Origin: Nitrospira tepida | Lineage (GTDB): Bacteria > Nitrospirota > Nitrospiria > Nitrospirales > Nitrospiraceae | Assembly: GCF_947241125.1 (NCBI RefSeq) | Contig: NZ_OX365700.1 | Location: 124,001-188,000 of the forward strand | Direction: 5' to 3' | DNA length: 64,000 nucleotides | Shown here: piece after piece, positions 1-64,000 of the stretch | How the letters are laid out: every line of letters begins with the position of its first letter | How positions within the stretch are numbered: position 1 is the first letter of the stretch | Notes under the pieces: generated by a model | Seen by the model: the letters and a program-made list of their open reading frames with translations, nothing else | The model's database searches: none | Told to the model about the DNA's origin: nothing | Position numbers and translations under genes: made by a program

Positions 1-842
1 CTCATATTCGTGCCACACTGGACGACGGCGTCCAGTGCATTGTCACGCGTGGCCAGCATGTCCAGTATGGCCTTCTCCTTGGCCCAGTCCGGAACATGTG
101 CGATATGCAGAGCATTGGCGCAAGAAAAGCCTACGCTCGCCACCACCTCGAACCCCAGGTCTTGGAACATGCGCGTGGCGTGCTCGTTTCCTTTCTTGTC
201 GAACGGTGTCAAGATCCCGATGCGCCTCGCCTGATACTTTCGCAGCGCGGCGACGACGGCCTCATGCCAGGTGGCCCATGGCAATCTCGAGTGCTCCTCG
301 ATCTCAGCCATAGGTTCTTTTACTTGTTCGATGCCGCACAGAATATGTTCCAAGCTCATGCCCATAAGCATGTATTGCGGCTCCGCCAACAGCGCCGTAT
401 CAACCGCGGCCTTCAATCCGCCCAAGAACTGCTTCTGATACTCCAAGAGATCTGCCTCGGTTTCTAACGTCGGCTTCGGCGTGATGACATTGGACGTGTG
501 CAGGCCGACCCCTCTGAGTGTCTGTGGATTCCTGCCAATAATGCTCCAAAGCTCGTGCTCCATGCTGGTATTCGTAGCGGGGACAATCAGACCGAACTTT
601 CTTCTGAAGCTCCTCACATCAGGATATCCGCGGGAGGAGTCGATCTCGCCGAAGTGTTCGGCTGTCCTGCCGTTGTGAATGACGCCGGAAGGAGCCAGAG
701 CAGGCATCGGCGGACGGTTCACATCCGGTATGTTGATCGTCTTCCCGGACAGTGGGCCGATGACCTTCTGGGGTCCATGGTGGCTCGCGTGCTGATGCTC
801 TCCCATCATGACCAGTGCCTCGCATTCGGCGACAGTTTTCAC
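1..842 (-). CDS. Arylmalonate decarboxylase / maleate isomerase family protein (partial, C-terminus off window)
   Basis: The minus strand is open from a GTG at 842 to the window edge, about 280 codons. After about 75 residues of unrelated N-terminal sequence it shows the family start GLIVPATNTSMEHELW, then VGLHTSN, LMGMSLEH and RRIGILTPF, and close to the edge VVQCGTNM. The order matches the Asp/Glu racemase-like fold of arylmalonate decarboxylase and maleate cis-trans isomerase. The late cysteine in QCGTN corresponds to the C-terminal catalytic cysteine. The first active-site position reads MGMS with glycine, as in the decarboxylases, rather than the second cysteine of the racemase and isomerase members. 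Substrate cannot be read from sequence. The start is uncertain: ATG codons at 809 and 806 are alternatives. An AT-rich promoter-like stretch lies just upstream of 842. Confidence 0.75.
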   Translation of the reverse strand, partial: MKTVAECEALVMMGEHQHASHHGPQKVIGPLSGKTINIPDVNRPPMPALAPSGVIHNGRTAEHFGEIDSSRGYPDVRSFRRKFGLIVPATNTSMEHELWSIIGRNPQTLRGVGLHTSNVITPKPTLETEADLLEYQKQFLGGLKAAVDTALLAEPQYMLMGMSLEHILCGIEQVKEPMAEIEEHSRLPWATWHEAVVAALRKYQARRIGILTPFDKKGNEHATRMFQDLGFEVVASVGFSCANALHIAHVPDWAKEKAILDMLATRDNALDAVVQCGTNM

Positions 843-1366
843 CTGTACTCAACTCGGCTCTATAATAGTGGGCGGGAAAGTCCCTGAAAGGCAAGAGGGC
901 ATAAGCAGTTGGTCCAGGTGACAGGCCGGGATAAGTACGCGGCGGATAGTCTGATGTGCCGGAGCCAATGCGCGGGCGATAGCGCCTGTTTAGCCCTTTG
1001 CCAAGAGCGAACCGAGAAGTGCGAGGCCCTGTGCAAGCAGCTCTTTCAGTGCGAGTGACGGGTGTTGGCCTACAGGATCGCGCCAGTTTGGCCGTCCCAC
1101 TGTGTGGCCTTCACTCCGTCATGCTCCTTCTGCAACGATGCCCTGCCAAGCCTCCCGCCTCCGCCGTCCGATTTCCCATCACAAGCGGTTCCCATACCAG
1201 CCTGCCAACCACCCACCAGCGAATCCTGATCTGGGAGGATCCTTCGTTGCGTACCGCCCGTTCCCCTATCGACGCGGCGGAGCGCCGGGTTCCGGGTTGA
1301 GGGTCGAAGTTCGACGGTGCCCTTGTCAGGCGTGACGAGCGATCGCTTGCAATGTACCGATACGCC
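843..1366. other. Intergenic stretch without a recognisable gene
   Basis: About 520 bases between two minus-strand genes. Reading frames here have no family resemblance and no credible ribosome binding sites. I see no hairpin-plus-T-tract terminator and no RNA gene. It must hold the promoter of the upstream partial gene. Confidence 0.4.
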
Positions 1367-2002
1367 TCATCTTTTTATCAGCCACACCTTCTCCTTGGCT
1401 GGACATTTGCCCTTCAATCCACCGGATACCTCTCTGCTCTCGAGGAGCGTGAGATCATAATGCGCGGCATAATGCCGCGTGACTTCCTCGTTGCTCACTG
1501 AAAACGGAGGACCGTCCATCATGCGTTGGTCATACTCATAGCAAATCAGCAACTGCGGAGCCTTGCCTGTCATCGTTGTGAGGTGCGCGGCATAGCGATC
1601 GCGCATTTCTTCGGGGAAGGCCACCAACGCGGCCCGATCATAGACGGTATCGACCGGGCCGAGTCTCTCTCCGGACAGCGCAAAGATGTCGCCGACAAAT
1701 ACGTCAAGCTGTGGTGCGCTCCACCGCTCCACTTGGCCGGTCGCCGATATGGCTGGTTGCTGGCCCAATTCCGTGAATAACTGCTCAATGGCCAGTCGGC
1801 TCAATTCGGCTCCCGCCACCCGATAGCCGTTGGAGAGTAGCCAAGAAATATCCAGAGTCTTCCCGCACAATGGGACAAAAATCCGGCTGCCTTTGGCTAC
1901 GCCAAGCTCACGAAAGTGCTCCACGAGCAGTGGATTGGCCTTACTTTCGTGAAAGGCAATCTCATTCTTCTCCCACCTTTGGTGCCAAAAACTTGGGTCC
2001 AT
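1367..2002 (-). CDS. tpm: Thiopurine S-methyltransferase
   Basis: 211 residues, the usual length of bacterial TPMT. The family opening MDPSFWHQRWEKNEIAFHE is intact, followed by the SAM-binding region FVPLCGKTLDISWLL (about residues 43-57), the acidic loop with GAELS, and YDRAALVAFP near residue 120. It transfers methyl from S-adenosylmethionine to thiopurines and, in bacteria, to selenium or tellurium compounds. The enzyme is cytoplasmic. I chose the ATG at 2002 because AAGAGG sits at proper distance upstream and the family starts there; the frame stays open 26 codons further upstream. It stands alone, in the same direction as the PEBP gene. Confidence 0.93.
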   Translation of the reverse strand: MDPSFWHQRWEKNEIAFHESKANPLLVEHFRELGVAKGSRIFVPLCGKTLDISWLLSNGYRVAGAELSRLAIEQLFTELGQQPAISATGQVERWSAPQLDVFVGDIFALSGERLGPVDTVYDRAALVAFPEEMRDRYAAHLTTMTGKAPQLLICYEYDQRMMDGPPFSVSNEEVTRHYAAHYDLTLLESREVSGGLKGKCPAKEKVWLIKR

Positions 2003-2140
2003 CTTCAATCCTCTTGATGCATGACGATTGAGCCTACCGATCCGCATGGTACATGAAGCAGGGTTGGGTATTGCTATCACACATTGCGCTGAAACCGCGA
2101 CGGTGTCGCCCTCAGAATCGGCAGACCTGCCAGCGGATCC

Positions 2141-2596
2141 CTATTTCCTGCTGTATGTCCCCATCACCTCCGCCTGTCCAAGAATATGGCTCTGCATGGC
2201 CTTCTCCAGATCTTTCTTCGTCGTGCTTGGCGACAGGTTGAGGGTCGTATCCAGCGCGTACAATTTAAAGAAATAGCGGTGAGTGCCGGAGGGTGGACAG
2301 GGCCCTCCATAGCCGACGCGTCGAAAGTCCGATGTGCCCTGCTTTAAGCCGTTCGGGAGGGCATCTCGCTTCGGCACGTTTTCCTCAAGGGCTCGGGCCG
2401 TCACCGGGATATTCCACGCGACCCAATGCACCCAGATCCCCATCGGAGCGTCCGGGTCATCCGCGATCAGAGCCAAGCTCTTTGTTCCGTCGGGAACATC
2501 AGACCAGCTCAACGGAGGCGACATATCCTGGCCGTCACACGTGTATTGTTTCGGAATCATTCCCCCTGCCTGAAATGCGGAGCTGGTGAGTTTCAT
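2141..2596 (-). CDS. YbhB/YbcL family Raf kinase inhibitor-like (PEBP) protein
   Basis: 151 residues. The PEBP signature is complete: YTCDGQDMSPPLSW (about 18-31), then SLALIADDPDAPMG and WVHWVAWNIP, and a later GGPCPPSGTHRYFFKLYALD. These residues form the phosphate- or small-ligand pocket of the family. The physiological ligand in bacteria is unknown. There is no signal peptide, so it is probably cytoplasmic. The start at 2596 is fixed by a strong AAAGGAGG eight bases upstream. The gene ends with LGQAEVMGTYSRK, the normal family C-terminus. Confidence 0.92.
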   Translation of the reverse strand: MKLTSSAFQAGGMIPKQYTCDGQDMSPPLSWSDVPDGTKSLALIADDPDAPMGIWVHWVAWNIPVTARALEENVPKRDALPNGLKQGTSDFRRVGYGGPCPPSGTHRYFFKLYALDTTLNLSPSTTKKDLEKAMQSHILGQAEVMGTYSRK

Positions 2597-2634
2597 CGGT
2601 GAACCTCCTTTCCTCTTCAGGAGATCAGGATTCA

Positions 2635-2659
2635 GGGTCAGGTCCTGAAACCACACATT
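2635..2659. repeat. Copy 1 of a GGGTCAGG...CACAT intergenic motif
   Basis: The block GGGTCAGGTCCTGAAACC followed by ACACATT resembles a second intergenic block at 32002-32025 (GGGTCAGG, CTTGTAATCG, CACAT). Both lie in non-coding DNA near gene 5' or 3' ends. I take them as degenerate copies of one dispersed repeat. Two copies in one window is weak support. Confidence 0.35.
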
Positions 2660-2751
2660 CCCAGGAATCAATTGACGCGATCAGACCAGATCTTGCGCCG
2701 CGGTTGAGCCGGCTCAAGTTGATTGGCGGCCGCGATATGTTGAGTGAGATC

Positions 2752-2975
2752 TTAGGCAGGGACGTTGATGCATTCAACTTGGCTGCTCGGCTGCGGGATC
2801 GGAAGGCCGTCGGCCCTGAGCCCTTCCCAATGAGATTCACTGGCCTCCCGGAGCAAGGATTCTGTCTCGGTTACGGTGTCGCCGGTGACCACGCAGCCCC
2901 GTAAGTCCGGAGCGTATGCCGTAGAGTCGGTAGGCGCGTTCTCGCGTGGTCTCAAATGGGAGCGGCATACCGCAT
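2752..2975 (-). pseudogene. HicB-family antitoxin, frameshifted near the N-terminus
   Basis: Residues such as TAYAPDLRGCVVTGDTVTE and WEGLRADGLPIPQP are the hallmark of the HicB partial RNase-H fold (ligand-like beta sheet followed by the helix HWEGLR). The expected N-terminal strand is encoded in another frame: ATG at 2975 gives MRYAAPI and then TGA, while the downstream frame has no ATG before the core. A one-base change near 2950-2955 would reconnect the two. No HicA partner or C-terminal DNA-binding domain is present. It is an orphan remnant, or a real gene with a base missing in the assembly. Confidence 0.65.
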
Positions 2976-3067
2976 GTCATGGCGCGCCACGTGCGCGTAG
3001 CCTTCGCCTGTTCGCTGTATTAGACTGATGAGTCACGGATCAACGACATCTCACCGAGGAGGATGCC

Positions 3068-3463
3068 ATGAGACTAGGATCTGTTGTTCTCGGACTCGTC
3101 CTCTTTGTGGCCAACGGGTTCGTTGGGTGCGAGCCAAGCCAAACCGGAGGCGGAGCAAGGAAAGCCGGAGCGGCGGCCGATGCTCCACTGTTTGCCCCGG
3201 CCAGTTCGGCCGCTCGAATGGCCAATGACGAGGGGGTGGGACACTACCAGCAGGGGCATTGGGATGTGGCAATGGAGCATTTCCAGAAGGCCGTCAAGGC
3301 CGATCCCAATTCGGCCGTCGTGCACTACAACGTCGCGCTGACCTTGGACAAGATGGGCAAACATGACGAGGCCACCGCGTCATTTAAGAAAGCCTTGGAG
3401 TTGGCCCCGAGCGAGCCTGCCATCACGGGCTCGGACATTCTCAAGAAGCACCTGGGGATGTAA
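3068..3463 (+). CDS. TPR-containing lipoprotein
   Basis: 131 residues. An N-terminal hydrophobic signal ends in FVGC, a plausible lipobox with the lipidated cysteine at residue 21. After a linker, residues about 55-120 form tetratricopeptide repeats (GHYQQGHWDVAMEHFQKAVKADPNS, then VHYNVALTLDKMGKHDEA). The consensus residues G, Y, A and P are in place. It probably acts as a small protein-interaction module in the periplasm or anchored to the outer membrane. GAGGAGG precedes the ATG. No neighbour explains its partner. Function beyond TPR scaffolding is unknown. Confidence 0.8.
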   Translation: MRLGSVVLGLVLFVANGFVGCEPSQTGGGARKAGAAADAPLFAPASSAARMANDEGVGHYQQGHWDVAMEHFQKAVKADPNSAVVHYNVALTLDKMGKHDEATASFKKALELAPSEPAITGSDILKKHLGM

Positions 3464-3549
3464 GCAAGAAGGCCGCCGGGGGTTCGCTCCACGATAATCA
3501 GGGCCAGTCTGCTTCTCTCAAGGATCGCAACACAGATTGCCGCAACCTG

Positions 3550-4608
3550 TTACATCCGGGCTTCGAGCACCAGGTTGAACGGCGTCTGGGTCGCGCGGCG
3601 AAAAGTCCGAAAGCCCGCCTTTTGGAACACAGCCCTCAGCCGCGCTTCTCCGGCCTGCGCTCCGAGCGCCGCCCTCCCCTCTTCCGACAACGAGTGCGCG
3701 CAACAGATGGCGGTGGAGGCGGCATAGTAGAGGCGACCGACAGGGGTGAGGTTGTCTTCGACCCGATCGTGGGCAAAGGGCTCGACCAGCATCACCGTGC
3801 CCTCTTCGGCGAGGGCCGCTGCGGCATGCTGCGCGGCGGCGACGGGATCGCCCATGTCGTGGAGGCAATCGAAGAAACAGATCAGATCGAACCCCTGCGG
3901 CGGATACGACTGCGCGGTCGCGACCTCGAACGTCACGGAGAGACCGGCGTTTGCGCGCCGCGCCTGCTCCTGGGCCGCCGCAACGGATTCTTCGTGGTTG
4001 TCGAATCCCCAAAATCGTGAGTTCGGAAAGGCGGCGGCCATCAGCAAGGTCGAATGGCCGTGCCCGCAGCCGATGTCGGCGACCTTCGCGCCCTGTTTCA
4101 GCTTCTCGATCACGCCCGGCAAGGCCGGCAGCCAGGCTTGCAGGAGCGATCCGCGATAACAATTTCGGTAGAAGGCCGCGACGCCGCACGACAGCCGCTC
4201 GTGGTGGTCGCCCCAGGCGATGCCCTCTCCCGTCCGAAACGCCCGGGCGACCTTGTCTTCGTCGAACCACATGGAGGCCGGCACGTTCCAGGCCGGCGGG
4301 AGGAAGAGCGGGCTCTCCTCGTCGGCCAACACCAAGGCCTGTTCGGGCGGAAGTTCATAGGTCTCGCTCGTGGCATGGTACCGGACATAGCCGCCCGCCG
4401 CCTGGCTGTTCAGCCATTCGCGCAGGTAGCGTTCGTCGCAGCCGGCGCGCTGCGCGACTTCCCGCGGGCTCAGCGGGCCGGCGCCGGCCATGGCCTTGTA
4501 CAGGCCCAGCCGGTGGCCGAGCGACACCATGACGCCGCCATAACTTGCAGACAGATCGTTGACGGCCCGTTCCAAGAACTGGTCGAGCGCTTGTTGATTG
4601 ATCGGCAT
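3550..4608 (-). CDS. Class I SAM-dependent methyltransferase with N-terminal winged helix
   Basis: 352 residues. The N-terminal part (LGHRLGLYKAM, LSPREVAQRAGCDERYLREWL) is a winged-helix dimerisation domain as in O-methyltransferases and Rv2258c-like enzymes. The catalytic half begins with VADIGCGHGHSTLLMA (about 180-195, SAM motif I), followed by FWGFDNHEES and FDLICFFDCLHDMGDP. The substrate is not evident. The ATG at 4608 follows AAAGGAGG at ideal spacing. The gene is divergent from the GlxA-type regulator at 4702, so that regulator may control it (inference). Confidence 0.88.
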   Translation of the reverse strand: MPINQQALDQFLERAVNDLSASYGGVMVSLGHRLGLYKAMAGAGPLSPREVAQRAGCDERYLREWLNSQAAGGYVRYHATSETYELPPEQALVLADEESPLFLPPAWNVPASMWFDEDKVARAFRTGEGIAWGDHHERLSCGVAAFYRNCYRGSLLQAWLPALPGVIEKLKQGAKVADIGCGHGHSTLLMAAAFPNSRFWGFDNHEESVAAAQEQARRANAGLSVTFEVATAQSYPPQGFDLICFFDCLHDMGDPVAAAQHAAAALAEEGTVMLVEPFAHDRVEDNLTPVGRLYYAASTAICCAHSLSEEGRAALGAQAGEARLRAVFQKAGFRTFRRATQTPFNLVLEARM

Positions 4609-4701
4609 GTGGTCCTCCTTTGGTGAATCAACCATGATGCCGTATCCTATGGGTTGCGACGACGGAAGGGCAGGGCTAGACTGGCCACTTTCGGTTCATT
4701 T

Positions 4702-5781
4702 ATGCCATCCCCCGCAACCGCACAGCCACATTCCGACCCTCGGCACGTCAGCCTGGTTGTGATCCCAGAGGTGATGGTGTCGCCTTTGAGCGGCATGTAT
4801 GACGTGCTCACCTGTTTCGAGTTCCTTGGGAGCTTAGACGAGGCGGTGCCGTCGTCAGCTCCCTTTCGGGTGGAGTTTGTCTCGACCAGGGGCGGGCGGG
4901 TGGAGACGGCAAGCGGACTGCCTGTTGAAGTGCACCGATCGCTGGGCGAGGTCACTTCGACCGAGATCGTGATCGTCCCTTCCCTCCTGGTCGAGCATGG
5001 CGACTGGGTGCCGGGACGCCATGCCGAGATGGTGCGATGGCTCCTGGAGATGAACCGCAGGGGTGCGCTGCTCTGCTCGGCCTGCTCGGGCGTCCTGTTG
5101 CTGGCTGAAACGGGGCTGCTGGACGGAGAAGATGCGACGATCCACTGGGCCTATGCGCCCACATTCCGCAAGAATTTCCCCGCCGTTCGACTGTCCCTTG
5201 AGAAAGTGCTCGTGGCTTCGGGGGAGCGGGCGCAATTCGTGATGGCCGGCGCGTCCGCCTCCTGGCATGATTTGGTGCTGTACCTCGTGGCCAGATTCGT
5301 CGGGCCGACCGCGGCTCAGGCAATCTCCAAATTCATGCTTCTCCAGTGGCACCAGGACGGCCAGACGCCATACATCGCGTTTCGACCGAGTCTCGACCAT
5401 GGGGACGCCATGGTGCTCGCGACGCAGGAATGGCTGGCAGGCCATTTCTCCGTGGCCAAACCCGTCGAAGAGGCGGTGAAACGGTCCGGGCTCCCCGAGC
5501 GAAGTTTCAACCGGCGGTTCACCCAGGCGACGGGCTATTCACCGATGGCCTACATCCAGAACCTGCGTGTGCATGAGGCCAAGCGCCGGCTCGAACGGAC
5601 GGAGGAGGCAATCGATGAGATCAGTTGGAACGTCGGCTACGAGGACCCGGCGTTCTTTCGGCGACTGTTCAAGCGCCTGACCGGGATCACCCCGGGCGCG
5701 TACCGCCGCAAGTTCAAGGTGCCCCTTGTGACGACAAATACGCTGCCATCAGGACAAACGGGGGCGTTATCTCGTTCATAG
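4702..5781 (+). CDS. GlxA-family transcriptional regulator (DJ-1/PfpI domain plus AraC HTH)
   Basis: About 359 residues. The first 200 form a DJ-1/PfpI-like domain with the nucleophile-elbow region LLCSACSGVLLLAETGLLDG near residues 122-140. The C-terminal 100 residues are an AraC-type double helix-turn-helix (VEEAVKRSGLPERSFNRRFTQATG, then IDEISWNVGYEDPAFFRRLFKRLTGITPGAYRR, given here only as landmarks). Such proteins sense small molecules and bind DNA. The start is unclear: ATG 4702 lacks an obvious ribosome site, and a TTG at 4654 would add 16 residues. Its divergent partner is the methyltransferase ending at 4608. Confidence 0.9.
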   Translation: MPSPATAQPHSDPRHVSLVVIPEVMVSPLSGMYDVLTCFEFLGSLDEAVPSSAPFRVEFVSTRGGRVETASGLPVEVHRSLGEVTSTEIVIVPSLLVEHGDWVPGRHAEMVRWLLEMNRRGALLCSACSGVLLLAETGLLDGEDATIHWAYAPTFRKNFPAVRLSLEKVLVASGERAQFVMAGASASWHDLVLYLVARFVGPTAAQAISKFMLLQWHQDGQTPYIAFRPSLDHGDAMVLATQEWLAGHFSVAKPVEEAVKRSGLPERSFNRRFTQATGYSPMAYIQNLRVHEAKRRLERTEEAIDEISWNVGYEDPAFFRRLFKRLTGITPGAYRRKFKVPLVTTNTLPSGQTGALSRS

Positions 5782-5944
5782 GCCCCGTTTCCAGTCGAGA
5801 ACCGACAATGGGGCAAGGGGGACAGAACCTTCTCCGGCGCTTGCCGAGTGATGGATCCGTGTCCGACTTTGCAGGAGACTGGCCGGAGCAGGCTTACTAG
5901 CCGGTAATGAGGAATGTCTACGGCATAAATCAGGAGGCACACCA

Positions 5945-6418
5945 ATGCGCAAGCGAATCATCGCCGAAGTCCAGAAAGAAAGCGTATCGGCTGAACAGGA
6001 GTGGTTGAATGTGGAGGGGATCGCGGAAGTGGAAATCACCTCAGAGGACGCCGCTCATCCGATTGAGTCCGCATTGCTGGGCGGTCGGGCTTCGGGGTGG
6101 CGTGCTGCAGGGCCTGGAAAACAGACAATCCGGCTTCTCTTCGACCATCCGCAACGACTACGGCGGATCTGGATGAATTTTGTGGAGCCCGGAGCCGAAC
6201 GTACGCAAGAGTACGTCTTGCGCTGGTCGTCGGATCGTGGGCAGTCCTTCCGGGAAATCGTGCGGCAGCAGTGGAACTTCAGTCCACAGGGCGCAACGAG
6301 CGAGATAGAAGATCATCATGTCGAACTTCCGGCGGTCACGGTGCTCGAATTGAGCATCATTCCGGACATCAGTGGAGGGAATGCGCCCGCGTCATTGGCA
6401 CAGTTGCGGCTTGCGTAA
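5945..6418 (+). CDS. Hypothetical protein with discoidin-like beta-sandwich character
   Basis: 157 residues, preceded by AGGAGG. There is no signal peptide. The pattern of a WRAAGPGKQTIRLLFDHPQRLRRIWMNF-like stretch (about 50-75), then a strand YVLRWSSDRG and a closing LELSIIPDIS, is like galactose-binding or F5/8 type C-like beta sandwiches in which a loss-of-contact ligand surface is formed by loops. That resemblance is my reading of secondary-structure pattern only. I do not recognise a named family. It stands alone between the GlxA regulator and the membrane hydrolase. Confidence 0.7.
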   Translation: MRKRIIAEVQKESVSAEQEWLNVEGIAEVEITSEDAAHPIESALLGGRASGWRAAGPGKQTIRLLFDHPQRLRRIWMNFVEPGAERTQEYVLRWSSDRGQSFREIVRQQWNFSPQGATSEIEDHHVELPAVTVLELSIIPDISGGNAPASLAQLRLA

Positions 6419-6544
6419 CCCCGCCCTCAACTGGCTGCCCAACCGCATGGCTCTTGGATGCCTGAAACCATCTCGCGGCGCGTGGCGGGCCTGACCATTC
6501 TCCATGACGGGTCGTCATGACTGAGCCGTTCACCTGACGAGCAG

Positions 6545-7099
6545 ATGGATATCGTTTCCCACGGGCTTTGGGGCGCGCTTGCGTTCGGTCGAAAGAGCCG
6601 ATCGAGTTTTTGGCTGGCGTTCGGGATCGGCGTCGCTCCGGATCTCCTGTCGTTCGGAATTCTTTGGACGGCGGCCATGGTCGGGCTTGAAGACACACCC
6701 GATTTCAGCCATGGCACTCCCCCCGAATCTTCCATCCCGCTCTATGTGCACCATCTCTACAACGTCACCCATAGCGCCGTCGTGTTCCTGATCGTATTTC
6801 TCGCCGTGTGGTTCTTTCTGAAGCGGCCGCTCTGGGAGCTCGCCGCCTGGGGTCTGCACGTGCTGGTCGACGTGCCCACGCATTCGCATGCCTTCTTTCC
6901 GACGCCGGTCCTGTGGCCGCTCGTCGATTGGAAGTTCAACGGGTGGCAATGGATGACGCCGGCCATCCTCATCCCCAACTTTGTGCTGCTGTCGCTGCTC
7001 TATGCCTGGTACTTCTCGCGACGGTATTGGATGAGCAGGCAGAAACATACGGTGCAAAAGGCTGTTCTCGACCATTTCGAGGAAAGACCATGGTCGTAA
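6545..7099 (+). CDS. YdjM-like membrane-bound metal-dependent hydrolase (PF04307-type)
   Basis: 184 residues with four or so hydrophobic segments. Family features are the opening MDIVSHGLWGALAFG, the APDLLSF aspartate, YVHHLYNVTHSAVVF and the conserved HVLVDVPTHS motif near residues 108-117. His and Asp residues in these motifs are the presumed metal ligands. Members are inner-membrane proteins of unclear substrate (YdjM in E. coli is LexA-regulated). The ribosome site is weak. The preceding 126 bases carry no gene. Confidence 0.8.
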   Translation: MDIVSHGLWGALAFGRKSRSSFWLAFGIGVAPDLLSFGILWTAAMVGLEDTPDFSHGTPPESSIPLYVHHLYNVTHSAVVFLIVFLAVWFFLKRPLWELAAWGLHVLVDVPTHSHAFFPTPVLWPLVDWKFNGWQWMTPAILIPNFVLLSLLYAWYFSRRYWMSRQKHTVQKAVLDHFEERPWS

Positions 7100-7304
7100 G
7101 GAGCGGTCACGGCCGATGCGGACTGGGTTATGGGCAGCGAGGTCCGACCTGATCGAGGATGGACGGCGGACCGCTTCCGCTCGGATCGCCAACCGGTTTG
7201 CAGGAGACCCCCTGCACGGGGGCGTCGGCGTTCTCGGCCGGGTTGTTACGGGTTGTTACCGGGAGGAATCGACCTCTGGGGTATGGAGACGGAGCGTGAT
7301 CGAA

Positions 7305-7333
7305 CGGGGGACACCTGAGTCAGGCGTCCCCCG
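7305..7333. terminator. Inverted-repeat hairpin downstream of the RRM gene
   Basis: The arms CGGGGGAC-A-CCTGA and TCAGG-C-GTCCCCCG pair almost perfectly around a single G. It lies 17 bases past the stop codon of the minus-strand RNA-binding protein gene. There is no T tract on either side, so it may be a factor-dependent terminator or an mRNA 3'-end stabiliser. Confidence 0.5.
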
Positions 7334-7349
7334 CTTGTAGCCTGTCGCG

Positions 7350-7655
7350 TTAGAAGCGGTTGCGCCGGCCGAAATCGTTGCCACGTCCGCTATCGCCGGA
7401 GCGCGGCTCCTGCGGCTTGGCTTCGTTCACGGTCAGGGACCGCCCGTCCATCTGTGTGCCGTTTAAGGCGGTCATCGCCGTTCGGGCTTCCTCAGATGTG
7501 GCCATTTCGACAAACCCGAAGCCTCGGGACTGTCCGGTGAACTTGTCGGTGATCACACGGGCCGACTCGACAGTGCCGTGCGATGCGAACAAGGTGGTGA
7601 GTTCCGTTTCGGTCGCCGCGTAGGGCAACCCGCCGACATAAAGTTTTGAACCCAT
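7350..7655 (-). CDS. RNA recognition motif (RRM) RNA-binding protein
   Basis: 101 residues with one RRM: RNP2 is KLYVGGLPYA at the N-terminus and RNP1 is SRGFGFVEM near residues 42-50, with the aromatic residues that stack on RNA. After the RRM come about 20 polar residues rich in Arg, Gly and Asp (SGDSGRGNDFGRRNRF). This is the glycine-rich RNA-binding type found in cyanobacteria, Nitrospirae and proteobacteria. It is often cold-regulated. AAGGAGG fixes the ATG at 7655. Confidence 0.95.
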   Translation of the reverse strand: MGSKLYVGGLPYAATETELTTLFASHGTVESARVITDKFTGQSRGFGFVEMATSEEARTAMTALNGTQMDGRSLTVNEAKPQEPRSGDSGRGNDFGRRNRF

Positions 7656-8077
7656 GGGGGTTCCTCCTTCTGATGATGATATTGTCGGAGACGCGAGAAG
7701 AACTTCACGAGGGGAAGGAGAGGCCAGAAGACGCAATCGAGGAGGCGGCTTAGGTCAGACTTCCGATCAGATTCTCGGTAACCACAACATCGTGATGGGC
7801 CGTTCGATTCTTCATTCCACGCAAGGCCCGCCGCGATGGAACTGTCCTACGCTACCACACCGGTCATGAAATAGCCATACGTTCAGGCGAGCGGCCTGTT
7901 CGGTCTCTTGTTGGGCTGGCCGAACCAGCGGCGGTGTCCTTGGCGTGACCGTCGGCGCCGATCGGTCGCGCGCGCTTCATCGATCCGCGTTCTCCTCCCC
8001 CTTTCTTAGGGACCTGGTTCGCTTTACGCTGGTGTCAGCGGACTGCATTGAGGCCAACCACAAAAGAGGTGTTCGCG
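7656..8077. other. Intergenic region between divergent genes
   Basis: About 420 bases that must contain the promoters of the RRM gene (minus) and of the PGG-repeat protein gene (plus). I find no convincing sigma-70 box pair and no coding frame with family features. Confidence 0.4.
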
Positions 8078-8470
8078 ATGATGCCGTATCCGGAAGCTCG
8101 CCCCAAGGACGAACCGCGTCGGTCGTCCGGTTTCTTCATTCCCGCTGTGTGTCTGGCCGTGCTCGTCTTGCTTCCCTGGAGCGCGATCGCCGGGGCCGAC
8201 GATCGCGCCCCCGCTCAGACCCCTCAGTCGTCGAGCGCTACGGAAGAAACAAGAAAAAAGCTCGATGGACCGAGCAACACGCCTTCGGGCGGGACGCTGC
8301 CTGGGGGACCGGTTCCTGGTGGCACCGTGCCTGGAGGGACTGTTCCCGGCGGGACTCTTCCAGGTGGAACGGTGCCCGGCGGTCCGGCGCCGGGAGGACC
8401 TGTTCCCGGTGGGACCGTCCCAGGCGGCACCGTGCCGGGTGGTCCGGTCCCCGGCGGACCCCTGCCGTAA
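8078..8470 (+). CDS. Exported or membrane-anchored PGG-repeat protein
   Basis: 130 residues. Residues about 18-40 (FFIPAVCLAVLVLLPWSAIAGA) form a signal peptide or anchor ending in a plausible AIAGA cleavage site. After a short Ser/Thr linker the C-terminal half is eleven copies of a five-residue unit of the form (T/P)(V/L/A)PGG. Such repeats are unstructured, collagen- or elastin-like. No enzyme motif is present. AAAGAGG precedes the two ATG codons at 8078 and 8081. The opposite strand is also open through the repeat and gives a Pro-rich product, which I reject. Function unknown. Confidence 0.7.
   Translation: MMPYPEARPKDEPRRSSGFFIPAVCLAVLVLLPWSAIAGADDRAPAQTPQSSSATEETRKKLDGPSNTPSGGTLPGGPVPGGTVPGGTVPGGTLPGGTVPGGPAPGGPVPGGTVPGGTVPGGPVPGGPLP
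8288..8468 (+). repeat. In-frame 15-base tandem repeat encoding (T/P)(V/L)PGG
   Basis: About twelve degenerate 15-base units with the core CCXGGNGGNACNGTN. The units differ at synonymous positions, so the repeat is old enough to have drifted or is kept by selection on the protein. Copy number is likely to vary between strains. Confidence 0.85.
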
Positions 8471-8518
8471 TTTCACGCCATTCACGGTGACCTTCCTGCG
8501 TCATTCATAGGACTTGCT

Positions 8519-9880
8519 ATGGCGAACACTCGAATCCTGAGTGGTCGGTCTGTCGTCGTCGCGGGCGCGGGGCTTGCGGGCCTCGCGGCCGCCGTCCGGT
8601 TGCAGCAGTCAGGCGCACAGGTCACGGTGCTGGAGGCGCGAGACCGAGTCGGCGGCCGCGTCTGGACCGTACGTAACGGGTTCGCCGACGGCCAGCATGC
8701 GGAGGCCGGCGCGGATCTGATCGAGACGGATCATGACGCCATCCGTCGATTGGCCGGTCAGGTGGGGTTGTCGTTGACGCCGGTCCTTGAAGGTGGATTT
8801 GCATTCGTTCGCCGTGATTCTCGACGGTATCCCTCCAACCCGGTCTCAATCGCCCGTGGATTCTGGCCAGAAATTGCGAAGCTCTGTGAGCCATGGGTCA
8901 GGGCCTACCGTCTGACCGAGCAGCGTTGGGATAGTCCCATTGCGCGAGTTTTGGCCAATCAATCGGTGGCGGACTGGCTCGATCAGATCCGCGCCGACCG
9001 GCGGATCCGCGCGGCCGTGCAGGGCATGCGGGGGTTCTTCCTGGCCGATCCCGAAGAGCTCTCTTTGCTCGCCTTGGTGGATCAGCTTGCCTCCGAGTCG
9101 CAGGGACAGAGCCGGTTCTATCGGATCAAAGGCGGCAATGATCAGTTAGCAACTGGTCTCGCCCGGATGTTGCGCGAACCGGTGCAGCTCCACACCACGG
9201 TGCTCGCGGTTACGCAGCGTCGAGGCGGGGTGCGGGTCACGGTCAGCGGGTCGGATGGAATCCAAGCGAAGATCGCCGCGGATGTTCTCGTGCTTGCGCT
9301 GCCCGCCACGACGTTGCGGCGGATCGTGTTCACGCCTCCGTTGCCGGCCTTGCAACGTCGTGCCATCAGGGATCTGCGCTATGGCCGGGCGACGAAGACC
9401 CAGCTCCAGTTCGACCGTCGATTCTGGCAGCGGCAGGGGCGCCCGCGTGCCTACGGCACGGATCTGCCGATCGGCGCGATCTGGGATGCCAACGAGGAAC
9501 AGCGCGGGAACGCCGGCATCTTGACGTTGCTCGCCGGTGGCTCGGCCAGCATCGAGACAGAAAGGCTCCTGGCCCAGCGCGGGATCAGAGGTCTGACGGA
9601 CCATTTGAGGTGGCTCGGCGCGGCACAGGCTTCGGTGCTGGCCTCTCGAGCGGTCTGCTGGACGGACGATCCTTGGGCTCAGGGAGGCTACGCCTTCTTC
9701 CATCGCGACTACGACCCGGAACTCCGGGCCTGGCTCGCCAGGCCCCATGGCCGAGTGCTGTTCGCCGGCGAGCACACCAGCCTGCGCTGGCAGGGATACA
9801 TGAACGGCGCCGTCGAAAGCGGATGGCGAGCCGCTGCGGAAGTGGAGGCGTTGAGTCGGCAGTTATGCTCCCGCGCGTGA
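8519..9880 (+). CDS. FAD-dependent amine oxidase / flavin monoamine oxidase family
   Basis: 453 residues. The N-terminal dinucleotide fold is clear: VVVAGAGLAGLAAAVRLQQSG (landmark, about 12-32) with the acidic end of strand two followed by ARDRVGGRVWT. The C-terminal FAD contact is VLFAGEHTSLRWQGYMNGAVESG (about 420-442). This is the amine-oxidase superfamily that includes MAO, polyamine oxidases and phytoene desaturase-like enzymes. Substrate is open. No signal peptide. AGGA lies six bases before the ATG. The upstream PGG-repeat gene is 48 bases away on the same strand and could be co-transcribed. Confidence 0.9.
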   Translation: MANTRILSGRSVVVAGAGLAGLAAAVRLQQSGAQVTVLEARDRVGGRVWTVRNGFADGQHAEAGADLIETDHDAIRRLAGQVGLSLTPVLEGGFAFVRRDSRRYPSNPVSIARGFWPEIAKLCEPWVRAYRLTEQRWDSPIARVLANQSVADWLDQIRADRRIRAAVQGMRGFFLADPEELSLLALVDQLASESQGQSRFYRIKGGNDQLATGLARMLREPVQLHTTVLAVTQRRGGVRVTVSGSDGIQAKIAADVLVLALPATTLRRIVFTPPLPALQRRAIRDLRYGRATKTQLQFDRRFWQRQGRPRAYGTDLPIGAIWDANEEQRGNAGILTLLAGGSASIETERLLAQRGIRGLTDHLRWLGAAQASVLASRAVCWTDDPWAQGGYAFFHRDYDPELRAWLARPHGRVLFAGEHTSLRWQGYMNGAVESGWRAAAEVEALSRQLCSRA

Positions 9881-10009
9881 TGCGCTCGTACGATCGCTTG
9901 TTCTCACGAATGGACGGTCGTCTCCGAGGCCGGTGTGACATGCCTTTCGTCACTCGATCGTCTTGTGTAAGGTTCGGGCACCGATTTATCCTGGGAGGCA
10001 GGAACGCCC

Positions 10010-10408
10010 ATGCCGGAAATCCTGCGCGTCAACACCAGCCATCTCAAACAAGTCGTGGACCTGACCGATCCGGTCGAAGCGCTGATCCGTAAGGCACAAA
10101 TGCGAGAGGGACTCTGCTCCCTCTTCATTACCCACACGACCGCCGCTCTGACCACCGGAGAGATCGGGGAAGGGACCGAACTGGATCTATTGGAAGTCGT
10201 GGAACAGATGATCCCGAAGATTCAGTTCCGGCACGCCCATGATCCGTCTCATGCGTGGTCGCATATGGCCGCGTCTCTTCTCGGTCCGTCCCTCACGATC
10301 CCGGTCTCGGCCGGCCAACTGGCCCTCGGCACCTGGCAATCCGTGCTGTTGGTGGAGTTGGACGGCCCGCGCGAGCGGGACGTGCACGTGACGTTGATGC
10401 CGTCCTGA
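10010..10408 (+). CDS. yjbQ: YjbQ family protein (secondary thiamine-phosphate synthase activity)
   Basis: 132 residues, full family length (UPF0047). The conserved core ITHTTAALTTGE (about 43-54) and HAWSHMAASLLGPS with GTWQSVLLVELDGPRERDV at the end are all present. The histidines and the glutamate form the active site. E. coli YjbQ has weak thiamine-phosphate synthase activity in vitro; the true role is not settled. GGGAGG precedes the ATG. The gene stands alone. Confidence 0.93.
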   Translation: MPEILRVNTSHLKQVVDLTDPVEALIRKAQMREGLCSLFITHTTAALTTGEIGEGTELDLLEVVEQMIPKIQFRHAHDPSHAWSHMAASLLGPSLTIPVSAGQLALGTWQSVLLVELDGPRERDVHVTLMPS

Positions 10409-10494
10409 TCACAGAGTCCTCCCGCGCAAACGGAAACCGGCGGCGATGGTCCCTCGCGAGACCATGGCATATACGTATTGCGCCGAAACCTGCG

Positions 10495-10523
10495 TTGACA
10501 TTCGCCTTCCCAGGGTCTAGGTT
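10495..10523 (+). promoter_or_regulatory. Candidate sigma-70 promoter of the metalloprotease operon
   Basis: A perfect -35 TTGACA is followed after 17 bases by TAGGTT, a poor -10. It lies 57 bases before the ATG at 10580. Confidence 0.4.
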
Positions 10524-10579
10524 GGTGACACCGTCTGTTCTTGAGCATGCTCCTTTCTGTCGCTCCAGCGAGGTGCACG

Positions 10580-11368
10580 ATGGTGGCAAGACCTGATCCA
10601 CCCGCCGCTTCCCGACCGGGTTTTCGGTTCAGGATGATGGCAGCCGCTCCGGCCCTGTGCTGGTTCCTGGCGTCCTGCGTGTCGCTCGAATTCGACCGGA
10701 TGACGGGCACCACCTTCCCGCCGCCGCAGATGGTCAACGGCCAGCCGGTGACCTTGGAAACCATCTACAATGCCGCCGGCATCAAGCTGGACGTGCAGGA
10801 AGACGACACGGCGATTCAGCCGCTCAATATCGCGGAGGACGACTGCATCAGCGACGCCGAGTTGACGACGGTGGAGAACGGCCATCGGCACCTCTCGCTG
10901 TTCCCGACCTCCGTCTGCCCCTTTCAGTTTTGCAACACGTACCACCTTTACGGCGTCGTCGTGAACCACCACGGCACGTTCGGGGACGCCTGCGCGCCAA
11001 ATGCCATTCAGGTTCTGGGCAAGATGTGGCAGGGTCATACGCGCTCGGCTTTTGCCATCTTCTACCAGGCGTCCACGATTCAAGCCGGCGGTCCCGAGTA
11101 CCTGCGGACGACGGCCCATGAAATCGGCCATGCATTCAACCTCCATCACAGCGACGGCGACGGAGTCTCGATCATGACGCAAACCGGCGACCTCGAAGAC
11201 GATCCGGCCTGGGCCTTTTCGGACCAGAGCCGGGAGCATTTGGAGAGCCATCCGGCTCAGTGCAAATTTCCCGGCGCCGTCGGCGCCGCGCCGTTCACCT
11301 GGGTGAACAACGAACACGCGGCCTGGTTTCATCCTGATGAGGTATTAACGGTCACAACCTGTGAGTGA
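10580..11368 (+). CDS. Zincin-type metalloprotease lipoprotein
   Basis: 262 residues. The N-terminus has a basic stretch and hydrophobic segment ending in LASC, a lipobox with lipidated cysteine 33. The zinc site HEIGHAFNLHH is at about residues 180-190, matching HExxHxxxxxH of the metzincin or M10-like clan. It is followed by a possible Met-turn, SIMTQ, near 200. Several cysteines (DDCIS, VCPFQFC, DACAP) may form disulfides, in keeping with a periplasmic or outer-membrane location. The ATG at 10580 is chosen for AGCGAGG before it. The next gene overlaps its end if that gene's GTG start is used, so the two form an operon. Confidence 0.8.
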   Translation: MVARPDPPAASRPGFRFRMMAAAPALCWFLASCVSLEFDRMTGTTFPPPQMVNGQPVTLETIYNAAGIKLDVQEDDTAIQPLNIAEDDCISDAELTTVENGHRHLSLFPTSVCPFQFCNTYHLYGVVVNHHGTFGDACAPNAIQVLGKMWQGHTRSAFAIFYQASTIQAGGPEYLRTTAHEIGHAFNLHHSDGDGVSIMTQTGDLEDDPAWAFSDQSREHLESHPAQCKFPGAVGAAPFTWVNNEHAAWFHPDEVLTVTTCE

Positions 11369-11384
11369 GGCCGAAGGTCGTTTC

Positions 11385-12359
11385 ATGGACAGGGTCTGCC
11401 AGCCACGGGGAAACAAAGCCTGCGTCGGCATCTGCATGGTGACCGTGTTGGCCCTGGCGCTGCTCGCAGGTCATGGGTTAGCCCAGGACCGTCCGGGAAG
11501 CGCCTCACTTGAGCTCAAGCTTGAAATCGGAAAGACGACCCTGGTCTTCGGAGAGCCAGTCTACGCCACGGTCCGGCTGATCAATACGGGGCAGGCGCCG
11601 GTGAAGGTGTCCAGATTGCTCGATCCGCAAACGGGCGGCGTCCATATTGAAGTTGCGAGCCCCAGCCGCCCGCGCTTCATCTACCTGCCTCTGTTCGTGA
11701 GCGATGCCGTTGAGACACGCGCGTCCGCGCTCGCGCCGGGCGAGGAAATCGCCGCCGCGTTTCCGATTTTTTATGGCGCCTTGGGATGGACGTTTCACCG
11801 GCCGGAGACCTATGGCATCGTCGCCGGATACGGCTATTCGAGCGGCGCGCAGCATGTGCTGGTGCAATCCAACCCCGTGAGTGTGGCGGTCGTCGACGAG
11901 GGCGGGGCCGGGGCGCTGTTGATGGGTGGCACCCCTGCGAGCGAGGAGGCGGGAAAGTTCCTCCTGTGGCAGCGCGGCGATCACCTGGAGGCCGGGCAAG
12001 CCCTGCTGACCGATCTGCTCAAGACGTTCCCCGATTCGCCGGTGGCTGATTATGCGCGGTTGGCATTCGGGAGAAACTTAAGCCGCAGCTTTCGCAACTA
12101 CGCCGTGGGCAGGATCCGCCCCGCCGACTGTGAAGCGGCATTGGAGTATTTTCGCAAGGTGCGGACCGATCGGCTACCGGCATTGCTGCAAGTTCAACAA
12201 CATTTGGATGAGGCTCGCTGCCTGACCCGGTTGTCGAAACCGGACCAGGCGGAAGCCTCGCTGAAGCAGGCCAAACAGGCCGACGGGGATCGACCGGAGT
12301 TTCGGCGGTTGTTTCAACAAGCGGTGCGGTTGGAACCGGCGTTGATGCGGGCGCCGTAG
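11385..12359 (+). CDS. Secreted hypothetical protein with Ig-like and helical-repeat regions
   Basis: 324 residues. A signal peptide covers about the first 34 residues (VTVLALALLAGHGLAQ). Residues about 40-180 are beta-rich with FGEPVYATVRLINTGQAPV, the pattern of an Ig-like or CARDB-type domain. The C-terminal third has TPR-like helices (YFRKVRTDRLPALLQVQQHLDEARCLTRL). The start at 11385 follows GAAGG; a GTG at 11361 would overlap the metalloprotease gene by eight bases. Co-expression with the protease suggests a common periplasmic role, for example substrate binding or inhibition (inference). Confidence 0.7.
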   Translation: MDRVCQPRGNKACVGICMVTVLALALLAGHGLAQDRPGSASLELKLEIGKTTLVFGEPVYATVRLINTGQAPVKVSRLLDPQTGGVHIEVASPSRPRFIYLPLFVSDAVETRASALAPGEEIAAAFPIFYGALGWTFHRPETYGIVAGYGYSSGAQHVLVQSNPVSVAVVDEGGAGALLMGGTPASEEAGKFLLWQRGDHLEAGQALLTDLLKTFPDSPVADYARLAFGRNLSRSFRNYAVGRIRPADCEAALEYFRKVRTDRLPALLQVQQHLDEARCLTRLSKPDQAEASLKQAKQADGDRPEFRRLFQQAVRLEPALMRAP

Positions 12360-12428
12360 CCGGCTCTTTCGTATGGTGGTGCAGGTCGTGTGCGATACGC
12401 GGACCGGACGGGGTTGACAGAGCCAGCC

Positions 12429-13112
12429 ATGGCGTTGCCGGACGTGGTCGTGCTCTTCGACGTGGACAATACGTTGCTGGACAATGATCGCGTCACGGCC
12501 GACCTGAAACAGCACCTGCGGCAAGAGGTGGGCCCGAAGCGGGAAGAACTCTACTGGACGATCTTCGAGCAGTTGCGCCGCGAATTGGGCTATGCGGACT
12601 ACCTCGGCGCGCTGCAACGCTATCGCCTCGAGCATCCGCGCGATCCGCATCTGCTCACGGTCTCGCGCTTTCTCGTGAACTATCCCTTCGCCGAGCGGCT
12701 GTTTCCACGGGCGATTGAGGTCGTCAAGCATGTGAAACCTTGGGGAAGAGCCGCTATTCTGTCGGACGGCGACGTGGTGTTTCAGCCGAGAAAGATCGAA
12801 CGGTCCGGGCTCTTTGAGGCGGTCGAAGGCCGTGTGCTCATCTACATTCACAAGGAGCAGGAGCTGGACGACGTGGAACAACGCTATCCCGCCGACCACT
12901 ATGTCCTGGTGGACGACAAGCTGCGGATTCTCACGGCGGTGAAGCAACGGTGGGGCTCGCGCGTGACCACCGTGTTCCCGCGACAGGGCCACTATGCCCA
13001 CGATCCGGAGATCCTGCGCACGTTCCCATCCGCCGACCTGACGATCGAACGGATCGGTGACCTGCTGACCGTCGACCGAGAGACCATGCTTGCCGCGGCG
13101 CACGACAGGTAA
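12429..13112 (+). CDS. HAD-superfamily hydrolase
   Basis: About 227 residues. Motif I is VVVLFDVDNTLLDND with catalytic Asp 11 and Asp 13. Motif II is AAILSDGD near residue 115. The lysine and the acidic motif III/IV are in RKIE and HYVLVDDKLRIL (about 155-168). The cap is inserted between motifs I and II (class C1). Substrate unknown; the nearest functional guesses are phosphoglycolate- or beta-phosphoglucomutase-like. The start is uncertain because no strong ribosome site is seen; GTG at 12390 would add 13 residues. Confidence 0.85.
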   Translation: MALPDVVVLFDVDNTLLDNDRVTADLKQHLRQEVGPKREELYWTIFEQLRRELGYADYLGALQRYRLEHPRDPHLLTVSRFLVNYPFAERLFPRAIEVVKHVKPWGRAAILSDGDVVFQPRKIERSGLFEAVEGRVLIYIHKEQELDDVEQRYPADHYVLVDDKLRILTAVKQRWGSRVTTVFPRQGHYAHDPEILRTFPSADLTIERIGDLLTVDRETMLAAAHDR

Positions 13113-13158
13113 TTAACGGAGACGTTGTGATGTGCCGGTGCTTCGAAAGGAGCTTTCG

Positions 13159-13509
13159 ATGAAAGAAGACCTCGATAAAGTGAAGCAACAGGCTCGCGAT
13201 CTACGGGATGACAAGGAAGCCCCGCGCAGGCCGCGCGAGAAGCTGGCGGGTTATGCCTTGGCGGCGCGCGCATTGGACAAGTGCCGGGCCACGCTCGTGG
13301 GCTGGCAGGGCGAATACCTCTCCAACTGCCCGCTGGATCAACGGTGGCTGAAGTTTGCGGAGATCGACTACCAGGAGTTCAGGGCGTTCGTGGCCACCGG
13401 CGCGACCGATGACGAGGTGGCAAACTGGATCGGCCAGCATGCCAGGAAGCGCCCGCAGTCCGAGATCGACGCCTGGAACAAGAAGGAAGGCGCGGTGCAG
13501 CTCAGTTGA
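13159..13509 (+). CDS. DUF5069 domain protein
   Basis: 116 residues. The domain signature is seen in PRRPREKLAGYALAARALDKCRATL, followed by GEYLSNCPLDQRWLKF and FVATGATDDEVANWI. DUF5069 has no assigned function. It lacks signal peptide and membrane segments. GAAAGGAGC is properly placed before the ATG at 13159. It is 46 bases downstream of the HAD gene and may share its transcript. Confidence 0.85.
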   Translation: MKEDLDKVKQQARDLRDDKEAPRRPREKLAGYALAARALDKCRATLVGWQGEYLSNCPLDQRWLKFAEIDYQEFRAFVATGATDDEVANWIGQHARKRPQSEIDAWNKKEGAVQLS

Positions 13510-13606
13510 GCCGGCTGTGCCCGCCCACCTTTGACCCCACGATTTTTGAGGCAAGAGGAATTGGAAACGAGGGAACCGGTCAGCCCTCACACCTATACAG
13601 GCCTGA

Positions 13607-14368
13607 CTACTCGCGACGACTTCCGAGGAAGGTGACGACATGACCTCGAAGCGCCGCTACGAAACGCCGGAAAGTCAAATCTGAGGCGGGCTGTGTGATT
13701 TTTGTTCTTGGTGAATTGGTGGCCATCAGGAAACAGGCTGAGGTATAGAGCCGCTCTAGTACCAAACGGCGACAGAGTAATTCGTATCGCTTGCTATAGG
13801 ACACACCTTTGTATTGTGAGATACCTTTGCCTTTCCCCTGAGCCACACCACGGAACTCAGGATCAACATCGAAGTAAGGTTCCTTGTTTGCCACAGGTGT
13901 TTTCACGTTGTCACGATCTTCGAGGAGGAATAGGTAACCAAGAAACGGAGCAGGAGATTCGCCAAAGCGGCCTTCTCGGAAGGCCGTCCAAATGTCCTTG
14001 GCGCTGCCTACCGCCTCTTCGGCGCGGTTGTTGACGTTGTTGCCGATTGATTTGCCGGCCTGAGATTTGAATTCCATAGCTAAGACCAGCGTGCCGTTGG
14101 AGACGACGATCAGGTCCCACTTCTTCGTGGCTCGGAAGTACCCTGGTAGTTCCAATGCCGTCCGTGTACGTACATCGAGTTTCTTTAGCCCAGCCTCGCA
14201 AAGGATGTCTGAGACTAAAACCTCCAGTGCACCCATCTGGGTGCCTCCCGTCACTTCTCCTCGGGTACCTGCGTCAATTTTCCCGGATTGGACCTGCTTC
14301 TCTTTATTTTTCCTACGGGCGTCCCAGTAGCTTTGGACGGCAGCTTGCAGTCTGTTGTCAATGTCCAA
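13607..14368 (-). CDS. PaeR7I/XhoI-type type II restriction endonuclease
   Basis: 253 residues, close to the length of PaeR7I. The PD-(D/E)XK core is seen in KKWDLIVVSNGTLVLAMEFKSQ with Asp 85, Glu 99 and Lys 101. Other family landmarks are GGTQMGALEVLVSDIL (43-56) and FGYLFLLED-like FLGYLFLLED near 145. By family it should cut CTCGAG. Its start codon overlaps the last bases of the upstream methyltransferase gene by 11 bases, so the two are translationally coupled. Codon use is visibly more AT-rich than in the flanking genes, as expected for a recently acquired system. Confidence 0.88.
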   Translation of the reverse strand: MDIDNRLQAAVQSYWDARRKNKEKQVQSGKIDAGTRGEVTGGTQMGALEVLVSDILCEAGLKKLDVRTRTALELPGYFRATKKWDLIVVSNGTLVLAMEFKSQAGKSIGNNVNNRAEEAVGSAKDIWTAFREGRFGESPAPFLGYLFLLEDRDNVKTPVANKEPYFDVDPEFRGVAQGKGKGISQYKGVSYSKRYELLCRRLVLERLYTSACFLMATNSPRTKITQPASDLTFRRFVAALRGHVVTFLGSRRE

Positions 14369-16136
14369 GTGCTACCTCTAGCAGGTTTCTTTCTATTCCA
14401 TACAACTCTATGGCCACTTGAGTTGCATGCTCCCGATCGCGACGACGGAATGCGTCTCTTAATTCATGAGATTGCAATTTGGACAGAGTTTTTGGATCGG
14501 GAACGCGAATCCGGCGTAGATACTGGGCTTGGAATCGCAAGTATCCGCCTCGCATGCGAACCCCATATGATTCCACAAAAAACTTTCCTACAGAGGACAT
14601 GAGCAGACCTCCAAGTACTTCGAGGTCCCATTCATCCGACTGAACGAAATACAAATTGTGATGTGGGTACGTTTCGCCGCGATCTAAGACTGGCTCCAGC
14701 ATGTTCTTAATATCAGGAATATAGAGCTTCTGCTTGTTGGTGAGGCCGTGGTTCACACGGTCTATAGTCTTATACCAGCCGTTCGCACTCTTCTGGGCAG
14801 TGTGGCGCTTCTTCAGTGCTACAGCGTGGTGTTCGTAATAGGCCTTCAGCTTGGGATAGGCATCCAGGTCTACCAACCCATCGTTGTTCCAAGGATTGAC
14901 TAGATAATGCCCTGACCATCGTAATGTTCCACTGGCCAGGTCTTTCACGAGAGCCAGTTTCAGGAGGCGGGAGGGTTCCACAAGGTCGGCATCGGTTGTG
15001 ATGTATATGCTGTCATTCCCTGTGGCGACGCCTATTCCTACCTTGGCGTTCGCCTCAAGGGGAGGAAATTCGTCTTCCAGCCGTCTGAGTAGCGCCAATT
15101 GCTCAGGGGAATGACAGGGCCATGGGTCCGCCCCTCTAAACCACGTGTTCACCACTGCCACTTGAATTCCTTGGACCGGCGTTGATGGCCCTCGTCGGTG
15201 TTTTTGGGTCAGAATCGTCGCCAACTGCTTTGGCTGAATGTTCTCAGATTCTGAACTGGCACTGCCCACAATGGCGGTCTTCTGTTTCTTATGCCGGATG
15301 ATTGTGATAGCGGGATAGGCATCCACTCCATCCTCAAATGCGTTCACATTGTGCATGCTCAGAAGTACGTCGACGCTATAGACGGAAGTAATAAGCTGTC
15401 GTAGTTCTGCCCCATATTGATTACGCATCCAACGATCGGCACAGATAAACGCGCAGGTACCCCCAGGCTTAAGCTGGCGAAGAGCGGCTTCGAAAAAGGC
15501 CACATAGAGATCAGCTCGGCCGCGCATCGTTGTATATGCTTCGCGATACAACGAGGCAGTGTCCTCTGGCATATCTTCCAAGCGTACATATGGCGGATTG
15601 CCAATCACGAAATCCGCCTGCCTGGCGTTGGCATCAAAGAGATAGTCCCTTGTTACAACCCAGCTTTCGGCCAGTCGCTCAGCTAATGGGGGTGTGACTC
15701 CAGCATCAATTAGGATGCTTTTTACGAATGCACGGGCACGAGCAGCACTTCTCTCGTCCAACTCATATGCAATTAATGAATCTTTACAATCCGAAAAGGG
15801 CCTGCCTAGTTTCCGACAAGATTCCATGAGGCGCTCGACCATAGGACCGAGAAATGCGCCATCACCTGCTGCAGGTTCAACGGCCAAGACATCCACAAGA
15901 TTCTTGTCCTGGCAGTAGCCGCTAAGATCGAGGATCAATTCCACAACCCAACGTTTCGTGAAAACAACCCCCTTGAGTTCGGCGATAGGAGTCGCGGGTT
16001 GGCGGATACAAGGGGTTATTAGTTGGAGCTGGATGCCTTGCGTCGGGATTGATGAAGTGGCCTGGCTGTTTATCACTGGGGCCTCGAACTCTTGAGGAGA
16101 TCGGGGAGTGAAAGCGCTTGATACTAGCTTTTCCAA
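14358..16136 (-). CDS. N6-adenine DNA methyltransferase of the PaeR7I-type system
   Basis: Up to 592 residues. SAM motif I is VLAVEPAAGDGAFLGPMVE (about 83-101) and the catalytic motif IV is VIGNPPYVRLED (NPPY at 180-183), so it methylates adenine N6. A target-recognition region occupies the C-terminal half. It should protect CTCGAG from the adjacent endonuclease. The first possible start in frame is a TTG at 16136 without ribosome site; a GTG at 16076 with GAGG five bases upstream looks better and would remove 20 residues. The methylase lies upstream of the nuclease, so protection is made first. Confidence 0.88.
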   Translation of the reverse strand: MEKLVSSAFTPRSPQEFEAPVINSQATSSIPTQGIQLQLITPCIRQPATPIAELKGVVFTKRWVVELILDLSGYCQDKNLVDVLAVEPAAGDGAFLGPMVERLMESCRKLGRPFSDCKDSLIAYELDERSAARARAFVKSILIDAGVTPPLAERLAESWVVTRDYLFDANARQADFVIGNPPYVRLEDMPEDTASLYREAYTTMRGRADLYVAFFEAALRQLKPGGTCAFICADRWMRNQYGAELRQLITSVYSVDVLLSMHNVNAFEDGVDAYPAITIIRHKKQKTAIVGSASSESENIQPKQLATILTQKHRRGPSTPVQGIQVAVVNTWFRGADPWPCHSPEQLALLRRLEDEFPPLEANAKVGIGVATGNDSIYITTDADLVEPSRLLKLALVKDLASGTLRWSGHYLVNPWNNDGLVDLDAYPKLKAYYEHHAVALKKRHTAQKSANGWYKTIDRVNHGLTNKQKLYIPDIKNMLEPVLDRGETYPHHNLYFVQSDEWDLEVLGGLLMSSVGKFFVESYGVRMRGGYLRFQAQYLRRIRVPDPKTLSKLQSHELRDAFRRRDREHATQVAIELYGIERNLLEVALGH

Positions 16137-16216
16137 TACTTATGTTCAAGGCGCCCACGACAGCTTTTCTGCCAGGCACAGAGAGAGAGAGATCTCTTGG
16201 GCACCGGCTAGGATCA

Positions 16217-16239
16217 AATCCTCCCACCGGGGGAGGATT
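16217..16239. other. Perfect 9-bp inverted repeat between the RM system and the sigma-54 regulator
   Basis: AATCCTCCC and GGGAGGATT are separated by five bases. It lies between the divergent methylase and regulator genes, so it is more likely an operator or mRNA leader hairpin than a terminator. Confidence 0.45.
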
Positions 16240-16316
16240 CCCTCACTCTCTTTTCTAGCTGCCTCCCCACGCGGCCACGTGGGACCTTGTACTAGCCACC
16301 CATCGGAGGCCATACT

Positions 16317-18920
16317 ATGCCGATGAATCAGCCGGAACTGCACTGCCCTGAACTCACGCACGAGTACCGAGCCCTGCTGGAGGTCACGGAGGCCATTGCC
16401 GCGCACCGTGACCTGCCCGAACTCTTTCGCGACCTCGCCCAACGTCTCCCGCAAGTCGTGCCGGTCAATTTCGTCGCGCTCTCCTTGCACGATCCGGTGC
16501 AGAACGTGATGCGGTTGCAGACCATCCAGGCGAACGTGCCGGCCGACCTGATCGGCGGCCACGTGGAGCCGGTGGACGACACGCCGGCCGGACTGGTGTG
16601 GCGCACCCAGCAGCCGCTCATCGTGCCGGACCTCGAGGCGGAAGCGCGTTGGCCGACGGTCATCGAGCGGATGAAGGAGGACGGCACGAAATCGGTGTGC
16701 ATCGTGCCCTTGACCACGGCCGTGCGGCGGCTCGGCGCGATGGGCTTTGCGAGTCTCGAGAAAGAGGCCTACGGCGAAACGGATCTCCTGTTCCTCCAGC
16801 ACGTCGGCAAGCAGGTGGCCGTGGCCGTGGACAACGTGCTCCATCATCAGGACCTCAGCCACGAACGGGACCGGTTGCGGCTGCTGCTGGAGGTCTCCGA
16901 GTCCATCGCGTCGCACCGCGACCTGACCGAGCTGTTTCACGATCTCGCGCAGCGTCTCCCCCAGGTCGTTCCGTTCGACTACATCAACGTCGTCCTGCAC
17001 GATGCCGTCCGGCAGGTCATGCGCCTGTGGCTCCTGGTGACCTCGGAGCCCAGCACGATCAGCCCCGGCCTGGAAACGCCTGTTGAGGAGTCGCCCGGCG
17101 GATTCGTCTGGAAAACCCAACAGCCGTTGACCGTGAACGACATTACGCAGGAGCGCCGCTTCCCGAAACTGATGGCGATGCTGCGCGAGAACGGCGTGCA
17201 GTCCTTCTGCGCAGTGCCCCTCACGACGGCACAACGTCCGCTCGGGGCGATGGGATTCGGGAGCCTGCAGCGGAGGGTTTATCAAGAGGCCGAGATCGAT
17301 TTCATGCAGCAGGTGGCGAAGCAGGTGGCGGTGGCCGTAGACAACGCGCTGAATTCCGAGGCCGCGCTGGCCTATCAGCGGCAATTGGCGCGCGAGCGCG
17401 ACCGGCAGCGGTTGCTGTTGGAAGTCAACAACGCGGTCGTCGCCCATCTGGATCTCGATGATCTCTTCATGGCCGTCAGCGCCTGCTTAAGACGGGTCAT
17501 CCAGCACGACGGGTCCAGCCTGCTGCTCTGCGATGCCGACAGCGGCGAGTGGCGCATCCGGGTGTTGGACTTTGCCAACAACGAAAGTTTCGTCGAGCAA
17601 GGACGAGTGGAAACGGTGACCTGGTCGCCGTGCTGCGTCGCCATCGAAACCGGGAAGGCGGCGGTGTTTCATGAGAGCGACTTAAAGGAGAAGGCGGCGA
17701 CCTCGGACATCGCGCGGCACTTGTTGTCAAAAGGGGTGAAATCATACTGCAGCGTTCCGCTCCTGTCGCATCACCGCACGTTGGGAGCCTTGAATGTCGG
17801 CCGGCGGAAGGACGACCGCTTCACGCCGGAGGAGGTCGAGCTGCTGAGCCAAGTGGCGCAACAGATCGCGATCGCGGTCGAAAACGCGTTGGCCTTTCAG
17901 GAGATCGCCACGCTGAAGGAGAAGCTGAGCAAGGAGAAGCTCTATCTTGAGCGGGAGATTCAAACCGAATACAACTTCGAGGAGATCGTCGGCGAAAGCC
18001 AGAGTCTCAAGCGCGTCCTCAAGGATGTCGAGACCGTCGCCCGGACCGATTCCACCGTGTTGATCCTGGGCGAAACCGGCAGCGGCAAGGAGCTGATTGC
18101 CCGCGCGTTGCACAATCTCAGCGAGCGGCGGGACCGCACGTTCGTCAAGCTCAATTGCGCCGCGATTCCAACCGGGCTTCTGGAAAGCGAGCTCTTCGGG
18201 CACGAAAGGGGAGCCTTTACCGGCGCCATCGCCACCAAGATCGGCCGCTTCGAATTGGCTGACCGAGGCACCATCTTTCTCGACGAGGTGGGGGAAATCC
18301 CGCTGGAGTTGCAGGTCAAGCTGCTGCGCGTGTTGCAGGAACAGGAGTTCGAACGGTTGGGCGCAACCCGCACGATGCGCGTCAACGTCCGGGTCATCGC
18401 CGCGACGAATCGCGATCTCGCGCAGCTCGTGGATGAACAGAAGTTCCGGAGCGACCTGTACTACCGGCTCAAAGTGTTCCCGATCCTCGTGCCCCCGCTG
18501 CGGGAACGAGCCGAGGACATTCCCATGCTCGTCCGCCACTTCGTTCAGAAATTCGCGGCGCGGATGAAGAAGCGCATCGAGACGATTCCGGCCCAGGCGA
18601 TGAAGGCCTTGCAGAGCTATTCGTGGCCGGGCAACATCCGGGAGCTGGAAAACTTTATCGAGCGGGCCGTGATCCTCACGCCCGGTAACGATCTCTTTGT
18701 CCCCTCGTCGGAATTGAAATTGTCGACGAGCGCGGCCACGAGCTCGGCGAACTCATTGAACGCGACCCTGGAGCAAGCTGAACGGGAACATATCCTCAAA
18801 GCTCTTCAGGAGAGTGACTGGGTGATCGGTGGCCCCACGGGAGCCGCTGCCCGGCTTGGCATGAAGCGCACGACCCTCCAGTCCAAGATTCAGAAGCTCG
18901 GCCTCACCCGCTCGAAATAG
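16317..18920 (+). CDS. Sigma-54-dependent transcriptional activator with three GAF domains (FhlA/NorR type)
   Basis: 867 residues. Three GAF sensor domains cover about 20-180, 190-350 and 370-530; the first two are near duplicates ([36 protein letters not shown]). The AAA+ domain starts with [13 protein letters not shown]. Walker A GETGSGKE is near 585 and the sigma-54 contact loop GAFTGA near 631. A Fis-type helix-turn-helix, [20 protein letters not shown], ends the protein. It activates RNA polymerase with sigma-54 in response to a ligand or redox signal bound by GAF domains. GGAGG fixes the ATG. The RND operon downstream is the likely target. Confidence 0.95.
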
Positions 18921-18921
18921 C

Positions 18922-18953
18922 GCCGATTTTTCGGCACGCGCCGAAAGATCGGC
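18922..18953. promoter_or_regulatory. 14-bp inverted repeat: terminator stem or activator binding site
   Basis: GCCGATTTTTCGGC and GCCGAAAGATCGGC pair with one mismatch around ACGC, directly after the regulator stop codon. There is no T tract. It lies about 150 bases upstream of the candidate -24/-12 promoter, which is the usual distance for an enhancer site bound by a sigma-54 activator. Confidence 0.5.
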
Positions 18954-19103
18954 AGTCTATGTTCTATCTTCCTTTCCTATCAAAATCCTAACGACGACAG
19001 TCTCTCCACGAGAACAGTTCGAGAAATCCTCCTGCAATTCATCGGTTAACCATCGCACACTCGCGATCGGCCTTTCCGGGCACTTGATCATTTGCGGGAG
19101 GAA

Positions 19104-19118
19104 TGGGTGTTGCTTTGC
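19104..19118 (+). promoter_or_regulatory. Candidate sigma-54 (-24/-12) promoter for the RND operon
   Basis: TGG-N8-TTGC has the invariant GG and GC with exactly ten bases between them and the preferred TT before GC. The CAC of the -24 box is missing. Transcription would start near 19130, 110 bases before the adaptor gene. Confidence 0.45.
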
Positions 19119-19240
19119 CCCGGGTGTAATGGTAGCGCGACGAGGGAAACTGTTTTGGGAGTTGCCATGAAGTCATTCTCTCACCCACTCATATCCGCGA
19201 CGAAATTCCAGATCGGTCGGCGCTCGGGAGGGCGTCAGTC

Positions 19241-20395
19241 ATGAGTCGTTCTCGCGTGAATCGTCCCCGTTGGATCGGATCTGCTCTGCTGCTCCTGATG
19301 GTGGTCTCGACCGGCGCCGGTCTGGCGACATGGAAATATGCGGCCATCCAGGACAGCGCCGCGGCTTCCGCCAACCAGCCGGAACCGATGGAATCCGTGA
19401 TGGTCGCCGTGGCCGAAGAGCGTGAACACCGCCAGACCACCACCTCGATCGGCACGGTCTTGGCCTTGCGCTCGATCACGCTGCGCAACGAACTGGCCGG
19501 CACCGTCCGTCAGGTCCGGCTCACGCCCGGACAGATCGTCGAGGCCGGCACCGTGCTGGTCGCGCTGGATGTGGCGGTCGAGGAGGCCGAGCTGAAGGCG
19601 CAGAAGGCGCAGGCGGCGTTGGCCAAGACCGTGCTCGCCCGCCGGCAGCATTTAAGTCTGGATCTGGCGACGGCCCAGGAGGAAGTGGATCGCGCGCGCG
19701 CGGACCTGGATGTCGCGCTGGCCCAGATCGCGCGGACCGAGGCCATCATCGCCCGCAAGACCATCCGCGCGCCGTTCCGGGCCAAGGTCGGCATGGCGGA
19801 CGTGCATCCAGGCCAGTACCTGAACGAGGGCACGCAACTGACGACCTTGCAAGGCGTCGACGAGGCGGCCCACGTGGACTTCACGGTTGCGCAGCAGGTG
19901 GCCGCGGGATTGCGGGAAGGCGAGCGAGTCGACGTGCTCGCCCCTGGTTCGTCGTCTCCGATTCAGGCCAAGATCGTCGCCATCGACGCCCGCGTCGATC
20001 CAACGACCCGGAATGCCATGGTGCGGGCGCGGATCGACCGTGCTGCTGAAGCCCCACCGCCCGGCGCCTCGGTTCGCGTGCTGGTTCCGATCGGCACGCT
20101 GCGCAAGGCCGTGGCTGTCCCGGTGAGCGCCCTGCGGAAGGGGCCGGGCGGCGATCAAGTGTTCGTCATCCAGACGGACCAGGAGGGGAAGACCAGGGCC
20201 TATGCGCGGCAAGTCGAGAGTGGGGCCATGGTTGGCGACGAGGTCGTGACCTATGCGGGGCTGAATCCCGGTGAACGGGTGGCCGCCTCCGGGTCCTTCA
20301 AGTTGCGCGACGGGGTGCTGGTCGCAGTCGCCGGCGATTATGGAAACCGTCAGGAGAGCGGGCAGGCGCAACCTCAGGTTCTGAGTCAACGCTGA
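19241..20395 (+). CDS. RND efflux periplasmic adaptor subunit (membrane fusion protein)
   Basis: 384 residues. An N-terminal membrane anchor (IGSALLLLMVVSTGAGLATW) is followed by a split lipoyl domain (NELAGTVRQVRLTPGQIVEAG and TIRAPFRAKVGMADVHPGQYL, landmarks at about 87-107 and 165-190), a short alpha hairpin between them rich in Ala, Lys and Glu, and a beta-barrel plus membrane-proximal domain. It bridges the inner-membrane pump to an outer-membrane channel. GGGAGG lies before the ATG. It is followed after 35 bases by the pump gene. No outer-membrane factor gene follows in this operon. Confidence 0.93.
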   Translation: MSRSRVNRPRWIGSALLLLMVVSTGAGLATWKYAAIQDSAAASANQPEPMESVMVAVAEEREHRQTTTSIGTVLALRSITLRNELAGTVRQVRLTPGQIVEAGTVLVALDVAVEEAELKAQKAQAALAKTVLARRQHLSLDLATAQEEVDRARADLDVALAQIARTEAIIARKTIRAPFRAKVGMADVHPGQYLNEGTQLTTLQGVDEAAHVDFTVAQQVAAGLREGERVDVLAPGSSSPIQAKIVAIDARVDPTTRNAMVRARIDRAAEAPPPGASVRVLVPIGTLRKAVAVPVSALRKGPGGDQVFVIQTDQEGKTRAYARQVESGAMVGDEVVTYAGLNPGERVAASGSFKLRDGVLVAVAGDYGNRQESGQAQPQVLSQR

Positions 20396-20430
20396 GCGGA
20401 GCGGAAGGCTTCCGAGAGAAGGACCGTCAG

Positions 20431-23400
20431 ATGCGTTCGTTCACCGATACCTTCATCAAACATCCCGTGCTGGCGGTGGTCGTCAACCTCGTCATCGTGC
20501 TGGTCGGGTGGCGGGCGCTGACCGTCCTGCCGGTGCAGCAATATCCGAAGATCGAAAGTTCGTCGGTCATCATCACGACGGTCTATTACGGCGCCAGCGC
20601 CGAAACCGTGCGCGGCTTCCTGACCACGCCGATCGAGCGCGTCGTGTCGGCGATCAGCGGGGTGGACTATCTGGAATCGACCAGCCGCGCCGGCCTCAGC
20701 ACCGTGACGGTGCACCTGAAGCTCAACCACAGCAGCACGGCGGCGCTGGCCGAGGTCACGGCCCGGCTCCAGCAGGTCCGATCTGAGCTGCCTCAGGAGG
20801 CCGAGCCGCCTGTGGTCGAGGTGCAACGGGCGGACCGGCCCTACGCCTCGTTTTACCTGAGCTTCACGTCGACAGAACGGAGCGTGCCGGCCGTCACCGA
20901 CTGGCTGCTCCGCACGTTGCAGCCGCAACTGGCCACACTGCCCGGCGTTCAGCGCGTGACGATCGAGGGAGGCCGGCAGATCGCCATGCGCGTCTGGATC
21001 GACCCCGATCGCCTGGCCCTGTTCAACCTTTCTCCCGGCGACGTGCAGGAATCCCTGCGGCGCAATAACTACCTGGCCGCGGTCGGACGGACGAAGGGCA
21101 ATCTCGTGCAGGTCAACCTGCTCGCGAACACCGACCTGCGTTCCGCCGAGGAGTTCGAGAACCTGATCGTCGCCGACCGCGGGGGCGCCATCGTGCGACT
21201 GAGCGACGTGGCGCGGGTCGAACTCGGGGCCGAAGAGGCCGAGGTCATCGCCAAGTACGGCGCGAAGGAAGGCGTCTATCTGGGCGTGTGGCCGCTGGTC
21301 GGCTCCAACGAGATCGAGGTCGCACAGCGGCTGCGCGAGGAGATGGACCGCATCAGGCCCACGCTGCCCAAGGACATCGACATGCGGCTGGTGTGGGACG
21401 GCACGATGTTCATGAGGAATGCGCTGGAAGAGATCACGAAGACGCTGGCGGAGACGATCGCGATCGTCGGGTTGGCGGTGTTCCTGTTCATGGGCTCGGT
21501 GCGCACCGCGCTGGTGCCGCTGCTCGCCATGCCGGTCTCGCTGATCGGCGCGGCGATCGTCATGCTCGCGTTCGGGTTCAGCCTGAACCTGCTGACGATC
21601 CTCGCGATCGTGCTCTCGGTCGGACTCGTCGTGGATGACGCGATCGTGGTCGTGGAAAACGTCGAGCGGCACGTGCGCCGGGGCAAGTCGCGGATCGATG
21701 CGGCGCTGATCGGCGCAAGGGAATTGCTCAGCCCGATCATCGCGATGACGATCACGCTGGCCACGGTGTATGCGCCGATCGGCTTTCAGGGCGGCCTCAC
21801 CGGGTCGCTGTTTCTTGAATTTGCCATCACCCTGGCCGCCGCCGTGGTCGTGTCAGGCATTGTGGCGCTCACGCTCTCGCCGGTCATGAGCTCGCGATTC
21901 GTGCACCCGCAGGGCAAGGAGGGCCGGCTGACCACCCTGGTCAACCGGGGCTTCGAGCTGGTGCGCCGCGCCTACGCCAGGCTGCTCGACGGCGCGCTGG
22001 CAATGCGCTGGGCCATTGTCGCGGCGTCGCTGTTGATCATGGTCGCCGCCTGGCCGTTGTACATGTTCTCGCGTCAGGAACTGGCGCCGGTGGAGGACCA
22101 GAGCCACATCAGCCTCTTCTTCGAGGCCTCGCCCGACTCCACGTTGGCCGCCACCAACCGCGAGCACCTCAAGATCGTGGATGCCATCACGGCATTTCCG
22201 GAAACGGATTTCACCTGGTCGCTGACGTCGGCCTGGGGAGGATTCGGCGGCCTGGTCGCGCAAGATTGGAAAGTGCGCGCCCGGTCGACCGAAGAGATGT
22301 TCGGCGAGGTCTACGGCGCGGTGTCGCAGGTGCCGGGCCTGCGGGTGTTCCCGCGCCTGGACCCGCCCCTGCCCACCCCGGGCCAATACGATGTCGAGCT
22401 GGTGCTCCAAAGCGACAGGCCGGCCGAACAGATGCTGGAGACGGTCGGCGCCGTGCTCGGCGCGGGCTGGCAAAGCGGAAAGTTCCTGTACGTGGACACG
22501 GACCTGAAGATCGACCTGCCGCAGGCGCGGGTCGTGCTCGACCGCGAGCGCCTCGCCGACCTGGGGCTGGATCTGGCCGGAGTCGGCCGGGAACTCGGGA
22601 CGATGCTCGGCGGAGCCTACGTGAACCGCTTCAACTTCTTCGACCGCAGCTATAAGGTGATTCCGCAACTCGGCGACGAGGACCGCGCCACCGTCGGCCC
22701 GCTGCTTGACCTCAAGATCAAGACGCCGGGCGGCCAGCTCGTGCCGGTTTCGACCTTCACGCAGATCGAGACGAGCACCGCGCCGCGCACCTTGAACCGG
22801 TTCCAGCAGCGCAACGCGGTGCGGATCTTCGGCGGGGTCAAGCCGGGCGTCACGAAGGATGAGGGACTGCGGGTGCTCGAACAGGCGGCAACCGCGGCGG
22901 GAGGACCGGGCGTCGTGCTCGACTATGCGGGAGAGTCGCGGCACATCCGCCGAGAGGGTTCGGCGCTCACCGTCACGCTGGGGTTCGCGATCGTGCTCAT
23001 TTATCTGGTGCTGGCGGCGCAGTTCCACAGTTTTCGCGACCCGTTGATCGTGCTGTTGGGCTCCGTGCCGCTGGCGATCTCCGGCGCGCTGGTGTTCAGT
23101 TTCCTGGACCTCACCACGATCAACATCTACTCGCAGGTCGGGTTGATCACCCTGGTGGGGCTGATCGCGAAGAACGGCATCCTCATCGTGGAGTTTGCAA
23201 ACACGCTGCAAGCGCGCGGCCTCTCGAAGGTGGCCGCCTTGCGCGAGGCGGCGTTGACCAGACTAAGGCCGGTGCTGATGACCTCGGCCGCCACGGTCTT
23301 CGGACACCTGCCGTTGGTGTTGGTGTCCGGGCCGGGGGCCGAAGCCCGCAACAGCATTGGGATGGTGCTGGTCACCGGCATGACGGTCGGCACCTTGTTC

Positions 23401-23535
23401 ACGCTGTTCGTCGTCCCGGTGTTCTACTCGCTGATCGCGTCTCAACATCAGACGGTCCCGGAGCAGGAGGAACGAGCGGAGCGGGAAGTGCGGGAGGAAG
23501 TGGATTACGACGGGCTGCTGGCAGCGGGGAGCTAG
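20431..23535 (+). CDS. RND efflux permease (HAE1/MexB-like)
   Basis: 1034 residues, full length. It has the typical start FIKHPVLAVVVNLVIVLVGW, twelve membrane helices in two halves, and two large periplasmic loops. The proton-relay motif GLVVDDAIVVVENVERH near residue 400 contains the Asp pair of TM4. The second-half counterpart LVGLIAKNGILIVEFAN near 915 carries the lysine position. It exports drugs, metals or metabolites using the proton gradient. The pump partners with the adaptor upstream. The outer-membrane channel must come from elsewhere, for example the NodT-type protein at 55793 (inference). Confidence 0.95.
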   Translation: MRSFTDTFIKHPVLAVVVNLVIVLVGWRALTVLPVQQYPKIESSSVIITTVYYGASAETVRGFLTTPIERVVSAISGVDYLESTSRAGLSTVTVHLKLNHSSTAALAEVTARLQQVRSELPQEAEPPVVEVQRADRPYASFYLSFTSTERSVPAVTDWLLRTLQPQLATLPGVQRVTIEGGRQIAMRVWIDPDRLALFNLSPGDVQESLRRNNYLAAVGRTKGNLVQVNLLANTDLRSAEEFENLIVADRGGAIVRLSDVARVELGAEEAEVIAKYGAKEGVYLGVWPLVGSNEIEVAQRLREEMDRIRPTLPKDIDMRLVWDGTMFMRNALEEITKTLAETIAIVGLAVFLFMGSVRTALVPLLAMPVSLIGAAIVMLAFGFSLNLLTILAIVLSVGLVVDDAIVVVENVERHVRRGKSRIDAALIGARELLSPIIAMTITLATVYAPIGFQGGLTGSLFLEFAITLAAAVVVSGIVALTLSPVMSSRFVHPQGKEGRLTTLVNRGFELVRRAYARLLDGALAMRWAIVAASLLIMVAAWPLYMFSRQELAPVEDQSHISLFFEASPDSTLAATNREHLKIVDAITAFPETDFTWSLTSAWGGFGGLVAQDWKVRARSTEEMFGEVYGAVSQVPGLRVFPRLDPPLPTPGQYDVELVLQSDRPAEQMLETVGAVLGAGWQSGKFLYVDTDLKIDLPQARVVLDRERLADLGLDLAGVGRELGTMLGGAYVNRFNFFDRSYKVIPQLGDEDRATVGPLLDLKIKTPGGQLVPVSTFTQIETSTAPRTLNRFQQRNAVRIFGGVKPGVTKDEGLRVLEQAATAAGGPGVVLDYAGESRHIRREGSALTVTLGFAIVLIYLVLAAQFHSFRDPLIVLLGSVPLAISGALVFSFLDLTTINIYSQVGLITLVGLIAKNGILIVEFANTLQARGLSKVAALREAALTRLRPVLMTSAATVFGHLPLVLVSGPGAEARNSIGMVLVTGMTVGTLFTLFVVPVFYSLIASQHQTVPEQEERAEREVREEVDYDGLLAAGS

Positions 23536-23582
23536 GGGTGAAGTAGGGCAACACTCATCCGAATACATCATGGAGGCCGGCG

Positions 23583-24248
23583 ATGTTGTCATCGGATCAC
23601 ATTCACCACAGGTCGCAGATCACCGCATCCGCGGTCGCTATCCTGACGCTGTGGCTTGCGGTGGTCATGCTGCTCGCCGCCCGTGGAGCCTATAACAGGG
23701 ATCCCGGGAGCTTGCCGCTGCCGATCCTTCTTGGTGTGACCTTCCCGATCATGGTGTTCCTCACGCTCTATTCGGTCTGGCCGACGTTCCGCTGGTTCAT
23801 CCTCTCTCTCGATCTGGTCCCTGTCACCGCGATTCAAGCGTGGCGATTCGGCGGGCTCGGCTTTCTTGCGTTGTACGCGTACGGGATCCTGCCCGGCCAT
23901 TTTGCTTGGCCCGCCGGACTCGGCGATATGGCGATCGGCGCTTCCGCCGTATGGGTCGCCTGGGCGTTGAGTCGCAGACCGCAGTTTGCTTCGAGCCGTT
24001 CATTCGCGATCTGGAACCTTCTCGGGATAGTCGACCTTGTAGTCGCGGTCGGTGTGGGAGCGGCGTCGTCCGGCTTGGGGCTTGGCGAGTACGGAGAGAT
24101 CACGACAGGTCCCATGGCTCGGATGCCGCTGGTGTTGGTCCCCGGCTTTCTGGTGCCTTGTTTCATCATGCTGCACCTGACCGCGCTCATTCAGGCGCAA
24201 AGGTTGATCATGTCAGGAGGGTTCTGGCAAACAGGCTTCAGCCGATGA
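23583..24248 (+). CDS. Polytopic membrane protein of unknown function
   Basis: 221 residues with about six hydrophobic segments (SAVAILTLWLAVVMLLAARG, GVTFPIMVFLTLYSVW, GFLALYAYGILP, MAIGASAVWVAWALS, LGIVDLVVAVGVGAASSG, LVLVPGFLVPCFIMLHLTAL). A charged, acid-free loop separates helices. I do not recognise a family. It follows the RND pump by 47 bases with its own TGGAGG, so it may belong to the same operon. Confidence 0.75.
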   Translation: MLSSDHIHHRSQITASAVAILTLWLAVVMLLAARGAYNRDPGSLPLPILLGVTFPIMVFLTLYSVWPTFRWFILSLDLVPVTAIQAWRFGGLGFLALYAYGILPGHFAWPAGLGDMAIGASAVWVAWALSRRPQFASSRSFAIWNLLGIVDLVVAVGVGAASSGLGLGEYGEITTGPMARMPLVLVPGFLVPCFIMLHLTALIQAQRLIMSGGFWQTGFSR

Positions 24249-24411
24249 GAGCTGTAGCCCGCAATGTCATGCACAGGTTCGGCCGTCGGCGCGGCGTTCC
24301 CGGCAAGTTAGATGGTCTCATCGTTGCGGGCATGAACGAGGGTTGTGCGGCCGGATCGAGCGGTGTGTCGTCACGCGAAGAGCGTTCGGCTTTCCACGAA
24401 GGAGGTCGTCC

Positions 24412-24890
24412 ATGTCGGGCAAAGTGAACGCGATCCCCGTGGGGTATGAAGGCGCGACACCCTATCTCATCGTCAAGGACGCGACCCGCGCATTGGAGTT
24501 TTATCAGAAGGCCTTCGGAGCCACGGAGATCATGCGTATTCCGGCTCCGGAAGGAAAGGTGGGCCACGCGGAATCAAGATCGGGGCCTCGCTCATCATGC
24601 TGGCCGATGAATTCCCCGACATGAATTGCAGGAGTCCTCAGTCGTTCGGCGGCACACCCGTGAGTATCATGGTGTACGTCCAGGACGTGGACCGGTTCGT
24701 CAATCGAGCGGTTGCCGCCGGGGCCACGGTGCTCAGACCGGTTGAGAACAAGTTCTATGGCGACCGCGCAGCCAGCCTCGAAGATCCCTTTGGGCATCAA
24801 TGGCATTTCGCCACGCATGTGGAGGACATGCCTCCCGATGAACTGGCGAAACGGGCCGAGGCTTTCATGAAGCCGAAGGGCGGCGCGTAA
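24412..24890 (+). pseudogene. VOC (PhnB-like) family protein, single-base frameshift
   Basis: The ATG at 24412 has AAGGAGG before it. The first 53 codons read GYEGATPYLIVKDATRALEFYQKAFGATE, a glyoxalase/PhnB-like domain. At about 24572 the frame breaks; the next frame continues IMLADEFPDMN, VSIMVYVQDVDRFVNRAVAAG and DPFGHQWHFATHVEDM to the natural end. Adding one A in GAATC (to GAAATC) restores GHAEIKIGASLIMLADEFP, which matches the intact paralogue at 45841. So the gene was whole very recently or a base is missing in the sequence. Confidence 0.85.
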
Positions 24891-25026
24891 GCCATTGTCA
24901 GGCGAGGGCGGCGCGACTAATCGCAGAGGTGGGACAACACACAGGGCAATGAGAAGATTGCACATGGTGAGCCCGACAGCCTCGGGCAGTCGTTGTTGTC
25001 AGGCCTTACAGAGGCTTCAGGGCCAT

Positions 25027-25053
25027 TGTCGATTTCCGGCTGTCCGGTTCGAC
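25027..25053 (+). promoter_or_regulatory. Predicted ECF42-type promoter (TGTCGA-N17-CGAC)
   Basis: TGTCGA at 25027-25032 and CGAC at 25050-25053, 97 bases before the SRPBCC start codon. The same motif with spacing 16 or 17 precedes three YciI transcription units in the window. Confidence 0.65.
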
Positions 25054-25150
25054 TAAAGGGTAGGGTCATAAGACAAGCAGCCAGAACCAACCGAAGGCGC
25101 CTGTTCTGATCGCTTGAGAACTTCAAGTTGCCCTAATGTGGAGGTGTGAC

Positions 25151-25609
25151 ATGGCGGACATTATTCATCGCGTGGGAATCAAGGCTGGTCCTGACAAGGT
25201 GTTCAGGGCGCTCTCGACGATCGACGGACTGGCCGGTTGGTGGACCACCGACACGAGTGGCGTCGCTGATGTTGGGAAGATCATTTCCTTTCAGTTTCGC
25301 GACCCCAACGGAAAGACGATTGGCGGATTCGACATGGAAGTGGTGAAGCAAGAACCCGCCAAGAAGGTCCAGTGGAAGTGTGTTAAAGGGCCCGAGGAAT
25401 GGATCGGTACGGACATCACTTTCGATTTGAAACAAGAGAACGACTTCACGATTGTCCTGTTCGGCCATCGGAAGTGGAAGGAGTCCAGCGAGTTTACCGC
25501 CCATTGCAGCACGAAATGGGCGGTCTTCCTGATAAGTCTCAAGGAACTCGTCGAAACCGGGAAGGGCAGACCTTCTCCGAGAGATATCAAGATCGACAAT
25601 TGGAATTAG
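25151..25609 (+). CDS. SRPBCC (AHSA1/START-like) family protein
   Basis: 152 residues. The family start DIIHRVGIKAGPDKVFRALSTIDGLAGWW is typical of activator of Hsp90 ATPase homologue 1-like proteins, followed by the strands ISFQFRD, EVVKQEPAKKVQWK and a long C-terminal helix. These form a helix-grip hydrophobic pocket; the ligand is unknown. GGAGGTG immediately precedes the ATG. Two VOC genes follow at short distance, suggesting one operon driven by the ECF42-type motif upstream. Confidence 0.9.
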   Translation: MADIIHRVGIKAGPDKVFRALSTIDGLAGWWTTDTSGVADVGKIISFQFRDPNGKTIGGFDMEVVKQEPAKKVQWKCVKGPEEWIGTDITFDLKQENDFTIVLFGHRKWKESSEFTAHCSTKWAVFLISLKELVETGKGRPSPRDIKIDNWN

Positions 25610-25660
25610 CTCGGAAGAGGTGCCGCCTATGACGGGGTCCACCACAAAAAGGAGTCGGAC

Positions 25661-26068
25661 ATGATCGGCAAAATCTTCGTGAATCTTCCCGTAAGGGATC
25701 TGGACAAATCGATGACGTTCTTCAAAGCGATCGGCTTCTCGTTCAATCCGCAATTCACGGACAAGACCGCAGCCTGCATGGTCATGAGCGACGATATCTA
25801 CGCCATGTTGCTGACCCATCCAAAAATCAAGCAGTTCACCAAGAAACAGGTCGCCGATGCTCACGAGACCACCGAGGTCCTGACCGCCCTTTCGGTCGAA
25901 AGCAAGGCAAAGGTTCACGAGATGGCCGATGCCGCGACCCGGGCCGGCGGGAAGGAGGCGCGCGAGCCCCAGGATTACGGGTTCATGTTCGGGCGGAGCT
26001 TCGAGGACCCCGACGGGCATATCTGGGAAGTCTTCTGGATGGACCCGGCCCACGTGCAGAAGGGATAA
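25661..26068 (+). CDS. VOC family protein (glyoxalase/extradiol dioxygenase superfamily)
   Basis: 135 residues, two beta-alpha-beta-beta-beta modules. It begins KIFVNLPVRDLDKSMTFFKAIGF and ends SFEDPDGHIWEVFWMDP, as in the lactoylglutathione lyase-like single-domain members. The Glu in WEVFWM is the usual metal ligand. Substrate unknown. GGAGT precedes the ATG. It is 51 bases behind the SRPBCC gene. Confidence 0.9.
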   Translation: MIGKIFVNLPVRDLDKSMTFFKAIGFSFNPQFTDKTAACMVMSDDIYAMLLTHPKIKQFTKKQVADAHETTEVLTALSVESKAKVHEMADAATRAGGKEAREPQDYGFMFGRSFEDPDGHIWEVFWMDPAHVQKG

Positions 26069-26117
26069 GCGTTCGTATTGGAGCCGATAGCTCACGAGGG
26101 ATGCAGAAAGATCGACT

Positions 26118-26498
26118 ATGGCCATCACGTTGAATCATACGATCGTGCCGGCGCGCGATAAAGACGCTTCGGCCCGCTTCTTCGCGGATATCTTTGGATT
26201 GAAGTATGAAGGGTCGAGTGGATACTTCGCGCCGGTGCGGGTCAACGAGACCTTAACCCTGGATTTCGACGACGATGTCGAGGGGTTCGACATCCACCAC
26301 TATGCCTTCCACGTGAGCGATGAAGAGTTCGACGCCATTTTCAGCCGGATCCAACAGGCGGGGCTGGCCTACGGCAGCGAACCGTGGAATCTGGAGAATC
26401 GAAAGCTGAACAACTGGAACGGCGGCCGGGGCGTCTACTTCCGCGATCCCAACGGACATATCCTCGAATTGCTGACGCGCGTTCCCAGCGGGGGCTGA
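26118..26498 (+). CDS. VOC family protein
   Basis: 126 residues. The first module is LNHTIVPARDKDASARFFADIFGL and the second ends VYFRDPNGHILELLTR. The histidine in LNHTIV and the glutamate in HILEL are the metal-ligand positions of the superfamily, so a metal site is likely. This looks like the fosfomycin/bleomycin-resistance-like branch, but the substrate cannot be assigned. It is the third gene of the run that starts at 25151. Confidence 0.9.
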   Translation: MAITLNHTIVPARDKDASARFFADIFGLKYEGSSGYFAPVRVNETLTLDFDDDVEGFDIHHYAFHVSDEEFDAIFSRIQQAGLAYGSEPWNLENRKLNNWNGGRGVYFRDPNGHILELLTRVPSGG

Positions 26499-26591
26499 TG
26501 GAATCCGGCAGCCAGTCGCCGGATAGGCCCGGCCCCGTGGCGCAGGAACCGCGAACCTGCCGGCTATCCAGGGTCGGACAAGACGGATGAG

Positions 26592-28067
26592 ATGACTCAG
26601 ATGACACGAAAGGTCTTCACGTCACGTGCCATCGGAACGATCCTTGCCCTGCTGGCCGTCTCCACGGTTGCGGTCGTGGCGCTGATCCATCAACCGCAGG
26701 AGGTCCAACTGGTCACCTTCCTCTTGCCGCTGCTGGCCGTCTGGTACCTGCGCTCGAAAGGCTGGAGCGACGCTCGGTTGAGTTGGCAACTGCCACTTGC
26801 AGGGTACGCCTCGACCTTTGCGATTGGAGCGGGCCTGAGCCTATCCAATCAAGACCTGCGCACGGACGTGGAGCTGGTCGGAGCCTCGGCCTTTGCGGTC
26901 GTGACGGTTCTTGGGATCGCGCACCTGTACAAGGGCGTCCGTGCTCTTCCCGGAGAACAGCCGCCGCAGTGGAAGAAGGATGCCGCCGCCGGCCTGGTCT
27001 GTACCCTGCTGTTGGTCTGGGCAGTATCCTCGTTAGCCTATGCCTCTTACGAGGCCAAGCATCATGCCATACCGGTCAGCGCGATCTCGGGACAGCAATC
27101 CGCGGGCACTCCGCAGACGGCCAAGCCGGCGTCGGTCTGGATCGACACCGATCCTGCGTGCGGCGCCGGCACGACCGTCGATGTCGACGACTGTTGGGCG
27201 TTGCTGGCCGCCGTCCGTTCCCCGGAGCTGGCCATTCGCGGGATCAGCACGGTCTTCGGCAATCAGGACGGTCGCCGGGTCCACCGCGTGATTGAAGAGG
27301 TCCTGGCTCGCCTGGCTGGTGGACAACCGGCGGACGCCGCTCCATTCCAACTGCACGCGGGCAGCTCGGTCAGGGGTGGATCGGCCTGGCGCCCGACGCC
27401 GGCCTCGCAGGCATTGGCCGCAGCCCTGGAGCGGGAACCCTTGACCATCCTCGCCCTGGGACCCCTGACGAATATCGCGACGCTTCTCAGGCATCGCCCG
27501 GATCTCACGGAGCGGATCGAGCGGATTGTCCTCGTGGGAGGCAAGCGTCCCGGCCAACTCTTTCATCCCGGCCATCAATGGTGGTTCCACTTCGGCGACT
27601 TCAACATTGCCCAAGATCCTGACGCGGCCCGGATTGTGCTGTACTCCGGAGCGCCCGTCACGCTCGTGCCCTTCGACCTAGCCACGAAGTTGGTCGTCAC
27701 CGAAGCCGATCTCGAACGCCTGCGCGAGGGCGATGGGGCCGCCAAATGGCTGAGCGAGGTCAGTCAGCCGTGGCTCTCGTTCTGGAACACGATGTTGGGG
27801 AAGCCGGGGTTTCATCCCTTCGACGTGTTGGCCGTGGCCTACGCCGCCATGCCTGAACACTTTCGCTGTCGGCGGATTCCGGCGCGGATCGGCTTCAACC
27901 TCTTCCTGGAGCCGTTCGGGATGGGACGTGATCTGGAAGTGGCCAAGGGCCTCCATGGTCCGCTCGTGACCGATTGCTACGATCTGGACCGCGAAGTCAA
28001 GGATGTGGTGCTCACCAGAATTCTTGGAGAGTCCTACGCCGCCTTCGACGTGAGCCGGGCCATGTAA
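26592..28067 (+). CDS. Membrane-anchored inosine-uridine nucleoside hydrolase-like protein
   Basis: 491 residues. The first 155 contain four or five hydrophobic segments (TILALLAVSTVAVVALIH, VTFLLPLLAVWYL, FAVVTVLGIAHLY, LVCTLLLVWAVSSLAY). After a linker the hydrolase domain begins at about 181 with VWIDTDPACGAGTTVDVDDCWALL. This is the calcium-binding Asp cluster of nucleoside hydrolases, with an insertion between the two Asp pairs. LTILALGPLTNIATLL and VLVGG follow in family order. It cleaves N-glycosidic bonds of ribonucleosides. Fusion to a polytopic membrane domain is unusual; normally the enzyme is about 310 residues and soluble. The ribosome site is weak. Confidence 0.8.
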   Translation: MTQMTRKVFTSRAIGTILALLAVSTVAVVALIHQPQEVQLVTFLLPLLAVWYLRSKGWSDARLSWQLPLAGYASTFAIGAGLSLSNQDLRTDVELVGASAFAVVTVLGIAHLYKGVRALPGEQPPQWKKDAAAGLVCTLLLVWAVSSLAYASYEAKHHAIPVSAISGQQSAGTPQTAKPASVWIDTDPACGAGTTVDVDDCWALLAAVRSPELAIRGISTVFGNQDGRRVHRVIEEVLARLAGGQPADAAPFQLHAGSSVRGGSAWRPTPASQALAAALEREPLTILALGPLTNIATLLRHRPDLTERIERIVLVGGKRPGQLFHPGHQWWFHFGDFNIAQDPDAARIVLYSGAPVTLVPFDLATKLVVTEADLERLREGDGAAKWLSEVSQPWLSFWNTMLGKPGFHPFDVLAVAYAAMPEHFRCRRIPARIGFNLFLEPFGMGRDLEVAKGLHGPLVTDCYDLDREVKDVVLTRILGESYAAFDVSRAM

Positions 28068-28175
28068 CGGTCTTGCAGCGGCGCATCTCCCTCGGGGAAC
28101 CAAACCAGCGCTGCGGCTGAGTCCTTTTCGTGCGACGATCGCTCAAAAAGAACATTGAACAAAAGGAGGCCAACC

Positions 28176-28778
28176 ATGCGACGCACACTCATCACCCTCA
28201 CCTGTCTCTGTCTTGTCATGGCCGGATCGCTCGCGGCGGCAAAAGAAAAGAAACCCTCAAAGCAGATGGACCAGCAGGCGATGATGGAGCTCTATCAGAA
28301 GCTCGCCATGCCGGGCGAGCCGCACAAGTTGCTGGCGAGCCTGGCCGGGAGCTGGACGACCCAGACGAAAGAATGGATGGAGCCGGGCAAGCCCCCCACG
28401 GAAGCGACCGGCACGGCGGACATGAAGATGGTGCTGGATGGCCGCTTTCTCCAGCAGGAATACAACAGCACCATGATGGGCCAGCCTTATACCGGCATCG
28501 GGGTCACCGCCTACGACAACCTGCGCAAGAAGTACGTCTCGACCTGGATCGACAGCATGGGCACGGGGATCTTTGTGATGGAAGGCACGGCCTGCCCCGA
28601 CAGCAAGACGATCACGCTTAAAGGATCGCACCCTGAGCCGGACGGGGGACAGATGACGCATCGCGCGGTCTGGAAGATTGTGGACGACAATACCCAGACC
28701 TTTGACATGTACGGGACGCATGGACACGGGAAGGAAATGAAGATGATGGAGATCACCTACACACGCAAGCAAAGCTGA
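28176..28778 (+). CDS. DUF1579 family exported protein
   Basis: 200 residues. A signal peptide (LITLTCLCLVMAGSLAAA) is followed by a Lys-rich patch and the DUF1579 core: HKLLASLAGSWTTQTKEWM, MVLDGRFLQQEY and GVTAYDNLRKKYVSTWIDSMGTG. The domain is a lipocalin-like or THAP4-like beta barrel. AAAGGAGG precedes the ATG at 28176; a TTG at 28155 is less likely. It is a close paralogue of the gene at 46454, even at the DNA level. Confidence 0.92.
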   Translation: MRRTLITLTCLCLVMAGSLAAAKEKKPSKQMDQQAMMELYQKLAMPGEPHKLLASLAGSWTTQTKEWMEPGKPPTEATGTADMKMVLDGRFLQQEYNSTMMGQPYTGIGVTAYDNLRKKYVSTWIDSMGTGIFVMEGTACPDSKTITLKGSHPEPDGGQMTHRAVWKIVDDNTQTFDMYGTHGHGKEMKMMEITYTRKQS

Positions 28779-28887
28779 GAAACAAGGCGGCCGTTCATAG
28801 CACTTGTGAGCGGTCGCCTCCCCTGATCCCATTCCTCTGGCGCATCAGTCCCCTGCACTGCGCGCTTTGACCGTCGGACATGACCCT

Positions 28888-29346
28888 ATGACCACAGCAG
28901 CAGTGATGGCCTTTCTTCACCATGTCGCGGCGTTCACGCTCGTGGGCGCACTGATGGCGGAACTCGCGCTGTTCGGAGCCGCTCTCGACCTCAGGCAAGC
29001 GCGGAGGGTGCAGCGTGTTGATGCGGCTTACGGAATGTCGGCGGGCGTCTTGTTGGTGGCCGGCCTGCTGCGGGTGTTGTACTTCGAGAAGGGCGCCTCA
29101 TACTATTTTCATAATGCGTTCTTCCTCGCGAAGGCGGCGCTCTTCCTCCTCGTCGCGCTGCTCTCGCTCTATCCGACCCTGCTGTTTCTGTCGTGGAACA
29201 AACAGCTCAAGGCAGGCGGCCTGCCTCGCCTTGAAGAGGCTCAGGTGCGACGAGTGCGCGCGGTCATGCTGGTGGAGTTGGCAGGAGTCGTCGGAATCGT
29301 GTTCTGTGCCTCGCTCATGGCGCGTGGGAGCGGCATGATCGAATGA
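28888..29346 (+). CDS. DUF2214 family membrane protein
   Basis: 152 residues with four membrane helices (AFLHHVAAFTLVGALMAELAL, AAYGMSAGVLLVAGLLRVLYF, FFLAKAALFLLVALLSLYPT, MLVELAGVVGIVFCASLMA). The HH pair in helix one, RVLYFEKGASYYFHN between helices two and three, and FLSWNK after helix three match DUF2214. No function is known for this family. Histidines within the membrane might bind haem or metal (inference). The start ATG is at 28888; a TTG at 28867 is possible. Confidence 0.85.
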   Translation: MTTAAVMAFLHHVAAFTLVGALMAELALFGAALDLRQARRVQRVDAAYGMSAGVLLVAGLLRVLYFEKGASYYFHNAFFLAKAALFLLVALLSLYPTLLFLSWNKQLKAGGLPRLEEAQVRRVRAVMLVELAGVVGIVFCASLMARGSGMIE

Positions 29347-29427
29347 CCGCATCATGCCATCGGCACTTGCTCCATGCCCTACGCCTTATACAATAAGCTA
29401 TACGCTCTGCCGCCTTCTTGTCGGCCT

Positions 29428-30093
29428 ATGAGTCGCCAGATCCTCATTGTCAGCGCGCACCCCGATGACATGGAAATCGGTATGGGAGGAACCGTCGCCA
29501 AACTGGTTGAGGAGCGCGCTGAGATTACCTCTCTTGTCGTGACAGATGGCGGCCGGGCCTCGAACCCCTTCGGCTGGACGGAACAACGAATGGCTGACGT
29601 GCGGCGGACTGAAGCCCTGCGGGCCGCAGAGGTCTTGGGTGTAACGGAGGTCATCTTCTGTGACCAGCCGGACGCGGCGGACGAGGTTGATGAAGTGGCA
29701 GTCAGGCGGAAGCTCGTCGCGGTCATGACTCGCCTCAAGCCCATCGAGGTCTACACGCTTCACGAAGAACTCGATCGACATCCGGGCCACCGCCAGGCGG
29801 GCCGGCTGGTGCGGGAAAGTGCCGCTGAATCGGATCTCATGCCGAGCGGAGGGGTGTGGGCCTATGAAGTCTGGGGTCCGTTCGCCAGGTGGGATCGCCT
29901 GGAGTACATCGATGTCTATGTGGAGAAAAAGAGGCTGGCCATCGCGGAACATCGCAGTCAGGTGGCAACGATCCCTTACGGGGACGGGGTGTTGGGATTG
30001 AACCGTTGGCGCGCCGTGTTTGCCGATCCCATGGCCGAAACCCCAGCCGGCACCTATGCGGAAGTATTCCTTCGTGTGGCCATCGGGCGATAG
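29428..30093 (+). CDS. PIG-L family deacetylase
   Basis: 221 residues. The zinc motif SAHPDDMEIGMGG (His 11, Asp 13, Asp 14) and HPGH (His 118, His 121) match the LmbE/PIG-L superfamily, which deacetylates N-acetylglucosaminyl conjugates such as mycothiol or bacillithiol precursors. TDGGRAS after strand two is also typical. The real substrate is unknown. The ATG at 29428 starts directly at the fold; an upstream frame of 18 codons is probably not translated. The catalytic Asp of AHPDD is intact. Confidence 0.9.
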   Translation: MSRQILIVSAHPDDMEIGMGGTVAKLVEERAEITSLVVTDGGRASNPFGWTEQRMADVRRTEALRAAEVLGVTEVIFCDQPDAADEVDEVAVRRKLVAVMTRLKPIEVYTLHEELDRHPGHRQAGRLVRESAAESDLMPSGGVWAYEVWGPFARWDRLEYIDVYVEKKRLAIAEHRSQVATIPYGDGVLGLNRWRAVFADPMAETPAGTYAEVFLRVAIGR

Positions 30094-30141
30094 GAAACGG
30101 TGTCGGACCCGTTGTCGTCCTCGCGAGAGCCAGGCTACGAG

Positions 30142-30200
30142 CAGTCAGCTATCAGCATTGTTCGTTCACCCTCAGCACTCAGCACTTAGAACTCAGCACT
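30142..30200. repeat. Degenerate intergenic heptamer repeat (TCAGCAC type)
   Basis: CAGTCAGCTATCAGC is followed shortly by CTCAGCACTCAGCACTTAG and ACTCAGCACT. Units of about seven bases containing CAGC recur five or six times. The 190 bases between the PIG-L gene and the HicA gene hold no other feature. Confidence 0.5.
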
Positions 30201-30282
30201 GCCCCTCTTCAAGTTGACACAACGGCCAGCGGGTCGTAGCTTGTAACCGGCTGAACATTCGATCGCCGCTGTTTCGCGCCCT

Positions 30283-30495
30283 TCAAAGATCATCCGGCAT
30301 GAGCCCCGTCACCTTGGATATACGCGCCAGCATGCGCGGCCCGATTTCGTCCCGGTCGTGAAATGCGAAGACGACATCGGGCCAGCCGGTCCGTTGGGGG
30401 ACTTTGTGGGAACCAGTCGTCCGTTTGATTTGCCAACCGATGCAGAGAAGTGCGGGGAGAACCCGGGAGGCTTGTGTTGAAGGCCAGCGGCTCAT
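30283..30495 (-). CDS. hicA: HicA family mRNA interferase toxin
   Basis: 70 residues. It shows the small dsRBD-like HicA fold: ALLCIGWQIKRTTGSHKV with catalytic His 30, followed by VFAFHDRDEIGPRMLARISKVTGL, which is the HicA strand and C-terminal helix. HicA cleaves mRNA. Its ATG overlaps the stop of the antitoxin gene by four bases (ATGA), so it is translated by coupling after HicB. Confidence 0.88.
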   Translation of the reverse strand: MSRWPSTQASRVLPALLCIGWQIKRTTGSHKVPQRTGWPDVVFAFHDRDEIGPRMLARISKVTGLMPDDL

Positions 30496-30713
30496 GCCGC
30501 AATGAAGGAGACGTTCAGCAGTTCCTCAGGTACCGCTTCGTTGTGTTCGAGACGATCGGCCATCGCGCGAAGGGCCAAGGCTTGAACTGCGGCGAGCGCA
30601 GCAGCTCGTGTCTGGCCATAAGCCATCACACCAGGCAACGTCGGCACTTCACCAATCCATCGGCCATCTTCTTCCTGTTCCAACTCAATCTTGAGCTGTG
30701 TCACCTTCGCCAT
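30492..30713 (-). CDS. hicB: HicB family antitoxin
   Basis: 73 residues: KIELEQEEDGRWIGEVPTLPGVMAYGQTRAAAL is the degraded RNase-H-like HicB fold and QALALRAMADRLE its helix. The protein is short and has no C-terminal ribbon-helix-helix or HTH, so it may not bind DNA itself. It neutralises the HicA toxin encoded directly downstream. The start at 30713 is the only one that fits the domain; the frame runs further upstream through a MITE-like element but that part is not coding. Confidence 0.88.
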   Translation of the reverse strand: MAKVTQLKIELEQEEDGRWIGEVPTLPGVMAYGQTRAAALAAVQALALRAMADRLEHNEAVPEELLNVSFIAA

Positions 30714-30739
30714 GGCTTTCCTCAAAAATAGATGACCCC

Positions 30740-30953
30740 AGCCCGCATTATTCATGACAGTTCGTCGCGAAATTGCGGAGTCGCCAGGCGAGACGGGCGC
30801 ACGGAGCCGCGAGGAAGGGAGGCAGACTTGAAACAGTCTGTTGACCGACCGAGCGGCGAGTCCGCCCGGCAACATGCCGCCGAAGCCGCATGTTGGCTTG
30901 TCGCAGCGGCGAATCCACAATTGCAGCAGAAGTGCTCATGAATAATGCGGGCT
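30740..30953. mobile_element. MITE-like element with long terminal inverted repeats
   Basis: AGCCCGCATTATTCATGA at 30740-30757 is matched exactly in inverse orientation by TCATGAATAATGCGGGCT at 30936-30953. The similarity continues imperfectly about 25 bases inward (TTCGTCGCGAAATTGCGG against TTCTGCTGCAATTGTGG). The 214-base element has no coding capacity for a transposase. A related end is seen at 39779-39812. It lies upstream of hicBA, whose promoter it may supply or disrupt. Confidence 0.8.
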
Positions 30954-31072
30954 AGGCTAAGCCCGAGCCCGTGGAAAAGCAAGTCGCCAAGAGCACTGCC
31001 GTGCGCCGTGAAATGGTGCCTGACAAGGTGTTCTTCGTCTAAAATACCTCATTGCCTTTCCCCATGCTGCCC

Positions 31073-31726
31073 ATGTCTGAATACTCGGGCGCCTCGGGTC
31101 TCGCTGGTGCACGGAAAGTCATGGCGAGTGTCCTGCTCGCGGGATGCTTGGCCGTCCTGGAGACGATTCCGGCTGTGGCGGGGACCGAGTTCTCGCCGTC
31201 GTCGGTCGCGAAGGGCGTGCTGCTCGTCGCCAGCCCAATGCTGAACGATACGAACTTTCATCAAACTGTCGTGCTCATCCTGGAGCACGGGCCCGAGGGA
31301 ACGCTAGGGCTCGTGCTGAATCGCGCCACGAACGTCCTCCTGTCCGAGGCGTTGCCAGAGGTCACCGTGCTCAAGGGGACCAGCTACCGGCTGTTTGCAG
31401 GCGGGCCGGTCGAGCCAACCCGCCTGCTCCTGCTGTTCCGCGTCAAAGAGCCTCCGGCGGACGCGCGACCGGTTTTCGACGGGGTCTATGTGGGAGGCAC
31501 CACGGCGGTCCTGGAACAGATCATCACGCAGGGTAAACCGACCGAAACCTTCCGGGTATTTGCCGGTTCTGCCGGGTGGGCTCCGGGACAACTGGCATTT
31601 GAAATGCTCCAGGGGGCCTGGGCCACGCTGCAGCCTGGTTCGGTCGACATCTTCGAGAGGGACCCGGCCACATTCTGGCAGGACTGTCTCAGTCGCCTCC
31701 AAGCGCCCAGGGTGATCTCCAATTAG
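31073..31726 (+). CDS. YqgE/AlgH family protein with N-terminal signal peptide
   Basis: 217 residues from the ATG at 31073. The family core begins GVLLVASPMLNDTNFHQTVVLILEHGPEGTLGLVLNRAT and continues with FAGGPVEPTRLLLLF and FRVFAGSAGWAPGQL. YqgE proteins are usually cytosolic and start at the core. Here about 40 residues precede it with a hydrophobic run (MASVLLAGCLAVLETIPAVAG), so it is probably exported. An alternative start at 31121 has GGAAAG before it and would leave just the signal peptide. The function of the family is not established. Confidence 0.88.
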   Translation: MSEYSGASGLAGARKVMASVLLAGCLAVLETIPAVAGTEFSPSSVAKGVLLVASPMLNDTNFHQTVVLILEHGPEGTLGLVLNRATNVLLSEALPEVTVLKGTSYRLFAGGPVEPTRLLLLFRVKEPPADARPVFDGVYVGGTTAVLEQIITQGKPTETFRVFAGSAGWAPGQLAFEMLQGAWATLQPGSVDIFERDPATFWQDCLSRLQAPRVISN

Positions 31727-32031
31727 GGAGAGAGGGGGCGGTCTGGGCTATCCCTCCTGCTCGCCGCCCGCGCACACAATATCAATCACATTGTTCGATT
31801 GCTGGCGGTGCTCGGTCAATGTGTGCAATTGAGGGACAGATCCAGACCACCCCTCGAGGGGAAGAAGTACGAGCAAGCTTGGAAGGAGCATAGGGATCTG
31901 TGCTCGCGGAACGCGCACACCCGCCGGCGTTATTCGTCGTAATTAATACGTGCATTTCGCCATGTCGCTGAGTTGACACTCATATTTGGCAGAAGGAGAA
32001 AGGGTCAGGCCTTGTAATCGCACATGGTCGG
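31727..32031. other. Intergenic region with one copy of the GGGTCAGG motif
   Basis: About 300 bases without gene. At 32002-32025 lies GGGTCAGGCCTTG TAATCG CACAT, related to 2635-2659. The rest shows no promoter or RNA feature that I can support. Confidence 0.4.
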
Positions 32032-32217
32032 TCAGCAGACCCTCTCAAAGTCCAGTTTGCTCGACATGCGGACGCTGTCGATGCGGGTTCCGGACCGTTT
32101 GAACACCACGCGATAGTCGCCGGCTCTCAATCGGTACAGGCTCTCCTTGAAGCCCTGCAACTTCTTGATGCGCCTTCCGTCAGGAATGGGATCGCGCGCG
32201 ACGGTGGGGAAGTATAC
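32032..32217 (-). pseudogene. RelE/ParE-type toxin remnant, 5' truncated
   Basis: The open frame from 32217 to the TGA at 32032 reads ARDPIPDGRRIKKLQGF, then YRLRAGDYRVVFKRSGTRID and KLDFERVC. This is the C-terminal two thirds of a RelE/ParE toxin (core motif YRLRxGDYRV). A TAA codon lies just upstream and the N-terminal helix pair is missing, so no complete protein can be made. It lies 12 bases behind the Phd-type antitoxin gene and is probably a decayed second toxin or a recombination scar. Confidence 0.7.
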
Positions 32218-32229
32218 TTAGTGGATGAT

Positions 32230-32478
32230 TTACTTGCGCCGGCGGAGACCTGCTTTGACTTGGCTCAGCGAACGTGTGGACTGCTTCCGGCGAGCATGAA
32301 TGAGTTTCCAGAACTTGGGGTCGGTCTGAAGAACGACTGATTCCCAATCTTGTTTGCTCACTCCCACTAGCACTGCGGCTGGCTTGCCTTGGCGCGTAAT
32401 GACCACTCGGTCATTTTGCGCCTGAGTAACGAACTTGTCGGTGTGTCTCCGCAGGTCTTGGACTGTGGCCTTCTTCAT
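32230..32478 (-). CDS. Phd/YefM-type antitoxin
   Basis: 82 residues. The N-terminal KKATVQDLRRHTDKFVTQAQNDRVVITRQGKPAAVLVGV is the Phd/YefM fold that dimerises and binds DNA; the basic C-terminus (RRKQSTRSLSQVKAGLRRRK) would wrap the toxin. It starts inside the end of the toxin gene (ATGA overlap), so the order here is toxin first. AGGATG upstream could serve as ribosome site by coupling. Confidence 0.88.
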   Translation of the reverse strand: MKKATVQDLRRHTDKFVTQAQNDRVVITRQGKPAAVLVGVSKQDWESVVLQTDPKFWKLIHARRKQSTRSLSQVKAGLRRRK

Positions 32479-32774
32479 AGGATGTCTTCCGTTGTTCGGC
32501 CAGATGGCTTCTTCCGAATGGCTCGAATATACACCACTCGCTCTTCTGCTGCCACGTCGTAAAACACTCGGTAATCGCCGACCCTAAGCTCCCAGATTGG
32601 TGGCTCGGCCGTCCACGGTGGGATCAGTCCCATCAAGATCTTTCGATTACGAGAAACCCGAGCCGGTTCATTCGCGAGACTGCGTTCTATGGCGTCGATG
32701 ATCGTGTTCCGATGGAAGGCCGATAGTCTCTTGAGATCTTGTTCCGCGCCCTTGGCCAATCGAATGTCGTACAC
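32475..32774 (-). CDS. RelE/ParE family toxin
   Basis: 99 residues. The family pattern is intact: IRLAKGAEQDLKRLSAFHRNTIIDAIE (two helices), WELRVGDYRVFYDV and VYIRAIRKK (beta sheet). It has the basic residues of ribosome-dependent RNases or gyrase poisons; which of the two cannot be told. It is the first gene of the toxin-antitoxin operon and ends in the start of the antitoxin gene. Toxin-first order is less common for this family but well known (higBA-like). Confidence 0.88.
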   Translation of the reverse strand: MYDIRLAKGAEQDLKRLSAFHRNTIIDAIERSLANEPARVSRNRKILMGLIPPWTAEPPIWELRVGDYRVFYDVAAEERVVYIRAIRKKPSGRTTEDIL

Positions 32775-33059
32775 ATTCGAATCGTGGCATAGGTGCCGCA
32801 GGGAGTCAATTCATCGCATCTGGAACTCTTCAAAACAGAGTCCGCGTGCGGCAGTCGCCTAGTTCGCCTTGTTGAGCGTTGGCGGGACCCACGGATGAAG
32901 GTGCGGAATTGTCATCGTCAGCGTCGTGGCGACGGCGCACACGGTACCGATGACGAATTAGGTCCAGGTAGCGGGCCGCCTCCCGCTCGTTGACTCAGGC
33001 ACCCCTCGGCAGTAGCCTACCTCTCTGAAGCCTTCTTGACCTTTATTATGGTTGCTCCG

Positions 33060-33449
33060 ATGCCACGGCGTTTCGATCACGTTGACCTCCGCGTGCACAG
33101 CCTGGCCGAGGCGCGGCCGTTTTATGAGACGCTCCTGCCCGCGCTTGGGTTCACGCGCAGGGTCGAAATCGAGGGATGGCTCCAATATGAGGCGGAGGGA
33201 ACGGATGGCGCGACCGAGTTCGTCGGCGTGACGGAGTCGCCGCAGCACGTGGCGAACGAATGCAGGATCGCGTTCCGGGCCGAGAGCATGCGCGAGGTCG
33301 AGCGGCTAGCCGCGATTGCGATTCAGGCCGGCGCGCGACAGGTCGAGGGGCCGCTGTACGAAGAGGCGTCCTACTACGCCGTCTTTTTCCAGGACCCCAG
33401 CGGGAATCGCCTGGAAATCTGTTATCGCACCCGCGAAGAGAATCTGTGA
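33060..33449 (+). CDS. VOC family protein
   Basis: 129 residues. RRFDHVDLRVHSLAEARPFYETLLPALGF opens the domain and YYAVFFQDPSGNRLEICYRTR closes it, the standard single-domain VOC layout, with His and Glu metal positions present. ATG codons at 33048 and 33060 are both possible; no ribosome site decides. It stands 74 bases before the OsmC gene and could be co-transcribed with it and the sigma factor. Confidence 0.88.
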   Translation: MPRRFDHVDLRVHSLAEARPFYETLLPALGFTRRVEIEGWLQYEAEGTDGATEFVGVTESPQHVANECRIAFRAESMREVERLAAIAIQAGARQVEGPLYEEASYYAVFFQDPSGNRLEICYRTREENL

Positions 33450-33522
33450 GCATGTTAGGTTTGTCCGTGCGGGGGATGGCGATTCATTGGACAAATCGTA
33501 ACCCTTAGAGAGGGCTTGAGCG

Positions 33523-33972
33523 ATGTCTGAACACAAGGTCACGCTAGAATGGAAGAGAGAATCGGAGAGTTTCTCGTACGAGTCCTATAATCGAGACCAT
33601 GTGTTGGTATTTGAAGGTGGTGTTCGAGTTCCGGCATCAGCCGCACCAGCCTATCGTGGGAATCCCGCTCACGTGAATCCTGAAGAAGCCCTCGTCGGGG
33701 CCTTGTCGAGTTGTCATATGCTGACCTTCTTGGCGCTCGCTTCGAAGAAACAGTTTATCGTTGATGCCTACCGTGATCAGGCTGTTGGGTTTCTGGAAAA
33801 GAACGCAAAGGGCAAGCTGGCGGTCACGCGTGTCATCTTGAGTCCTCAGGTCGTATTCGGCGGGACGAATCCCCCAACCGCTGAGCAAATCGTGTCCCTC
33901 CATGAACGAGCCCATGCCGAATGCTTCATTGCCAACTCGGTGCTCACGGAGGTGACGGTCTTAGCAGAGTGA
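33523..33972 (+). CDS. OsmC family peroxiredoxin-like protein
   Basis: 149 residues. The two redox cysteines lie at LSSCHMLTFLALA (Cys 64) and HAECFIANSV (Cys 134), as in OsmC/Ohr. The region NPAHVNPEEALVGALSSCH matches the OsmC side rather than Ohr. It reduces organic hydroperoxides at the cost of a lipoylated or thiol donor. It ends 84 bases before the sigma factor start, suggesting one operon. Confidence 0.92.
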   Translation: MSEHKVTLEWKRESESFSYESYNRDHVLVFEGGVRVPASAAPAYRGNPAHVNPEEALVGALSSCHMLTFLALASKKQFIVDAYRDQAVGFLEKNAKGKLAVTRVILSPQVVFGGTNPPTAEQIVSLHERAHAECFIANSVLTEVTVLAE

Positions 33973-34056
33973 CAGAGCCGGTTTCTGTCTCTTGTGCCAG
34001 CAGGAGGCGATCTCTATGAGGAATTGTCGAAAGTGAGCGACGACGCAGCCAAACCG

Positions 34057-35286
34057 ATGAGCGACGTGGTGGAGGCGGTTTATCGCTCGGAGTCGCGCCA
34101 GGTGCTCGCAACGTTGATCCGATTACTCGGCGATTTTGACACGGCCGAGGAGGCGCTGCACGAGGCCTTCGCCGCGGCCGTGGAACAATGGGCGCGGGAC
34201 GGCCTGCCGGCCAATCCCCGCGCCTGGCTGGTCTCGACCGGCCGCTTCAAGGCGATCGACGGTCTGCGCCGGCGGGCTCGATTCGATGCCTCGCTGTCGG
34301 AACTGGCAAAACAACTGGAAACCAGCACCGATGACGCCGCCGAATGGGACGACGAGCACGTCGAAGACGACCGGCTGCGGTTGATCTTTACCTGTTGCCA
34401 CCCGGCCCTGCCGCCGGAGTCCCAAGTGGCCATGACCTTGCGGGAGGTCTGCGGCCTCACGACCGAAGAGATCGCCCGGGCCTTTCTCACGAAGCCGGCC
34501 ACGATCGCCCAGCGGATCGTGCGGGCCAAGGCCAAGATCCGAGACGCGCGCATTCCGTACGTCGTGCCGTCGGAGCGCGATCTCCCGGACCGGCTGGAGG
34601 CGGTGCTCCGGGTCGTCTACCTGGTGTTCAACGAGGGGTACAGCGCGTCGTCGGGCGGGTCGCTCACGCGGCACGATCTGTCGGGCGAGGCGATCCGCCT
34701 GGGACGGGTGCTGATTGCTTTGCTCCCGGAGCCGGAAGCGATGGGCCTTCTGGCGATGATGTTGCTGCAGGATTCCCGGTGCGCGGCACGCACCTCTCCG
34801 ACGGGCGACCTGATTCTGCTGGAGGAGCAGGACCGCTCCCTGTGGAATCGCGAGCAGATTGCCGAAGGGGTCTCGCTGGTGGAACGGGCGCTGTCCGCTC
34901 CCCGCATCGGGCCCTACAGCATCCAAGCGGCGATCGCCGCGGTGCATGCCCAGGCCCCCAGCGCCGCTGCCACGGATTGGGCGCAGATCGTCGGCCTCTA
35001 CGACCTGCTGATGCAGGCGGAACCGTCGCCGGTGATCGAGTTGAACCGGGCGGTCGCGGTGGCGATGCGCGACGGCCCCTCGGCCGGACTGGCCATCATC
35101 GACGCCGTCCTCGCGCGCGGCGATCTCGCGAACTATCACCTCGCGCATTCCGCGCGGGCGGATCTCTGCCGGCGGCTGGAGAAGACGGCGGACGCCAGAG
35201 CTGCTTACGAACGCGCCCTTTCGCTCACGCAGCAGGAACCGGAGCGGCGCTTTCTCCAGCGGCGGCTGAGCGAGCTAAAGGACTGA
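34057..35286 (+). CDS. ECF42-type RNA polymerase sigma factor with C-terminal TPR-like extension
   Basis: 409 residues. Sigma region 2 spans VEAVYRSESRQVLATLIRLLGDFDTAEEALHEAF, region 4 is SQVAMTLREVCGLTTEEIARAFLTKPATIAQRIVRAK (landmarks). After that comes the DUF6596-like core (LPDRLEAVLRVVYLVFNEGYSAS) and a long helical tail with IELNRAVAVAMRDGPSAGLAIID and YHLAHSARADLCRRL. This long C-terminal extension and its association with YciI/DGPF genes identify ECF42. No anti-sigma gene is adjacent, as usual for the group. Upstream in-frame starts (GTG 33994, GTG 34033) are possible; 34057 fits the family N-terminus. Confidence 0.93.
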   Translation: MSDVVEAVYRSESRQVLATLIRLLGDFDTAEEALHEAFAAAVEQWARDGLPANPRAWLVSTGRFKAIDGLRRRARFDASLSELAKQLETSTDDAAEWDDEHVEDDRLRLIFTCCHPALPPESQVAMTLREVCGLTTEEIARAFLTKPATIAQRIVRAKAKIRDARIPYVVPSERDLPDRLEAVLRVVYLVFNEGYSASSGGSLTRHDLSGEAIRLGRVLIALLPEPEAMGLLAMMLLQDSRCAARTSPTGDLILLEEQDRSLWNREQIAEGVSLVERALSAPRIGPYSIQAAIAAVHAQAPSAAATDWAQIVGLYDLLMQAEPSPVIELNRAVAVAMRDGPSAGLAIIDAVLARGDLANYHLAHSARADLCRRLEKTADARAAYERALSLTQQEPERRFLQRRLSELKD

Positions 35287-35354
35287 GAGGGGAGTCGTAG
35301 GGCGATAGGGCGCTAGATGGAGAAGCGCGAAGAGTTCAGCCATGCGCGCAACGA

Positions 35355-35525
35355 TCAGTTATTGGGCATGCGATCCACCACCCGGTCCCATTCCTTGATG
35401 GCTGGTTTGACATGGTGGTTGAGATGGGTCAGGGCTGCATAAAGCCGCCCTTCATACTCATCCCGTTTCTCGTGTGTGGGGGAAAGAGATTTCAAGATCG
35501 CCGTCAGTCCTCGATTCTTAATCAT
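35355..35525 (-). CDS. Small hypothetical protein
   Basis: 56 residues, ATG at 35525: a basic N-terminus (MIKNRGLTAILKSL) followed by a helical, charged stretch ending in EWDRVVDRMPNN. It overlaps the end of the equally unknown frame upstream by eight bases, which suggests a two-gene unit. No family recognised. The region between the sigma factor and the alkA gene is otherwise empty. Confidence 0.4.
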   Translation of the reverse strand: MIKNRGLTAILKSLSPTHEKRDEYEGRLYAALTHLNHHVKPAIKEWDRVVDRMPNN

Positions 35526-35709
35526 GGCGCTTCCCTTTCCTGAGTCGCCGCGTCAAGTTCTCCACGGTCAATTCCCACGCTTTAATCTCGACTGTCCAAT
35601 GTCGGATGAGACTCAAATTAGGAGTCGTACGCTGACGTTCGAGGACAATCTTGATCTGATGATCCGTGATCCGCTGCTCTGTAACGCAAACCGTACCGTT
35701 GTTTCTCAA
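35518..35709 (-). CDS. Small hypothetical protein
   Basis: 63 residues from a TTG at 35709 with the pattern ITDHQIKIVLERQRTTPNLS and TVEIKAWELTVENLTRRLRK, mostly helical and basic at the end. No family recognised. Support comes only from the overlap with the next small frame and the absence of any other gene here. Confidence 0.35.
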   Translation of the reverse strand: MRNNGTVCVTEQRITDHQIKIVLERQRTTPNLSLIRHWTVEIKAWELTVENLTRRLRKGKRHD

Positions 35710-35882
35710 ACGATGTCAACGGCACTTGCCTATCTCACGCCGTACTCAGCTTAAGAAACCCGGTCTGGTGATCAGTCACACTCCCGATTGCGCGCCGGCA
35801 CCTCGTCTGGTTCTATCCTTCTGTGGATCTGTGGTTGTCATGTCCGAAAATGGCGAGCAGGCGTCGTCTCGCCCTGTCTATA

Positions 35883-37253
35883 ATGACACCCATGACGCTC
35901 GATGCCGCTACCTGCTACCGGGCTCTGCGGGCGCGCGATGCGCGCTTCGACGGACGATTCTTCGTCGCCGTGTCGTCCACGCGCATCTACTGCCGTCCCA
36001 TCTGCACGGTGAAGCCGCCGCGGCCCGAGCACTGCCGTTTCTATCCGAGCGCCGCCGCGGCTGAAGTGGCCGGCTTTCGGCCCTGCCTGCGCTGCCGGCC
36101 CGAGCTGGCGCCGGGCAATGCCAGCGTGGACGCGACGACGCGCGTGGCCCAGGCTGCGGCCAGCTTGATCGAAGACCGGACGCTCGAGGCTGAAGGGCTG
36201 GCGGCCATCGCGGGGCGCCTCGGCATTACCGACCGGCACTTGCGGCGCGCATTCAGCGCCGAGTTCGGCGTATCGCCGATCGAGTTTGCGCAAACCCAAC
36301 GTCTGCTCCTTGCGAAGCGCCTGCTCACCGACACCGGCCTGCCGGTCACGGAAATTGCGTTCGCCAGCGGCTTCGGCAGCGTACGGCGCTTCAACGCCCT
36401 GTTCAAACAGCGCTATCGCCTGCAGCCTGCACAGTTGCGCCGGCGCCTGAACGGCGAGGCCGTACATATTGGCGACGTCTTGAACTTCGAACTGAGCTTC
36501 CGCCCACCCTATGATTGGCCGGCGGTCAGTGCGTTTCTTGGCGCGCGGGCGATTGCCGGCGTCGAGATGTTCGAGGGAACCTGCTACCGGCGGACGGCGC
36601 GCATAGCATCGGCGGGTCAGGATTACTTCGGGTGGATAGAGGTAGGGTTGTCGGCGAATAAGCCGGCATTGCGGGTCGCTGTGTCTGCGTCGCTCGCTTT
36701 GGTGCTGCCGCCGGTGCTCTCGCGGGTCAAGGCGCTCATGGACCTGTCCTGCAATCCGGCTGAGGTGGCGGCGGCGCTGGGCCGGTTGGCATCGCGCCGT
36801 CCCGGTCTGCGCGTCCCCGGAGCGTTCGACGGATTCGAAGTGGCGGTGCGCGCGATTCTTGGACAACAAGTCGCGGTGGCCGCGGCGCGGACGCTGGCTG
36901 GCCGCTTTGCGGCCGCGCTCGGCGATCCGATCGAGACGCCGTTTGCTGCGCTCACGATAGTATTTCCCACCGCGGCGCGCGTGGCCGACGGCGACCTCAT
37001 GCTGCTGCCCAACGCCGATCTCGACGCCACGCTGGAGCGATTGCGCGCGCTGCAGGGCGTCGGCGAGTGGACGGCGCAGTACATCGCCATGCGGGCGCTC
37101 GCCTGGCCCGATGCGTATCCCCACACGGATCTCGGCGTGATGAGAGCGCTGGGCGAGAGGGATGCGCGCCGCGTCCTCGAAGCCGGTGAAGCCTGGCGGC
37201 CATGGCGCGCTTATGCCGTGATGCACCTCTGGAATGCAATGACACAGGAGTGA
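35883..37253 (+). CDS. alkA: Ada N-terminal domain fused to AlkA DNA-3-methyladenine glycosylase
   Basis: 456 residues. Residues 1-80 are the Ada zinc domain (IYCRPIC, and FRPCLRC near the end), where one cysteine accepts methyl groups from phosphotriesters. Next is an AraC-type HTH (LEAEGLAAIAGRLGITDRHLRRAF, IDEFAQ-like IEFAQTQRLLLAKRL). From about 200 on comes the AlkA N-terminal domain and the helix-hairpin-helix GPD glycosylase core (LRALQGVGEWTAQYIAMRALAWPDAYPHTDLGVMRAL, with the catalytic Asp in HTDLG). It senses alkylation, activates transcription and removes alkylated bases. Start codon 35883 or 35892 cannot be decided. The ogt gene follows directly. Confidence 0.93.
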   Translation: MTPMTLDAATCYRALRARDARFDGRFFVAVSSTRIYCRPICTVKPPRPEHCRFYPSAAAAEVAGFRPCLRCRPELAPGNASVDATTRVAQAAASLIEDRTLEAEGLAAIAGRLGITDRHLRRAFSAEFGVSPIEFAQTQRLLLAKRLLTDTGLPVTEIAFASGFGSVRRFNALFKQRYRLQPAQLRRRLNGEAVHIGDVLNFELSFRPPYDWPAVSAFLGARAIAGVEMFEGTCYRRTARIASAGQDYFGWIEVGLSANKPALRVAVSASLALVLPPVLSRVKALMDLSCNPAEVAAALGRLASRRPGLRVPGAFDGFEVAVRAILGQQVAVAAARTLAGRFAAALGDPIETPFAALTIVFPTAARVADGDLMLLPNADLDATLERLRALQGVGEWTAQYIAMRALAWPDAYPHTDLGVMRALGERDARRVLEAGEAWRPWRAYAVMHLWNAMTQE

Positions 37254-37255
37254 CC

Positions 37256-37741
37256 ATGTCCTACTACGACTACTATCACAGCCCCCACGGGCGCATGTTG
37301 CTGGTTGCCGACGATAGGGCGCTGACAGGCGTCTACTTCGCCGGGCAGAAGTATCAGCCGCGTATCGAACGGGATTGGGTGAGGGATGGGCGGCATGCGC
37401 CGATACGGCAGGTAAAGCATGAATTGGAGGAATATTTCGCCGGCAAGCGCAGACGCTTTACCGTCAAGGTCGCGCCGCGCGGCACGCCGTTCCAGCGCGC
37501 GGTGTGGAAGGCGATCGCCGGCGTCGGGTTCGGCAGGACCATTCCCTACGCGGAACTGGCGCGCCGCGCCGGCCGTCCGGGCAGTGCGCGCGCCGCTGGC
37601 GCGGCCACCGGCCGCAACCCGATCGGCATCATCGTCCCCTGTCACCGTATCGTCGGCTCGAACGGCGCGCTCACCGGCTACGCGGGCGGCTTGGCGAAAA
37701 AGCGCGCGCTCCTGGCGCTGGAAGGACGAGCCCAGCTCTAG
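37256..37741 (+). CDS. ogt: Methylated-DNA--protein-cysteine S-methyltransferase
   Basis: 161 residues. The active-site motif IIVPCHRIVGSNG has the acceptor Cys 129. FQRAVWKAIAGVGFGRTIPYAELA (landmark, about 79-102) is the DNA-binding helix-turn-helix with the arginine finger region. It transfers the methyl group of O6-methylguanine to itself in a suicide reaction. CAGGAG precedes the ATG, which is two bases after the alkA stop codon. Together the two genes contain all parts of Ada, split between two proteins. Confidence 0.95.
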   Translation: MSYYDYYHSPHGRMLLVADDRALTGVYFAGQKYQPRIERDWVRDGRHAPIRQVKHELEEYFAGKRRRFTVKVAPRGTPFQRAVWKAIAGVGFGRTIPYAELARRAGRPGSARAAGAATGRNPIGIIVPCHRIVGSNGALTGYAGGLAKKRALLALEGRAQL

Positions 37742-37753
37742 TCCGCCGCTCCC

Positions 37754-38125
37754 TCAACCGGGTTTCCGCCGATGAATCGTGATGGAATTGCCATCCGGAT
37801 CGGACACGACAGCCATGTGGCAGACCGGCGTCTCCAACGGCTCGAGGCGGAACGTGCAGCCGCTTGACCGCAGGCGCGCGACCGCGGCTTCGAAATCCTC
37901 CACTTCGAGACCGACCGATCCGCCGCCGGGAGAAGGCTTCCAATCAGGAGCCATGTTGCCGATCGCGAGCGTGCCGGGCCCGATGTCGTACTCGACGAAC
38001 CCGGTGTCTCCTGTCCCGAAGAACCGGGATTCTTTCAATCCCAGCACCTCTTCGTAGAACCGGCGAGCCCGGCTCAGGTCCGTGACCGGATAGCAGGTAA
38101 AGGCGATTTCTGTAATTTTCATCAT
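37754..38125 (-). CDS. VOC family protein
   Basis: 123 residues. ITEIAFTCYPVTDLSRARRFYEEVLGL opens the fold and CHMAVVSDPDGNSITIHRRK closes it, with the typical VYGNMAP-like loop as AIGNMAPDW. Metal positions are partly conserved (His at the end, no clear Glu at the first). GGAGG lies five bases before the ATG at 38125. It is the last gene of a three-gene minus-strand operon with the WYL regulator. Confidence 0.9.
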   Translation of the reverse strand: MMKITEIAFTCYPVTDLSRARRFYEEVLGLKESRFFGTGDTGFVEYDIGPGTLAIGNMAPDWKPSPGGGSVGLEVEDFEAAVARLRSSGCTFRLEPLETPVCHMAVVSDPDGNSITIHRRKPG

Positions 38126-38151
38126 CCTGTCCTCCGTGTCTTCCTAATTCG

Positions 38152-38862
38152 TTAGCCCTCCGGATCGAACTCGGAGAGCGGTACCGCATGGGTAGCCTCG
38201 AGCCATCGCAAATAGTCGATCAGGCGCTTGCCCGGCACATCCTGAAAGCATGTGTCGAGGATCTGTAGCCCGCTCATGCGGTCCAGGCGAAAACTGCGAA
38301 AGTCGCGACGCAGTTCGCACCAAGCCAACATCGTCCAAGTGCTCCCCCAGAAGAAGACCCCGAGCGGCCACACCACACGCCTCGTTTCCCTGTTCTCGGC
38401 ATCCTTGTAGTCAAGCTGCACGCGACGCTTGTCGTTGGCGGCCGAAATGACGCTGTTGAGATGCGGCTCGCGGGCTCGCTCACGCCGAGGCACATAGACA
38501 GGACTCTTCGACATGTCCGCGGCAACGGTGCCGGGCAAGACACTCCGGATTTTGGCCATCGCAGAGATCGCGGCGGAAGAGAGCGGCGCCTCGGTGTTGG
38601 CGTACACAAAGCGGAGCCCCAGCTCAATAGTGGTCAATTCCGTGCGATCGAACATCAATGGCGGGAGATCGAGTTTACGCCGCAGCACATAACCGACGCC
38701 TGCCTCTCCTTCGATCGGCGTGCCGGACCGAATGAGATCATTGATATCTCGATAGACCGTCCGCTTGGAAACGTCCAGCCTGGCTGCCAGCCACTCCGCC
38801 GTGGTCAGCGGCCGCGAGCGCAGGTACTGCACGATCTGAAACAGCCGGTCTGCCCGTCGCAT
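38152..38862 (-). CDS. YafY-type transcriptional regulator (HTH plus WYL domain)
   Basis: 236 residues. The DeoR-like winged helix (RRADRLFQIVQYLRSRPLTTAEWLAARLDVSKRTVYRDI, landmark) covers about 1-60. The WYL ligand-binding domain lies at about 130-200 (DKRRVQLDYKDAENRETRRVVWPLGVFFWGSTWTMLAWCELRRDFRSFRLDRM). WYL regulators sense small molecules or single-stranded DNA. It is flanked in the same operon by an ABM-like and a VOC gene; it probably controls this operon through the palindrome upstream at 39274. Confidence 0.93.
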   Translation of the reverse strand: MRRADRLFQIVQYLRSRPLTTAEWLAARLDVSKRTVYRDINDLIRSGTPIEGEAGVGYVLRRKLDLPPLMFDRTELTTIELGLRFVYANTEAPLSSAAISAMAKIRSVLPGTVAADMSKSPVYVPRRERAREPHLNSVISAANDKRRVQLDYKDAENRETRRVVWPLGVFFWGSTWTMLAWCELRRDFRSFRLDRMSGLQILDTCFQDVPGKRLIDYLRWLEATHAVPLSEFDPEG

Positions 38863-38875
38863 GTGTTAGGAGCGC

Positions 38876-39214
38876 CTAGACGATTCGACCGCCATACCGC
38901 CTGACCGCCTGGAAGAGGGTGACTCCGTGGTCGAGGTCATGGTGATCTTCGGTGACCATGTAGGCGAAGTATCGTGCGCAGGCCTCGCTCGATGCAACCT
39001 GCTTCATGGCCTGCTTCGCGTGGGCGGCCGATTGCCAAAACACGATATCAGTCCACCGCCTGCGATCTGTTTTCAGGAGCATGCGTCCGAGATAGCCATC
39101 GGTCTTGGCGAGAAACTCTGTCTCCAACTGATCCGAGGCCGCCAACAGCGTCTCTTCGGGGATGCCGTCAGCAAGGGTGAAGGGTGCCAACTCGACAGAA
39201 AATGTAGGGGTCAT
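38876..39214 (-). CDS. Antibiotic-biosynthesis-monooxygenase-like (ABM, ferredoxin-fold) protein
   Basis: 112 residues. The pattern VELAPFTLADGIPEETLLAASDQLETEFLAKTDGYLGRML followed by WTDIVFWQSAAHAKQAMKQV is a dimeric alpha/beta barrel as in ABM and EthD-like proteins. No cofactor is implied by the fold. AGGAGGG precedes the ATG. It is the first gene of the operon with WYL regulator and VOC protein; such trios often handle quinones or reactive aldehydes (inference). Confidence 0.75.
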   Translation of the reverse strand: MTPTFSVELAPFTLADGIPEETLLAASDQLETEFLAKTDGYLGRMLLKTDRRRWTDIVFWQSAAHAKQAMKQVASSEACARYFAYMVTEDHHDLDHGVTLFQAVRRYGGRIV

Positions 39215-39273
39215 GGTTGCCCTCCTCTCAGGCTTAGCCGGAACATTCCGGTGTTGCCATCGTAGCGGAGGGC

Positions 39274-39295
39274 TGCTGACAGCATCCTGTCAGCA
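39274..39295. promoter_or_regulatory. Palindromic operator upstream of the WYL operon
   Basis: TGCTGACAG and CTGTCAGCA form a perfect 9-bp inverted repeat around CATC, 60 bases upstream of the first gene of the minus-strand operon. The size and position fit the binding site of the operon's own YafY-type regulator. Confidence 0.6.
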
Positions 39296-39584
39296 ATGTC
39301 GCAGAGTGAACCGGAACGGCTGGTTCTGAAAGAACAGCCTCGCCCTTGTACGGCCGACCGAGTGTATCATCACGGTTCAGCCGATAGCCGAAACAGTCGT
39401 CCCGGCCGAGGCGGCGGCGTTGGACAAACTGAAAGTCCGGCCGCACAGAAAACCGGTGCGCACGGCTGTTATCGACGAGTGGATCGACCGGGACGGCCGA
39501 CGGCGCCGAGGCGGTTGGCGCTGATGGTCTCCGTGAACGTCAATCGATTGCCGAACGAGCAATGGGTGCCCCCACGCGGGGCCT

Positions 39585-39629
39585 GGGGACTGACACCCTT
39601 CACCGCGTCTGCGCGTGGTGTCTGTCCCC
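39585..39629. repeat. GGGGAC-TGACACC inverted repeat (hairpin repeat)
   Basis: GGGGACTGACACC at 39585-39597 is inversely matched, with one mismatch, by GGTGTCTGTCCCC at 39617-39629. The loop contains a second short palindrome. Similar GGGGAC/GTCCCC hairpins are widespread bacterial intergenic repeats. The rest of the non-coding stretch 39215-39809 holds no gene I can support. Confidence 0.6.
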
Positions 39630-39778
39630 ATCCCGAACCCTGCCCGCCATACCAAGCTTCGCTTGAACCGCCGCGTTCGATCATCTCGCGGCGGAAGGCC
39701 CTTTCTCTCCGACTTCGCATGCTAGCTCGTCGTAGCCGGGGCACCGGTGCTCTTTGACCGCAACAGGTCGCAGGGCGA

Positions 39779-39812
39779 TTGCAGTAGAAGCGTTCATGAA
39801 TGATGTGGGTTA
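39779..39812. mobile_element. Single end of the MITE-like element family
   Basis: GATTGCAGTAGAAGCGTTC followed by ATGAATGATGTGGGTTA resembles the right end of the element at 30740-30953 (ATTGCAGCAGAAGTGCTC, ATGAATAATGCGGGCTA). No opposite end is visible, so it is a remnant. Its last three bases form the stop codon of the response regulator gene on the minus strand. Confidence 0.65.
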
Positions 39813-40433
39813 GTGGGGCTTTGCGCCGCAGGCGGCACAGAGGGCCTGGCTGAACGTGAGGTCCGGGTTGGCGAGGAGATAGCCCTCCAGTCTTGGGAGG
39901 GAGGCGGGGTTGCTGTGGAGTGTCTTGCAAGTCGGACAGACGTGGAGGAGTTTACACAGCATGGTGAGTGTCTCGATGGTCCGGTTCATGTCTTCGACCG
40001 TCTTGGTGAGGTCCCGTTCCCATGCCTTGCGGGCATCGATCTCCTCTTTCAGCCGCAGCGCGAGTCTGACTCGCGCCACCAACTCGACGCGGTCCACCGG
40101 TTTGCAGATATAGTCGGTCGCGCCCGCCTCAAAGGCCTTCGGGAGGAAGCTCGTCTTGTCTCTCACCGTGACCATCAAGATCGGAACGTCCTGGAGCTGT
40201 GAACTGCCCTTGATGCGGCGGCAGGCTTCGATGCCGTCCACTTCCGGCATGGCGATATCCATGAGAATCAGATCAATTGCGGACGCCTTCGCGGCAGATG
40301 ACGCAAGGCCGAGTTTGGCGAACGCTTCCTCGGCGGAGCGTACGGCCAGGACGTCTCGATAGCCGGCCTCCCTGAGCATGCTTTGAATGAGCAGTCGCGC
40401 ATCCGGTGAGTCGTCAACGAGGAGTATGCTCAT
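39810..40433 (-). CDS. Response regulator with C-terminal cysteine motifs
   Basis: 207 residues. The receiver domain has the acidic pair VDDSPD (Asp 7, 8), phospho-acceptor Asp 59 in LILMDIAMPEVDG and Lys 111 in CKPVDR. From 125 to 160 follows a coiled coil, then CPTCKTLHS and QALCAACG. This tail matches the CxxC...FSHGxCPxC ending common after receiver or PAS domains, here in degenerate form; it may bind zinc. There is no DNA-binding domain. The stop codon lies in a repeat end, so the C-terminus may be altered. Confidence 0.92.
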   Translation of the reverse strand: MSILLVDDSPDARLLIQSMLREAGYRDVLAVRSAEEAFAKLGLASSAAKASAIDLILMDIAMPEVDGIEACRRIKGSSQLQDVPILMVTVRDKTSFLPKAFEAGATDYICKPVDRVELVARVRLALRLKEEIDARKAWERDLTKTVEDMNRTIETLTMLCKLLHVCPTCKTLHSNPASLPRLEGYLLANPDLTFSQALCAACGAKPH

Positions 40434-40828
40434 GGGGCATGGCCTCGGGGGTCATGGTTGGGACAAGAGATGAAGGTCGCGCAGCTTCTCCAAGTTCCCA
40501 AGCATAGTGGAAACGACGAATTCGGCAAAGGGAATCCGTGATTGCCGTGACGCTGCCTCAGAAAAGCGTCGAGACACGCCGACTGTCAGCAACCTCCAAC
40601 GAGCGGAGAGATAGTGGACGGCGCTGGAGGGAAGGCAGGGGACCCTATGAGCCGAGACAGAACGCCGGCAGGCGGGGCCGGCGCAAGCGCTTGAACGCCG
40701 ATGTCACGATTCGCTCAGCTGATTATGGCAGGGCTCCACATTATATAGTGGGCCTTTTCGAGCCTTCCCCTACATTCGGCCCATATTCCAGGCCGCTTAA
40801 ATTTCTTTCCCGCATACGTGACATGACC
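40434..40828. other. Intergenic stretch without recognisable gene
   Basis: Nearly 400 bases between the divergent response regulator and YciI genes. No frame shows family features. The ECF42-type promoter follows at 40829. Confidence 0.4.
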
Positions 40829-40854
40829 TGTCGATTTGGGGCCCCGCGAACGAC
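40829..40854 (+). promoter_or_regulatory. Predicted ECF42-type promoter (TGTCGA-N16-CGAC)
   Basis: TGTCGA at 40829-40834 and CGAC at 40851-40854, 53 bases before the first YciI gene of the cluster. Confidence 0.65.
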
Positions 40855-40907
40855 TAGATGATGCGGGCGGCCGGTCCGGCGGGAGTCAGGAGCAAGGAGC
40901 CAGAACC

Positions 40908-41255
40908 ATGAAGTACCTGTGCCTGATCTATGAGGAGGAAGCGAAGCTGCGCGCCCTGTCCAAGGCCGAACTGGATGCGCTCATGGTGGAGCATGTTGCC
41001 GTCACCGCCGACATCCAGAAGAGCGGCCATTACCGCTGCGGCGAAGTCTTGCAGCCGGCAGACAGAGCCGCGACCGTGCGGGTTCGAAGCGGCATCGTCT
41101 TCACCACCGACGGGCCGTTAGCCGCAACCAAGGAGCAACTTGGCGGCTTTTACCTGATCGATGCGCGGGATCTGAATGAGGCCATCCAGGTGGCCGCGAA
41201 ATTGCCGTCGGCGCGGCTGGGCACGATCGAGGTGCGGCCGGTGTTGGAGGTGTAG
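40908..41255 (+). CDS. YciI/DGPF family protein
   Basis: 115 residues. MKYLCLIYEEEAKL starts the ferredoxin-like fold, TTDGPLAATKEQLGGFYLIDARDLNEAI carries the DGP(F/L) signature, and GTIEVRPVLEV ends it. Family members have a conserved His-Asp pair proposed as catalytic, but no reaction is proven for the DGPF branch. AAGGAGC precedes the ATG. It is the first gene behind an ECF42-type promoter. Confidence 0.93.
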   Translation: MKYLCLIYEEEAKLRALSKAELDALMVEHVAVTADIQKSGHYRCGEVLQPADRAATVRVRSGIVFTTDGPLAATKEQLGGFYLIDARDLNEAIQVAAKLPSARLGTIEVRPVLEV

Positions 41256-41370
41256 CAGTTGCATTGAGATCGAGAGACAACGCACCATGGGGAAACAGTT
41301 CCCCTCCCCCCGGCGCGTCGATCGGACACTACGGGTGGCACATCCTGCACATATTGATGGAGGCCTTCGC

Positions 41371-41739
41371 ATGAAATACCTGTTGTTGATTTACGGCGAC
41401 GAGCTGGCGTTGAGCGAGACCGAGCGGCAGGACTGTTACGCGGAATCCATGCAGCTCGCGCGGGATCTTCACTCGAACGGACAATATCTGGGCGCGAACC
41501 CGTTGCATCCCACCGCGATGGCGACCACCGTTCGGGTGCGCGACGGCAAACGGCTCGTGACCGACGGTCCGTTCGCGGAGACGCGCGAACAACTCGGCGG
41601 CTATTTCCTCATCGAGGCCAAGGATCTCGACGAGGCGATCGCTGTCGCCGCGCGGATTCCCATGGCGCGCAAGGGGACGGTCGAGGTCAGGCCGGTCATC
41701 GAGATCCCGGGGCTGCCCGCCGACGCGAGACAACCATGA
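41371..41739 (+). CDS. YciI/DGPF family protein
   Basis: 122 residues: MKYLLLIYGDELAL, LHPTAMATTVRVRDGK, VTDGPFAETREQLGGYFLIEAKDLDEAI and GTVEVRPVIEI. It is the most canonical of the five copies. GGAGG precedes the ATG. The 115-base gap after the previous YciI gene has no motif of its own, so it probably shares that transcript. Many ECF42 loci have such tandem copies. Confidence 0.94.
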   Translation: MKYLLLIYGDELALSETERQDCYAESMQLARDLHSNGQYLGANPLHPTAMATTVRVRDGKRLVTDGPFAETREQLGGYFLIEAKDLDEAIAVAARIPMARKGTVEVRPVIEIPGLPADARQP

Positions 41740-41811
41740 AGCCGTCCGAGGCCCATCAGCGGCATTCGTCAACCGCCATTCGTCATGCGCAAGGTTTTGA
41801 GTGAGGAACGA

Positions 41812-41838
41812 TGTCGATTGTGCGGCTGCTCTTTCGAC
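41812..41838 (+). promoter_or_regulatory. Predicted ECF42-type promoter (TGTCGA-N17-CGAC)
   Basis: TGTCGA at 41812-41817 and CGAC at 41835-41838, 39 bases before the YciI start at 41878. The site is symmetric, so the motif also reads in the minus direction. Confidence 0.65.
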
Positions 41839-41877
41839 AAGTCGGTGTATCGACGAATTGCTATAGAGGGAGGAACT

Positions 41878-42303
41878 ATGAGCACGTCAACGCCTCAAGC
41901 CGATTTTCTATTGCTCTTTCGCGGCACGGATTGGGAAAGGCGTCTGTCGCCGGAACAATTTGAGCAGTTCGTGTCCGACTGGAGTCATTGGTTCGAGCGC
42001 CTGAAGCAGGAGGGCAGGTGCACAGGCGGGCATCCATTGCATCTTGAGGGCAAGCTCGTTTCCGGCAAGCATGGCCGAATCGTCACCGACGGTCCGTTCA
42101 CTGAATCCAAGGAAGCCATTGGCGGCTACTTTTATCTTCGGGTCGCCAATATCGATGAGGCGGTGGAAATCGCCAAACAGTGTCCTGGACTCGAATACGG
42201 CTGCGTCGTGGAAGTCCGGCCCGTGGCCGAGAGGTGCACGGACAGAAGGCGCGCATCGGAACAGGCGACGAGCCGCGATCTGCTCGCTCACACGGCGGGG
42301 TAA
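41878..42303 (+). CDS. YciI/DGPF family protein
   Basis: 141 residues, more divergent than its neighbours: FLLLFRGTDWERRLSPEQFEQFVSDWSHWFERL, then IVTDGPFTESKEAIGGYFYLRVANIDEAVEIAK and VVEVRPVAE. The C-terminal tail of about 20 residues (RCTDRRRASEQATSRDLLAH) is not part of the fold. GGGAGG precedes the ATG. It starts a transcription unit that includes the propeller, MoaD-like and TrmO genes. Confidence 0.92.
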   Translation: MSTSTPQADFLLLFRGTDWERRLSPEQFEQFVSDWSHWFERLKQEGRCTGGHPLHLEGKLVSGKHGRIVTDGPFTESKEAIGGYFYLRVANIDEAVEIAKQCPGLEYGCVVEVRPVAERCTDRRRASEQATSRDLLAHTAG

Positions 42304-42452
42304 AGGGCGCGAGCGGAGACGGTCGACAGCGGGACCGCCGTGCGGCGGATGTTCCGGTTTGCGGCTGAGCCCGCCTGCGCGAGATCCGGACGATCGCGCA
42401 TATCGAAAACTACCGGCTGAATGAGGCCGTGCATCATGCAAAGGAGAAGACC

Positions 42453-43637
42453 ATGAGCCAGATACGGCTGCTCGTCGGGACACGCAAAGGGGCGTTCATT
42501 TTGACCTCGGACGGGACGCGCAAGCGCTGGGACGTCAACGGGCCGTTGTTTGGAGGCTGGGAGCTCTACCATCTCAAGGGATCGCCCGCGGATCCGAACC
42601 GGCTCTATGCCTCGCAGACGAGCAGTTGGTTCGGGCAGGTCATTCAGCGCTCGGATGACGGCGGAAAAACCTGGAACGCCCCCGGAACCAAGCCTGAAGA
42701 TCTCATGGGGCCGGATGGGATGCCGAAGGGCGAGAGCAATATGTTTGTCTACGATGCGTCCCCCGAGACCGGCAGGCCGCTCACCACGCACCAGTGGTAC
42801 GACGGCACGCAAAAGCCCTGGGAGTTCAAGCGGGTCTGGCACCTCGAACCATCACTGAACGATCCGGACACGGTCTATGCCGGCGTGGAAGATGCCGCGT
42901 TATTCCGTTCGACCGACGGCGGGCGGTCGTGGCACGAGTTGGCGGGACTGCGCGAAGCGAAGGGGCATCTCTGGCAGCCGGGCGCCGGCGGGATGTGTCT
43001 GCACACGATCCTGTTGGACCGGAGGAATCCGCAGCGGATCTTCATCGCCATCTCCGCCGCCGGCGCGTTCCGGAGCGATGACGGCGGCAAGACCTGGCGG
43101 CCGGCGAACCGCGGCCTGAAGTCTCAGTATGAGCTGCCCGATCCGGATGCGGAAGTCGGCCATTGCGTGCACCGCATCGCCATGCACCCGTCCCGTCCGA
43201 ACGTGCTGTTCATGCAGAAACACTGGGACGTGCTCCGCAGCGACGATGCCGGCGAGTCGTGGCACGAAATCAGCGGGAACCTGCCGAGCGACTTCGGGTT
43301 CCCGATTGCCGTGCATGCCCATGAGCCGAACACGGTCTATGTGGTCCCGATCAAGAGCGACTCGGAACATTATCCGCCCGAGGGCAAGTTGCGGGTGTAC
43401 CGCAGCCGGACCGGTGGGAACGAGTGGGAACCGCTGACGAAGGGGCTGCCGCAACAGGATTGTTACGTCAATATCCTGCGCGATGCGATGGACGTCGACG
43501 AGCTGGATCCCTGCGGCCTGTATTTCGGCACGACCGGCGGGCAAGTGTATGCCTCGGCCGATGCCGGCGACAGTTGGGCGCCGATCGTCCGGGATCTGCC
43601 GGCGGTGTTGTCGGTCGAAGCGCAGACGCTGTCATAA
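42453..43637 (+). CDS. BNR/sialidase-like beta-propeller protein
   Basis: 394 residues. Asp-box (BNR) motifs are repeated: [44 protein letters not shown] and [11 protein letters not shown], at fairly even spacing, giving a six- or seven-bladed propeller as in sialidases and photosystem assembly factor Ycf48. No signal peptide, so it is cytoplasmic. No glycosidase catalytic set is apparent. AAGGAGA precedes the ATG at 42453. It is paired with the MoaD-like gene, an arrangement that suggests a joint role. Confidence 0.88.
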
Positions 43638-43767
43638 TCGTCAAACGTCAACCGTCACTCGTCAATCGACGGGAACAACATGGCTCTCCGTACGAATGAC
43701 GATTGACGCATGACGAATGGCGCGCAGTTCTAATGCGAAATACGCTTCACGAAATACGAGATATAAG
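43638..43767. repeat. Degenerate CGTCA/TGACG intergenic repeat
   Basis: CGTCAAACGTCAACCGTCA, CTCGTCAATCG, then ATGACGATTGACG and ATGACGAATGGCG, and TTCACGAAATACG. Related blocks occur at 41755-41790 (CATTCGTCAACCGCCATTCG) and 44070-44095 (CGTCATTCGTCAAGCGTCA). They lie only between genes of this cluster. Confidence 0.55.
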
Positions 43768-44064
43768 ATGATTCGCGTGGTGCTGCCGCAACATCTGCGC
43801 ACGCTTGCCCGCGTGAACGGCGAGGTCGGGTTGGATATTGATGGACCGGTCACGCAGCGCTCGATCCTTGACGCGCTCGAAGCCCGCTATCCCATGTTGC
43901 GGGGGACGGTCCGCGACCATGTCACGCACAAGCGCCGGCCGTTCGTGAGATTTTTCGCCTGCGAGCAGGATGTCTCCCATGAATCGCCGGATACTCCTCT
44001 TCCCGAGGCGGTCGCGACGGGGGCCGAGCCGTTCCTGATCGTCGGGGCCATGGCCGGCGGATAA
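43768..44064 (+). CDS. MoaD/ThiS family ubiquitin-like protein
   Basis: 98 residues with a beta-grasp fold pattern: [25 protein letters not shown], the helix [30 protein letters not shown] and the C-terminus [10 protein letters not shown]. The terminal Gly-Gly is as in MoaD and ThiS, which are adenylated and turned into thiocarboxylates for sulfur transfer. It has no molybdopterin or thiamine genes beside it. No ribosome site is clear; the start at 43768 fits the fold. Confidence 0.88.
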
Positions 44065-44179
44065 AGAGCGTCATTCGTCAAGCGTCATTCGCCTCGCGTG
44101 AGCGATGAGAGTCGTCCCTTGCTTCATTGCGACGGATGAACCCCACTCCGCGAGGAAGTGTTTCCTTTGGAACAGAAGG

Positions 44180-44596
44180 ATGGACGGAACGGGCTATAGG
44201 ATCGAGCCGATCGGCGTCATCCGTTCGACGCTCGTCGATCGCAAGGCGGCGCCACGCCAAGGCTACGAAGACGCGCCCGAAGCCTGGCTGGAGCTTGCGC
44301 CGCGGGTCGCGGCGGGATTGGCCGGCCTTACCGCCGGAGACGAGGTCATCGTGCTGACGTGGCTTCACCGGGCACAGCGTGACGTGCTTCAGGTGCATCC
44401 ACGCGGAAATCTGGAGGCGCCGCTGACGGGCGTGTTTGCGACGCGGTCGCCGGATCGCCCCAATCCTGTGGGACTCCATCGGGTTTCGGTCTTGGATGTC
44501 GCAGGGCTTAGAGTAAGGGTTGCGCCGATGGAGGCCATCGACGGGACGCCCATCGTCGATATCAAGCCGGTGCTGCCCCGATCGGCAGACTCATAA
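44180..44596 (+). CDS. trmO: TrmO-type tRNA (t6A37) N6-methyltransferase
   Basis: 138 residues. YRIEPIGVIRSTLVDRKAAPRQ is the family start, and TRSPDRPNPVGLHRVSVLDV with IVDIKPVLP the signature of the YaeB/TsaA family, which uses SAM to methylate N6-threonylcarbamoyladenosine at position 37 of tRNA-Thr. The usual C-terminal extra domain of E. coli TrmO is absent, giving the short form. Frame extends upstream, but 44180 is where homology begins. Confidence 0.9.
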   Translation: MDGTGYRIEPIGVIRSTLVDRKAAPRQGYEDAPEAWLELAPRVAAGLAGLTAGDEVIVLTWLHRAQRDVLQVHPRGNLEAPLTGVFATRSPDRPNPVGLHRVSVLDVAGLRVRVAPMEAIDGTPIVDIKPVLPRSADS

Positions 44597-44670
44597 CGCC
44601 GCGCGACTACCGCGGCGCCCGGGATTCCCGATCGACCGCATGATTATGGGATGCGAATGGAGGGAGCCTC

Positions 44671-45042
44671 ATGAAATACCTGCTGCTGGTTCATCACGAC
44701 GAAGAAGCGTTCGGTAAGATTCCAGAGGCCACGCGGCAGGGCATGTTGGCGGAGTCGATTCAGCTCTGTCACCAGCTCGACGACAAGGGACAATATGTCC
44801 ATGCGTCGCCGCTGCATCCGACGACAACGGGAGTCAAAGTGCAGGTTCGAGAGGGCAAACGGTTTACCACCGATGGACCGTTCGCGGAGACGCACGAGCA
44901 GATTGCCGGGTATTTCCTCATTACCGCCAAGGATCTTAGCGAAGCCATCGAGATCGCGGGTCGGATTCCCGGCGCGCGCATCGGAACGGTCGAAGTCCGG
45001 CAGGTGAGAGAGGTCGCGGGGTTGCCGGGCGAGGGATCGTGA
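44671..45042 (+). CDS. YciI/DGPF family protein
   Basis: 123 residues: MKYLLLVHHDEEAFGKI, LHPTTTGVKVQVREGK, TTDGPFAETHEQIAGYFLITAKDLSEAI and GTVEVRQVREV. Closest to the copy at 41371. GGAGGG precedes the ATG. It has no ECF42-type motif directly upstream and is 74 bases behind trmO, so it likely ends the transcript begun at 41812. The following 240 bases contain GTGAAATGTGAAA-type short repeats and the next promoter. Confidence 0.93.
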   Translation: MKYLLLVHHDEEAFGKIPEATRQGMLAESIQLCHQLDDKGQYVHASPLHPTTTGVKVQVREGKRFTTDGPFAETHEQIAGYFLITAKDLSEAIEIAGRIPGARIGTVEVRQVREVAGLPGEGS

Positions 45043-45153
45043 AATTCGAAATGTGAAGTGTGAAATGTGAAAAGCCTGTGCTTTCAAAGTCAACGATGTT
45101 CACGAAATACAATTCACGAATATGGTTCTTGAGGTGCGGATGACGAACTCACC

Positions 45154-45180
45154 TGTCGATTTCATGGGTGTTCGTTCGAC
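45154..45180 (+). promoter_or_regulatory. Predicted ECF42-type promoter (TGTCGA-N17-CGAC)
   Basis: TGTCGA at 45154-45159 and CGAC at 45177-45180, 102 bases before the YciI start at 45283. Confidence 0.65.
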
Positions 45181-45282
45181 TACCATTCGATGAGCCAATG
45201 GTGCCGTTCCTCCTCACCGTAATCCTCTCCCCCTTGTAGGAGGAGAGGGAGGGTGAGGGGGGAAGCCAAAAAGGAGAGCGTC

Positions 45283-45723
45283 ATGCGATTCATGATCATC
45301 GTCAAGGCCACCAAGGAGTCGGAAGCGGGCGTGATGCCGAGCACGAAACTTTTAGCCGAAATGGGCAAATTCAACGAAGAGCTGGTGAAGGCCGGCGTGA
45401 TGCTGGCGGGGGAGGGACTTCAGCCCAGTTCGAAGGGCGCGCGCGTCAAGTTCTCCGGAAGCACGCGGACGGTGATCGACGGGCCCTTTACCGAAACGAA
45501 AGAGCTGATCGCCGGCTACTGGCTGTGGCAGTGCAAGTCGAAGGAAGAGGCGATCGAGTGGGTCAAGCGCTGCCCGAATCCCCATGAAGGCGAATCGGAG
45601 ATCGAGATTCGCCAGGTGTTCGAGGCGGAAGACTTCGGCGCCGAGTTTACGCCGGAACTCAGGGAACAGGAGGAGCGGATACGCGCGCAAGCCGAGCAGA
45701 TTCAGCGAACGATAAAGAACTAG
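45283..45723 (+). CDS. YciI/DGPF family protein (long form)
   Basis: 146 residues: MRFMIIVKATKESEAGVMP, TVIDGPFTETKELIAGYWLWQCKSKEEAIEWVKRCPNP and EIEIRQVFEAEDFG, followed by a charged helix (LREQEERIRAQAEQIQ) of about 25 residues that extends beyond the fold. This is the variant called DGPF with a C-terminal helix. AAAGGAG precedes the ATG. It starts the unit that continues with VOC, DUF1579, SDR and DUF1428 genes. Confidence 0.94.
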   Translation: MRFMIIVKATKESEAGVMPSTKLLAEMGKFNEELVKAGVMLAGEGLQPSSKGARVKFSGSTRTVIDGPFTETKELIAGYWLWQCKSKEEAIEWVKRCPNPHEGESEIEIRQVFEAEDFGAEFTPELREQEERIRAQAEQIQRTIKN

Positions 45724-45840
45724 ACCGCAGAGGGCCATTGGAACCAAGGGACAATGGCGGGTGGTGCCGAGGATACCGTAGGGAAATTGAGCTGCCCCAG
45801 ACTTTCTGATGAAAACCCATCACCGCAAGGAGACATGACG

Positions 45841-46308
45841 ATGAGCCAGCCCCAAGTCAAACCGATCCCGGACGGGATGCATACGGTCACCCCGCACTTG
45901 GTCTGCGCCGGCGCGGCGGACGCCATCGAATTTTACAAGAAGGCCTTCAATGCCGTGGAACTGGGGAGAGTGCCGGGACTAGGAGGCAAACTCCTCCATG
46001 CCCATATCCGAATCGGTGATTCGGCCGTCCTGCTTGTCGATGAATTTCCCGATTGGCATTCGTTCGGGCCGAAGTCCCTCAAGGGTTCGCCGGTCACGAT
46101 CCATCTGTATGTCCAGGACGTGGACGCGTGCTTCAAACAAGCCGTGGCAGCCGGGGCGAAAGTGACGATGCCGGTTGAAGACACGTTCTGGGGGGATCGC
46201 TACGGTAAACTCGAAGACCCCTTCGGGCACCACTGGTCGGTCGCCACGCACGTTCGCGATGTGAAGCCGGAAGAACTGCAAGCGGCGGCGCGGAAGGCTT
46301 GCGGGTAA
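45841..46308 (+). CDS. VOC (PhnB-like) family protein
   Basis: 155 residues. VTPHLVCAGAADAIEFYKKAFNAVELGRV, then HAHIRIGDSAVLLVDEFPDW, VTIHLYVQDVDACFKQAVAAGAKVTM and DPFGHHWSVATHVRDV. This is the PhnB-like branch of the superfamily (3-demethylubiquinone methyltransferase-like); a specific activity cannot be given. It is the intact paralogue of the frameshifted gene at 24412. AAGGAG lies eight bases before the ATG at 45841. Confidence 0.93.
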   Translation: MSQPQVKPIPDGMHTVTPHLVCAGAADAIEFYKKAFNAVELGRVPGLGGKLLHAHIRIGDSAVLLVDEFPDWHSFGPKSLKGSPVTIHLYVQDVDACFKQAVAAGAKVTMPVEDTFWGDRYGKLEDPFGHHWSVATHVRDVKPEELQAAARKACG

Positions 46309-46370
46309 GGAGCCTGTCCGGACCATGGCCTTCGACCGCGGCGAACGATCGGCGGCTATCCGCTCCACCG
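46309..46370. repeat. Partial copy of the AGGAGCCTGTCCG element
   Basis: GGAGCCTGTCCGGACCATGG, then CGCGGCGAACGATCGGCGGC match the left part of the element at 63116-63301. It starts directly after the VOC stop codon. The rest of the element is not recognisable here. Confidence 0.6.
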
Positions 46371-46453
46371 AAGGGGCCGCTCGCCTGCATGAGGATTGTC
46401 CAAGCGCATCGTTTCAGCGACGGTGCGCATCACTCGATCACAAGGAGGCGCCT

Positions 46454-47053
46454 ATGCGTTTCGTATCCACTATATTCATGTGTGTGTGCCTGCTGGTCAT
46501 GGCCTCCCCCGCCCTGGCCAAAGAGAAGAAGGCGGAGAAGCAGATGGACCCCCAGGCCATGATGGAACTGTGGAAGAAACTCGCCCAGCCCGGCGAGCCG
46601 CACAAGCTCTTTGCGAGTCTCGCCGGGAGCTGGACGACCACCACCAAGGAATGGCTGGAGCCGGGCAAGCCGCCGACGGAATCGAGCGGCACCGCGGACA
46701 TGAAGATGTTGCTGGATGGCCGCTTTCTCTACCAGGAATACCATGGCCAGATGATGGGGCAACCCTTCTCCGGAATCGGCATCGACGCCTACGACAACAT
46801 GACCAAGAAGTACGTGACGGCCTGGATGGATTCGATGGGCACGGGCATCTTCATCATGGAAGGCACGGCCAGCGCCGACGGCAAGACCATCACGCTGAAA
46901 GGGTCGCATCCTGAGCCGGGCGGAGGCAAGATGACCCATCGGGCGGTTTGGAAGATCATCGACGACCACACCCAGACATTCGATATGTACGGAGCGCACC
47001 ACGGCCAGAAGGAAACGAAGATGATGGAGATCACGTATAAGCGGAAACCGTAG
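46454..47053 (+). CDS. DUF1579 family exported protein
   Basis: 199 residues, signal peptide FMCVCLLVMASPALA, then LFASLAGSWTTTTKEWLEPG, LLDGRFLYQEYHGQMMGQP and YVTAWMDSMGTGIF. It is a close paralogue of the gene at 28176, with long stretches identical even in nucleotide sequence. GGAGG precedes the ATG. In both places it follows VOC-type genes, so the pair VOC-DUF1579 was probably duplicated as a block. Confidence 0.92.
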   Translation: MRFVSTIFMCVCLLVMASPALAKEKKAEKQMDPQAMMELWKKLAQPGEPHKLFASLAGSWTTTTKEWLEPGKPPTESSGTADMKMLLDGRFLYQEYHGQMMGQPFSGIGIDAYDNMTKKYVTAWMDSMGTGIFIMEGTASADGKTITLKGSHPEPGGGKMTHRAVWKIIDDHTQTFDMYGAHHGQKETKMMEITYKRKP

Positions 47054-47096
47054 CGGAATGTGGACACGCACGACTTGGGGGTAAGTGGAAGGTCTG

Positions 47097-48005
47097 ATGT
47101 CGCTTGTCGGAACGGTCGCCTTGGTTGCGGGTGGAACGCGCGGCGCGGGCCGGGGGATCGCGGTCGAATTGGGCGCGGTCGGCGCCACGGTCTATGTGAC
47201 CGGGCGGACCGCGCGGGGCCGGCCGTCCGAATACGCCAGGCCGGAAACCATCGAAGAAACGGCCGAGCTTGTCTCGGCATCCGGCGGCCATGGCATCCCC
47301 GTTCAGGTGGATCATCTCGTCGCGGAGGAGGTCGAGAGGCTGATCGATCGCATCCGCGCCGAGCAGGGACGTCTTGATGTCCTCGTCAATGACATCTGGG
47401 GCGGAGAGCAGCTCAAGGAATGGGACACACCGGTCTGGAAACATGATCTCCGGAATGGGTTGCGGATGCTCAGCCTCGGCATTCACACGCATCTGATCAC
47501 GGCGCACTATGCCCTGCCGCTGTTGATCGAGCGTCCGGGAGGCCTCCTGGTCGAGGTGACGGACGGCACGGCCGAGTACAATGCGGAGCACTATCGGATC
47601 AACCCGTTCTATGACCTCGCGAAGATCGCGGTGACGCGCATGGCCTGGGCCCATGCCAAGGACCTCGCCCCCCATGGCGCGACCTCGGTGGCCATCACGC
47701 CCGGATGGTTGCGTTCGGAGATCATGTTGGACGCATTCGGCGTGAGCGAAGAGAATTGGCGGGACGCCACGGCGAACGTGCCGCATTTCGTGATCTCCGA
47801 GAGTCCCCGTTTCATCGGGCGCGCCGTGGCGGCCCTTGCGGCAGATCCGAATCGCTCGCGTTGGAACGGGCAATCGCTGTCCAGCGGCCAACTGGCGCAA
47901 GTCTATCGCTTTACCGACCTCGACGGCTCCCGTCCCGACGCGTGGCGATATCTGCGGGAAGTGGTCGATGCCGGAAAGCCGGCCGACGCGACCGGCTATC
48001 GATAG
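47097..48005 (+). CDS. Short-chain dehydrogenase/reductase (SDR)
   Basis: 302 residues. The nucleotide site VALVAGGTRGAGRGIAVELG (about 7-26) is a TGxxxGxG variant with AGGTRGAG. The catalytic YxxxK is in FYDLAKIAV near 172-176, with a Thr/Ser position in EVTDGTAEY before it. Cofactor preference: GRTARG after strand two carries Arg, pointing to NADP(H). Substrate unknown. GGAAGG precedes the ATG at 47097; a GTG at 47085 is also possible. Confidence 0.88.
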   Translation: MSLVGTVALVAGGTRGAGRGIAVELGAVGATVYVTGRTARGRPSEYARPETIEETAELVSASGGHGIPVQVDHLVAEEVERLIDRIRAEQGRLDVLVNDIWGGEQLKEWDTPVWKHDLRNGLRMLSLGIHTHLITAHYALPLLIERPGGLLVEVTDGTAEYNAEHYRINPFYDLAKIAVTRMAWAHAKDLAPHGATSVAITPGWLRSEIMLDAFGVSEENWRDATANVPHFVISESPRFIGRAVAALAADPNRSRWNGQSLSSGQLAQVYRFTDLDGSRPDAWRYLREVVDAGKPADATGYR

Positions 48006-48044
48006 GGTGTTCGTCTCGTCAGCACGTATCCAAAGGAGGGTGGC

Positions 48045-48410
48045 ATGGCCCGCTACGTCGATGGATTTGTCTTGCCCGTTCCGAAGAAGAACTTGAATGC
48101 CTACCGCCGTCTGGCTCAGAAGGCGGGGAAGATCTGGCGAGAACACGGCGCGCTGGACTATAAAGAATGCGCCGGCGACGATCTCCATACCAAGATGGGC
48201 GTTCCATTTCTGAAAAGCGCCAGGGCCAAGCCCGGCGAAACAGTGGTGTTCTCGTACATCGTCTATAAATCGCGAGCGCATCGGGACCGCGTTAACGCGA
48301 AGGTCATGAAAGACCCGCGCATCGCGACGATGTGTGATCCAAAAGACATGCCGTTCGACGTGAAGCGCATGGTCTATGGCGGGTTCAAAGTTTTGGTGGA
48401 TGCGTCATGA
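48045..48410 (+). CDS. DUF1428 family protein (YbaA-like)
   Basis: 121 residues. YVDGFVLPVPKKNLNAYRRLAQKAGKIWREHGALDYKEC opens the domain and the ending MPFDVKRMVYGGFKVLVDA is the family signature. It has a dimeric ferredoxin-like fold related to ABM and YciI proteins; function unknown. AAAGGAGG precedes the ATG. It is the last clear member of the ECF42-associated unit. Confidence 0.94.
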   Translation: MARYVDGFVLPVPKKNLNAYRRLAQKAGKIWREHGALDYKECAGDDLHTKMGVPFLKSARAKPGETVVFSYIVYKSRAHRDRVNAKVMKDPRIATMCDPKDMPFDVKRMVYGGFKVLVDAS

Positions 48411-48459
48411 CACGATCGATCTCCCGGCTTGTATGAACCGATGACGTCCGGGTGACCCG

Positions 48460-49107
48460 ATGAGGTCGAGGACGCTTCCGGCGCGTGTCTATCACCTGGC
48501 CGAAGCGGCGAACTGGCCGTCTATTTGCCTCAGTGGGCTATTGAGCACGAAGGTCCTGCTCGATCTGGCCGGTCTCCAAGGAACAGAGCGGGAACGGATC
48601 GAGCGGTGCCAGCGTCTCGAACACACCACCTTGCCGAACGGCGTGCAGGTGCGCGACCAGAAGCCGCTCCCCGAACGTTCGCTGGCGACCTGTCTGGTCG
48701 GCCTCACGCCGCCGGAATGGTACGAACTGATCAATTCGCAGGTGTTCTTCTGGTTGGATGCGGATCGGCTCAACCGGCAGAGGCGCGCCTGCGAACCGCG
48801 GCCGCAAGTCGTCCTGGTCGTCGATGCCCGGCGCCTGGTGGCCCGCTATGCCGAGCGGGTTTCTCTCTCCCGGATCAATTCGGGACAGGCGTGCCGCAGG
48901 CCGGCGATGCGGGGGCGATGCACCTTCGTGCCCTATCGGCTGTGGATCGAGACGGGCTGGTCCAGTGAGACGGAAGGTCTCGGCATTCGCCTCCATGCGC
49001 GGAGTCAGCGTCCTGTCGAGCTGACTGTGGCAGAAGACGCTAGGGATGTCATGAGCTGCCTCATCGACGTCCGGCGATTAGGATCAGGGGAAGCCTTTCG
49101 TCCATGA
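48460..49107 (+). CDS. DUF7002-like protein
   Basis: 215 residues. VYHLAEAANWPSICLSGLLST at the start, IRDQKPL-like VRDQKPLPERSL, LTPPEWYELINSQVFFWLDADRL and VSLSRINSGQACRRPA match a conserved domain of unknown function that resembles ADP-ribosyltransferase-like folds (H...Y...E pattern not clear). No signal peptide. It follows the DUF1428 gene by 49 bases and precedes the broken methyltransferase gene. Confidence 0.75.
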   Translation: MRSRTLPARVYHLAEAANWPSICLSGLLSTKVLLDLAGLQGTERERIERCQRLEHTTLPNGVQVRDQKPLPERSLATCLVGLTPPEWYELINSQVFFWLDADRLNRQRRACEPRPQVVLVVDARRLVARYAERVSLSRINSGQACRRPAMRGRCTFVPYRLWIETGWSSETEGLGIRLHARSQRPVELTVAEDARDVMSCLIDVRRLGSGEAFRP

Positions 49108-49128
49108 GCGGCGGTGGTTGCCGGGCGC

Positions 49129-49813
49129 ATGAGCGACAAGGCGGTTGACCATCCGCCGGACGATGACGTGGCGAAACGTGATGGAGATTGGAATCCTGAT
49201 CTCGTCGGTGATTACGACAGAATCGCTGATCTCTATGCCGAAGCCTACGCCGATGATCTCGGTCGCGCGCCCTTCGATCAAGCCCTGTTGAACCGGTTTG
49301 CGGAATCGGTTCACGGTCCTGTCTGCGACCTTGGTTGCGGACCGGGCTACGTCGCAGCGTATCTGCGTCTGCGTGGGGTCCAAGTCTTCGGGATCGACCT
49401 CTCACCCCGCATGATCGACCTGCGAGGCGCCGATACCCCGCGATTCCATTCCAGGTAGGCGACATGCGCGCGCTCGACCTGCCTGCCGGTTCGTTGGGAG
49501 GGATCGTGGCCTTCTACTCGCTGATTCATCTTCGCCGGGATGCCGTGGTGCCGGTGCTCCGGGACATGGCGCGCGTCCTTGGAAAGAACGGACGCCTCCT
49601 GGTGGGGTGCCATCTGGGGCAACAGGACCTTCATGTCGATGAGCGGTTCGGGCAGTCCGTCTCTCTGGATGCCACGCTCTTCGAACCGGCGGAGTTGGCG
49701 GAATATCTGACGGAAGCCGGCTTTACGTGGAGGAAACCTTGACGCGAAGACCCTGCGAGTTCGAGGTCCAATTGGAGAAGCTCTACCTGCTGGCTGTGAG
49801 GCGAGGCGTCTGA
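49129..49813 (+). pseudogene. SAM-dependent methyltransferase, two frameshifts
   Basis: The first frame reads YDRIADLYAEAYADDL and VCDLGCGPGYVAAYLRLRG, SAM motif I, and IDLSPRMIDL. At about 49420 the frame changes to RRRYPAIPFQVGDMRALDLP, GGIVAFYSLIHLRRDAVVPVL and RLLVGCHLG. At about 49727 a second shift is needed to read the natural end RRPCEFEVQLEKLYLLAVRRG with stop at 49811-49813. Adding one base at each site restores a normal class I methyltransferase of about 225 residues. Either real decay or two sequence errors. Confidence 0.85.
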
Positions 49814-50146
49814 GTCCAACTCGCCACCCCGGATCTTCCTGATCACGTCCGAGGACTACGCCGCATCGCGGGCTCGAATCCAAAAACAGTCCCCAATCCC
49901 CTTCAACCGTTCCATCTCCCAAGCACAGAATCGTCTGGTGCCGAATTCTCGGCAGGTGACGATCAGTCGGCATCGACCAGGCCATGCTAGGTGTGCGTGG
50001 TTATATGGCAGAGTCCAATACGGACCAGTTGTCAATGGGTTATGAACGGTCGGTTCGACGAGAAAGCAGGAACGGCCCTTGCTGAACCACAACAACGGGA
50101 ACAAACGAACCAGACAAGTCATAGATGCAGAGAAAGGGGTGACAGC
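49814..50146. other. Intergenic region
   Basis: About 330 bases without coding signal in either strand. No repeat from the families seen elsewhere occurs here. Confidence 0.4.
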
Positions 50147-50287
50147 ATGAATATCACGAACGCGATCATGCTTTGGGCCGGATGGTATCTGTTGCTGCTC
50201 GGATTGCCGTTGTGGCTCATCGGCGTCCTGGCCAAGGATTGGGCCGGGAAACCGGCGCCCGTGCGCCGCCCGCACTCCGGACAATGA
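50147..50287 (+). CDS. Small single-span membrane protein
   Basis: 46 residues. One hydrophobic helix (IMLWAGWYLLLLGLPLWLIGVL, landmark) followed by a short basic tail with AKDWAGKP. GAAAGGGGTGA before the ATG is a good ribosome site. No family recognised. It lies 73 bases before the Spy-like gene and may share its transcript. Confidence 0.6.
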   Translation: MNITNAIMLWAGWYLLLLGLPLWLIGVLAKDWAGKPAPVRRPHSGQ

Positions 50288-50360
50288 CGACAATGGCAAG
50301 TGCGTCGATCAGCACGCGCGATCTGTCTCTATCGTTCACGATCCACGAAGGGAGCCGCCA

Positions 50361-50801
50361 ATGAAATCGCAGACCCTGCTGAAAACCATCTTCTTCGCCG
50401 TGCTGGCAGCCGCCACGCTGACCGCGTCGGCCTGCCATCGCCACCAGAGTCCGGCCGAGCGGGCTCAGTGGATGGCCGACAAGGTCGCCAAGGAGTTGGA
50501 ATTGAACGCCCCACAGAAGGCCAAGCTCGCCGCGGCGAAGGAGGAATTCCTGGCTGCGCGCGCGGCGGCCCAAGAGGAACATCGGGCGCTGCTGGAGGCG
50601 CTCCTCGCACAAATTCAGAGCGATCGATTGGACCAGGCCAAATTGGCCCGGCTGTTTGAGCAGCATCAAGCGTTGCAACGCCAGACGATGGACAAGGTGC
50701 TGCCCAAGGTGGCGGAGTGGCATGCGAGCCTCACGCCCGAGCAAAAGGCTGAAGCCGTCGAGCACATTCGTCGGTGGATGGAGCGGCACAGCGGCGGGTG
50801 A
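50361..50801 (+). CDS. Spy/CpxP-like periplasmic lipoprotein
   Basis: 146 residues. A signal ending LTASAC gives a lipidated cysteine at 25. The rest is all-helical with the two LTxxQ-type elements of Spy/CpxP (LELNAPQKAKL and SLTPEQKAEAVEHIRRW) flanking a long helical hairpin. Such proteins are ATP-independent periplasmic chaperones or sensor-kinase inhibitors under envelope stress. GAAGGGAG precedes the ATG. Confidence 0.82.
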   Translation: MKSQTLLKTIFFAVLAAATLTASACHRHQSPAERAQWMADKVAKELELNAPQKAKLAAAKEEFLAARAAAQEEHRALLEALLAQIQSDRLDQAKLARLFEQHQALQRQTMDKVLPKVAEWHASLTPEQKAEAVEHIRRWMERHSGG

Positions 50802-50897
50802 GGACGTCCGTCGAGGCGTCTCACGGATGACAGGTCTGGACGCGGAAGAAGCGGCGGAATATCAATATCAATACGACGCGGGCGAGGGCAGGAGATC

Positions 50898-51218
50898 ATG
50901 CTGAAGATTACGGTATCGCGGGACCCACAAGGCACGACGTTCGCGCTGGCCGGGAAATTGATGGGTCCATGGGTGCGCGAGTTGGAGCAGTGCTGGGCTC
51001 AGACGGAGCCGTCCGAGCGGGAAACCGCGGTGATCGATCTGAATGAGACCACCTACATCGACGCCGACGGCAAGGAGCTCTTGGCCTCCCTCTGCCGGCA
51101 AGGCGTGACGTTTCGCGCGGGAGGCTGTCTGACCAGGGCGATCGTCGACGATGTGACCGAGTCATGCCGGAATCGCTCGCGGGATCGATCGATTGGTTCG
51201 GCAGGGCAACGCCACTGA
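50898..51218 (+). CDS. STAS-domain protein (anti-sigma-factor-antagonist-like)
   Basis: 106 residues. The pattern TTFALAGKLMGPWVRELEQCW and AVIDLNETTYIDADGKELLASL is a STAS fold. The phosphorylatable serine of SpoIIAA-type proteins (after IDS) is alanine here, so regulation by a kinase is unlikely. The last 20 residues are polar and outside the domain. CAGGAG precedes the ATG. It lies 143 bases before the efflux operon. Confidence 0.8.
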   Translation: MLKITVSRDPQGTTFALAGKLMGPWVRELEQCWAQTEPSERETAVIDLNETTYIDADGKELLASLCRQGVTFRAGGCLTRAIVDDVTESCRNRSRDRSIGSAGQRH

Positions 51219-51361
51219 CATCCGTCGCGTCGCCTGCCGATGCAGTCCCAAGGCCCGAGATTAGGCTTGTTGTCGCCGGAGGCCGTCGCTAGAATTGACG
51301 CGCGCCGCTTGGAGCGATCGTATGCAAGACGCATCAGTAATGCTTATTGGAGAATATCGGC

Positions 51362-52618
51362 ATGGGTAAGGCGGTTCACCAGTTGATCCACGTAGGGGCC
51401 TTGGCGTTAAGCCTCGGGGCCGGGCTGGCGGCTTGCAAACAGGAGGCGGCCTCGTTGCCCGCCCCCGGTCCGCCTGAGGTTCAGGTGACGACGGTGACGA
51501 CCCAGTCGCTGGCCGAGGAGCCGGAGTTCGTGGGGCAGTCGGAGTCCTCCCGTCCGGTCGAGATCCGTTCCCAGGTCACGGGGATCATCAAGGAGCGGTT
51601 CTTCAAGGAGGGCCGGAGCGTCAAGCAGGGCGCCAAGCTGTACCGCATCGATCCCGTGCCGTTCGAAGCCGCAGTCGTCACGGCCAAGGCCACGGTCGCG
51701 CAGGCGGAGGCGCGCTTGGTGCAGGCCAAGCAGAACCTCGCCCGCGTCAAGCCGCTGTTGGCGGAGCAGGCTGTGAGCCAGAAGGACGTGGACGATGCGG
51801 TGGCGGAGGAGTTGGCGGCCAAGGCGGCGCTGGAGGCGGCCAAGGGGCAGTTGGTCAAGGCCAAGTTCGATCTGGACAACACGCTCATCACCGCCCCGAT
51901 CAGCGGGATGATCGAGCGGACCAGAGTCTATGAAGGCCGGCTCGTGTCGGCCCAGACCGACTTGTTGACCGTCATTCACCAGATCGATCCGATGTATGTG
52001 ACGGCGAGTCTGCCGGAAACCTTTATCCTGCAACAGCGCCGCGAGTTGGCCGCCGGGCAGGTGGAGCAGCCGGACCAATACCGGCTCAAGGCCGTCATTA
52101 CCTTCGCCGACGGCTCGACCTATCCGCAGGAAGGGGTGCTGGATCTGCTGGACGTTGGCCTGCGGACCGAAACCGGCGCCCGCGACGCGCGATTCATCTT
52201 CTCCAATCCGAGCGGCGCCCTGCTCCCCGGACAGTTCGTCAAGGTGCGGGTCAAGGGGTACACGAGACCGGCGGCCATTCTGGTTCCGCAGCGGGCGGTG
52301 CAGCAGGGGCCGAAGGGCCCCATCGTCTTCGTCGTCGGAGAGGGAGACAAGGTGGAGATTCGCCCGGTCCAGGCGACCAGTTGGCAAGGCAGCCAGTGGC
52401 TGGTTGAAGAGGGGATCAAGAGCGGCGAGCGGGTGATCGTCGAAGGCGTGCACCGCGTGCAGCCCGGCGCGCCGGTGAAGCCGATTCCGATCGATCGGCC
52501 CGCAGGAGGGGCCGACGAAGGCGTCGAGCCGGCGCCGGCGTCCGGCCGGCCATCGGACTCGCCTGCAAACCGATCCGGCGAGCCCCCGCCCGATGCGAAG
52601 GCGGAGCAGACCTCATGA
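51362..52618 (+). CDS. RND efflux periplasmic adaptor lipoprotein (AcrA/MexA-like)
   Basis: 418 residues. The signal peptide ends in GLAAC, giving lipidated Cys 25. The split lipoyl domain (EIRSQVTGIIKERFFKEGRSVKQG and NTLITAPISGMIERT) flanks a long coiled-coil hairpin (AKATVAQAEARLVQAKQNLARVKPLLAEQAVSQ, landmark). The barrel and membrane-proximal domains follow, and a Pro-rich tail of about 45 residues ends it. GGAG precedes the ATG at 51362. It is the first gene of a three-gene operon with overlapping reading frames. Confidence 0.95.
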   Translation: MGKAVHQLIHVGALALSLGAGLAACKQEAASLPAPGPPEVQVTTVTTQSLAEEPEFVGQSESSRPVEIRSQVTGIIKERFFKEGRSVKQGAKLYRIDPVPFEAAVVTAKATVAQAEARLVQAKQNLARVKPLLAEQAVSQKDVDDAVAEELAAKAALEAAKGQLVKAKFDLDNTLITAPISGMIERTRVYEGRLVSAQTDLLTVIHQIDPMYVTASLPETFILQQRRELAAGQVEQPDQYRLKAVITFADGSTYPQEGVLDLLDVGLRTETGARDARFIFSNPSGALLPGQFVKVRVKGYTRPAAILVPQRAVQQGPKGPIVFVVGEGDKVEIRPVQATSWQGSQWLVEEGIKSGERVIVEGVHRVQPGAPVKPIPIDRPAGGADEGVEPAPASGRPSDSPANRSGEPPPDAKAEQTS

Positions 52619-55600
52619 CCTCGCATTTCTTCATCCAACGTCCCATCTTCGCGTCCGTATTGTCGATCATCATCGTCGTGATCGGCCTGGTGGCCTTGCA
52701 GGCCTTGCCGGTCGCGCAGTTTCCGGAGATCACGCCGCCGGTGGTGCAGATCGATGCCGATTATCCCGGCGCCAGCGCGGAGGTCGTGGCGGATTCCGTC
52801 GCGCGCCCGATCGAGGTGCAACTGCCGGGCATCGACAACCTGCTGTACTACGACTCGACCAGCACCAACGACGGCCACATGACGATCAAGCTCACGTTCG
52901 AGATCGGGACGGACGTGGACATCGCGCAGGTCCAGACCCAGAACCGGCAGAAGCTTGCGGAGCCGCAATTGCCGCCGGAAGTGGTCCGGCAAGGCATCTC
53001 CGTCAAGAAAGTCTCGCCGGACCTGCTGGCCGTGGTGGCGCTCAGCTCCAGCGATCCCACGCACGACACGATCTACCTGTCCAACTACGCCATTCTCCGC
53101 GTGATCGACAATCTCAAACGGCTGAAAGGCGTGGGCGATGCGTTCGTGTTCGGCAGCGCGAACTATTCGATGCGCCTCATTCTCGACCCGGTCAGGATGG
53201 CCCAGCTCAACCTGACGCCGACCGACATCGCCAACGTGGTCCGGGAACAGAATCGGGATTTCCCGGCCGGGGTGATCGGCCGGGAGCCGGCGCTCAAAGG
53301 CACCGAGCTGACCATTCCGGTCATCACGCAGGGACGCCTCACCGAGGTCAGGGATTTTGAAGACCTGATCGTCCGGGCCCTGCCCAACGGCTCGATGATC
53401 CGCTTGAAGGACGTCGCCAGGATCGAGCTGGGCGCGCAATCCTACACGCTCGAAGGCCGGTGGAACGGCAAACCCAATGTGTTTCTGCTCACGTTCCTCT
53501 CCCCCGGCGCCAACGCGCTGGAGACCGTCAAGCGCATCCGCGAAGAGATGGCGTCGGTGTCCAAGAACTTTCCGCCGGGCGTGTCCTACGACGTCCCGTA
53601 CGACACGACCAAGTTCATCGAGGTCTCCATCAAGGAGGTCGTCAAGACGCTCGGCGAGGCCATGATTCTGGTGATCTTGGTCGTCTACCTGTTCCTCCAA
53701 ACCTGGCGGGCCACGCTCATCCCGGCCGTGGCGGTGCCGGTCTCGCTGATCGGCGCCTTCATCGGGTTGCAGGCCCTGGGGTTCTCGATCAACACGTTGA
53801 CGCTCTTCGGGATGGTCCTCGTAATCGGCATCGTGGTGGACGACGCGATCGTGGTCGTGGAGAACGTCGAACGACACATGCGCGAAGGCGGGCTGTCGCC
53901 CAAGGCGGCGGCGATGAAGGCGATGACCGAGGTCACGGGACCTGTCATCGCCATCGTGCTCGTGCTCTGCGCCGTGTTCGTCCCGGTGGGATTCTTGGGC
54001 GGCATCACGGGCGAACTGTATAAGCAGTTTGCGATCACGATCGCCATCGCCGTCGTCATTTCCGGATTTGTCGCGCTCACGCTGAGTCCCGCCCTCTGCT
54101 CCTTGGTGCTGAAGTCGGAGCACCGGCCGCAGCGGGGATTCTTCGCCCGGTTCAACCGGGTCTTCGACTGGACGCGCGACCGTTATACGAAGGTCGTGGG
54201 GACCGTCATGAAACGCTCGGCGGTGGCGCTCGCCATCTTCGCCGTGCTGGTCGTGGCGGCCATCGGAATGTTCCGCATGATCCCGAGCAGTTTTCTCCCG
54301 GAGGAGGATCAGGGCTACTTCATCACGGTTGTCCAACTGCCGGACGGCGCGTCGAAGCAACGGACGGATGCCGTGCTCGAAAAGATCGAACGATATTTTC
54401 TGGCCAATCCGTCCATCCATTCCACGGATGCGCTATCGGGCCAGAATTTCGTGTTCAACACGCGAGGCCCCAACGCAGCCACGATGTTTTTGCCGCTGCA
54501 TCATTGGGACGAACGGCAAGCGCCTCACCAGCATGTGAACGCGCTGATCGGCGCCGCCTACGGCGAATTCGCCAAAATTCCCGAGGCCTTGATTCTCGCC
54601 TTCAATGCGCCGCCGATCCGCGGGCTCGGGGCGACCGGCGGCTTCTCGCTTCAGGTCCAGGATCCGAGCGGCGGGGACTTCAACAAGTTCGCAGAGGTGA
54701 CCCAGGCCTTCATTCAAAAAGCCCGGCAGACGCCGGGCATCGGCGCCATCGGGACGAGCTTCCGGGTGAGCGCCCCCCGGTTGAACGCGAAGATCAACCG
54801 CGAACGGGCCAAGTCGCTGGGCGTGCCGATCTCGGAAGTGTTCGATACGATGCAGGCCTTCTTCGGGAACCTGTACATCAACGACTTCGTGAAGTTCGGC
54901 CGGGTGTACCGGGTGCAGACCGAGGCCGACGCCCACTATCGCTCGACGCCCGAGGACATCAGCAAAATCTATGTCCGGGCTCAGGGCCCCCAAGGGTCGA
55001 GGATGATTCCGCTGGATACGGTGGTGACCGCCGAGTACACCAGCGGACCCGATCCCGTGACCCACTTCAACGGCTTCAACACGGCCCTGGTCTTGGGAAC
55101 CGCGGCCCCGGGGTTCAGCTCCGGGCAGGCGTTGGAGGCGCTGGAACGCGTGGCGCAGGAGGTGTTGGTGCCGCAAGGCTACGGAATCGATTGGAGCGGC
55201 ATTTCCTATCAGGAACAGAAGGCGGGATCGGAGTCGGTCTTTGCGTTCGCGTTCGGATTGCTGATGGTGTTCTTGGTCTTGGCCGCCCAGTATGAGAGCT
55301 GGTCGGTTCCGTTCGCCGTGATCCTGGCCGTGCCGTTCGGCGTGTTCGGCGCGATGACCGCCGTGTGGGTGAGCGGACAGGCCAACGACATCTATTTTCA
55401 GATCGGGCTCGTCACCTTGATCGGCCTCTCGGCCAAGAACGCCATTCTGATCGTCGAGTTCGCCAATCACCGAGTCGAAGCCGGCATGGCTCCCTGGGAG
55501 GCGGCGCTGGAGGCCGCCAGGCTGCGGTTCCGCCCGATCATCATGACGTCGATGGCCTTTATTTTGGGTGTGGTCCCGTTGGTGTTTGCGAGCGGCGCGG

Positions 55601-55800
55601 GAGCCGCCAGCCGCCATTCCATCGGCACCGGCGTGTTCGGCGGCATGCTGGCGGCCACCTTCCTGGCCATTTTCTTCGTGCCGCTGTTCTTCGTCCTGAT
55701 CCAAAAGGTGAGCCGCCGTTTGATCGGGCGCAAGCCTCGGCCGCCCGAGGTGTTGCCGGCTCCATCCGAAGCCGAAGAGGAGGAGTTTCAACATGCGTAA
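52615..55800 (+). CDS. RND efflux permease (HAE1, AcrB/MexB-like)
   Basis: 1061 residues. Start MTSHFFIQRPIFASVLSIIIVVIGLVAL is the typical first helix. TM4 carries GIVVDDAIVVVENVERHM with the proton-relay Asp pair near 405. The second half has IGLSAKNAILIVEFAN near 940. It expels hydrophobic compounds from the periplasm. Its ATG overlaps the adaptor stop by four bases (ATGA), so the two are translationally coupled. Confidence 0.96.
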   Translation: MTSHFFIQRPIFASVLSIIIVVIGLVALQALPVAQFPEITPPVVQIDADYPGASAEVVADSVARPIEVQLPGIDNLLYYDSTSTNDGHMTIKLTFEIGTDVDIAQVQTQNRQKLAEPQLPPEVVRQGISVKKVSPDLLAVVALSSSDPTHDTIYLSNYAILRVIDNLKRLKGVGDAFVFGSANYSMRLILDPVRMAQLNLTPTDIANVVREQNRDFPAGVIGREPALKGTELTIPVITQGRLTEVRDFEDLIVRALPNGSMIRLKDVARIELGAQSYTLEGRWNGKPNVFLLTFLSPGANALETVKRIREEMASVSKNFPPGVSYDVPYDTTKFIEVSIKEVVKTLGEAMILVILVVYLFLQTWRATLIPAVAVPVSLIGAFIGLQALGFSINTLTLFGMVLVIGIVVDDAIVVVENVERHMREGGLSPKAAAMKAMTEVTGPVIAIVLVLCAVFVPVGFLGGITGELYKQFAITIAIAVVISGFVALTLSPALCSLVLKSEHRPQRGFFARFNRVFDWTRDRYTKVVGTVMKRSAVALAIFAVLVVAAIGMFRMIPSSFLPEEDQGYFITVVQLPDGASKQRTDAVLEKIERYFLANPSIHSTDALSGQNFVFNTRGPNAATMFLPLHHWDERQAPHQHVNALIGAAYGEFAKIPEALILAFNAPPIRGLGATGGFSLQVQDPSGGDFNKFAEVTQAFIQKARQTPGIGAIGTSFRVSAPRLNAKINRERAKSLGVPISEVFDTMQAFFGNLYINDFVKFGRVYRVQTEADAHYRSTPEDISKIYVRAQGPQGSRMIPLDTVVTAEYTSGPDPVTHFNGFNTALVLGTAAPGFSSGQALEALERVAQEVLVPQGYGIDWSGISYQEQKAGSESVFAFAFGLLMVFLVLAAQYESWSVPFAVILAVPFGVFGAMTAVWVSGQANDIYFQIGLVTLIGLSAKNAILIVEFANHRVEAGMAPWEAALEAARLRFRPIIMTSMAFILGVVPLVFASGAGAASRHSIGTGVFGGMLAATFLAIFFVPLFFVLIQKVSRRLIGRKPRPPEVLPAPSEAEEEEFQHA

Positions 55801-57256
55801 GATCGTGGTCCCGTTCCTGTTCCTCTTCACCACCGCCTGTGCCGTCGGTCCGGACTATTCCCGTCCGTCCGTCACGACCATGCAGAAGTTTCGCATGATG
55901 GAGGCGGGCAGCGCCGGACCGTCCATTGCCAATCTGCCCTGGTGGGAATTGCTGCGCGACGAAGAACTTCAGAAACTTATCCGGATCTCGCTGGAGGAAA
56001 ACAAGGATCTGAAGCGAGCGGTGGCGACCGTGGAGGAATTCGAGTCGCGCCTGTTCATCTCGAGGATGGACTATGCCCCGAAGCTCGACGGGGTCGTGAA
56101 TGCGCCGTCGTTCGGGCGCAATGCGACCTTTCTATTTCCAGGCTTTCCCAACCCGTTCAACTACTATATTCAAGGCAACCTCTCTTGGGAGTTGGACATT
56201 TGGGGGCGCATCCGCCGGTCCAATGAGGCGGCGCGGGGCGACCTGCTGTCCAAGGATGAAAATCAGCGGGCGGTGGTGCTGGAGCTGGTCAGCAGCGTGG
56301 CGCAAGCCTATTTCGACCTGCTTCAGTTCGACATGCAGTTGGATATCGCGAAGCGCACTCTGCAATCCTGGGAAGAATCCGTGCGCATCGCTCAGGCCAG
56401 GCTGCGCCAAGGGGTGATCGCCAAACTGGACGCCGATCAGTTCGAAGCGGAGCGGGCGAACGCCGCCGCCCGCGCGGCCGAGTTCGAGCGGCAGATGGTC
56501 CAGAAAGAAAATCAGCTCAGCGTGCTGCTCGGCAGAAATCCCGGCCAGATCACGCGCGGCCGGTCGCTCACGGAACAGGTGATCCCTCCGGCCGTCCCCC
56601 CCGGCCTCCCGTCGGAACTGTTGCAGCGACGGCCGGATGTGCTTGTGGCCGAGCAGCAACTGGCGGCGGCCACCGCGCGGATCGGCATGGCCAAGGCGGA
56701 TCGATTTCCCAAGCTGTCGCTCACCGGCATTCTGGGCGTCGCGAATCCCAAGCTCTCCCAGCTCTTCACGAACGGCAGCGACTTCGGCGTAGTCGGACCA
56801 AGCCTGGCGGGTCCGCTGTTGAACGCGCAGATTCTCGGATTTCAACAGGAGGCGACCGAAGCGCAGGCGCGCCAGGCCCTGGCCAGCTATGAGCAGTCCA
56901 TATTGGTGGCTTTCAGGGAAGTGGAGGACGCGCTGGTGGCGGTCCGGACAGCCCGCGAGCAGCGGGAGGCGCAGGCGCAGCAGGTGGAGGCGCTCCGCTC
57001 GGCCTTGCGTCTGGCGAACTTGCGGTACAAGGGCGGGCTCGCCAATTACCTCGACGTGCTGATCGCGCAGCGCAACCTGTTTGAGGCCGAACTGGCGCTC
57101 ACCGGCACGCACCGCCTTCATCTGGTCTCGGTCGTCCAACTCTACAAGGCGCTGGGCGGAGGCTGGTCGCCGGAGGAGCATCCTGCTCAGCGCGCCGACT
57201 CGACGTCGCCCGGTCCCGTCGCCGTTCGCCAAGAGCCGGCCGTCTCCGGCTTGTGA
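55793..57256 (+). CDS. NodT-family outer-membrane factor lipoprotein
   Basis: 487 residues. The signal ends TTACAVGPDYSRP, the standard NodT lipobox and following sequence. WWELLRDEELQKLIRISLEENKDLKRA and the second-half repeat PGLPSELLQRRPDVLVAEQQLAAATARIGMAKADRFPKLSL are landmarks of the OMF beta-barrel and helical tunnel. It overlaps the pump gene by eight bases. It completes a full tripartite pump and might also serve the adaptor-pump pair at 19241. Confidence 0.95.
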   Translation: MRKIVVPFLFLFTTACAVGPDYSRPSVTTMQKFRMMEAGSAGPSIANLPWWELLRDEELQKLIRISLEENKDLKRAVATVEEFESRLFISRMDYAPKLDGVVNAPSFGRNATFLFPGFPNPFNYYIQGNLSWELDIWGRIRRSNEAARGDLLSKDENQRAVVLELVSSVAQAYFDLLQFDMQLDIAKRTLQSWEESVRIAQARLRQGVIAKLDADQFEAERANAAARAAEFERQMVQKENQLSVLLGRNPGQITRGRSLTEQVIPPAVPPGLPSELLQRRPDVLVAEQQLAAATARIGMAKADRFPKLSLTGILGVANPKLSQLFTNGSDFGVVGPSLAGPLLNAQILGFQQEATEAQARQALASYEQSILVAFREVEDALVAVRTAREQREAQAQQVEALRSALRLANLRYKGGLANYLDVLIAQRNLFEAELALTGTHRLHLVSVVQLYKALGGGWSPEEHPAQRADSTSPGPVAVRQEPAVSGL

Positions 57257-57308
57257 TCAACGTCAAGCCCGTCTGAACACCGGACGTTCGACGCCGGAAG
57301 GAGCGAGC

Positions 57309-58295
57309 GTGGAGAGCGGGGCTCAATTTCTCGCCGAGCACAAGGAAGCGGTCCTCTTCTGGACCGTACTGTTTGAGCAGATCGGACTGCCCATCCCCGC
57401 CATTCCCCTGCTGGTCGCGGCCGGTGCGATGGTCGGACAGGGCAAGATGTCCCTTGCCGCCGCGTTGCTGCTCCCGGTCGCCGCGTCCCTGCCCGCGGAC
57501 ATCTTCTGGTTCTGGCTCGGCCGCGTCCGCGGCTGGCAGGTGCTGGGCTGGCTCTGCCGGATCTCGCTCGAGCCGGACTCCTGCGTGCGCAAGACGGAGA
57601 ACCTGTTTTTTCTACACGGCACACGTTCCCTTCTCGTGGCGAAATTCGTGCCCGGTCTGAGCACGGTCGCGCCGCCCATGGCGGGCATCTTCGGCATGGG
57701 ACTGGTAAAATTTCTGGTCTACGATGTGGCCGGGGCGCTCATCTGGGCCGGGCTGTGCGTCGGGCTCGGCCATCTGTTCAGCGATCAATTGGACCGCGTG
57801 GTCACCGGGCTCGCGGATCTGGGCAGCCGGGCCGTCCTGCTGCTCCTCGGCGCCTTGCTCGTGTATGTCGCCTACAAGTTTCTCCAGCGCAGGCGCTTCC
57901 TGCGGCAGCTTCGGATGGCCAAGATGTCCGTTGACGAGCTCAAGGCCAGGTTGGACGCGGAGGAACCACTGACGGTGATCGATGTCCGGCATGCGCGGGA
58001 CGTGCAGGCCGATCCGGACATGATTCCGGGAGCGATCCATATGGCGCTGGAGGATATCGACGGGCGGTACCATGAAATCCCGAAGGACCGGGAGATCATT
58101 CTCTATTGTGCCTGTCCGAACGAGGTCAGCAGCGCCCGGACGGCGCTGAAGCTCAAGCGGAACGGCATCCATCAGGTTCGGCCGTTGGAGGGGGGCATCG
58201 ACGCCTGGCGGCAGCGAAAGTACCCGCTCGTGCGACATCCCGGCTCAAGCCACGGCCGGCGCGAAAGCCGGGCGGCGATCGGGGCCGGTTCGTGA
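57309..58295 (+). CDS. DedA-family membrane protein fused to a rhodanese domain
   Basis: 328 residues from a GTG at 57309 with AAGGAG at good distance. The DedA (SNARE-associated) part has the family motif FEQIGLPIPAIPLLVAAGAMVG, FWFWLGRVRG and AKFVPGLSTVAPPMAGIFGM, with five or six membrane helices. From about 215 to 310 comes a rhodanese domain (LTVIDVRHARDVQADPDMIPGAIHM, IILYCACPNEVSSARTA) with active-site Cys in YCACPNE. DedA proteins flip phospholipids or isoprenoid lipids; rhodanese moves sulfane sulfur. It lies 52 bases after the efflux operon. Confidence 0.92.
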   Translation: MESGAQFLAEHKEAVLFWTVLFEQIGLPIPAIPLLVAAGAMVGQGKMSLAAALLLPVAASLPADIFWFWLGRVRGWQVLGWLCRISLEPDSCVRKTENLFFLHGTRSLLVAKFVPGLSTVAPPMAGIFGMGLVKFLVYDVAGALIWAGLCVGLGHLFSDQLDRVVTGLADLGSRAVLLLLGALLVYVAYKFLQRRRFLRQLRMAKMSVDELKARLDAEEPLTVIDVRHARDVQADPDMIPGAIHMALEDIDGRYHEIPKDREIILYCACPNEVSSARTALKLKRNGIHQVRPLEGGIDAWRQRKYPLVRHPGSSHGRRESRAAIGAGS

Positions 58296-58326
58296 ACGGC
58301 TGCATAGGAGGGAGCGCGATTCGACG

Positions 58327-59166
58327 ATGGAGGTGACAGCCTATCTGGACCGCATCGGCTATCATGGGCCGCACGAGGCGACAGCCGAGACTCTGCGCAT
58401 GCTGCATGCGGCCCATGCCTTCGCCGTGCCATTCGAGAATCTCGACATTCATCTGGGAAGGACTATCTCCCTCGATCCTGCGTCGCTGTTCGACAAGATC
58501 GTGCGACGGCGACGGGGAGGCTATTGTTTCGAATTGAACGGGCTCTTTGCCCTGTTGCTGGAGCGCCTGGGGTTTTCCGTACGCCATCTGATGGCGCGGG
58601 TGTTATGGGGCCAGACGGAGGTCGGCCCGCTCAGCCATCGGGTGCTGCTCGTCGAGACCGGAGGCGAACGGTGGATCGCCGACGTTGGATTCGGCGGCAA
58701 CGGCTTGATCGCGGCCATTCCACTGGCCGCCGGCCATGAGGAGCGGCAATATGCGGATCGGTTTCGAGTGACGACCGTGGAGCAGGGTGAGGATCGGAGC
58801 GAATCTCGGCGGGGATATCGGCAAGAATATCGGCTCGACTGTCTGGTCAAGGACGTCTGGGAGCCGATGTACTCGTTCACGGCCGAGTCCTATTTGCCGG
58901 TGGACTATACCTATGCCAATTACTTTCACTCCCACTCGCCGGAGTCGCTGTTTACCCAAAAACGGCTATGTACGAAGCCGACGCCGAACGGGCGGATCAT
59001 TCTGCAGAACCGGGCCCTCAAAATCCGGCATGATGGCCAATCGCAGACCGAGGCGCTCAAGACGCCGGAAGCCTACCGGGCGATGCTGGCGGACCATTTC
59101 GGCATTGCGCTCTCCGATCACGAGCTGAGCGCCTGCTTCGGCGAGCGCGTAGAGACGAACGGATAA
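58327..59166 (+). CDS. nat: Arylamine N-acetyltransferase
   Basis: 279 residues, the usual NAT length. The catalytic triad is Cys 67 in RRGGYCFELNGLF, His 104 in GPLSHRVLLV and Asp 119 in RWIADVGFGG. The fold is cysteine-protease-like. It acetylates arylamines, hydrazines or hydroxylamines from acetyl-CoA. The gap to the upstream gene is 31 bases and to the next gene four bases, so it is in an operon. Confidence 0.95.
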   Translation: MEVTAYLDRIGYHGPHEATAETLRMLHAAHAFAVPFENLDIHLGRTISLDPASLFDKIVRRRRGGYCFELNGLFALLLERLGFSVRHLMARVLWGQTEVGPLSHRVLLVETGGERWIADVGFGGNGLIAAIPLAAGHEERQYADRFRVTTVEQGEDRSESRRGYRQEYRLDCLVKDVWEPMYSFTAESYLPVDYTYANYFHSHSPESLFTQKRLCTKPTPNGRIILQNRALKIRHDGQSQTEALKTPEAYRAMLADHFGIALSDHELSACFGERVETNG

Positions 59167-59170
59167 TTCG

Positions 59171-60049
59171 ATGGCGGATGCGCGGAAACGATTGAGCACG
59201 AACGTCGAGGGGAATTTCTTCGTCGATGCGACCTGTATCAACTGCGACACCTGCCGGCAGTTGGCGCCGGACAGTTTCGAGGAGGTCGGCGAGTTTTCCG
59301 CGGTGAGGCGGCAGCCGGAGGGAGCGATTCAGCTTTACAAGGCCTACCAGGCGCTGCTCGCCTGCCCGACCGGGTCGATTGGCACGCAACACAGCGACAA
59401 GGTTCTCTGGCAGGACGCCAAAGCCGGCTTTCCCCTGCCCCTCGAAGGCGGCGTGTACTATTGCGGGTTCAATTCGGAGAAATCGTTCGGCGCGAACAGT
59501 TACTTCGTCACGCATCCGGATGGGAACTGGCTGGTTGATTCGCCACGGTACATCAGACATCTGGTCGAGGTATTTCAGCGAATGGGCGGCCTTCGTTATA
59601 TATTTCTTACCCATGAGGATGATGTGGCCGATGCGGCCAAGTATGCGGCGCACTTCCGGTCGATCCGAATCATCCACCGCGCCGACGCGGACGCGATGCC
59701 CGATGCGGAATGGATCGTGGACATAGAGAATCGGCAGGCGATAGGGTCTGACTTTGAGATTATCCACGTGCCGGGCCACACGCCCGGAAGCCAGGCCTTG
59801 CTGTATAAGAGCCGATTCCTCTTCACCGGCGATCACCTTTGGTGGGACCCTGCGGAGCGGAGACTGGCTGCGCCGCGGCAGTTGGTCTGGAATCAGGACC
59901 ACTTGCTGGCCTCCATTGCCAAGCTTGCCGATGTGCGCTTTGAGTGGGTCTTGGCCGGTCACGGCCATCGTGTTCACCTCCCCGCCGAGGAAATGCAGCG
60001 CCGCCTTCGCGACCTGATCGAGCGGCGCCACACGACGATGGTTTCCTAG
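59171..60049 (+). CDS. Ferredoxin-like 4Fe-4S domain fused to MBL-fold hydrolase
   Basis: 292 residues. Residues 20-70 have CINCDTCRQLAPDSF with Cys 22, 25 and 28 and Cys 65 in LLACPTGSI, a single cluster ferredoxin. From about 90 on is a metallo-beta-lactamase fold: IFLTHEDDVADAAKY (the HxHxDH position is THEDDVAD), VPGHTPGSQALL and FTGDHLWW. The second metal-site His of the first motif is therefore replaced, so the metal site differs from classical members. Related fusions occur in plants and bacteria; reaction unknown. Confidence 0.9.
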   Translation: MADARKRLSTNVEGNFFVDATCINCDTCRQLAPDSFEEVGEFSAVRRQPEGAIQLYKAYQALLACPTGSIGTQHSDKVLWQDAKAGFPLPLEGGVYYCGFNSEKSFGANSYFVTHPDGNWLVDSPRYIRHLVEVFQRMGGLRYIFLTHEDDVADAAKYAAHFRSIRIIHRADADAMPDAEWIVDIENRQAIGSDFEIIHVPGHTPGSQALLYKSRFLFTGDHLWWDPAERRLAAPRQLVWNQDHLLASIAKLADVRFEWVLAGHGHRVHLPAEEMQRRLRDLIERRHTTMVS

Positions 60050-60061
60050 CCCACCAGTCTC

Positions 60062-61696
60062 ATGCTCACCTCCCTCGCTCGCTGGATCGACCGCAACATC
60101 CTGGAACTGGGGCGCGAGATGCGCCTCTCCTACCTGCCGCCGCTCATGGTCTATATGGCCTACGGCATTTCCGGATTGACCGGCATCGTCGGCACCTTTT
60201 TCGTGAAGGAGTATCTCGGCCTCTCCGCGGCATTTCTCGCCGCGCTGGGCTTTTGGGCCGGCATCCCCTGGGCGTTGAAAATGCCGATGGGCCATCTTGT
60301 GGATCTGCTCTGGCGGTGGAAGAGCTGGTTGATTTGCGTGGGGGCGGGACTGCTCGCAGCCAGCCTCTCGATCATGGCGGCTCTGATCGGCCATCGGGAC
60401 GAGATGACCGCCATCATGTCCGCCGAAGCCTGGTACATCCTGAGCGTGCTCCTGGCGCCGATCGGGTACGTGATTCAGGATACCGTCGCCGATGCCATGA
60501 CGGTCGAAGCGGTCCCTCGGGTGGACGAGCGGGGCCGTCCGTTCGACGACCGGACCCGCAAGCTCATGCACACGACGATGCAGACGCTGGGGCGCGTGGC
60601 GATCATCGGCGGCGGCGTGCTTGTGGCGCTCATCAACCTCTATCTCTTTCGCGGCGTCGAAGGGCGTCCACAGAGCGAGATCGTGGGCATTTATCAACAG
60701 GTCTACCTGATGGCGCTGGTCATCCCGGCGGTGTCCGTGATGGGAATCGCCGTCGCCGCCCTGATCAAGCGGCGCGATCGGCGCCGCCTGCGGGCTCAAG
60801 GCTACAGCGTGGAACAGATCCGGGCGATGACGAGCGTGCATGGGGAGGAAGGCGGAGCCGCGAAACCCAATTGGTGGATTCTCGGCGGCAGCCTCCTGTT
60901 CGCCCTGTTTACGCTGACCGTGGGGCTCGGCCGGTTTCCCTACAGCGAAGAAATCGTGTTCGCGGGGTCGCTCGGCATCGTAGGCTTTCTCCTGGTCCGG
61001 TTAACGAACGAGCTGGAGCCCTCTGCGCGCGCGACGCTCGTTGGGACCGCCACGGTGATCTTCATGTTCCGGGCCGTTCCCGGTCCGGGGCCTGGCCAGA
61101 CCTGGTGGATGATCGACGAGCTGAAGTTCGACCAGGAATTTCTGTCGGTCCTCTCGCTGATCGGCAGCAGCCTGACCCTCGCCGGCATGTTTATCTTTCG
61201 GCGGTTCATGGCGGAACGCTCGATTGTTTACGTGGTCGGCTTCTTGACGCTGATGGGAGTCGTGCTCTCGGTGCCGATCGTCAGCATGTACTACGGCCTC
61301 CACGAATGGACCGCGCGCATGACCGGCGGCGTGGTGGACGCGCGATTCATCGCGCTGGTGGACACGGCGCTGGAATCCCCGCTGGGCCAGATCTCGATGA
61401 TTCCGATGCTGGCCTGGATCGCCAACTCAGCCCCGGCGAATCTGAAAGCCACGTTCTTCGCGGTCATGGCCTCCTTCACGAATCTGGCGCTGTCGTTGAG
61501 CCAGCTCGGCACGAAGTACCTCAATCAGATCTTCATCGTCACCCGCGAGATGCGCGATCCCGCCACGGGGATGGTGCAGACGCCGGCGGATTACAGCGAC
61601 CTCGGCATGCTGCTGATCACCCAACTCGTCATCAGCCTGGCCCTCCCCTTCGCGGCGATTCTGTTCGCCAAGATGACCCGCTTCCAGAGCGCCTGA
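60062..61696 (+). CDS. BT1 (folate-biopterin transporter) family membrane protein
   Basis: 544 residues with twelve or more membrane helices. YGISGLTGIVGTFFVKEYLGLSAAFLAALGFW, ALKMPMGHLVDLL and VIQDTVADAMTVEAV are typical of the BT1/FBT branch of the major facilitator superfamily. Members take up folates or biopterin. Direct substrate evidence is lacking. It is 12 bases behind the ferredoxin-MBL gene, the last gene of that operon. A long reading frame on the same strand in another register is a shadow. Confidence 0.85.
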   Translation: MLTSLARWIDRNILELGREMRLSYLPPLMVYMAYGISGLTGIVGTFFVKEYLGLSAAFLAALGFWAGIPWALKMPMGHLVDLLWRWKSWLICVGAGLLAASLSIMAALIGHRDEMTAIMSAEAWYILSVLLAPIGYVIQDTVADAMTVEAVPRVDERGRPFDDRTRKLMHTTMQTLGRVAIIGGGVLVALINLYLFRGVEGRPQSEIVGIYQQVYLMALVIPAVSVMGIAVAALIKRRDRRRLRAQGYSVEQIRAMTSVHGEEGGAAKPNWWILGGSLLFALFTLTVGLGRFPYSEEIVFAGSLGIVGFLLVRLTNELEPSARATLVGTATVIFMFRAVPGPGPGQTWWMIDELKFDQEFLSVLSLIGSSLTLAGMFIFRRFMAERSIVYVVGFLTLMGVVLSVPIVSMYYGLHEWTARMTGGVVDARFIALVDTALESPLGQISMIPMLAWIANSAPANLKATFFAVMASFTNLALSLSQLGTKYLNQIFIVTREMRDPATGMVQTPADYSDLGMLLITQLVISLALPFAAILFAKMTRFQSA

Positions 61697-61813
61697 AATG
61701 CCGCGGCCCATGCAGATCCGCTGCTGCGACAGCGACATCGCAAGGGGCTAAAGGCCGGATCAACGAGCCCGCAGTGTTCAAGCGGTCAGTCCTACCTATC
61801 GGTTCACTGTTCG

Positions 61814-61842
61814 TTGACAGCGTGAATCTGTGACCCTATAGT
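61814..61842 (+). promoter_or_regulatory. Strong sigma-70 promoter of the toxin-antitoxin operon
   Basis: TTGACA at 61814-61819, 17-base spacer, TATAGT at 61837-61842. It lies 50 bases before the AbrB-like antitoxin gene. Confidence 0.8.
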
Positions 61843-61891
61843 TGGACTTGCGTTTGGCTATCTCTTGTGGTCCCCCGAAAGGGAAGCTCAA

Positions 61892-62140
61892 GTGGCCGTT
61901 GTCAAGGTGAAATCGCATTACCGCGTCACGCTTCCTGCTCAGCTACTCGCGAAAGCCGGCGTAGCTGTAGGCGATCTACTTGACGCAAAAGTCGAAGGAA
62001 AGAAAATTATGTTGGTTCCGAAGCGTGCCATTGACCGCGAATTGACGTTGGCGCTTGACGAGGTCAAGCGCGGACGCGTCAAAGGTCCTTTCTCCACCGC
62101 TCAGGCAACGATCCGTGCCCTGCGCCGTCGGACCGCATGA
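61892..62140 (+). CDS. AbrB/MazE/SpoVT-type antitoxin
   Basis: 82 residues from a GTG at 61892 (ribosome site GGGAAG). KVKSHYRVTLPAQLLAKAGVAVGDLLDAKVEGKKIMLVPK is a swapped-hairpin AbrB DNA-binding domain. The C-terminal helix (ELTLALDEVKRGRVKGPFSTAQ) would neutralise the toxin. It overlaps the toxin gene by four bases (ATGA). A TTG at 61865 would add nine residues. Confidence 0.88.
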   Translation: MAVVKVKSHYRVTLPAQLLAKAGVAVGDLLDAKVEGKKIMLVPKRAIDRELTLALDEVKRGRVKGPFSTAQATIRALRRRTA

Positions 62141-62382
62141 CGGCGTCCTTCACGCTTCGTTTTCGCAAACAGTATCAGAAGCTTTCTAAGCACCGGCAAG
62201 CGAAGTTCGACAAGCAGTTAGCCTTCCTCCTCTCCAATCTTCGACATCCCTCGCTACGGGCCAAGAAGTACGATGAGGCACAGGATATATGGCAAGCGCG
62301 GGTGGATGACGACTACCGGTTTTACTTCAAGATCCAAGGCGACTTGTACATTCTGCTCTCCATCATTCCTCATCCCAAATAG
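62137..62382 (+). CDS. RelE/YafQ-like toxin
   Basis: 81 residues. SFTLRFRKQYQKLSKHRQAKFDKQLAFLLSNLRHPSLRAKKYD, then WQARVDDDYRFYFKIQGDLYILLSIIPHPK. The Arg and Tyr in the WQARVDDDYRFYF strand and the His at the end fit RNase toxins of the RelE superfamily. It is translated by coupling to the AbrB-like antitoxin. A MazE-like antitoxin with a RelE-like toxin is a less common pairing. Confidence 0.85.
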   Translation: MTASFTLRFRKQYQKLSKHRQAKFDKQLAFLLSNLRHPSLRAKKYDEAQDIWQARVDDDYRFYFKIQGDLYILLSIIPHPK

Positions 62383-62515
62383 TCGGTAGTTGCTTAAAGA
62401 TGGGATGGTTGTGACGATTTCTGATCGTCTTGGCCAAGGCGTCTCGATCTATTAGACGAGCGCCGACGGACAGGGTATGATCGCACCTCACTGTTCACCT
62501 TTTATGGAGGAACTT

Positions 62516-63067
62516 ATGGAGAATGGAAGATCTAGCCGGCAGTTCTCTCGCCGTGCAGTCTGTGGGTTCGCCGGCGTTCTGGCGCTATCATTCGGATTCA
62601 TGGCAAGTGTGGCGATGGCCGAGGACTTGCCTCGCGAGGCCGTGCTCCCCTTGGCGATGGCGAACAAAGCGGTCGCGGCGGCGTTGGACAAATGCACCAA
62701 GGACGGCTATCGCGTCAGCGTGGCGGTGGCGGACCGGGCGGGCGTGTTGCGGGCGTTCTCGCGCGGAGACGGAGCCGGGTCCCACACGGTCGAGAGCAGC
62801 AGCAAGAAGGCCTACACGGCGGCCAGCCTGCGCGGCTCGACCGGAGATCTGGCGGAGATGCTGGGCCGCATGCCGGCTGTCCAGGGCCTCCGGGACATGA
62901 ACGACAAGATCCTCATCCTGGGCGGAGGGTTGCCGATCGAGATCGGCGGCGAGGTTGTGGGGGGCATCGGAGTCGGCGGCGCGCCGGGCGGCCATCTGGA
63001 TGCGGCTTGCGCGCAAGCCGGCTTGGACAGCATCGGTGCGGCGCACAAGCTTCCCGCACAGAAATAA
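62516..63067 (+). CDS. GlcG/HbpS-type heme-binding domain protein, exported
   Basis: 183 residues. Signal sequence about 1-36: an Arg pair (SRRAVCGF) precedes the hydrophobic run VLALSFGFMASVAMA, compatible with Tat or Sec export. The HbpS/GlcG domain follows with KAVAAALDKCTKDGYRVSVAVADRAGVLRAFSRGDG, SSKKAYTAASLRGST and ILILGGGLPIEIGGEVVGGIGVGGAPGG. Homologues bind haem or cobalamin. GGAGG precedes the ATG at 62516. Confidence 0.88.
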   Translation: MENGRSSRQFSRRAVCGFAGVLALSFGFMASVAMAEDLPREAVLPLAMANKAVAAALDKCTKDGYRVSVAVADRAGVLRAFSRGDGAGSHTVESSSKKAYTAASLRGSTGDLAEMLGRMPAVQGLRDMNDKILILGGGLPIEIGGEVVGGIGVGGAPGGHLDAACAQAGLDSIGAAHKLPAQK

Positions 63068-63115
63068 GCGCACACATGACCAGTCGGCCGGCTCAACTTC
63101 CTCGGTAGGTACTCC

Positions 63116-63301
63116 AGGAGCCTGTCCGACATTGACCTTTCTACTACGGCGAACGATCTGCGGCCATTTGCATCGTTCTCGGCCCGAAAACATCCTCAAT
63201 GTATTCCAGTGAATACACCTCCGGTGTTTTCGGTCCTGCGGCCTTGCATCTGACCGCACCTCCTTCGCCTCGTAACGAACGGCAACGTCAGACAGGCTCC
63301 T
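63116..63301. mobile_element. MITE-like element with AGGAGCCTGTC terminal repeats
   Basis: AGGAGCCTGTCCGACATTG at 63116-63134 is the imperfect inverse of CAACGTCAGACAGGCTCCT at 63283-63301. A central palindrome, TGTATTC-CAGT-GAATACA, lies near 63198. The 186-base element has no reading frame of interest. A partial copy occurs at 46309. Its right end coincides with the stop codon of the hydroxyisourate hydrolase gene. Confidence 0.8.
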
Positions 63302-63623
63302 AGCCGAACGGACTCAACAGCAGCGGGATATGGTAGTGCTGGGCCGGATTGCGGACAGTGAACACAACAGAGATGTCCGGGTAGAAGGGTTCAACCCGCT
63401 GGATTTGAAAGTAGGTCGCGGTGTCGAACGTGAGCCGGTAGGTACCCGCTTGCAGCCGCTGATGTGAGGGCATCACGTCGGCGCTGCGGCCGTCGGCATC
63501 CGTCCGGCTGCGGCTCAGCAGTTTCCAACTTCCAGCCAGCCCTTGTACTTCCAGAATCACCGGTATTCCCTGAGCCGGCCGGCCCTTCACAAGATCAAGC
63601 ACGTGAAGCGTGAGGGCGCCCAT
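63300..63623 (-). CDS. uraH: 5-Hydroxyisourate hydrolase, C-terminally truncated
   Basis: 107 residues. The transthyretin-like fold begins LTLHVLDLVKGRPAQGIPV with the active-site His in LHVLD, and continues RTDADGRSADVM and YRLTFDTATYF to PAQHYHIPLLLSPFG. The family normally goes on with a Tyr-Arg-Gly-Ser C-terminus that forms part of the active site. Here TAG follows directly, in sequence belonging to the adjacent repeat element. The enzyme would be without the tail and is probably inactive or weak. It normally converts 5-hydroxyisourate in uric acid breakdown. Confidence 0.88.
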   Translation of the reverse strand: MGALTLHVLDLVKGRPAQGIPVILEVQGLAGSWKLLSRSRTDADGRSADVMPSHQRLQAGTYRLTFDTATYFQIQRVEPFYPDISVVFTVRNPAQHYHIPLLLSPFG

Positions 63624-63681
63624 CAGGATTCGCAGGCACTGGAACGCTGATTCCGCGCGGAAGCGATGACGGGACGACGGC

Positions 63682-64000
63682 TCATGTCAGAAGCGTCTTG
63701 ACGGGAACGGCCGCATCCTGGAGCTGCGACTCCTTGCCGCTCAGGTCCGTGCCGCCTCGAATCAGCCGCTGTAGCGGCTGGAAATCTTTGGCCGCGGCAT
63801 TGACGGCGAAGTAGGCGCGCAGGCGGTGTTCCTTCAGATATAAGAGCGTGAACGGCGGCTTGTCGAGGCTCCCGCGGATCAGCACCTGGTCGTGCTCGGT
63901 TTCGTCTCCCGCGAACTCCAGATGGAGATCGAAGATGTCGGACCAGACGTAGGTCAGGAGGTCGTAGCGGTTCCGGGCGCCGGCCATGTTCTGGGCGGCA
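63682..64000 (-). CDS. NAD(P)/FAD-dependent oxidoreductase, C-terminal part (partial)
   Basis: The minus-strand frame is open to the window edge (N-terminus off window). It reads AQNMAGARNRYDLLTYVWSDIFDLHLEFAGDETEHDQ, then FTLLYLKEHRLRAYFAVNAAAKDFQPLQRLI. The Asn-Met-Ala stretch, YVWSDIFDL and LKEHRLRAYFAVN are typical of the reductase C-terminal domain of ferredoxin (putidaredoxin) reductase-like flavoproteins. It lies 58 bases upstream of the hydroxyisourate hydrolase gene in the same direction. Confidence 0.85.
   Translation of the reverse strand, partial: AAQNMAGARNRYDLLTYVWSDIFDLHLEFAGDETEHDQVLIRGSLDKPPFTLLYLKEHRLRAYFAVNAAAKDFQPLQRLIRGGTDLSGKESQLQDAAVPVKTLLT

Follow-up and report, generated by a model that had tools for sequence, protein, structure and literature searches.

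The window analysed here is a stretch of 64,000 nucleotides of Nitrospira tepida DNA, from a genome that consists of one contig of 4.73 Mb. An open reading frame on the forward strand of the window (26592-28067) runs from an ATG start codon through 491 residues to a stop codon in one unbroken frame, and its product combines N-terminal membrane helices with a nucleoside hydrolase domain (Table 1). An AHSA1 protein and two glyoxalase-fold proteins are encoded upstream on the same strand, and DUF1579, DUF2214 and PIG-L proteins are encoded downstream. A glyoxalase-fold gene was found in two overlapping frames, 24343-24624 and 24597-24890, which correspond to positions 7-57 and 72-121 of PF00903, and the split at 24343-24890 looks like a frameshift or sequencing error within one gene.

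Table 1. Features of the window gene and of genes close to related hydrolases. Coordinates are window positions unless a locus number (L) is given.
Feature	Coordinates	Strand	Evidence
Whole gene, 491 residues and stop	26592..28067	+	Codon scores, coding from the first residue
Residues 1-62, first two helices, without cyanobacterial counterpart	26592..26777	+	Hydropathy, AlphaFold2, alignment, codon score 0.741
Helix 1, residues 14-32	26631..26687	+	Hydropathy 2.64
Helix 2, residues 35-53	26694..26750	+	Hydropathy 1.23; AlphaFold2 helix 35-55
Candidate alternative TTG start, residue 63 (three-helix form)	26778..26780	+	GGAG 10 bases upstream; weak
Helix 3, residues 67-85, weakest	26790..26846	+	Hydropathy 1.18; AlphaFold2 helix 61-83
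Helix 4, residues 95-113	26874..26930	+	Hydropathy 1.89
Helix 5, residues 131-149, where relatives have their single anchor	26982..27038	+	Hydropathy 2.08; alignments
Nucleoside hydrolase domain, residues 179-481	27126..28034	+	Pfam, AlphaFold2, structure comparison
Changed Asp motif, residues 185-201, 8-residue insertion, C190 and C201	27144..27194	+	Alignments
F410-D411, Phe then conserved Asp	27819..27824	+	Alignment
C426, conserved	27867..27869	+	31/31 rows reaching position
C462, conserved	27975..27977	+	31/31 rows reaching position
MarR-like gene	L044:5457-6017, L046:2161-2664, L048:3469-3999, L049:4835-5356, L063:6106-6684, L065:5247-5741		
Anthrone oxygenase-like small protein	L056:6347-6943, L059:4106-4609, L062:4186-4680, L067:1375-1836, L069:173-754		

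The reading frame was evaluated with a codon score derived from nine other window genes, which also supply its reference range (in-frame 5th percentile 0.415 and median 0.832, out-of-frame 95th percentile -0.48). Residues 1-62 scored 0.741 in frame and residues 63-160 scored 0.506, and the 93 bases 5′ of the gene gave negative scores in all three frames. An in-frame ATG, GTG or TTG was looked for at residues 142-190 and none was found. Because the N-terminus is coding and a start codon is absent near residue 160, the gene includes the membrane part. Initiation at the TTG at 26778 would still keep three helices in the product.

The initial annotation had described a nucleoside hydrolase joined to a polytopic membrane domain of four or five helices. 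The open reading frame, the Pfam domain, the hydropathy profile and the helices of the AlphaFold2 model confirm this fusion, and the N-terminus is best read as five helices from hydropathy and AlphaFold2 together. Three of the five hydropathy segments score at least 1.6. When the whole protein was shuffled 1000 times, three such segments arose within residues 1-165 in 3 cases; with 1000 shuffles restricted to the N-terminus, the number was 48. A cut-off low enough for helix 3 also picks three stretches of the soluble hydrolase (1.06-1.17); the counterparts of this helix in two cyanobacterial relatives described below have hydropathies of 1.47 and 1.71. The AlphaFold2 helices span residues 2-33, 35-55, 61-83, 91-116 and 127-157. 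Their confidence is low to moderate (block means of about 41-82), compared with mostly above 90 in the hydrolase. Modeling the N-terminus alone gave the same five long helices with a poor mean pLDDT of 51.4. A match of residues 15-120 to the EccD-like transmembrane domain PF19053 was rejected (15.5 bits against a cut-off of 30). Residues 1-181 had no match in plasmids at E values up to 1, and the five matches of residues 1-159 in 295 genomes of the phylum were the protein itself and four weak hits (E 3.6e-4 to 0.008), taken as chance; internal stop codons interrupt two of these four.

The remainder of the protein is a nucleoside hydrolase domain. Residues 182-433 matched Pfam family IU_nuc_hydro (PF01156) at 144.5 bits (cut-off 34.2), and comparison of the model of residues 178-481 with solved structures gave Z scores of 27-34, with nucleoside or riboside hydrolases making up all 50 of the matches listed. 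None of the NCBIfam equivalogs RihA, RihB, RihC and UriH reached its cut-off (best 94.7 bits against 382). The same genome encodes a second nucleoside hydrolase elsewhere, with an ordinary DTDPGVDD motif. A different genome from the same family has one open frame at L004:1339-3303 on the reverse strand that combines, behind an apparent lipoprotein signal (judged by eye), a DUF900 alpha/beta hydrolase (158.7 bits) with a nucleoside hydrolase of the ordinary type (291.3 bits); this would be a second exported fusion, of another kind.

The Ca2+ ligands of nucleoside hydrolases are carried by the motif DXDXXXDD (PMC10526354). An insertion in this Asp motif had been noted initially, and it is indeed present: every Asp is found in the window protein, which reads D185-T-D187-P-A-C190-G-A-G-T-T-V-D-V-D199-D200-C201, so that eight extra residues give D-x-D-x11-DD compared with the ordinary D-x-D-x3-DD. 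The DNA pattern DTDxACG-x5-DxDD was run on 84,980 genomes, one per species, and proved to be rare, with 34 loci mainly from Alpha-, Beta- and Gammaproteobacteria, together with Nitrospirota and two cyanobacteria. No match to the pattern was found in viral contigs. Because the search pattern fixes the first motif, variants of it would be missed. Of the 34 loci, 31 carry a hydrophobic anchor or signal peptide ahead of the motif: 23 have a hydrophobic stretch and a WRTG-type motif, eight have the stretch without WRTG, and three have neither in the same frame, two of which end at the edge of the sequence (L068, L073) and one of which is split by an insert (L069).

An alignment of 32 rows was made that includes the window protein; L044, L054, L061 and L068, which are broken or cut, were omitted and L021 was added. 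L064 ends before residue 409 and was excluded from the counts at 409-462. D187, D199, D200, N224, D336, N338 and D411 are kept in every row that reaches them, with the conservation of the first-motif Asp residues and C190 among the 34 loci given by construction, as the search pattern fixes them. C201, C426 and C462 were outside the pattern. C190 and C201 are present in all 32 rows and C426 and C462 in all 31 rows that reach them, and 25 of the 32 rows have no further Cys from the motif onward. As a control, 48 nucleoside hydrolases were taken from loci found otherwise. The short form D-x-D-x3-DD, with no Cys after it, is present in 44 of them, x5 spacing without Cys in one, and x11 spacing with Cys in three that are members of the branch; a Cys after the DD pair is thus found in 0 of 45 ordinary nucleoside hydrolases compared with 3 of 3 branch members.

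Other active-site positions are changed as well. Groups I, II and III of the nucleoside hydrolases have His, Trp and Cys, respectively, before the last metal-binding Asp (PMC10526354). None of these residues is present at this position, which is F410 in the window protein, Phe in 30 of the 31 rows reaching it and Tyr in one. GN and EXN are described as the ribose-binding motifs (PMC10526354). GN was absent from residues 315-339 of the window protein, where it was sought, and is present in 4 of the 32 rows; the Glu of EXN is replaced by Asp in 32 of 32 rows, the window protein reading D-F-N. Arg335, directly before this Asp, is found in 24 of 32 rows and is Gly in the window protein. In RihA, Ca2+ is bound by D10, D15 and D241 and N166 holds the water (PMC2898832), and by alignment these correspond to D187, D200, D411 and N338.

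Taken together, the motif, the cysteines and the anchor mark what the sequences suggest is an exported branch of nucleoside hydrolases. The window protein has the traits of this branch, namely the inserted motif, C201, C426, C462 and an N-terminal anchor, which consists of five helices and not one. The insertion noted initially is a trait of the whole exported branch and is not bound to the membrane fusion. Relatives close to the window protein are few. Among the other 294 genomes sampled from the phylum, three have a close intact relative (38-44% identity) and one has a broken one; the three intact relatives have the inserted motif, one helix or a signal peptide, and positions in other clades of the tree. 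No close relative was found in 60 other genomes of kin, and in a single-sequence scan of genome contigs 28 stretches matched and no relative was confirmed. Matches to 282 plasmid records and 7 phage records were below 60% identity and none spanned 80% of the query; those listed start no earlier than about residue 135 and resemble ordinary nucleoside hydrolases.

In the window (24343-41739), the gene is surrounded by glyoxalase-fold, AHSA1, YCII and DUF6596 sigma-factor genes. Relatives of these genes are near the hydrolase in 8 of the 34 loci (L045, L047, L053, L054, L055, L056, L061 and L074), a raw count in which only some of the families are Pfam-named. A MarR-like gene is near the exported hydrolase in six of the 34 loci (24.4 bits for the one scanned, cut-off 27), and a small anthrone oxygenase-like protein adjoins the hydrolase on the same strand in five, including Calothrix (below the Pfam cut-off for the four scanned); both are likewise raw counts. 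Neither gene was seen beside the window gene.

The last three helices are common only to two of the relatives found, those of Calothrix elsteri (L069) and Microcoleus (L100), which are also the closest relatives in hydrolase sequence. The C. elsteri hydrolase is nearest, with 53-56% identity and a sister position in the tree (support 99/97), and the three-helix part is 38-40% identical between the window protein and the cyanobacterial copies. In C. elsteri, residues 62-145 of the window protein match (38% identity) a separate frame directly upstream of the hydrolase, from which it is separated by a 161-base element with matching inverted ends (L069:1166-1326). The element is flanked by an 11-base direct repeat at positions 1155 and 1327 of L069, and the repeat spacing of 172 bases is equal, modulo 3, to the change between the two frames. 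Seven full-length copies of the element (at least 88% identity, this one included) are present in the C. elsteri genome (G324), and further diverged or partial copies were observed there. In Microcoleus, the three helices run into the hydrolase in one frame and the hydrolase is interrupted further on. Both copies differ from the window protein in lacking its first two helices and in being broken, by the element in one and within the hydrolase in the other. It follows from the in-frame fusion in Microcoleus that cyanobacteria had a fused form with three helices; the window protein is this form extended by two helices. Searches of 291 genomes of the cyanobacterial order and 338 of the class, which are overlapping draws, gave no further match of similar score (next best E 8.6e-17 and 3.8e-22). 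The three-helix module alone had three matches in the 291 genomes of the cyanobacterial order, two of them already known; the third looked ABC transporter-like by eye (E 2.1e-4) and was taken as chance.

It had been suggested from the sequence that the enzyme is placed at the membrane, possibly with the active site outside. Our data support this as the best reading of the odd helix number, the Lys/Arg count, the relatives and the cysteines. With the helices set by hydropathy, a count from the sequence gave 10 Lys/Arg on the inside stretches (1-13, 54-66, 114-130) compared with 1 on the outside stretches (33-34, 86-94), as in an N-in topology. If the N-terminus is inside, then an odd number of helices (five) will result in a hydrolase that is outside, and the fused cyanobacterial relatives have three helices, likewise an odd number. 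The cysteines are conserved and nearly exclusive, and together with the anchors they fit an oxidising compartment. The hydrolase domain most likely faces outside the cytoplasm, as judged from these sequence features.

The protein is most likely a membrane-tethered periplasmic hydrolase that would cleave nucleosides or related N-ribosides. The five N-terminal helices, with the N-terminus in the cytoplasm, would form an uncleaved anchor in the inner membrane that holds the folded nucleoside hydrolase at the periplasmic face. D187, D200 and D411, together with a backbone carbonyl near T293, would hold Ca2+, to which the diol of the ribose would bind and which would activate a water molecule; cleavage of the N-ribosidic bond would release base and ribose outside the cytoplasm. 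The gene, fold, motif, helices and family distribution come from computation in this study, and Ca2+ binding and catalysis would follow the mechanism carried over from RihA and its kin. Going by residue position, two disulfides are probable, one between C190 and C201, at either end of the inserted loop next to the metal site, and one between C426 and C462. Because Phe410 replaces His, Trp or Cys, the leaving group is probably activated in a manner unlike that of groups I-III. Changes in the pocket for the 5′ end of the ribose mean that something other than a plain nucleoside may be preferred, and with the His, Trp or Cys, GN and the Glu of EXN all missing, activity on nucleosides is not assured. 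We consider this reading as a whole, an inner-membrane five-helix anchor and a periplasmic Ca2+-dependent N-riboside hydrolase with two disulfides and altered leaving-group chemistry, to be likely. Points that weigh against it are the weakness of helix 3, the poorly modeled membrane part, the Gly in place of Arg335 and the broken state of both cyanobacterial copies. A more far-reaching proposal is that of a fourth, exported group of nucleoside hydrolases, with disulfides, a Cys-closed loop, Phe, a rebuilt 5′ pocket and a non-plain surface substrate, in which the five-helix module couples cleavage to product uptake or sensing; this is tentative and somewhat doubtful.

Ordinary nucleoside hydrolases serve salvage within cells, and an intracellular role of this kind would suit a hydrolase domain that faces the cytoplasm. 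Such a protein would have four membrane-crossing helices and cytoplasmic nucleosides as its substrate, perhaps beside an uptake system, and the weakness of helix 3 (1.18, compared with 1.06-1.17 in the soluble-domain stretches) is in its favor. However, the positive-inside count of 10 to 1, the strength of helix 3 in the cyanobacterial relatives, the single anchor or signal peptide of other relatives and the four conserved cysteines make this orientation quite unlikely. The initial annotation had also considered a start near residue 160 that would give a soluble enzyme. Neither ATG 26592 nor ATG 26601 has a clear Shine-Dalgarno or ribosome site, as might be expected if the ATG had been wrongly assigned, but residues 1-62 and 63-160 are both coding in frame, start codons are absent at residues 142-190, and the helices are conserved and in Microcoleus are also fused. 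A soluble internal start was rejected from the codon scores and the lack of an in-frame start codon, and its probability is close to negligible.

The domain may also have ceased to be a nucleoside hydrolase and may act as a ligand receptor or catalyse a quite different reaction. F410 in place of the leaving-group residue and the changed 5′ pocket point in this direction, as do reports that other exported proteins of this fold have different roles (PMC12503489). Loss of the hydrolase is nevertheless unlikely, since D187, D199, D200, N224, D336, N338 and D411 are all kept, the first three of them within the search pattern. Lastly, the gene may have been acquired horizontally and may be decaying without a role here. 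The lack of a close relative in the 60 kin genomes, the three intact relatives from other clades in 294 phylum genomes, and nearest relatives that are cyanobacterial (99/97) and broken are consistent with such a history, but the frame, the codon usage and the metal-site residues are intact, and we regard decay as very unlikely.

The literature searched, which left most subscription journals outside, yielded no membrane-fused or four-cysteine exported bacterial nucleoside hydrolase. The multi-helix anchored member of the exported branch is new here, and the branch itself was not found described in that literature. According to a 2023 review, the physiological role of nucleoside hydrolases is unclear for the majority of organisms; its main text nowhere uses the words periplasm, membrane or extracellular (PMC10526354). 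In Asaia, a nucleoside hydrolase is listed among the released proteins and marked 'No', apparently for having no predicted signal (PMC12502724). The exported branch and its multi-helix version offer a direct test of bacterial nucleoside or N-riboside cleavage outside the cytoplasm, and the Phe-bearing branch offers a test of what the leaving-group residue must be.

Secreted nucleoside-hydrolase-like folds have been described in gall-forming microbes, and the type III effector HopQ1 is cited as unable to bind standard nucleosides (PMC12503489). As in the window protein, the fold is used there outside the producing cell; by description, however, these proteins belong to eukaryotic secretomes or are an injected effector, and the account as seen in part mentions no multi-helix anchor (PMC12503489). 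The enzymes of PF01156 (RihA, RihB and RihC, plant NRH, and those of Crithidia and Leishmania) share with the window protein the fold and, by alignment, the metal- and ribose-site Asp and Asn residues. In contrast to these enzymes, the window protein has the 8-residue insertion, Phe for His, Trp or Cys, no GN and DxN for ExN, and additionally has four conserved Cys and a membrane anchor. The inserted motif, the cysteines, the Phe and export by an anchor or signal peptide are common to the window protein and the branch of 34 loci. In the branch, however, there is one hydrophobic stretch in 31 of 34 loci compared with five helices here, and the WRTG-type motif of 23 loci is absent from the window protein; its distinctive element is the multi-helix anchor and not the motif change.
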